Positions 1 to 23,708 of a stretch of DNA of 23,708 bases are shown one piece after another. Under the pieces are notes generated by a model. The model searched no databases. It saw only the letters and a program-made list of their open reading frames with translations, and had not been told where the DNA came from. The stretch comes from a virus, in the IMG/VR virus record IMGVR_UViG_3300043436_000404, positions 1-23,708 of that record; one strand, written 5' to 3'. How positions within the stretch are numbered: position 1 is the stretch's first letter; every line of letters starts with the position of its first letter. A program made the translations under genes and the position numbers.

Positions 1-3
1 TGT

Positions 4-18
4 GCCCCTTGCTGGGGC
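4..18 (+). repeat. Small GC hairpin
   Basis: GCCCC (4-8) and GGGGC (14-18) form a perfect 5-bp stem with the loop TTGCT. It is followed by CTCTATTTG, which is only weakly T-rich, so it could be the remnant of a terminator for a unit upstream of the window. The first TTTGACCC copy begins six bases after it. Confidence 0.4.
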
Positions 19-83
19 CTCTATTTGACCCCTTCTGCACTCTGGCTACTCCGAGGCTATTGCGGGGTTCTGGTGTACGGTAC

Positions 84-109
84 GCCACGGCTTTGACCCG
101 CACCGTGGC
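84..109 (+). repeat. Hairpin with TTTGACCC in its loop
   Basis: GCCACGG (84-90) pairs perfectly with CCGTGGC (103-109). The 12-base loop contains TTTGACCC (92-99). Base 91 (C) and base 100 (G) could add a further pair, leaving exactly TTTGACCC as the apical loop and a two-base bulge. Confidence 0.5.
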
Positions 110-121
110 TACTGGGACTGC

Positions 122-142
122 CGAGGCTTTGACCCCGCCTCG
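122..142 (+). repeat. Second hairpin with TTTGACCCC as its loop
   Basis: CGAGGC (122-127) and GCCTCG (137-142) form a perfect 6-bp stem whose nine-base loop is TTTGACCCC. The loop matches that of the 84-109 hairpin while the stems differ, which argues for selection on the structure or on the loop. Confidence 0.5.
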
Positions 143-186
143 CGGTTGTGGGTACTTGTGGACAACTACTTACTGATGGGAGCGCC

Positions 187-396
187 GTGGCTGAGAAGAA
201 GACGGTCAAGATTACTGGCGTGAAGCATACTGTGAAGAAGGTTGGCAAGAAGGTTGTTGTCGATCATGCTGGTTCTAGTGGTAAGAAGTGGGACAAGCTT
301 GATCTCACTGAGAAGGCTGGCGCTAAGACCGTGAAGCAGGGTGTTGCGGCTAGCAGGAAGTATCACAAGACTGAACCGCACAAGAAGGGCAAGTAA
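187..396 (+). CDS. Small Lys-rich basic protein (69 aa)
   Basis: I choose the GTG at 187 because GGGAG (178-182) sits just upstream and the protein then begins MAEKK, like the next gene. An in-frame GTG at 148 would add 13 residues but has no good ribosome binding site. The product has 19 lysines in 69 residues, several histidines, no cysteine and no membrane segment. It ends in HKKGK. No family is recognised. Its strong positive charge and its place beside the terminase suggest a nucleic-acid-binding or capsid-interior role, but this is inference. Its last codons (GAAGGG, 384-389) also form the Shine-Dalgarno of the gene at 399, so the two are probably translationally coupled. Confidence 0.7.
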   Translation: MAEKKTVKITGVKHTVKKVGKKVVVDHAGSSGKKWDKLDLTEKAGAKTVKQGVAASRKYHKTEPHKKGK

Positions 397-398
397 TC

Positions 399-983
399 AT
401 GGCCGAAAAGAAGAAGGCAACTGGAGCTGGACCCTACTCGGGGTACTCAAAGAACTACCAGCCGATCAAGTCGTCTAAGGGTACCGCCGCTGAGAAGCTT
501 GTTCAGAAGGGCGTGCGAGCTCTTGCCAAGGATGGATCTAAGACTGCACGTGTCAAGGGGCCGGATGGCAAGATGCGTACGGTAACCATTCAGGAGGCTG
601 GTGGACTGGGTAAGGTCGTGTCTGCCGTTGCCAAGAATCTTCTGCCGAAGGGTGAGAAGGCTGCTGCAGGTGGCCGCACTGGTGGTGCCAAGGTTGTGCC
701 TGGTCCCCTGACTCGTGGACAGAAGGCGCAGAACAAGTCTGCCGAGACGTATAAGACTGTGACTCCTCGTACTGAGAAGCAGAAGGCTGCCGATGCGGCC
801 TCTTCCGCTCGCATGAAGAAGGTTCAGTCCAAGGCACGGAACGCTAACCGTAATGCTGCCGCCGCTGGCGGGGCAGGTTTTGCTGCTGGAGTGGTTGCCA
901 GTGACAAGAAGCCCAAGGGTGCCCCTTCGAACAAGTCCGTTCAGGCCGCCGCAAAGAAGAAGCAGCAAGCGAAGGGCAAGTAA
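399..983 (+). CDS. Basic low-complexity Lys/Ala-rich protein (194 aa)
   Basis: The ATG at 399 follows the previous stop by two bases and is served by GAAGGG at 384-389. The protein begins MAEKKKATG, has a short region rich in Gly and Tyr (about residues 8-20), a central part with a plausible beta turn (VKGPDGKMRTVTI, about 53-65), and a long Ala/Lys/Arg-rich second half probably mostly helical or disordered, ending QQAKGK. No catalytic motif, cysteine cluster or transmembrane helix is seen. The composition recalls histone-H1-like or other DNA-condensing proteins, but low-complexity similarity is weak evidence. The 3' end repeats the 20-base junction used by the preceding gene, providing the ribosome binding site for the terminase. 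Confidence 0.75.
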   Translation: MAEKKKATGAGPYSGYSKNYQPIKSSKGTAAEKLVQKGVRALAKDGSKTARVKGPDGKMRTVTIQEAGGLGKVVSAVAKNLLPKGEKAAAGGRTGGAKVVPGPLTRGQKAQNKSAETYKTVTPRTEKQKAADAASSARMKKVQSKARNANRNAAAAGGAGFAAGVVASDKKPKGAPSNKSVQAAAKKKQQAKGK

Positions 984-985
984 TC

Positions 986-2866
986 ATGGCGGCTCCTGGT
1001 CGTAAGGCTAACGAGCCGCTGGTCGAAATTAAGCAGCGGTTTCTGAAAGAGATTTCTGCGGGTTCTACCGTCAAGGATGCCCTCATCAAGGTGGGCCGGC
1101 ATCAGACGGCGTATGAGCGGTGGCGTAGAGATGATGCCGAGTTTCTGTCGGCAGTGACCCGTATACGCAACATGCAGCAGCTTGGCTCTTCGGAGCGTGG
1201 CGAGGAGATGTCTTTCCCTGAGTTCTCGGAGAAGTATCTTGGTGCGCATGTTTTCCCGCATATGCAGAATGTGGTGGATCTGATTGAGGGCAATCCGCCT
1301 TCTTGGACCCACCCAGCAATGACTTGGCTGCCGGGTGAACGCGACCTGGTTATGGTAAATATGCCACCCGAGCACGCCAAAACCACTTCCATCACGATCA
1401 ACTACGTGACGTATCGTATTGCGATGGACCCCAATATCCGCGTGATCTTGATTTCTAAGACTGCGGAGATGGCGAAGAAGATGCTGTACGCGATCAAGAC
1501 GCGACTTACGCATCCCCGCTATCAGGAGATGATTAACGCCTATGGCCCTCCAGGCGGCTTCGATAAGGAGTCTGAGGCGTGGAATCAGAACATGATCTAC
1601 ATATCGGACAATGCACGCGATTCGGGTGAAAAAGACCCAACTGTACAGGCTCTGGGTATTCGTGGGCATGTATACGGTGCGCGTGCTGATCTGATCATCA
1701 TGGATGACTGCGTGGATATGACCAATGCCCACGAGTATGACAAGCAGATTCACTGGTTGCAGTCGGAAGTTATCTCCCGTATTAGTGCCTCGGGCACGAT
1801 GCTGGTGGTAGGTACCCGCCTGTCCAGTAAGGATCTGTATTCTGAACTTCATGACCCGTCTCGGTACCCCGATGATGAGTCTCCCTGGTCGTACCTGGCT
1901 ATGCCAGCGGTACTAGAGTTCAATGACCGGGTTGAGGATTGGGTTACCCTCTGGCCTCGTTCTAACCAGCCTGAAGCTGGCGCTAAGGGCGAGGCTCTAG
2001 AGCCTGATGAAGATGGATGGTTCCCTAAGTGGGACGGTGTTCGTCTATCTAAGAAGCGTAAGCGTGTGTCACCGAGGGCTTGGGCCATGGTGTACATGCA
2101 GCAGCAGGTTGCTGACGATGCAGTATTCCACCCTGATGCCGTGCGTGCCGCCATTAACGGTAACCGTATGGCCGGCATTATGCCGAAGGGTATGGTGAAC
2201 TGCCGCGAACGTGGCATGGAAGGGCTAGTCGTCATGGCTGGCCTAGACCCCGCCACCTCGGGCTGTACTGCCGCTGTATGTATCGGCTTGGATCTGTCCA
2301 CTAACAAGCGTTATGTGCTGGATGTATACAATAAGGCTGGCACTAGCCCCGAGGGCATCCGTGATGTGATCAAGCAGTGGACCGATAAGTACGGGATCAT
2401 TGAGTGGCGCATCGAGAAGAATGGCTTCCAGGGCTTCCTGGTGCATGACCGTGAAGTGAACGAGTTCTGCTCTAACCGTGGAACTATCATTCGACCCCAC
2501 TTCACCGGTGCCAACAAGCACGACTCGGACTTCGGTGTGGCAGCGATGACTACCTTGTTCTCAGGCTATGAGGACGGTAATCAGATGATTGAACTGCCGT
2601 CCACTCAGGGTCAAGAGTCAATGAAGCAGTTTATTGAGCAGCTTGTCACTTGGGCACCTAGCGCACCCAAGGGTCAGAAGACTGACATTGTTATGGCGTT
2701 GTGGTTTGCCGAACTGGCTTGCCGAGACCGAGTGTTACTCGCCAGTAACTTCGCGAAACATAACACAAAGAACCCTTTCCTCACACCGTGGGACAAGAAG
2801 GGGCAAATAACTATTGATCTTGTTGACCTTGAGGCCCGTCGGGCTTGGATGACGGTCGGGGCTTAG
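986..2866 (+). CDS. terL: Terminase large subunit
   Basis: Packaging motor that pumps DNA through the portal by ATP hydrolysis and cuts the concatemer. The ATPase domain has a Walker A variant, MPPEHAKTT (about residues 126-134), Walker B DLIIMDD (about 235-241) and a VVGTR coupling-type motif (about 274-278). The C-terminal RNase H-like nuclease has plausible metal-binding acids at D421 (AGLDPA), E477 (RIEKN) and D567 (KTDIVMA). Length, 626 aa, is normal or slightly long. Residues about 25-60 (STVKDALIKVGRHQTAYERW and following) look like the helix-turn-helix of phage small terminase or transposase-type DNA-binding domains. No separate small subunit is seen in the window. The start ATG is two bases after the previous stop, with GAAGGG at 971-976. 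Confidence 0.96.
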   Translation: MAAPGRKANEPLVEIKQRFLKEISAGSTVKDALIKVGRHQTAYERWRRDDAEFLSAVTRIRNMQQLGSSERGEEMSFPEFSEKYLGAHVFPHMQNVVDLIEGNPPSWTHPAMTWLPGERDLVMVNMPPEHAKTTSITINYVTYRIAMDPNIRVILISKTAEMAKKMLYAIKTRLTHPRYQEMINAYGPPGGFDKESEAWNQNMIYISDNARDSGEKDPTVQALGIRGHVYGARADLIIMDDCVDMTNAHEYDKQIHWLQSEVISRISASGTMLVVGTRLSSKDLYSELHDPSRYPDDESPWSYLAMPAVLEFNDRVEDWVTLWPRSNQPEAGAKGEALEPDEDGWFPKWDGVRLSKKRKRVSPRAWAMVYMQQQVADDAVFHPDAVRAAINGNRMAGIMPKGMVNCRERGMEGLVVMAGLDPATSGCTAAVCIGLDLSTNKRYVLDVYNKAGTSPEGIRDVIKQWTDKYGIIEWRIEKNGFQGFLVHDREVNEFCSNRGTIIRPHFTGANKHDSDFGVAAMTTLFSGYEDGNQMIELPSTQGQESMKQFIEQLVTWAPSAPKGQKTDIVMALWFAELACRDRVLLASNFAKHNTKNPFLTPWDKKGQITIDLVDLEARRAWMTVGA

Positions 2867-2874
2867 GAGGAATC

Positions 2875-4779
2875 TTGACGGACTACAACCGTTACAATAA
2901 GGACAGTGTGGTGATGTTCGGCAACGTGCAGGCAACTGCCGGTCCCGCCGACCTTGCCAGCATTCGCTCCATGTACGACCGTCTGAAGTCACGGTTCTCA
3001 GAGCGCGACCAGCGTATGCAGAACGTTCTCGCTGTACGCCAGGGCCGTATGCGCGACGTGTACCCCGAACTGTTCCCCGATGGCCCGTTTGATCGTGGCA
3101 TTGTAGCGAACATGGTGGACGTGGCGGCACGTGATCTTGCCGAGGTACTGGCACCACTGCCCTCATTCAACTGCTCAGCTTCGTCCATGACTTCGGACAA
3201 GGCACGCGAGTTCGCTGACATTCGCACCAAGATCGTTAACGGCTACGTTGACATCTCGGACATGCAGAAGCAGATGTACACCGCTGCCGACCGCTATTTC
3301 ACGTACGGTTTCGTCCCAGCAATGGTCGAGATCGACATGAACAAGATGACACCGCGCATCAAGTTTTTCGACTCCATCGGCTCCTACCCCGTCTTTGATC
3401 GCTGGGGAAACGTTGAAGCCTGCTACTTCACGTTCTACAAGACTCGTGACGAACTGCTCGGAATGTACCCCGAAGCGAAGGGTGCTCTTGAGCGTCCAGG
3501 TGCTGGCAGTGACCGTGTAGAGGTAGTTCGCTACCACGACAAGCACGTAGACGTACTGTACTTGGCGCAGGACCAGAACGGTCTTGTCCTTGAGGCAGCA
3601 AAGAACCCCATCGGTCAGTGCATGGTTGTGTGGACTCAGCGCCCTGGTGTTGACGACGACTCACATGGACAGTTCGATGACGTTCTTGCAGTGCAGGTTG
3701 CTAAGGCACGCTTCGCGCTGCTGTCCCTTGAGGCTGCACAGAAGGCAGTCCAGGCACCTATCGTTCTACCGCCCGACGCACAGGAACTCGCATTCGGTTC
3801 GGACTCCATTATCCGTACCGCTAACGGTGACCGTGTTCGCCGCGTACCCATTGAGGTGCCGCAGGCGGCATTCGCCCAGCAGGGTGTACTGGATCAGGAA
3901 CTTCGCCAGGGTTCACGCTACCCCAACGCCCGTAGTGGCGAGGTAGACGGTTCCACTGTCACGGGTCGTGGCGTTCAGGCACTCATGTCTGGCTTCGATA
4001 CGCAGATCCGTACAGGCCAGTCCATGTTCGCTAGGTCCATTCGTGACCTGATTATGATGTGCTTCGAAGTTGACGAAAAGCTCTTCGGTGACATGAAGAA
4101 GGTCATGCGTGGAAATGCCGACGGCACCCCGTATGAAATCAAGTACACTCCCAGCAAGGACATCAAGGGTGACCATACGGTCGATGTCCAGTACGGTCTC
4201 ATGGCCGGACTTGACCCCAACCGTGCTCTCGTGTTTGGTCTCCAGGCACGAGGTGATCGTCTCATTTCACGAGACTTCCTGCGTAGGCAGATGCCATTCG
4301 CGTTGAACGCGACCGAAGAGGAACAGCGTGTTGACATCGAAGAGATGCGGGACGCGTTGAAGCAGGCCGTTGCAGGCTATGCTCAGGCAATTCCGGTACT
4401 AGCCCAGAACGGGCAAGATCCGGGTGACATTCTGTCACGCCTCTCTGCCATTATTATCGGTCGGCAACGTGGTAAGTCCATCGAAGAAGTGGTGGCACAG
4501 GCGTTTGAACCGCAGGAGATTCCCACGCCACCGGGTGCGGGTGAAGCCATGGCAGCAGGCCCAGGAGAAATGGGCGCTCCAGGTGAAGTACCCCCCGGTG
4601 GTGGCGGGGGTGGCCTTGAGGGTCTTGGCGAGGGTTCTGGTTTGATGCGTGGTGTTGCACCTGGTCAGGCTGGTATGGCTCCTGGTGGTCGCCCTGATCT
4701 TCAGATGCTTATGGCTTCCCTTGGTGCTGGTGGGGAACCGAATCTTACTGCTGGCGTTTCGCGCCGTCTACCGATCTAG
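2875..4779 (+). CDS. Portal protein
   Basis: Forms the dodecameric ring at the packaging vertex. I choose the TTG at 2875 because a strong AGGAGG (2865-2870) lies just upstream, overlapping the terminase stop. The upstream ATG at 2845 would overlap the terminase and has no such site. The protein is then 634 aa, typical for portals of short-tailed phages. The N-terminal half has the alternating helices and beta strands of a portal wing/stem, with aromatic segments around YFTYGFVPAMVEIDM. A region with VTGRGVQALMSGFDTQI and following helices fits the stem/crown. The last ~100 residues are Pro/Gly-rich with a run of six glycines and are probably disordered. Position next to terL supports the call. 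Identification rests on context and general resemblance rather than an invariant motif. Confidence 0.88.
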   Translation: MTDYNRYNKDSVVMFGNVQATAGPADLASIRSMYDRLKSRFSERDQRMQNVLAVRQGRMRDVYPELFPDGPFDRGIVANMVDVAARDLAEVLAPLPSFNCSASSMTSDKAREFADIRTKIVNGYVDISDMQKQMYTAADRYFTYGFVPAMVEIDMNKMTPRIKFFDSIGSYPVFDRWGNVEACYFTFYKTRDELLGMYPEAKGALERPGAGSDRVEVVRYHDKHVDVLYLAQDQNGLVLEAAKNPIGQCMVVWTQRPGVDDDSHGQFDDVLAVQVAKARFALLSLEAAQKAVQAPIVLPPDAQELAFGSDSIIRTANGDRVRRVPIEVPQAAFAQQGVLDQELRQGSRYPNARSGEVDGSTVTGRGVQALMSGFDTQIRTGQSMFARSIRDLIMMCFEVDEKLFGDMKKVMRGNADGTPYEIKYTPSKDIKGDHTVDVQYGLMAGLDPNRALVFGLQARGDRLISRDFLRRQMPFALNATEEEQRVDIEEMRDALKQAVAGYAQAIPVLAQNGQDPGDILSRLSAIIIGRQRGKSIEEVVAQAFEPQEIPTPPGAGEAMAAGPGEMGAPGEVPPGGGGGGLEGLGEGSGLMRGVAPGQAGMAPGGRPDLQMLMASLGAGGEPNLTAGVSRRLPI

Positions 4780-4787
4780 GGAGTGTA

Positions 4788-4979
4788 ATGCCTGCTAAGA
4801 AGAAGTCCAAGGTTGAGAAGGTCATGCACGAGTTCAAGACTGGAACGCTACATAGTGGCAAGAAGGGTCCAGTTGTGAAGAACAAGAAGCAGGCTATTGC
4901 TATCGCATTGTCGGAGGCCGGCAAGTCTAAGCCTGCCGCCAAGAAGACCGCTAAGAAGACCATGAAGAAGGGTAAGTAG
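4788..4979 (+). CDS. DUF6496-like small basic protein (63 aa)
   Basis: The start at 4788 has GGGAG at 4780-4784, overlapping the stop of the portal gene. Residues about 9-45 match what I know of DUF6496: a VMHEFKTGTLHSG core followed by KQAIAIALSEAG. The function of this family is unknown; members are common in phages and bacteria as short Lys-rich proteins. The C-terminus is a lysine tail (KKTAKKTMKKGK), giving 20 lysines in 63 residues. The last codons (GAAGGG) form the ribosome binding site of the next gene. A DNA-binding or internal capsid role is possible but unproven. Confidence 0.85.
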   Translation: MPAKKKSKVEKVMHEFKTGTLHSGKKGPVVKNKKQAIAIALSEAGKSKPAAKKTAKKTMKKGK

Positions 4980-4981
4980 TT

Positions 4982-5539
4982 ATGGCTCCGAAGAAGGACC
5001 CCAACTTTGGTGCTCAGGGTAAGCTGGGTGGCATGGGTGGCAAGTACGGTCGTAAGGCCGAGAACCTTACCAACAAGGAGTTGAAGGCTGCTGGTGGCGC
5101 TAAGGCTGCCGCTACCCGCAAGGTAGACATTTCGCAGACCAAGCGTGACACCACTCGTGGTATTACTCTTGGCCCGAAGGGTAAGCCGCTGACGGGCAAG
5201 GTAGTTCTTCAGAATGGCAATACTGCCGTGTACAAGGATGGCAAGCGAGTTGTTGCTGCCAAGAAGTCTACTTCTCCGAATAAGAATAACGGCAAGGATA
5301 CATCGGTTAGTGCTGCTGATCGTGCTCGCGCTGCGGCGATGAAGTCCGGCAAGGCTGATGCCGCTAAGCGTTCTGCTGCTGGCGTTGACAAGGCTCCTAA
5401 CGCTGCGCGTAAGGCTGCCTCTAACGCAGATGCGAAGAAGCGCGTTACTAAGAATACTGAAGCAAAGCAATATAAAAGCGCTTGGACCGAGCCAATAACT
5501 TGGGATGGCTTTCGTAATTTCATGAATCGTGGAAGGTAA
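4982..5539 (+). CDS. Basic low-complexity protein (185 aa)
   Basis: The start at 4982 is two bases after the previous stop, with GAAGGG at 4967-4972. The protein begins MAPKKDPNFG, then a Gly-rich stretch, a small beta-like part (KGKPLTGKVVLQNGNTAVY, about residues 60-78), then an Ala/Lys/Arg-rich, probably disordered or helical part. The final ~25 residues (from about KQYKSAWTEP) differ: they are aromatic and are written in AT-richer codons (ATA, CAA, TAT, AAA), which suggests a separate module or recent recombination. No known family. General architecture resembles the 194-aa protein at 399, but low complexity makes homology uncertain. Confidence 0.75.
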   Translation: MAPKKDPNFGAQGKLGGMGGKYGRKAENLTNKELKAAGGAKAAATRKVDISQTKRDTTRGITLGPKGKPLTGKVVLQNGNTAVYKDGKRVVAAKKSTSPNKNNGKDTSVSAADRARAAAMKSGKADAAKRSAAGVDKAPNAARKAASNADAKKRVTKNTEAKQYKSAWTEPITWDGFRNFMNRGR

Positions 5540-5545
5540 TTAGTT

Positions 5546-5683
5546 ATGTGTATCCAGTGTGGATGTGGCAAGAAGATGGGCCAGGGTCGCGGTATTCCGC
5601 AGGCCGCTTCCGTTCCCACGTACGATCCGATGGCTAAGCCGTGGACCTCTCATGAGGAAATGGAAGACTCCAAGGAGAAGTAG
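5546..5683 (+). CDS. Cys-rich micro-protein (45 aa)
   Basis: The ATG at 5546 is preceded by GGAAGG (5531-5536), which is encoded by the last codons of the upstream gene. The product begins MCIQCGCGKKMGQG: cysteines at 2, 5 and 7 make a CxxCxC cluster that could bind a metal ion, although a fourth ligand is not obvious. The second half is Pro-containing and acidic (SHEEMEDSKEK). The stop TAG at 5681-5683 overlaps the GTG of the next gene (TAGTG), so coupling is likely. No family recognised. Good ribosome binding sites on both sides and the absence of any other use of this gap support it as a gene. Confidence 0.65.
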   Translation: MCIQCGCGKKMGQGRGIPQAASVPTYDPMAKPWTSHEEMEDSKEK

Positions 5684-5946
5684 TGCCTAATCAAGATCCA
5701 CGCCTCAAGCGTGCAGGTGTTGAAGGCTACAACAAGCCGAAACGCACACCAAGTCACCCCACTAAGTCACACGTTGTTGTGGCGAAGGAAGGCGACAAAG
5801 TGAAGACTATTCGTTTCGGGCAGCAGGGCGTGACGGGTGACCGTCAACCGACTAAGCGTCAAGCTTCGTTTAAGGCTCGCCATGCTGAGAACATTGCTAA
5901 AGGTAAAATGTCAGCAGCCTATTGGGCTAACAAAGTTAAGTGGTAA
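5683..5946 (+). CDS. Small basic phage protein with ASFKARHAENI motif (87 aa)
   Basis: The GTG start at 5683 overlaps the upstream stop and has AAGGAG at 5672-5677. The N-terminal part is Pro/Lys-rich. The part from about residue 32 reads VVVAKEGDKVKTIRFGQQGV, and the C-terminus has ASFKARHAENI and AAYWANKVKW. This pattern (short basic protein, FGQQG strand, F-x-A-R-H helix, terminal W/K-rich segment) matches a family of small conserved phage proteins I associate with DUF5872-like entries. The family name is from memory and should be treated as tentative. Its function is unknown to me. It is the most conserved-looking of the small genes here. Confidence 0.8.
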   Translation: MPNQDPRLKRAGVEGYNKPKRTPSHPTKSHVVVAKEGDKVKTIRFGQQGVTGDRQPTKRQASFKARHAENIAKGKMSAAYWANKVKW

Positions 5947-5957
5947 AGGAGAAACAC

Positions 5958-6107
5958 ATGGCACAGCCTGGTCGCGGAAGCCACGGAGCAGCCCCTACGG
6001 CAGCACCGATTTCTGAGAAGAAGGTCCAGTCGAACGGTGGCGCAAAGCAGGGTGATACCAAGTTTGGTCACATCACGCCTGGTGTCAAGGGTTCGAAGAA
6101 CAAGTAA
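5958..6107 (+). CDS. Small basic protein (49 aa)
   Basis: The ATG at 5958 is preceded by AAAGGAG (5946-5952), overlapping the previous stop. The product is MAQPGRGSHG..., Ala/Pro-rich at first and Lys/Gly-rich later, ending GVKGSKNK. It is probably disordered. There is no cysteine, membrane helix or recognised motif. The strong ribosome binding site and the tight spacing to both neighbours are the main evidence that it is expressed. Confidence 0.6.
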   Translation: MAQPGRGSHGAAPTAAPISEKKVQSNGGAKQGDTKFGHITPGVKGSKNK

Positions 6108-6121
6108 CTAGAGGGAGCATC

Positions 6122-6409
6122 ATGCGCGGATTATCGAACGACATTCACTGTCACATTTCATATGGCGATATCCGTGTAGCGATGGTCGCGGAGGGCTGTT
6201 CATGGTCGCCTGACGTTGCTCGCGATATCACCAACCGTACTGCCGAGGTGTGGCATAACACGCTTCTGGAGTTGTACCGGTTCGGTATGTTGGAGCAGCC
6301 CTCCGATGAAGAATACGAAGACGACGATGAAGATGACGATATCGGTGTCACCTTCAATGAGAAGCTTATACACGAGCGTATCGTGAGATTGGAAGGCGAA
6401 GATGGCTGA
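6122..6409 (+). CDS. Small protein with acidic tail region (95 aa)
   Basis: The ATG at 6122 follows GAGGGAG (6111-6117). The N-terminal ~60 residues look folded and helical (VAMVAEGCSWSPDVARDITN, then an amphipathic helix ending ELYRFGMLEQ). Residues about 61-73 are almost purely acidic (EEYEDDDEDDD), followed by a short helical end. The acidic segment contrasts strongly with the basic proteins encoded around it and could pair with them or mimic DNA; this is speculation. Its 3' end overlaps the next gene by 8 bases. No family is recognised. Confidence 0.75.
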   Translation: MRGLSNDIHCHISYGDIRVAMVAEGCSWSPDVARDITNRTAEVWHNTLLELYRFGMLEQPSDEEYEDDDEDDDIGVTFNEKLIHERIVRLEGEDG

Positions 6410-6884
6410 TAGGCGTGGAGGTATGCGTACTCCCAGTAGCCCCGCACCAGTCTCAGGACCAGGTGCTCTTTCTCGCCGTACCGATGGTGGACCGCAGCAG
6501 CAGACCACGAAGATGACTGGTATGGCTTATGGTGAGAATGCTGACTATAACGATATGCAGCAGTCTGCACCGATGTCTGCTTCACAGTCAGCCAAGTCTC
6601 CCGCCGTTCAGCGCCGTCAGGCACAGACGACCGGCAAGAAAGCCGCTTCAGCGAAGCCGCTGTTCTCCCCGACTGACCGTCCCGAGGAGCCCGTTACCGC
6701 GGGTGCCCCGTTCGGTCCTGGTGATGGCCCGACCATGCAGCCTGGTGTCGGCGCTATCGCCACGTCAGATGCTAAGGGTCTCGCTAAGTATCTTCCTCAG
6801 ATGATGACGATGGCTGGCGATCCGAATACTCCGGATGGTTTCAAGCGTTTCGTGCGTCATCTGCGTAACATGCAAGGAGCGTAA
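6402..6884 (+). CDS. Hypothetical protein (160 aa), disordered N-terminus
   Basis: Begins MADRRGGMRTPSSP inside the 3' end of the previous gene. Residues 1-120 are rich in Pro, Gln, Ser, Thr and Gly and probably lack fixed structure. The last ~45 residues (DAKGLAKYLPQMMTM, then PDGFKRFVRHLRNMQGA) look like two helices. No family recognised. The codons for the final QGA together with the stop make CAAGGAGCGTAATG (6873-6886), which carries the Shine-Dalgarno and the start of the next gene. Possibly a small virion or assembly factor, given its position. Confidence 0.75.
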   Translation: MADRRGGMRTPSSPAPVSGPGALSRRTDGGPQQQTTKMTGMAYGENADYNDMQQSAPMSASQSAKSPAVQRRQAQTTGKKAASAKPLFSPTDRPEEPVTAGAPFGPGDGPTMQPGVGAIATSDAKGLAKYLPQMMTMAGDPNTPDGFKRFVRHLRNMQGA

Positions 6885-7036
6885 TGCCTCGCTTTGTTGA
6901 CAACATCGACGCTGTTGTGGCGAAGATTGGTACCGAGAATGTTGGCCTCGTCTGGGGTCTTGCTAACGTCAACTGGGATAGTGACGTTGAGCGTGATGAT
7001 TTTTTGAATACGATTACTACTCCTCAAGGAGCGTAA
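6884..7036 (+). CDS. Small acidic protein (50 aa)
   Basis: The start ATG overlaps the previous stop (TAATG, 6882-6886) and AAGGAG lies at 6874-6879. The product, MPRFVDNIDAVVAKIGTENV at its start, is predicted to form one or two helices with a central hydrophobic stretch (GLVWGLANVNW) and an acidic end. It finishes PQGA, and these codons form CAAGGAGCGTAAATG (7025-7039), the ribosome binding site and start of the 1648-aa gene. No family is recognised. Translational coupling to the giant gene is likely. Confidence 0.7.
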   Translation: MPRFVDNIDAVVAKIGTENVGLVWGLANVNWDSDVERDDFLNTITTPQGA

Positions 7037-10000
7037 ATGGCTGAAGCTCCAAAGCGGTGGAAGAACCGTGACCCGTTGGCTTGGGACAGTGCTCCCACTG
7101 CTGACGCGGCGGTTCCTTCCGCTACTGAGTCGCCTTACGCTAATCCTGCGGATTTTGATATTAATGCTCCTGTTCCTGGACGGCCTTCCGTTCCTGATCT
7201 TGAAGAGCAGATTCCGCAGAACGCTAAGGACAATTCCCTTCTGGGTAGTTTCCTCAATGTCATGGACAATATTGTTCCCGATGACATGGGTGGTCTTGTC
7301 CGTGGTAGTTCGGGCTGGCTCGGTAACGTTCCTCTTTACGAGGAGACTGTTGGTCGTGTAGCTGGTGCTCCCCTTTCTGCCGCAGAGACGGCATTGAACG
7401 TTGTCAACTGGGGCAGCGAGCAGATGAACCATCTCGGTGCTGCACTGTTTTCGGCTCTGCCTGGTGGTATTCAGACTCTGGACTGGGAGCAGGCTCAGGA
7501 CATTAGCACGGGCCAGGTGTTGACCGCTAACTCTGCTATCAATGCCGGCGACGGTGCTGGTGGTTGGCTGATCAACATTTTCACTTCGCCTATCACGTCA
7601 ATCGCTACCACTATTGGTCAGAACCAAGATCCAGGTAACGTACTGTATTCGGACGAGTTCAACATTCTTGACCCGGAGATGCGTGAGGAAGCATTCTCTG
7701 AGGGTGCAGGCATGTGGTCGTCGGGTATCCTTGACGCTATCTGGCTTGTCGCTGCTGACCCCACCATTGTTGGTGGAAAGGTTACGAACGTTATTCGTTT
7801 CGGTACCAAGGTTGGCGAGTTCGGTGGCATGACGAACCAGGCTCTGCGTACCGCTGATCAGGTTGAACGTTTCGCCAATACTCTTGATGAGCAGGCTGCT
7901 ATCATTGCCGAGCTCGGTGTTGAGGGCGCACGTTCGAGTGGTCGCCTTACGGCTGAGGGTGAGAATCTGATCTCCGCTATGGAGGGTCAGGTTGACGATC
8001 TAGTTAACCATCCGTGGGTGAAGAACTCTACAAGCAAGCGCGACACCCGTGCTCTTCTTGCCGAGGTAACCACTGCCGATCCTATTGAGGCTGCTAACCT
8101 TGCTGGCGCTCTTGCCGGTAACCCCGCCTCGTGGGGTCGTCTGCGTACTGACAGTGCCGAACTGTATGATGCTGCTGCTCGTGCAATGAACATTGATATC
8201 TTCGGGCCGACACCGGGTGCAGCAGTTGATCCGGCAACTATTGGCGTAAGAATGACCGACGATCAAATCGGTATTGCTGACGACATCACTGACGAAGTTC
8301 TCGCTACTGGTGTAGATGTTCCAGTGCGTCCGTCTGATATGGATGTACTCCCCGCTGGTCAAATGATTGAGCGTGGAGGTTCACGGGTTGGTGCTCGCAC
8401 TACACGTGCCGCGAATGCTTGGCGACGTGGCGCACGGTCCAACCAGTTCTCCAACAACGCTTTCAAGAAGTCATCTTCAGTTAACCCGACCAAGGGGAAC
8501 TACACCTATGACGTTATTGAGGGTATTGCTGGTTCGCGTCCGGTTCGCGTTGTTCGCTGGCTAGGACAAGGAACGCCTAATGGTATCGTTAATCTTAAGA
8601 ACGGTGCGGATAGTTCAACTTCTCTCGACGAGGTTTCAGCTTATCTGCGCAAGTCTCCGATTGATCAGGCTCGGGCTTCCGCTTACATAAATGAGTTTGC
8701 TGCTGCTCGCGATGTAAATACGCGCAAGAGCATTCTCGAAAGAATCGAGCAGGATACTGTAGACAGTATTGCGGCGAAGCAGGGTGTACCACCAGAGACT
8801 GCACGCAAGCTTTACAATCAGTACGCAGCACGTAGAGGTGCCGTGCTTGATAACTCCGCTAGAAGCAAGAACAACATCTCGGTTGATCCCGATACTGGCG
8901 AGATTATTAAGATGCCAGATTTCTATGCAGAACTTGACCAGGCATACCCGCTTGTTGACATCAAGATGTTTAGCCGTGTTATCAAGGATAACCCGTGGCT
9001 TCGGACTAGTGAGGATGTCAGTCTTGCTGCTGACTACATCAACAGTCTGTGGAAGGTTAGTGTTCTTGCACGTCTCGGCTACACGCAGCGTAACCTTGCG
9101 GAAGGTGCTTTGCGTTCGTTTGCTGTTCTTGGTGCGATTGCCGCCAATCCGAAAGCCTTGGCTCAGCTTCCTTCCAACGCGAAGTATTACGCTCTTACTC
9201 GTCGTGGAGTAAAGGGTATCCGTGCAAAGGAAAAGAACCTGATGGGTTCTTACGATGATCTTCAGAATGCTAGAAACTTTCTAGATGAGGGTCTTGAAGT
9301 AGCACGCTTTGACGAGATGCAAAGATTGCGATTTCAAGCGAATGACATTGAGACGAATATAAAGAATCTTCGTCTGGCTGATCCAGTTAAGAATGCTAAG
9401 GAAATAAGGAAGCTTCAGCGTCGGGCCGAACGACTCACCAAGGATGCTGACGGCATCCGTGATGACTTTGTTCTTCCCATGATTCCTGAATTAACAGAAT
9501 CACGTCAGGCTATTGCCGCTATCGAAGGGCAGATCGACAATCTCAGTAACGAAATCCTTGATTCAGTCAAGAAGGTTCGTGAGATTTCCAAGAATCGAAA
9601 GACTGCCGGTCGCCAGGGCAATGTCATGGATGACGGTACTGAACTCCTCGGTGCATTCCAGGGTGGCGAGGGTGCCATTGCTGCACTTGCATCTTCCGCT
9701 GACCGCACTGCGTACATGACGTTTAATGCTGGTGCGAGTAGCCGTATCCAGGCCCTTGACGCTCTAGCAGAGTACAAGCCGATGGACCCGCGCAAGCTTA
9801 AGCCAGAGCAGATGCAGGTATACTTTGACGAGTATACTCTCCGCATCAATAACCGTTACCGTGAGGATACGGTCGGCAAGATGGTCCTTGAGGATCGTCC
9901 CGTTGAAGATATTAAGGCTTGGCTTCTGTCGCCTGCTGGAAGCAGTTACAGGCAGAATCTTTCTATTGCCGGTCGTCGTCTTGATTCCGAGCAGCAGGTT

Positions 10001-11983
10001 GACGCATACGTTGACAGTCTTGTTCGTCGTCTTGATAACGAGATGCCTTCGGACACTAACCTTCGCCAGATGGCACTTGACCATGAGTTGACTTCTGCCG
10101 AGGTTGCGGCTGCTCTTCGTGGTCGCGAACTTCCCGTTATTCCTGGCCGTCTTGCCGATGAGGTACTTAGCCCTGGTCTTGGTAAGCGAACTAAGCGCGG
10201 AATTGATACCGTCACGGATACGCTCATGCGTTACCTTGGTAGCATCCCTGAGACAAAAATGCTTCGCCATCCCTTCTATGACAACATCTACCGCGCTAAG
10301 CAGGCAGAGTTGTGGAAGCGCGGAGTTGCTCAGGGGCAAGAAGTTTCTAGTGAGGCGTTTAAGGCTGGCATCAACACTGCTTCTCACCGTGCAGCACTGA
10401 AGGCCACGAAGGAGACACTGTACACGATTGATCGTCTGTCGAATGCGGCAACGATGCTTCGCTTCGTGTCACCGTTCTTCCCTGCTTTTGAGAACAGCAT
10501 TCGCACTTGGGGTCGTCTTGCTTGGCAGAATCCTGCACTCATTGGTGAAGGTAATCTGCTGTGGAATATCCCGAACAACTTTGGTTGGGTCGTGGATAAG
10601 AATGGCGAGAAGGTTGAGCGATCCAACTTCCTTAAGGATGAGGGTAACTACATCATCTGGCCCGAGGCTGTCGCTAACGTCCTAAAGTCCAAGCTGGGTC
10701 CGTTCACTCCTGGTGAAGCGCTGATGACTCCGCAGCAGGGCTTTAACGTTCTATTCCCTGGCGGAAACTTCTGGTTCCCTGGTGTCGGTCCTGCTACTCA
10801 GATTCCTACCGCTTGGCTTTTGAGAACCAGGCCAGAGGATGCTGAGATTATTCGCAACGCGGTGGGCGAAGAAATGTTTAGGCAGTTGGTTCCGGGTGGT
10901 AACCCGAACGCTGACTTGACTGATGCTCTTCTTCCGACTGGTGTTCGTAGAATGAAGCAGATGCTTTCTGGTGATACATCCGATACTGCATTCCTCACTA
11001 ACTGGAATCAGATGATTGAGGACGAGTACATCACTGCACAGCTTGAGGGTCGCACGATGACCGAGGCTGACATGAAGAAGGTTCAGGAGAAGGCTGACCG
11101 TTTCTGGCGTTGGCAGGTTGCTGCAGCATATGTCATGCCGTTTCAGTCGAAGTCTGCATCTAAGTACCAGTTGGAACGCGACGCATGGAACCGTCTGATT
11201 GATGACGAGACGCTGAGTTACCAGGAGAAGTTAAAGCGATTCAACGATCAGTACCCTGGCTTTGATGCCATCACTCGTTCGGGTTCGTACACTGAGACTA
11301 AGCTTCAGCCGAATCTTTCTACGTGGCAGAAGATCACGAAGAACCCCGAGACGGTTGATCGTCTTTACGCTATCAATCCCGAACTGGTCGGCATGTTCGG
11401 CAACATGGGTTCGTTTGATGACCCGTTCTCTTACTCTGTCTACGGAGAGTTCCAGAACATGCGGATCGGCCCGAACCAGGCGAAGGTTAGCCGGAAGATG
11501 ACTCCGCAGGAGATCATTCGTAATAACCAGTTGAAGGATGGTTGGAGCGAATACTGGCAGGTCAAGGACTATGTTGAAGAACAGGTCATCAAGAATGGTT
11601 ACAGCAGTCTTCAGGTGAAGGACGCTGAGCCTTTCCGTCAAATCCTTGAAGATGCCGCTGTCAAGCTTGGTGAGCGTTACCCCGCTTGGGGCGAGGAGCG
11701 CAAGTCTTACGAGGACAAACTTCCAGACTTTATCAATGGTGCTCGTATCATCGCGGAGAATCCTGAACTGGTTGGCGAGGACACCACGATTGCCACGCTT
11801 CGTGACTACCTCGAAGTTCGCGAATATGTCTCTGACGCTTTGAAGAATACTGACGATCAGGACGCTAGGGATGAGTTGAAACTTGTCGGCTACGAAGCGG
11901 CCTGGAAGTTACGCCAGAAGGATATTGGTTTCGCTGACTTCTATGACCAGTATCTTTACCGTGACGATTTTAGGAGTATCTAA
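7037..11983 (+). CDS. Giant structural protein (1648 aa), candidate internal virion/ejection protein
   Basis: The start at 7037 has CAAGGAG immediately upstream. The N-terminal ~100 residues are Pro-rich and probably extended. Helical regions with amphipathic or hydrophobic segments follow: about 175-197 (WLINIFTSPITSIATTIG), about 230-248 (ILDAIWLVAADPTIVGG) and about 672-705 (VLARLGYTQRNLAEG). About 735-860 is a long charged coiled coil. About 1136-1167 holds FVSPFFPAFENSIRTWGRLA, a segment I recall from very large proteins of actinobacterial phages. A Pro/Trp/Phe-rich stretch lies near 1241-1262. I see no protease, lysozyme/transglycosylase or polymerase motif. Size, helical content and association with three helical companions suggest a DNA-ejection or internal head protein. 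A tape-measure-like or portal-vertex role is the alternative. Confidence 0.75.
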   Translation: MAEAPKRWKNRDPLAWDSAPTADAAVPSATESPYANPADFDINAPVPGRPSVPDLEEQIPQNAKDNSLLGSFLNVMDNIVPDDMGGLVRGSSGWLGNVPLYEETVGRVAGAPLSAAETALNVVNWGSEQMNHLGAALFSALPGGIQTLDWEQAQDISTGQVLTANSAINAGDGAGGWLINIFTSPITSIATTIGQNQDPGNVLYSDEFNILDPEMREEAFSEGAGMWSSGILDAIWLVAADPTIVGGKVTNVIRFGTKVGEFGGMTNQALRTADQVERFANTLDEQAAIIAELGVEGARSSGRLTAEGENLISAMEGQVDDLVNHPWVKNSTSKRDTRALLAEVTTADPIEAANLAGALAGNPASWGRLRTDSAELYDAAARAMNIDIFGPTPGAAVDPATIGVRMTDDQIGIADDITDEVLATGVDVPVRPSDMDVLPAGQMIERGGSRVGARTTRAANAWRRGARSNQFSNNAFKKSSSVNPTKGNYTYDVIEGIAGSRPVRVVRWLGQGTPNGIVNLKNGADSSTSLDEVSAYLRKSPIDQARASAYINEFAAARDVNTRKSILERIEQDTVDSIAAKQGVPPETARKLYNQYAARRGAVLDNSARSKNNISVDPDTGEIIKMPDFYAELDQAYPLVDIKMFSRVIKDNPWLRTSEDVSLAADYINSLWKVSVLARLGYTQRNLAEGALRSFAVLGAIAANPKALAQLPSNAKYYALTRRGVKGIRAKEKNLMGSYDDLQNARNFLDEGLEVARFDEMQRLRFQANDIETNIKNLRLADPVKNAKEIRKLQRRAERLTKDADGIRDDFVLPMIPELTESRQAIAAIEGQIDNLSNEILDSVKKVREISKNRKTAGRQGNVMDDGTELLGAFQGGEGAIAALASSADRTAYMTFNAGASSRIQALDALAEYKPMDPRKLKPEQMQVYFDEYTLRINNRYREDTVGKMVLEDRPVEDIKAWLLSPAGSSYRQNLSIAGRRLDSEQQVDAYVDSLVRRLDNEMPSDTNLRQMALDHELTSAEVAAALRGRELPVIPGRLADEVLSPGLGKRTKRGIDTVTDTLMRYLGSIPETKMLRHPFYDNIYRAKQAELWKRGVAQGQEVSSEAFKAGINTASHRAALKATKETLYTIDRLSNAATMLRFVSPFFPAFENSIRTWGRLAWQNPALIGEGNLLWNIPNNFGWVVDKNGEKVERSNFLKDEGNYIIWPEAVANVLKSKLGPFTPGEALMTPQQGFNVLFPGGNFWFPGVGPATQIPTAWLLRTRPEDAEIIRNAVGEEMFRQLVPGGNPNADLTDALLPTGVRRMKQMLSGDTSDTAFLTNWNQMIEDEYITAQLEGRTMTEADMKKVQEKADRFWRWQVAAAYVMPFQSKSASKYQLERDAWNRLIDDETLSYQEKLKRFNDQYPGFDAITRSGSYTETKLQPNLSTWQKITKNPETVDRLYAINPELVGMFGNMGSFDDPFSYSVYGEFQNMRIGPNQAKVSRKMTPQEIIRNNQLKDGWSEYWQVKDYVEEQVIKNGYSSLQVKDAEPFRQILEDAAVKLGERYPAWGEERKSYEDKLPDFINGARIIAENPELVGEDTTIATLRDYLEVREYVSDALKNTDDQDARDELKLVGYEAAWKLRQKDIGFADFYDQYLYRDDFRSI

Positions 11984-12759
11984 TGGCTGGCGATATTGTT
12001 GCCGACGCTAAGGCTAAGGCTGGTGCTATTACTGGCGGTGCTGGTAGTGGCAAGTCTGTATGGTTGGGTAGCGGTAAGGGTAGCACTACTAGCACGTACA
12101 GTGGCGGTGTCCCGATTACTACCCCGTCGCAGAACTATTCTACTGTTGAGAAGATGCAGAACAGTATCATCTCTTGGGGTGCTGCACGTTCACCAATGTA
12201 TGACACTTACGTTAGCAAGCTGATCAACGGTGGCTTCATGTCAAAGACCTTTGCCGATCAGCCCCTAACCGCCGCTAAGGCTCTTGAGAGTGCCGTTGAA
12301 ATGTTCCAGTCGTACAACGGTACTGGTGGAACTCTTGGCTTCGACGACTGGTTTGACTGGTATTCAAGCACTGGCACTGGTGGCAAGTCTGGTGGTCGTG
12401 GTGGATACAGTGGTCCGGTAACAACTACAACTACTACCGTGTACGACGACCGTGCCGCTGAGACTGTTCTTCAGAAGATGGCTCGTGAAACGTTTGGTCG
12501 TAACCTGACAAAGAGTGAGGCTAAGCGTTACGCAACTGAACTCCAGAGGGCGCAGCGAGAGAATCCTGCCGTTACTCGTTCCGAGGGTACTGGTGCTTCC
12601 CGTTCCAGTATGACCACTTCCGCTGTCGGTGGAGAGGTTCTGGCGCAGGATCTTCTGACCGCTGAGGACGAGGCTATTGATTTTGCTGCTGAGAGCACTG
12701 GTCTTGACCAGATGTGGAATAGCATCAACCGAGGACTGGATGTGATGTATGGCCGCTAA
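11983..12759 (+). CDS. Virion-associated helical protein candidate (258 aa)
   Basis: The start overlaps the giant gene's stop (TAATG), with AGGAG at 11972-11976. The first ~50 residues are Gly/Ser/Thr-rich. About 56-110 is a helical domain (KMQNSIISWGAARSPMYDTY, then helices ending SAVEMFQSYN and FDDWFDW). About 125-155 is a Gly/Thr linker, including a run of threonines. About 155-258 is a second helical domain (ETVLQKMARETFGRNLTKSE and on). No enzyme motif is seen. The two-domain layout with linker, and its position in a block with the 1648-, 306- and 369-aa genes, suggest it works with them in the particle. Its 3' end overlaps the next gene by 11 bases. Confidence 0.7.
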   Translation: MAGDIVADAKAKAGAITGGAGSGKSVWLGSGKGSTTSTYSGGVPITTPSQNYSTVEKMQNSIISWGAARSPMYDTYVSKLINGGFMSKTFADQPLTAAKALESAVEMFQSYNGTGGTLGFDDWFDWYSSTGTGGKSGGRGGYSGPVTTTTTTVYDDRAAETVLQKMARETFGRNLTKSEAKRYATELQRAQRENPAVTRSEGTGASRSSMTTSAVGGEVLAQDLLTAEDEAIDFAAESTGLDQMWNSINRGLDVMYGR

Positions 12760-13669
12760 GCCGAAGCCGAAGAAGCCGGCAGAGAACTGGACTACTCAGG
12801 CTTTCAAGAATGGTTACAACAAGGCTCTCATTGATACCGACACCACTGGCTCCTTGAAGGAGTTCTGGGACTGGTGGCGTAGCGAGTTTAAGAAGTACGG
12901 CGAAGCCCCCACTCAGGAGGCCGTTGATCGTCGCATGGATCAGACGCAGTGGTATGCGGAACGTACTGCTGCTCAGGAGCGTGCTGCTCTTCAGGAGATT
13001 GAGAACCCTGAAGACTTCAAGGCCAGTGTTGAGATTGTCAAGTCTAGCCTTCGCGAGACTCTTGACGCTCTTGGCATTGAGTATGATGACGCTTACCTGA
13101 CTCAGGTTGCTCGTGACTCTAAGATCAATGGTTGGAGTCCTGACCAGATCAAGCAGAGTGTTGTTCCTCGAATTGAGGAGCAGATCAAGGCTGGTGGCGA
13201 TCTTCGCGGTAAGGCTGGTGACTACCAGACTGAACTGATGAAGTGGTCTAAGGCTAACGGTATCGCGTTGACGAACGAGGCCGCTGCAGCGTTCATTTCT
13301 CGTGGTGCTACCGGTGCCCAGTCACTTGATGACGCTAAGCAGGAACTGCGTGACATGTATCTGGTTGGTGCGTATCCGGCTTGGAGCGACAAGATCCGTG
13401 AGGGTTACGACCCGTCTGTTCTTGCTGCACCGTACAAGACTGTTGCTGAGAACTTGCTGGAGCTTGGCGAGAACCAACTCGGAATGAATGACCAACTGAT
13501 GCAGAAGGCCATGCAGGGTGTCGGTGCTGACGGTAAGCCTGCGGTTGTTCCGATCTGGGAGTTTGAGAAGCAGGTTCGTGCTGATCCTCGCTGGCAGAAG
13601 ACCGATAACGCCTATAAGACGTATACGGATGTCGGTACGGATATCCTTCGAATGTTTGGGTTTAGGTGA
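12749..13669 (+). CDS. Virion-associated helical protein candidate (306 aa)
   Basis: The ATG at 12749 lies inside the end of the previous gene. After a short basic, Pro-rich start (MAAKPKPKKPAENW) the protein is almost entirely helical and charged. Near the C-terminus it has a distinctive segment, PIWEFEKQVRADPRWQKTDN, followed by DILRMFGFR at the end. I recall the W-[DE]-F-x3-[LV]-R-x-DPRW pattern from structural proteins of actinobacterial and aquatic phages, but I do not know an assigned function. No catalytic motif seen. Context suggests an internal or vertex component acting with the giant protein. Confidence 0.7.
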   Translation: MAAKPKPKKPAENWTTQAFKNGYNKALIDTDTTGSLKEFWDWWRSEFKKYGEAPTQEAVDRRMDQTQWYAERTAAQERAALQEIENPEDFKASVEIVKSSLRETLDALGIEYDDAYLTQVARDSKINGWSPDQIKQSVVPRIEEQIKAGGDLRGKAGDYQTELMKWSKANGIALTNEAAAAFISRGATGAQSLDDAKQELRDMYLVGAYPAWSDKIREGYDPSVLAAPYKTVAENLLELGENQLGMNDQLMQKAMQGVGADGKPAVVPIWEFEKQVRADPRWQKTDNAYKTYTDVGTDILRMFGFR

Positions 13670-13674
13670 TCTGA

Positions 13675-14784
13675 GTGGCTGTTAAGAAGAAGACTGGTCC
13701 CACTACTGGTCCTGCTACTGGCTTGCTTGACGCAATGAAGGCTGCTTCCGATGCCGCCGCTACACAGAGGGCATCTCAACTGGCCCTGCAGAAGGATGCC
13801 GCTATTGCTGCTGGTATCACTGGAGGTGCGGCTTCCGCTGCTGCTAAGCCGGTTGCTGCAGCCAAGACTGCTGAGGAACTTTATTGGGAGAATGAGACTC
13901 GTCTTGCTAACGAGAGGGCGGTATCGCAGGATCGCGCCAATCGTGAAGACGCTAAGTCTTTCCTGAACTCCATGCTTGCGCAGTACGGTTTGGGTTCCCT
14001 CGCTGGCGAGGTTGACCGTCTTGTAAACGAGTGGGGCACCCAGACTGGTGTCATCGCTGAGAAGATCAAGACGACTGAACCGTACAAGGTTCGCTTCAAG
14101 GGTCTTACTGCGATGCAGGCTAAGGGTATTACCGACATTGCCAACGAAGCTGACTATATTCGTCTTGAGTCTAACTACCGTCAGGCTTTCCGTGAGGCAG
14201 GCTTGCAGTCATTCCTCGGTGCCGCTGGTGCCCAGTCTGAGATTGATTCTATTGCTCGACTCGCTGGTGACTTCTCCGTATCGGTAAACGAGGTTCGGGA
14301 TCGTATCACGGATGCACAGCGTGTGATTGCGGATACCCCGCAGGAGGTTCGGGATTCACTTCAGCGTTACTACAACGTTGATCCTGCCACTCTCGTGTCG
14401 TACGTTCTTGATCCGACTAAGACTTCTTCGCAGGTGAACCGTCTCGCTAATACTGCGATCATCGGTGGTTACGGTCGCCGTGCCGGTCTTGACGTTAGCC
14501 TTGAGGGTGCCGGCGGAATGTCTGACCTGGCTCAAGGTAATGATCTTAACCTTGACCTGTTGCAGACTGATCTTGCTGCTGCTCGCACGATCCGTGACGA
14601 GACTAAGCGTCTTGCTCAGATCGAGGGACAGGATCTCACGGATACTGAGGCTTTCCAGGCACAGTTGAAGACTAGTGCTGAGGCTGAGCAGAAGGTCAAG
14701 AGACTTCAGTCTAGTGAGCGTGGACGTTTTGGTGGATCTTCTGGATTCGCAAAGGGCGCATTGTCGCGTCCGACAGTGTTCTAA
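13675..14784 (+). CDS. Virion-associated helical protein candidate (369 aa)
   Basis: GTG start at 13675, five bases after the previous stop; the ribosome binding site (TAGGTGAT) is weak, and coupling to upstream translation may help. The N-terminus is Lys/Thr/Pro/Gly-rich, then Ala-rich helices (about 15-65). About 125-230 is a conserved-looking helical region (FKGLTAMQAKGITDIANEAD, then ESNYRQAFREAGLQSF). A segment YYNVDPATLVSYVLDP lies about 222-237. The C-terminus is a coiled coil followed by SSERGRFGGSSGFAKGALSR, a glycine-containing tail I recall from comparable proteins of other phages. No lysozyme motif is seen. It is the last gene before the tRNA. Confidence 0.7.
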   Translation: MAVKKKTGPTTGPATGLLDAMKAASDAAATQRASQLALQKDAAIAAGITGGAASAAAKPVAAAKTAEELYWENETRLANERAVSQDRANREDAKSFLNSMLAQYGLGSLAGEVDRLVNEWGTQTGVIAEKIKTTEPYKVRFKGLTAMQAKGITDIANEADYIRLESNYRQAFREAGLQSFLGAAGAQSEIDSIARLAGDFSVSVNEVRDRITDAQRVIADTPQEVRDSLQRYYNVDPATLVSYVLDPTKTSSQVNRLANTAIIGGYGRRAGLDVSLEGAGGMSDLAQGNDLNLDLLQTDLAAARTIRDETKRLAQIEGQDLTDTEAFQAQLKTSAEAEQKVKRLQSSERGRFGGSSGFAKGALSRPTVF

Positions 14785-14793
14785 ATAGAACAC

Positions 14794-14872
14794 CCGTAGC
14801 AAGCCCCAAGGTGGGGCAGCAGGCTGTAAACCTGTCGCTTAGGCACGCAAGGTTCGATTCCTTGGCTACGGA
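14794..14872 (+). tRNA. tRNA-Tyr (anticodon GTA)
   Basis: A complete cloverleaf can be drawn. The acceptor stem CCGTAGC (14794-14800) pairs with GCTACGG (14865-14871), with discriminator A at 14872. A short D arm GCC/GGC has an AAGG loop. The anticodon stem GCAGG/CCTGT encloses loop CTGTAAA with anticodon GTA at 14826-14828. A 12-base variable arm fits a bacterial class II tRNA-Tyr. The T arm CAAGG/CCTTG has loop TTCGATT. CCA is not encoded. The A26-GCAGR-CTGTAAA region resembles E. coli tRNA-Tyr. The first linker base (normally U8) is A here. The gene lies between the virion-protein block and the scaffold; it could aid translation, act as an RNA-processing point, or both. Confidence 0.88.
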
Positions 14873-14875
14873 CTC

Positions 14876-14900
14876 TCGTCAGACCGACCGGCCCTGACGA
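14876..14900 (+). repeat. Hairpin just 3' of the tRNA
   Basis: TCGTCAG (14876-14882) and CTGACGA (14894-14900) are a perfect 7-bp inverted repeat around an 11-base GC-rich loop. No T-run follows, so it is a poor intrinsic terminator. It may guide processing of the tRNA 3' end or protect the transcript. Confidence 0.5.
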
Positions 14901-14924
14901 TGCAAAGACCGGTAGCAATAGCCA

Positions 14925-14972
14925 CATTCATCTCCCCTGGTGGGTGTGTGGATTGCGTAACACTAATGAATG
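14925..14972 (+). promoter_or_regulatory. Inverted repeat in the scaffold gene leader
   Basis: CATTCAT (14925-14931) and ATGAATG (14966-14972) are perfect 7-bp complements separated by 34 bases. The 3' arm abuts GGGAG, the Shine-Dalgarno of the scaffold gene. Folding could change access to the ribosome binding site. The stem is AT-rich and the loop long, so it may also be chance. Confidence 0.3.
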
Positions 14973-14983
14973 GGAGTAATAAA

Positions 14984-15490
14984 ATGGCCGACAATTACGA
15001 CTGGGAAGATGACGACGACGACTTCGAGTCACCGTCAAAGGGAAGCACCGATGTTCTTAAGGAACTTCGTAAGGCTAACCGTGCTAAGGAACGGCAACTG
15101 AAGGAACTTCAGGACCAGCTTAACCAGATGCAGTCTTCTGTTCGTGAACGGTCAGTTAAGGACGTGCTTGAGTCCAAGGGTTTGAACAGCAAGATTGCTG
15201 CTTTCATCCCGAAGGATATCACGTCTGCTGATGATGTCGCAGCGTGGGTGGACGAATACGGTGACGTGTTCGGTGCCACCAATGCCGTGGACTCAAGCGA
15301 GGCCGAATCCTCGCCGGCTCAGTTTAACCCTGAGCTTGCTGCTTTGAATCGGATTTCCCAGGCACAGTCCTCGGGTCAACCGTTCTCAAGCGACCCGGCC
15401 CAGATTGCAGCGCAGATTGCGTCTGCTTCCAGCATTGAAGAACTGAACATGCTTCTGTTCAAGAATGCTGCTGGACCAAACGTATCGTAA
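14984..15490 (+). CDS. Head scaffolding protein
   Basis: Scaffold proteins guide capsid assembly and then leave. I choose the ATG at 14984 (GGGAG at 14972-14976) over the in-frame ATG at 14900, which lies in the hairpin next to the tRNA. The protein is then 168 aa and begins MADNYDWEDDDDDFESPSKG, an acidic start typical of scaffolds in actinobacterial phages. A charged coiled coil follows at about residues 23-55 (ELRKANRAKERQLKELQDQL), then a helical region and a Ser/Gln/Pro-rich, probably disordered part, with a short helix near the C-terminus (SIEELNMLLF). It directly precedes the major capsid gene, the usual place for a scaffold. No protease motif is present. Confidence 0.85.
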   Translation: MADNYDWEDDDDDFESPSKGSTDVLKELRKANRAKERQLKELQDQLNQMQSSVRERSVKDVLESKGLNSKIAAFIPKDITSADDVAAWVDEYGDVFGATNAVDSSEAESSPAQFNPELAALNRISQAQSSGQPFSSDPAQIAAQIASASSIEELNMLLFKNAAGPNVS

Positions 15491-15498
15491 ACGATACG
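15481..15498 (+). repeat. Perfect palindrome across the scaffold stop
   Basis: CGTATCGT (15481-15488) and ACGATACG (15491-15498) are perfect complements around AA, foldable as a 7-bp stem with a TAAA tetraloop. It contains the scaffold stop codon and lies 26 bases before the capsid Shine-Dalgarno. Without a T-run it is not a standard terminator. It may be an RNase processing or stability site separating scaffold from capsid expression, or a protein-binding palindrome. Confidence 0.5.
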
Positions 15499-15523
15499 GC
15501 CTATCCAATTATAACTCACCATT

Positions 15524-15532
15524 AGGAGGTGA
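15524..15532 (+). promoter_or_regulatory. Near-perfect Shine-Dalgarno of the capsid gene
   Basis: AGGAGGTGA matches the anti-Shine-Dalgarno end of 16S rRNA over nine bases and lies nine bases before the ATG at 15542. It is the strongest ribosome binding site in the window, as expected for the most abundant virion protein. Confidence 0.85.
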
Positions 15533-15541
15533 CAACGCAAC

Positions 15542-16471
15542 ATGGCTAACGCATATACTGATACCACTGCGCTTGCTGGTCTCGTTAAGACCGCTTACGA
15601 CCGCTACGTTGAGTTCGCTCTTCGTTCGCAGCCGCTGTTCCGCAACCTTGCCGACAAGCGCCCCGTCCAGCAGGCAATGCCCGGTTCGTCCGTGGTGTTC
15701 TCCCTGTACAATGATCTCGCTGCACAGACCAGCACTCTCACTGAGACTGTTGATCCCGATGCCGTGGCGATCAGCAACGTTGATACCGTTTCGGTTACCC
15801 TGAACGAGTACGGCAACGTCGTCCTGAACACCCGTAAGCTTGGCGAGTTCGCTTTCTCGGACGTTGATCCGGGTGTTGCGAACATCGTTGCTTACAACAT
15901 GGCTGACTCGATCGACAAGATTGTCGTGAACGTCCTCCGTGCAGGCACGAACGTTCTCTACGGTGGCGATGCTGCTGCAACGAACCAGATTGTTGCCGCT
16001 GATACCGCTACTGCTGCTCTCGTGTCGAAGGCTGTCGCGAAGCTTCGTGGCGCTAACGCTGTCCCGCGTGACGGAATGCTGTACGCAGCATACGTTCACC
16101 CGGACGTGGCGTTCGATCTCCGTGCCGAGTCCGGTTCGGGTTCGTTCGATGACATCCGTAAGTACACCGAGGGCAACGTCGGTAACATCCTCGGTGGTGT
16201 TATGGGCGTTCTCGGTGGTGCGTACTTCGTGGAGACCCCGCGTGCGTACGTTGCTACCGATGGTGCTTCTTCGGAGCCCGTCTACCGTACGATCATCGCT
16301 GGCAAGCAGGCTCTCGCTGAGGCGACTGCTGTTGAGCCCGGTGTGGTGCTCGGCCCGGTCGTTGACAAGCTGCAGCGTTTCCGTCCGGTCGGCTGGTACA
16401 GCCTGCAGGGCTGGAGCCGTTACCGCGAAGAGGCTCTGTACCGCATTGAGTCTTCGTCCAGCATCTCCTAG
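15542..16471 (+). CDS. Major capsid protein (N4-gp56-like family)
   Basis: Main shell protein of the icosahedral head. The 309-aa product begins MANAYTDTTALAGLVKTAYD and carries segments I recognise from N4-gp56-family capsid proteins of actinobacterial phages: YVEFALRSQPLFRNLADKRP, GSSVVFSLYNDLAAQTSTL, LNEYGNVVLNTRKL, then a helix near ADSIDKIVVNVLRAG (the long spine-type helix expected of an HK97-like fold), YAAYVHPDVAFDLRAE, and a C-terminal PVGWYSLQGWSRYREEALYR. No prohead-protease domain or cleavage site is obvious. The codon use is highly biased (CGT, GGT, AAC, AAG, TTC), fitting high expression. It sits directly after the scaffold and has hairpins on both sides. Confidence 0.93.
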   Translation: MANAYTDTTALAGLVKTAYDRYVEFALRSQPLFRNLADKRPVQQAMPGSSVVFSLYNDLAAQTSTLTETVDPDAVAISNVDTVSVTLNEYGNVVLNTRKLGEFAFSDVDPGVANIVAYNMADSIDKIVVNVLRAGTNVLYGGDAAATNQIVAADTATAALVSKAVAKLRGANAVPRDGMLYAAYVHPDVAFDLRAESGSGSFDDIRKYTEGNVGNILGGVMGVLGGAYFVETPRAYVATDGASSEPVYRTIIAGKQALAEATAVEPGVVLGPVVDKLQRFRPVGWYSLQGWSRYREEALYRIESSSSIS

Positions 16472-16488
16472 TTTCTAGGAACGCTATC

Positions 16489-16525
16489 GGCGGGGGGTCA
16501 CGGTTAAAAGCCGTGGCCCTCCGTC
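16489..16525 (+). terminator. Strong 15-bp hairpin after the capsid gene
   Basis: GGCGGGGGGTCACGG (16489-16503) pairs with CCGTGGCCCTCCGTC (16511-16525) with three G-U pairs and a seven-base loop, TTAAAAG. It starts 17 bases after the capsid stop and ends 24 bases before the next ATG. It lacks a following T-tract (TACTCAATAATCTTT follows at 16526-16540), so termination may be partial. It may also serve as a 3'-end stabiliser that raises capsid mRNA levels relative to downstream genes. Confidence 0.6.
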
Positions 16526-16549
16526 TACTCAATAATCTTTGGAGAGTAA

Positions 16550-16819
16550 ATGTCGTATTACCTTGATCTGCCTACGAGCCTAGAATCGTATACGGACAAT
16601 ATTCTCCTGTCTCGTTTCCCCATTGATCACGGTATCTCACTGTTGATTACAGAGTCTGGGGCCACGTTCACTGGTTTACTTCAGCAGTTCCCTGACCAGG
16701 TTCAGGTTCGTAACGCTACGTATTACTACGCCGGTGGACATTACTACGTTCTTACACAGCCAGAGATTGATGCTATTACTGCTGCTGGTTTCGAGGATCT
16801 TATCAAGGAGATCGTGTGA
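16550..16819 (+). CDS. Small protein downstream of capsid (89 aa)
   Basis: The ATG at 16550 has TTTGGAGAG just upstream. The product starts MSYYLDLPTSLESYTDNILL and contains beta-prone stretches rich in tyrosine (VRNATYYYAGGHYYVLTQPE) and a C-terminal helix (EIDAITAAGFEDLIKEIV). No family is recognised. Position suggests a small head or head-completion component. The stop overlaps the GTG of the next gene (GTGA, 16816-16819), implying coupled translation. Confidence 0.75.
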   Translation: MSYYLDLPTSLESYTDNILLSRFPIDHGISLLITESGATFTGLLQQFPDQVQVRNATYYYAGGHYYVLTQPEIDAITAAGFEDLIKEIV

Positions 16820-17139
16820 ATTGTCGCTCGGGTTGCCGAACTAAAGATCATGCTTCGTATGCAGAATGTCTGCAGTCTGCGAACGTGACCATTGCCGGCA
16901 CGATCAACAGTCCCTTGCAGTCCATGTATGAGGACACTAAGCGGGATCTTCGTGACTACAAGCAGGCTCGTGCTGACGGTATCCGTCCCGAGGGTACGAG
17001 TGGTGCAAAGATCAAGGCAGCAATGGAGGCGACGAAACTTCTCGGTCGCCCGTATGACTCGCAGAAGGATGCTCCTGCGTCAATGATTAATTCCAAGAAT
17101 ACGGCTAAGGCCGCTAACCTTATTGCGAGTGATGCCTAA
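16816..17139 (+). CDS. Small protein with Cys/His motif (107 aa)
   Basis: GTG start overlapping the upstream stop, with AAGGAG at 16804-16809. The N-terminus MNCRSGCRTKDHASYAECL places C3, C7, H12 and C18 in a CX3CX4HX5C arrangement, close to a zinc-knuckle spacing (CX2CX4HX4C) but not identical. I recall similar starts in small proteins of other actinobacterial phages but no function. The rest is helical and charged (SMYEDTKRDLRDYKQARADG) with an Ala/Asn/Lys-rich end. Metal binding is a prediction. The gene lies between capsid and connector genes and ends in a TAATG overlap with the next. Confidence 0.75.
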   Translation: MNCRSGCRTKDHASYAECLQSANVTIAGTINSPLQSMYEDTKRDLRDYKQARADGIRPEGTSGAKIKAAMEATKLLGRPYDSQKDAPASMINSKNTAKAANLIASDA

Positions 17140-18032
17140 TGTCTACGTTTGCCCAGCTCACTGACGCTACGCTTATGTATCTGGATGGTTTTTCTACCGT
17201 TCAGGATCAGGCTACCTATCTGCAGCAGTCTACTACGGCTGATGCCTTGTCTCTCACTGTCGCGGATACGACTGCGTTGTCTCGTGGTCTGCTGGAGATT
17301 GAGGACGAACTGATCCAGGTTGATACGATTGACGCTGGTTCCGCTACTCTCGTCATCCCACCTTACGGTCGCGGGTTTAGGTCTACTACTGCCGCTGCTC
17401 ACGCTGCCGGTGTCCGTGTTGTGTCGTCACCGATGTTCCCCCGCTTCCTTGTGAAGCAGTCTATCAATGATGCGATCCTTGGCGTGTTCCCTGACTTGTA
17501 CGGTACTGCTGCTACTGAGTTTGATTTCTCGGCAGCGGTCACTACGTATGGTTTGCCTGTCGGTGCCGATGACGTGTTCCATATTGCTTGGCAGCAGATT
17601 GGCCCGTCGCAGGAGTGGGCACCGATCCGTCGGTACCGTGTCGATAAGAATGCTGACACTACTTTGTTCCCGTCGGGTGTCACTGTGTCTATCTACGACA
17701 TGATTGTTCCTGGCCGCAAGGTCCGTGTTTCTTACACGAAGCAGCCTACGGCGCTAACGAACAACAATGACAACTTTTCTACTGTTACTGGTTTGCCTTC
17801 GTCTTGCGAGGATGTCATTCGTCTTGGTGCAGCGTACCGCCTGGTCCCGTACTTCGATGCGGCTCACCTTGCCGGTATGTCGGCTGAGGCTGACTTCTCC
17901 GCGAACATGCGTCCTGTCGGTGGTGCAGCCCAGATGGGTAAGTATCTGCTTCAGTTGTATCAGATCCGTCTCGCTGAAGAGTCTCGCAAGCTTCAGAACA
18001 TTTTCCCCAACCGTAGTTACTACACCCGCTAA
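17139..18032 (+). CDS. Head-tail connector/adaptor candidate (297 aa)
   Basis: Start overlaps the upstream stop (TAATG). About residues 35-97 form a beta-rich module (LLEIEDELIQVDTIDAGSAT, then YGRGFRSTTAAAHAAGVRVV) of a type often found in phage fibres and adaptors; a related module starts the fibre protein at 18041. The next part is helical (FLVKQSINDAILGVFPDLYG), then beta-rich (VTVSIYDMIVPGRKVRVSYT), and the C-terminus is helical (MGKYLLQLYQIRLAEESRKL). A helix-beta-helix layout and its position after the capsid suggest an adaptor that docks on the portal, but no diagnostic motif is seen. It could instead be a minor tail protein. Confidence 0.65.
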   Translation: MSTFAQLTDATLMYLDGFSTVQDQATYLQQSTTADALSLTVADTTALSRGLLEIEDELIQVDTIDAGSATLVIPPYGRGFRSTTAAAHAAGVRVVSSPMFPRFLVKQSINDAILGVFPDLYGTAATEFDFSAAVTTYGLPVGADDVFHIAWQQIGPSQEWAPIRRYRVDKNADTTLFPSGVTVSIYDMIVPGRKVRVSYTKQPTALTNNNDNFSTVTGLPSSCEDVIRLGAAYRLVPYFDAAHLAGMSAEADFSANMRPVGGAAQMGKYLLQLYQIRLAEESRKLQNIFPNRSYYTR

Positions 18033-18040
18033 GGATACAT

Positions 18041-19579
18041 ATGGGTACTCCCACTAGGTACTATTCTTCTACGGCACGTAAGACTACCCTGACCGCTAAC
18101 ATTACTGCGGTTGCCACGACTATGAACGTTGCTGGTGTTACGGGTTGGCCTTCCCTGTATCCGTACACTCTGATCATTGACCGCGATACGGTGAATGAGG
18201 AAGTGGTAACTGTTACGGCCCGTTCGGGTCTAACGGTTACTGTGACTCGCGGTTCGGATTCGACTCCGGCTGTGACTCATACTGCTGGTGCGACGGTTGA
18301 GCATGGTGTGTCTGCTCGTGACTTCGCGGAGTCCCGTACTCACGAGGCTGATACTGAGGCTGTTCATGGTCTTGGTCTTGGTTCTGCCGTGGTGGGTACT
18401 ACGGATGCCCAGACTCTGAGTAACAAGACTTTGGGTACGAATCTTGCTGCTGGTGGTTTCAAGATCACTGGTCTGGGTACTCCGACTACTGGTACGGATG
18501 CGGTCAATAAGACGTATACGGATACGGCTATGACGAGCCAGGTGGCTCAGGCTACTGCCGCTAAGGTTGCTGCTGAGGCTGCTGAGGTTGCTGCCGAGCT
18601 GGCGGAGACGAACGCGGAGACTGCTGCGACCGCTGCTGCTGCCTCTCAGAGCGCCGCTGCGGGGTCAGCAACGTCTGCTGGTACATCTGCTACTAACGCT
18701 GCTGCTAGTGCCTCTACGGCGACGACAAAGGCTTCTGAGGCTAGTACGTCTGCCACGAATGCTGCTACGTCGGCTTCGGGTGCGTCTACGTCGGCTACTG
18801 CCGCTGCCGCTAGTGCTACGGCTGCTTCCGGTTCTGCGACTACGGCTTCCACTCAGGCCACGAACGCTGCCGCTTCCGCCTCGTCTGCCACCTCGTCTGC
18901 GTCGTCTGCTACAGCTTCGGCTGCTACGGCTACGACTAAGGCAGCGGAGGCTGCGACTTCGGCAACGAATGCCGCTACTTCTGCCACGTCGGCGGGTACG
19001 TCAGCGACTAACGCCGCAACGTCAGCAACATCAGCGACCAGTTCAGCATCGTCTGCATCAAGTTCAGCGTCTGCCGCTTCCACGTCAGCATCTAATGCTG
19101 CTACGTCTGCGACTTCCGCTGGCACGTCGGCAACAAACGCTGCAGCGAGTGAGACTGCTGCCGCTGGTTCGGCTACGTCTGCGGCAACGAGTGCCACAAG
19201 TGCAGCGGCATCGTTCGATTCCTTCGATGACCGTTACCTCGGTGCGAAGACCTCGGACCCGACTGTCGATAATGACGGTAACGCCCTGATCACTGGTGCT
19301 CTGTACTTCAACAGTGTATCTAACGCGATGAAGGTGTACAACGGTTCCACTTGGGATCTGGTTGCACCGGATACGTCAAGCTTTATTAGCAAGACACTGA
19401 TTGACGCTAAGGGTGACCTGATTGTTGGCTCTGCAGCGGATACGGTTATCCGTCTCGCTGTCGGTACTGACACGTATGTTCTTACCGCCGACTCCACTCA
19501 GCCTGGTGGTGTCACGTGGGCCGCTTCTGCTGGTGGCGGTGCTGGTTTTCAAGATATTTTCCTTCTGATGGGAGCGTAA
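18041..19579 (+). CDS. Tail fibre with Ala/Ser/Thr-rich stalk (512 aa)
   Basis: ATG at 18041 with AAGGA a few bases upstream. Order of parts: about 17-92, a beta module (TLIIDRDTVNEEVVTVTARS) related to that of the connector; about 120-162, a fibre segment (TTDAQTLSNKTL, then ITGLGTPTTGTDAVNKTY) seen in many tail fibres; about 165-391, a low-complexity stalk of Ala, Ser, Thr and Asn with roughly seven-residue periodicity, suggesting a trimeric coiled coil; about 392-435, FDDRYLGAKTSDP and ALYFNSVSNAMKVYNGSTW, common in fibres of marine and T7-like phages; then a beta domain (DAKGDLIVGSAADTVIRLAV) and a short Gly-rich end. It probably attaches to the tail by its N-terminus and carries receptor-binding parts distally. 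Confidence 0.9.
   Translation: MGTPTRYYSSTARKTTLTANITAVATTMNVAGVTGWPSLYPYTLIIDRDTVNEEVVTVTARSGLTVTVTRGSDSTPAVTHTAGATVEHGVSARDFAESRTHEADTEAVHGLGLGSAVVGTTDAQTLSNKTLGTNLAAGGFKITGLGTPTTGTDAVNKTYTDTAMTSQVAQATAAKVAAEAAEVAAELAETNAETAATAAAASQSAAAGSATSAGTSATNAAASASTATTKASEASTSATNAATSASGASTSATAAAASATAASGSATTASTQATNAAASASSATSSASSATASAATATTKAAEAATSATNAATSATSAGTSATNAATSATSATSSASSASSSASAASTSASNAATSATSAGTSATNAAASETAAAGSATSAATSATSAAASFDSFDDRYLGAKTSDPTVDNDGNALITGALYFNSVSNAMKVYNGSTWDLVAPDTSSFISKTLIDAKGDLIVGSAADTVIRLAVGTDTYVLTADSTQPGGVTWAASAGGGAGFQDIFLLMGA
18533..19213 (+). repeat. Low-complexity Ala/Ser/Thr stalk repeats
   Basis: In-frame degenerate repeats within the fibre gene, coding for units such as GTSATNAATSATSA and TSATNAA. 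GTSATNA recurs near residues 214, 319 and 361. GCT, TCT, ACG and GCG/GCA alternate among the copies, so DNA identity is limited although the peptide is repetitive. The number of units could vary by slippage or recombination. Confidence 0.85.
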
Positions 19580-19583
19580 TTCA

Positions 19584-19925
19584 ATGGCTACTTCTACCTA
19601 CAAGCGTCTCGGTGCGGCGCAGGGCAACGGTGTCATTGGTACCGCTGCTAACATTTACACTTGCCCGACTGCTACGGCAGCCGTGGTGTCTACGATCAAC
19701 GTGTGCAACACGTCTAGCACTGCAGCTACGTTCACTATCGGCATCTCGACTACTTCGGCTACGTACCAGGCTGCCGGCTACTTGTTCTATCAGGTGAGCC
19801 TTGCCGGTAATGATTCGTTCACGGCGACTATTGGCGCGACTTTGGATGCTACGAATAAGTATCTGGTTGCGTCGTCGTCTGCTTCTACTGTTTCGTTCTC
19901 CGTGTTCGGGTCGGAGATTGCCTAA
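19584..19925 (+). CDS. Small beta-rich virion protein (113 aa)
   Basis: ATG at 19584 with GGGAG at 19570-19574. The sequence reads as a beta sandwich: YKRLGAAQGNGVIGTAANIY, then VVSTINVCNTSSTAATFTIG, FYQVSLAGNDSFTATIGATL, and VSFSVFGSEIA at the end. I recall very similar small proteins beside fibre and tail genes in many phages (pattern: VVSSI.VCN, GNDTF.AT.G, SF..FG.EI), usually labelled hypothetical or minor tail. It may be a fibre cap, decoration or fibre-associated protein. Ends in a TAATG overlap with the next gene. Confidence 0.8.
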   Translation: MATSTYKRLGAAQGNGVIGTAANIYTCPTATAAVVSTINVCNTSSTAATFTIGISTTSATYQAAGYLFYQVSLAGNDSFTATIGATLDATNKYLVASSSASTVSFSVFGSEIA

Positions 19926-21634
19926 TGACTCTCTCTACTGCGAGCGGTAAGCGGCTCCAGTCGGGGTCTGCTGCTGCCGTTTCGGGCGGTACTTTTACTA
20001 CGTACACTTCGGGTGGTAACACGTATAACGTGTACACGTTTACCGCGTCTGGAACTTTGACTGTTGCTACTGCTGGACAGGTTGATGTTCTCGTTGTAGG
20101 CGGCGGCGGTGCTGGTGGAAATGCAGATTCCTCCGATCTCAGCAACCACGGCGGAGGTGGCGCGGGAGGCTATGTTGCTGCAAGCATATTTCTTCCCGCA
20201 GGCTCACAAACAGTAACCGTTGGTGCTGGTGGTGCTTTGCGTGATTCAGGCGGCGGCGGAGACTCGTCCATTGGTTCATTCATAACCGCTACTGGCGGTG
20301 GAACTGGCGGATACACTTTTGGCGGAGCGGCATCTACTACTAACGGCGGTAACCGTGGCGGTTCTGGTGGCGGTGGAATTCCTGCTACTAATGCTGTTTT
20401 CCGCCCTGGTGCGCGTGGAATTCTAGGCCAAGGTAATGCTGGCGGTGCAGGAACAAGCGGTGGCGGTAGCGGTGGTTCTGGTGGCGGTGGTGGCGCTGGT
20501 GCTGCCGGCGCTGATTCTTCGGGTAACAACGCTGGCGCTGGTGGCGTGGGCCTTGCATCTTTAATTACTGGAACTTCTACTTTTTACGCTGGTGGTGGCG
20601 GCGGTTCTGCTAACTCTGGAACCCCTGGTGCTGGCGGTAATGGCGGCGGCGGTGCTGGCGGAACCTCTACTGGAACTAACGGTACTGCTAATACAGGTGG
20701 CGGCGGCGGTGGCGCGTACAACACAAACACGGCGGGTACTGGCGGCAGCGGTATTGTCATTGTTCGTACTCTTGCTTCTACTGCACGTTCCCCGCTGTCG
20801 GTGGTTGCCACGGGTGGCACACTCACTACGTTCACGGGTAACGGGTCTATTGGTTTGAATGGTGCTGGGTACAACGTTCACACGTTTACTTCTTCTGGAA
20901 CGTTCACGGTCACTAATGGTGGATACGTTGATGCTGTTCTTATTGGCGGTGGCGCTGGTGGCGGCGCTTGGGCAGGCGGTGGCGGTGGCGCAGGCGACAT
21001 TGTTTCTGGAAATTATTTTCTTCCCGCTGGTTCATACACGGTAACAGTAGGCTCAGGAGGTAGCCCAGGAACTACTGTTGGAGCAAATACATACACCTAC
21101 GCTGGTTACAATGGTAATCGTTCGATTATTGCTGGAATAGCGGCTTCTTCTGGTGGCGGTGGCGGTGCTTCCTACACAAATACCACTGGTCCTACTGCTG
21201 CTCGTGATGGTGCGTCTGGTGGTGGTGGCGCTTACTTGTCACTTCCAAATGGTGCTGCCACTTTTGGTAGTGGTAACGCTGGTGGAAATGGAAATAGTAA
21301 TGCTGGCGGTGGCGGTGGAGGGGGTGCTGGCGGGGCTGGCACTTCAGCGACATCTACTAATGGTGGTGCTGGCGGATCAGGCGCAGTATCTACAATCACT
21401 GGCGCATCGGTCACCTATGCTGGTGGAGGTGGAGGTTCTGGGCAGTCAACTGGTGGAACTGCTGGTAGCGGAGGAGCGGGTGCTGGCGTTGCTGGTGGAA
21501 CTCTTACTGGAAACAGTGGAACCGCAAATACTGGTTCGGGTGGTGGAGGAACACGTAACTCTGCTGATACCAACTCTGCGACTGCTGGCGCTGGTGGTTC
21601 TGGTGTTGTCGTTATTCGTTACCAGACTAGTTAA
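19925..21634 (+). CDS. Gly-rich adhesin-like tail protein 1 (569 aa, two modules)
   Basis: Start overlaps the upstream stop. Two copies of a Gly-rich domain are present: module A about residues 20-281, module B about 293-567. Each begins with beta strands (FTASGTLTVATAGQVDVLVV or HTFTSSGTFTVTNGGYVDAV), then GGGGAGG-type runs alternating with short strands such as LPAGSQTVTVGAGG, then AGGGGGS runs, and ends GSGIVIVRT or GSGVVVIRY. This fits the phage Gly-rich domain family (Gly_rich_2-like, from memory). Gly-rich motifs of the phage S16 adhesin gp38 fold as packed polyglycine-II helices, so a receptor-binding tip is plausible. The variable stretches between glycine runs are where receptor specificity would lie. 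Confidence 0.88.
   Translation: MTLSTASGKRLQSGSAAAVSGGTFTTYTSGGNTYNVYTFTASGTLTVATAGQVDVLVVGGGGAGGNADSSDLSNHGGGGAGGYVAASIFLPAGSQTVTVGAGGALRDSGGGGDSSIGSFITATGGGTGGYTFGGAASTTNGGNRGGSGGGGIPATNAVFRPGARGILGQGNAGGAGTSGGGSGGSGGGGGAGAAGADSSGNNAGAGGVGLASLITGTSTFYAGGGGGSANSGTPGAGGNGGGGAGGTSTGTNGTANTGGGGGGAYNTNTAGTGGSGIVIVRTLASTARSPLSVVATGGTLTTFTGNGSIGLNGAGYNVHTFTSSGTFTVTNGGYVDAVLIGGGAGGGAWAGGGGGAGDIVSGNYFLPAGSYTVTVGSGGSPGTTVGANTYTYAGYNGNRSIIAGIAASSGGGGGASYTNTTGPTAARDGASGGGGAYLSLPNGAATFGSGNAGGNGNSNAGGGGGGGAGGAGTSATSTNGGAGGSGAVSTITGASVTYAGGGGGSGQSTGGTAGSGGAGAGVAGGTLTGNSGTANTGSGGGGTRNSADTNSATAGAGGSGVVVIRYQTS
19982..20767 (+). repeat. Gly-rich module 1A
   Basis: First of four related Gly-rich modules. Begins SGGTFTTYTSGGNTYNVY and ends GSGIVIVRT. 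Its short link between the first two strands and its VIVRT ending match module 2A rather than module 1B. Confidence 0.8.
20801..21625 (+). repeat. Gly-rich module 1B
   Basis: Second module. Begins TGGTLTTFTGNGSIGLNGAG and ends GSGVVVIRY. The TGNG...NG insertion between the first two strands and the VVIR ending match module 2B. Confidence 0.8.
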
Positions 21635-21647
21635 GGATTAGGGACTC

Positions 21648-23252
21648 ATGGCTGTAACGAGGTATTCGCAGATCGCTTCCGCTTCTTCAACGGCGGGGAC
21701 GATTCCTGCCGCTGGTCGCTTTGCCGCTGTATCTGGCGGCACTACTACTTCGTATTCGTCTGGTGGTGTGACGTATCAGGTGCAGACGTTTACTGCGTCG
21801 GGGACTTTGACTGTCTCTAATAGCGGCCTGGTCGATGTGCTGGTCGTTGGCGGAGGTGGCGGAGCAGTCAACCGTACCGATGGTGTTGGCTATGGATACG
21901 GTGGCGGTGGAGCGGGCGGAGTAGTCCAAGGCAACGGACAGTTTCTTTCCGCTGGAACATACACAGTAACTATCGGTGCTGGTGGTATTGGCAATGCCGA
22001 AGCGACTACTGATAGTGCGCTTGGTTCAGTCCTTACTGCTTGTGGCGGCAGCGGTTTTGGCAGCACTGGCGGAACGTCCAAGGGTGGTTCTGGCGGAGGC
22101 GGCTGGGACGGTGCTGTTGGAGGATTTGGAACCCTAAATCAGGGCAATGCTGGCGGCACTGGTGCATCTGGCCGTGGCGGAGGTGGCGGCGGTGCGGGAG
22201 GAGTCGGTACTGGTGGCGCGACTAATCCCCCAAATGGCGGCATTGGTATTTCATCTGGCATAAACGGTACTGCTACTTATTACGGTGGTGGGGGCGGTGG
22301 AGGCGGCGCTAACTCCACTGGCGGTCTCGGCGGTGGCGGTAATGGAAAGGCTTACGGCACTACCCCCACTAACGGTACTGCGAATACCGGTGGTGGCGCT
22401 GGTGGTGGCGGTGGGCAGTCTGGTGGTTCTGGTACACAGAATGGTGGTAGCGGGGTTGTTATTGTCCGTACCGTAACCGCTGGCGCCGCACCTTCTGGTC
22501 TTGTTGCTTCTGGTGGCACTTACACGACTTACACGGGTAACGGCACTAACGGTGTCAATGGGCGTGCCTACGGCGTATCAACTTTTACCGCATCGGGAAC
22601 ATTCACTGTTACTGCTGGTGGTATCGCTGACGTTCTGTGCGTTGCTGCCGGTGGTGGCGGCGGGGACATGAGCTACTTCGCTATGCGAGGCGGCGGCGGT
22701 GGTGCGGGTGGATTGCTGTACACAAGTTGCAACTTTAGCTCTGGTAGTTACAGCGTTGTTATTGGTAGCGGTGGTGCAGGTGCGGCAAACAGTTCCAGCG
22801 GGGCCAGTGGAAACCGATCTTACGTTCAGGGAATTATCTACTCTGAAGGTGGTGGAGGTGGTGGTGGCACTAGCAGTGGTGGCTCTGCCGCTGGTGGTGC
22901 TGGTGGATCTGGTGGTGCTGGGGCAAATACTGGCGCTGTCGGGGTTGGTATTCCTGGTCAGGGAAACAACGGCGGCACTGGTCAGGGTTCTCTGAATGAG
23001 AACGGTGCTGGCGGTGGTGGGGCTGGTGGAATCGGGACTAACGGAACTACAAGTTCCCTTGGTTCTGGTGGTCCTGGTCTAGCAAACTCTATTACTGGAA
23101 CTTCTGTTACCTATGCAACTGGTGGTTCACCTGCTAACGGTACGGTTGGCCCAATCAATACGGGTAATGGAGGTGGCGGAAGTAATCAGGATGGAACCTC
23201 TAACGCCGCTGCTGGCGGTTCGGGAATTGTTGTTATTCGTTGGGCACTTTAG
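21648..23252 (+). CDS. Gly-rich adhesin-like tail protein 2 (534 aa, two modules)
   Basis: ATG at 21648 with AAGGATTAGGGA upstream. After a unique start (MAVTRYSQIASASSTAGTIP) it has two Gly-rich modules, A about 28-274 and B about 287-534, built like those of the preceding gene: FTASGTLTVSNSGLVDVLVV then GGGGG runs, FLSAGTYTVTIGAGG, and an ending VVIVRT (A) or IVVIRWAL (B). A-to-A and B-to-B resemblance is greater than A-to-B, so the gene looks like a tandem duplicate of its neighbour. Long glycine runs differ between copies. It probably sits at a fibre tip or elsewhere on the tail surface. Two cysteines occur in the B module (VLCVAAGG, TSCNFSS), absent from the matching parts of the other modules. 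Confidence 0.87.
   Translation: MAVTRYSQIASASSTAGTIPAAGRFAAVSGGTTTSYSSGGVTYQVQTFTASGTLTVSNSGLVDVLVVGGGGGAVNRTDGVGYGYGGGGAGGVVQGNGQFLSAGTYTVTIGAGGIGNAEATTDSALGSVLTACGGSGFGSTGGTSKGGSGGGGWDGAVGGFGTLNQGNAGGTGASGRGGGGGGAGGVGTGGATNPPNGGIGISSGINGTATYYGGGGGGGGANSTGGLGGGGNGKAYGTTPTNGTANTGGGAGGGGGQSGGSGTQNGGSGVVIVRTVTAGAAPSGLVASGGTYTTYTGNGTNGVNGRAYGVSTFTASGTFTVTAGGIADVLCVAAGGGGGDMSYFAMRGGGGGAGGLLYTSCNFSSGSYSVVIGSGGAGAANSSSGASGNRSYVQGIIYSEGGGGGGGTSSGGSAAGGAGGSGGAGANTGAVGVGIPGQGNNGGTGQGSLNENGAGGGGAGGIGTNGTTSSLGSGGPGLANSITGTSVTYATGGSPANGTVGPINTGNGGGGSNQDGTSNAAAGGSGIVVIRWAL
21729..22469 (+). repeat. Gly-rich module 2A
   Basis: Third module. Begins SGGTTTSYSSGGVTYQVQ and ends GSGVVIVRT; closest in layout to module 1A. 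Confidence 0.8.
22506..23249 (+). repeat. Gly-rich module 2B
   Basis: Fourth module. Begins ASGGTYTTYTGNGTNGVNGR and ends GSGIVVIRWAL; closest in layout to module 1B. Confidence 0.8.
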
Positions 23253-23264
23253 GAAGGTATGAAC

Positions 23265-23513
23265 ATGGCAAGCGAGAACGCACACGCAGCAAAGATCGAG
23301 AACGGTGTAGTCACCCAGGTTATCGTTATCCCCCATTGTGGTGATGATGATGCCGCTGTGACTGCCTATTGCAACGGCATCGGCCTTGCAGGCACGTGGA
23401 TTGACACGTCATACATCGGGTCACGACGCGGCAAGTACGCCGGTATCGGTGACACCTACGACGCTGAGCTTGACGAGTTCGTCAGCCCCGTCGTTGAAGC
23501 ACCTGCCGAATAA
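23265..23513 (+). CDS. Small tail-region protein with AGIGDTYD motif (82 aa)
   Basis: I choose the ATG at 23265 because AGGAAGG (23251-23257) is seven bases away; the ATG at 23259 is almost on top of the site. The protein reads AKIENGVVTQVIVIPHCGDD, then a Cys (AYCNGIG), GTWIDTSYIGSRRGKYAG, IGDTYDAELDEFVSPV and an acidic end. The pattern I-x-N-x-V-V-x-Q-V-I-V ... W-x-x-T-S-Y ... A-G-I-G-x-T-Y-D ... F-x-x-P is well known to me from small proteins near tail-fibre genes in cyanophages, pelagiphages and others. Function is not established; a fibre-associated or virion role is likely from context. Confidence 0.8.
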   Translation: MASENAHAAKIENGVVTQVIVIPHCGDDDAAVTAYCNGIGLAGTWIDTSYIGSRRGKYAGIGDTYDAELDEFVSPVVEAPAE

Positions 23514-23536
23514 GACACCAGTAGAAGGGTTGGCCC

Positions 23537-23708
23537 GTGGTCAACATTGAAATCACCGATCCGGTAGTCAATGATCTAACCTTCGGGTCACCGCAGGGAT
23601 CGTCAGGCACCATCAACGCACCCACGAACATGAACTGGGATTGTTCTATCGGTGACCTGACATTCCTGTACGGCATCTCGGACCAGTATCCGTTCCAACG
23701 GCAGACTG
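23537..23708 (+). CDS. 5' part of a further gene (cut by window edge)
   Basis: GTG at 23537 with AGAAGGG (23523-23529) seven bases upstream. The frame is open to the right edge (57 codons): MVNIEITDPVVNDLTFGSPQ, then a Gly/Ser/Asn linker, MNWDCSIGDLTFLYGISDQY, PFQRQT. The part seen is beta-prone. Too short to assign; a tail or fibre protein is likely from context. Confidence 0.65.
   Translation, partial: MVNIEITDPVVNDLTFGSPQGSSGTINAPTNMNWDCSIGDLTFLYGISDQYPFQRQT

Follow-up and report, generated by a model that had tools for sequence, protein, structure and literature searches.

A four-gene block between portal and scaffold

The window analysed here is a 23,708-base virus record, probably a fragment, and derives from the part of a short-tailed phage genome that encodes its structural proteins. 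Terminase (986-2866) and portal (2845-4779; phrog_104, 2e-22) come first, followed by five small genes and then by four open reading frames lying end to end on the plus strand (7037-14784). The first encodes a giant protein of 1648 aa (7037-11983, +; phrog_10618, E 5e-69), of the kind that we call type A. Its companions are proteins of 258 aa (11983-12759, +), 306 aa (12749-13669, +; phrog_6654, E 2e-32, matching profile positions 185-425 of 428) and 369 aa (13675-14784, +; phrog_8424, E 5e-41). A gene for a 160-aa protein (6402-6884, +) lies 5′ of the giant and contains the left junction of the cassette described below, and a tRNA-Tyr(gta) gene found by ARAGORN (14794-14873, +) marks the 3′ edge of that cassette. 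Then come the scaffold (open reading frame 14900-15490, likely start 14984; phrog_7813, 8e-35, with weak scaffold-family matches), the capsid (15542-16471; PF13252, 1e-12, and phrog_1357, 1e-76) and an adaptor of the SU10 family (17139-18032; PF24175, 2e-7). The window also encodes fibre-like and glycine-rich proteins.

The block occupies 7,748 of the 23,708 bases (33%), and these coordinates confirm the 7.7-kb, four-frame block that the first-pass annotation had placed between portal and scaffold. Its genes abut, overlap or stand a few bases apart, in an operon-like manner. The four proteins are conserved in independent relatives, with 22-59% protein identity, and the frames are therefore genes rather than chance open reading frames. 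No Pfam domain rises above the cut-off in any of the four, and hydropathy plots gave no transmembrane-like segment in them. The helical build that had also been proposed holds for the two proteins of which AlphaFold2 models were made. Indeed, the 306-aa protein is modelled with 19 helices and no strand of three or more residues (pLDDT 93), and residues 592-1648 of the giant, its C-terminal 1057 aa, are mostly helix with long coiled coils (pLDDT 79, pTM 0.55). The input alignment for the structure models was rebuilt without rows from phage records.

Is this arrangement exceptional? We ran profiles of the window genes on all the loci collected in this study, some of which overlap, the counts therefore not being independent. 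The portal gene precedes the giant in 82 of 82 loci and the giant precedes the scaffold in 79 of 79; the 306-aa gene comes before the 369-aa gene (126/126), the latter before the capsid (128/128), and the 160-aa gene lies 5′ of the giant in all 97 loci having both. No exception was found for any gene pair, Streptomyces phages included. In the T7, P22, N4 and SU10 records the ejection genes lie 3′ of the capsid and tail genes, as the first-pass annotation had correctly stated for T7- and N4-like phages, and its view that the arrangement is uncommon is right in comparison with these four. Within its own lineage, however, the arrangement is established and is the rule. The difference in gene order from all four reference phages is an observation that speaks against an ejection function.

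Relatives and protein families

A DNA-level search of phage records gave no match to the window. At the protein level, matches to the giant come from 29 Streptomyces phage records and from the record 'Caudovirales sp. ct2KA10', which is OX376641, the genome of phage F5; its sister E7 is OX376640. E7 and F5 were isolated with 'Ca. Planktophila' LanE-43 as host, an actinobacterium of fresh water (PMC10202952). Nine close relatives of the giant (43-59% identical) were found in IMG/VR, the Streptomyces phages standing at 22%, and IMG/VR and alignments together supplied more than 140 further loci. The capsid is also about 31% identical to that of Bacillus megaterium podophages, in which portal and capsid are less than 1 kb apart with no giant between them. 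No relative of the giant was found among 84,980 bacterial and archaeal genomes, hence no prophage or host link there. Judging from these relatives, the host of the window phage is most likely an actinobacterium, and the block is a gene cassette conserved across short-tailed actinobacterial phages. Podoviral morphology has been documented for Abafar, a Streptomyces relative, and is presumed for the window phage.

The Beephvirinae podophages of Streptomyces (Manuel, RosePharie, Stella, FlowerPower) have the same order as the window, namely portal, small genes, a giant of 1635-1646 aa, companions, tRNAs, scaffold, capsid and adaptor, and share PHROG families 10618, 6654 and 8424 with it. However, their giant is just 22% identical to that of the window, they have an endolysin gene between terminase and portal where the window has none, and they carry two phrog_6654 paralogues, with NlpC/P60 and SLT domains, against a single one without an enzyme domain in the window. 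In view of this single, enzyme-free paralogue, we class the window operon as a variant and keep it outside the Beephvirinae. The Planktophila phages E7 and F5 have the same operon as the window, with a portal that, in F5, is only 45% identical to the window's.

The giants fall into two types, A and B, of about 1550-2756 aa. Both share a core, residues 1018-1325 of the window giant (10088-11011, +), which is recognised when the type A profile is aligned with type B giants (HHalign probability 86-96%, E 5e-6 to 1e-9) and also by BLASTP between the window giant and residues 1135-1342 of the giant of locus L096 (E 2e-6). Absence of the giant from the close relatives L090-L096 was considered and rejected, as a second, highly diverged giant is present there. 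We found no enzyme domain in any giant tested, and a virion RNA polymerase of the N4 gp50 kind was rejected as an identity for the block (HHalign probability 0.3%, no domain). The window giant has no sequence relative in Pfam or the PDB. A search with its model retrieved no PDB fold with E <= 0.001, only Z-scores of the coiled-coil or helical-bundle level; in a viral library it gave seven matches with E <= 0.001, all unannotated or uncharacterized, one of them from the Streptomyces phage Manuel.

In the Streptomyces phages the slot of the 306-aa gene is filled by two paralogues of about 433 aa, which share the C-terminal phrog_6654 core and bear at their N-terminus either an NlpC/P60 peptidase (1e-29) or an SLT transglycosylase (6e-7). 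Metagenomic relatives have SLT_3 (locus L050, 1e-27) or CHAP (L026, 1e-8) in the same N-terminal place. Among 101 family members, NlpC/P60 occurs in 25, SLT in 14, SLT_3 in 5 and CHAP in 1, the counts of these families being able to overlap. Peptidase, transglycosylase and enzyme-free forms alternate upon one core, and the window protein corresponds to the portion C-terminal to the hydrolase domain of its relatives; in the window block itself, a Pfam search revealed no such hydrolase. As varied peptidoglycan-cutting enzymes are carried on one helical core within a virion operon, the phrog_6654-family protein seems best explained as a subunit that reaches the cell wall. Its model found no counterpart with E <= 0.001 among PDB folds (best E 0.9, best Z 4.2 over 52 residues).

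The 258-aa protein keeps its position in the relatives. In L090 and L091 the 258-aa and 306-aa families are fused (profile match E about 1e-32 to 1e-36), and in E7 and F5 they are again merged in one gene, which suggests that the two proteins associate physically. In alignments, the C-terminal two thirds of the 369-aa protein are conserved with the head genes and the N-terminal third is variable. We considered co-inheritance of this third with the giant and rejected it: it is equally variable in pairs of phages that have not exchanged the giant, and is thus a fast-evolving region rather than evidence of linkage.

Exchange of the cassette between near-identical phages

Two close relatives of the window phage, L091 and L092, are nearly identical to it in the portal (99% protein identity), scaffold (92-93%), capsid (93-94%) and adaptor (96-97%). 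With blastn, their DNA aligns to the window at 96% and 89% up to position 6728, not at all from there to 14077, and at 90% from 14078. The replaced segment of the window (6729-14077, +, 7,349 bp) faces 7,363 bp in L091/L092 with which it cannot be aligned, and which encode a 1829-aa giant of the other type and a 442-aa fusion of the 258-aa and 306-aa families. On the right the boundary is blurred: identity is 52-74% from about 14085 to 14300 and above 80% beyond. The natural unit is slightly larger than the block itself and starts inside the 160-aa gene (6402-6884).

The same replacement separates the two cultured Planktophila phages. The flanks of E7 and F5 are 96-98% identical, with no similarity between E7 8373-16921 and F5 16486-24752 (positions in loci L166 and L005); the gap opens just within the 160-aa gene and closes where the 369-aa gene ends, and the giant is of type A in F5 and of type B in E7. 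The authors who isolated these phages reported an '8-kbp island' of 3-4 hypothetical proteins without homologues in the other phage of the pair (PMC10202952). This published and unexplained island is the cassette described here. The 'no homologues' wording is valid for pairwise search only, since profiles show the type A and type B giants to be homologous in their core. Moreover, cassette type cannot simply be host specificity, because E7 and F5 infect one host strain.

How frequent is this exchange? Among 45 locus pairs with a capsid identity of at least 92%, the giants are at most 30% identical in 16, and the 258-aa proteins, where both members of a swapped pair have one, are at most 39% identical, the giant and this companion being swapped together. 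Mapped onto a quick capsid tree, with SH-aLRT as the only support measure, the giant type (A or B) must change 9 times, and for at least 6 of these changes well-supported branches leave no alternative. Apparently, from these comparisons, the whole cassette has been exchanged repeatedly as a unit among near-identical phages.

The junctions recur as well. DNA homology stops inside the 160-aa gene in 12 of 13 pairs, usually about 45-60 residues before its end, and in most pairs it is regained further on, within the final third of the 306-aa gene, the initial third of the 369-aa gene, or both; as they derive from BLAST, these ends are approximate. The C-terminal ~50 residues of the 160-aa protein travel with the giant: over its last fifth, identity is 24% (median) in swapped pairs as against 97% in unswapped ones. 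The N-terminal two fifths of the 306-aa protein reach 22-27% identity in swapped pairs and 79-83% in unswapped pairs. Some swapped pairs (L143/L144 for example) nevertheless keep a similar 306-aa protein, which leaves the giant and the 258-aa protein as the constant centre of the exchange. The linked inheritance of the gene ends could reflect either recombination in conserved DNA or a need for matched partners.

This pattern bears on what the block can be. Head-assembly factors, accessory to portal or scaffold and staying in the head, would fit the position between these two genes and the conserved linkage to both. We nevertheless regard such a role as very improbable. It is hard to see what wall hydrolase domains of the kind found in the family would do during assembly, and in a head operon with a constant portal, scaffold and capsid one would hardly expect the factors fitted to them to be exchanged more than anything else. 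A second alternative takes the giant as mainly an injected cargo acting in the host, in anti-defence or takeover, with companions that load it and no part in a DNA conduit. An arms race of this sort would account for the extreme diversity of giants among near-identical heads, including those of two phages of one strain. Against it, no giant tested has an enzyme domain, the 258-aa protein and the N-terminal part of the 306-aa protein are usually exchanged along with the giant, and the wall hydrolases in the relatives' cassettes point to the envelope; we consider this explanation improbable, less so than an assembly function.

A possible ejection complex

We favour another interpretation, namely that the block products are virion proteins that act as a set and probably make up an ejection complex serving wall penetration; its location in the virion and its ejection are what we infer from the comparisons above, and we lean towards them with some reserve. 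A matched set that varies on a constant head, the wall enzymes of relatives, the helical build and a very large subunit all fit such a complex. The giant and its helical companions would be packaged near the portal, would leave through the short tail before the DNA, and would then form or line a path through the cell wall. In relatives of the Streptomyces type, subunits of the 306-aa family would supply the peptidase and the lytic transglycosylase for local wall digestion; in the window lineage, this subunit would consist of the helical core only. The set would be exchanged between phages as one cassette, and the 160-aa protein, with an N-terminal part linked to the head and a C-terminal end that moves with the giant, may connect the variable complex to the constant head.

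The main alternative is an external tail-tip or tail-knob apparatus which, in the manner of the phi29-like tail-tip hydrolases, would remain attached to the particle and attack the wall from its outer side. Wall hydrolases do occur on tail tips too, and thus do not prove ejection. The Streptomyces homologues are annotated 'minor tail protein', NlpC/P60 and SLT domains are also found in tail proteins (tail families phrog_329 and phrog_400 match that domain), and we identified no nozzle or hub protein elsewhere in the window. Tail nozzles and knobs are rich in beta structure, however, and the block proteins that were modelled are helical. Furthermore, the genes lie between portal and scaffold, apart from those for adaptor and fibres, and the set has been exchanged while the adaptor remained 97% identical (window and L091). 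The hosts of the relatives are Gram-positive, and a 2022 review describes the phi29-like phages of such hosts as lacking ejection proteins (PMC8954989), which again favours a tail tip. Taken together, we judge a tail-tip apparatus to be unlikely, if the most serious of the alternatives.

Which known systems does the proposed ejection complex resemble? The best reading is that it would be analogous to the ejection proteins of T7 and P22, and not demonstrably homologous to them. With HHalign, the four family profiles gave a probability of at most 2.5% for every ejection protein of T7 (gp14-16), P22 (gp7, gp20, gp16), N4 (gp50-52) and SU10 (gp20-24) among 26 reference proteins. The block proteins tested have no credible sequence relative in the PDB, tail-tip and knob proteins included, only weak coiled-coil or chance matches, and the fold searches with the 306-aa and giant models reached coiled-coil-level Z-scores only; absence from such match lists leaves a shared fold possible. 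The remote homology search called for by the first-pass annotation thus brought out no clear homology to a different known function, and no match to the known ejection proteins either.

The T7 gp14-16 and PhiM1 ejectosomes are also helical, with one large and several smaller subunits, and their wall-digesting domain moves between subunits (PMC8954989, PMC11440229). Both traits have a parallel here: the 306-aa and giant C-terminal models are mostly alpha-helical, with one very large subunit in the set, and a wall-digesting domain, missing from the window block, is present in relatives of the same family. Such a domain is common without being strictly defining, as P22 and Sf6 lack the T7 gp16 domain (PMC8954989). 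The T7 and PhiM1 sets differ in that they show no sequence or fold match, have another gene order, and include, in T7, gp14, of which no counterpart with a transmembrane-like segment was seen. SU10 (Kuravirus) gp20-24 has a similar make-up, with a transglycosylase and proteins of 350, 322, 551 and 1473 aa, and its ejection proteins have been shown to leave the virion (PMC9509320). Its adaptor is of the same family as that of the window (PF24175), but homology of the ejection proteins is not detectable (giant against gp24, probability 2.5% over one 133-column stretch) and their genes lie 3′ of the tail genes.

P22 offers a precedent for the exchange itself. Its gp7, gp20 and gp16 are likewise a diverse virion set that can be exchanged as a set and needs matched partners: ejection sets taken from related phages remain functional if transferred whole, and gp16 and gp20 have to be replaced as a matched pair (PMC10883804). 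In addition, the exclusion protein SieA acts on the P22 ejection proteins and selects changes in them (PMC10883804). The P22 proteins differ from those studied here by their sizes, by the absence of sequence similarity and by the position of their genes, 3′ of the coat and tail genes.

A wider proposal, which we advance only tentatively, is that actinobacterial podophages own an ejection machine, unrelated in sequence to those of T7, P22 and N4, that passes DNA through the Gram-positive-type wall and is built as an exchangeable cassette whose left junction recurs in a small upstream protein. Phages with near-identical heads would swap it wholesale, probably to escape exclusion or defence at DNA entry, and it would account for one of the two hypervariable islands in the earliest cultured phages of 'Ca. 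Nanopelagicales'.

The first-pass annotation had raised the possibility of an undescribed ejection apparatus, an idea that the analysis supports in part. Ejection is still the best reading; the proteins themselves are present in described genomes, under the names 'hypothetical' or 'minor tail protein'. Three points are new: homologues of the 306-aa protein carry wall hydrolases, the block is a cassette that is exchanged recurrently, and the E7/F5 island is this cassette. Most known ejection proteins come from phages that infect Gram-negative bacteria. If our interpretation is correct, the class would extend to phages infecting Streptomyces and highly abundant actinobacteria of fresh water, and a genomic island published without known meaning (PMC10202952) would receive a function. 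For phage diversification in lakes, attention would then shift from tail fibres to the step of DNA entry. The proposal is directly testable, as E7 and F5 share a cultured host strain and owe most of their differences to the island, and the Streptomyces relatives can be propagated on laboratory strains.

Finally, the tRNA content at the 3′ edge of the cassette varies between lineages. The tRNA-Tyr gene of the window is also present in L091 and L092 and absent from the other aquatic relatives scanned, and where the window has this single gene the Streptomyces relatives, Beephvirinae among them, carry arrays of about 20 tRNAs.

Gene size and fusion within the cassette

The slot occupied by the 1648-aa giant of the window holds considerably larger proteins in three related loci, of 2756 aa in L082 (3863-12133), 2589 aa in L061 (9239-17008) and 2559 aa in L064 (5522-13201), that is, with 900-1100 extra residues. 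A Pfam scan of the L082 and L061 giants returned no domain. The 258-aa and 306-aa families are joined in one fused gene in the cassettes of L090 (8691-9995) and L091 (8394-9722), which carry the second, highly diverged giant type (type B).

In the window, the cassette is followed by a lone tRNA-Tyr (14794-14873), and then by the scaffold gene. The tRNA is common to the window and its close relatives L091 and L092, and is absent from the other aquatic relatives scanned, whereas the cultured Streptomyces podophages (Beephvirinae) have arrays of about 20 tRNAs at exactly this position.

Small genes around the terminase and portal

Four small proteins of very high lysine content, which have the appearance of basic proteins that bind DNA or belong to the virion, are encoded on either side of the terminase and portal genes (148-396, 399-983, 4788-4979 and 4982-5539). 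The third, of 63 aa, is conserved, with a 67% identical counterpart in Planktophila phage F5 (L005, 27764-27949), as is an 87-aa protein (5683-5946; 89% identical in F5, L005 27949-28203). Both genes lie 5′ of the giant in the window but in the capsid-adaptor interval in F5, and have therefore been relocated within the operon.

Other variable intervals

The capsid and adaptor genes are several kilobases apart in L013 and L112. In both, the capsid shares 78-79% identity with that of the window but the adaptor only 32%, which suggests a second exchange region in this interval. Further downstream, the window encodes two long glycine-rich proteins with repeated modules (569 and 534 aa; 19925-23252). 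The window matches its sister phage L092 only in patches along this stretch, which may be the counterpart of the second variable island, the one related to fibres, reported in F5 and its sister phage E7.
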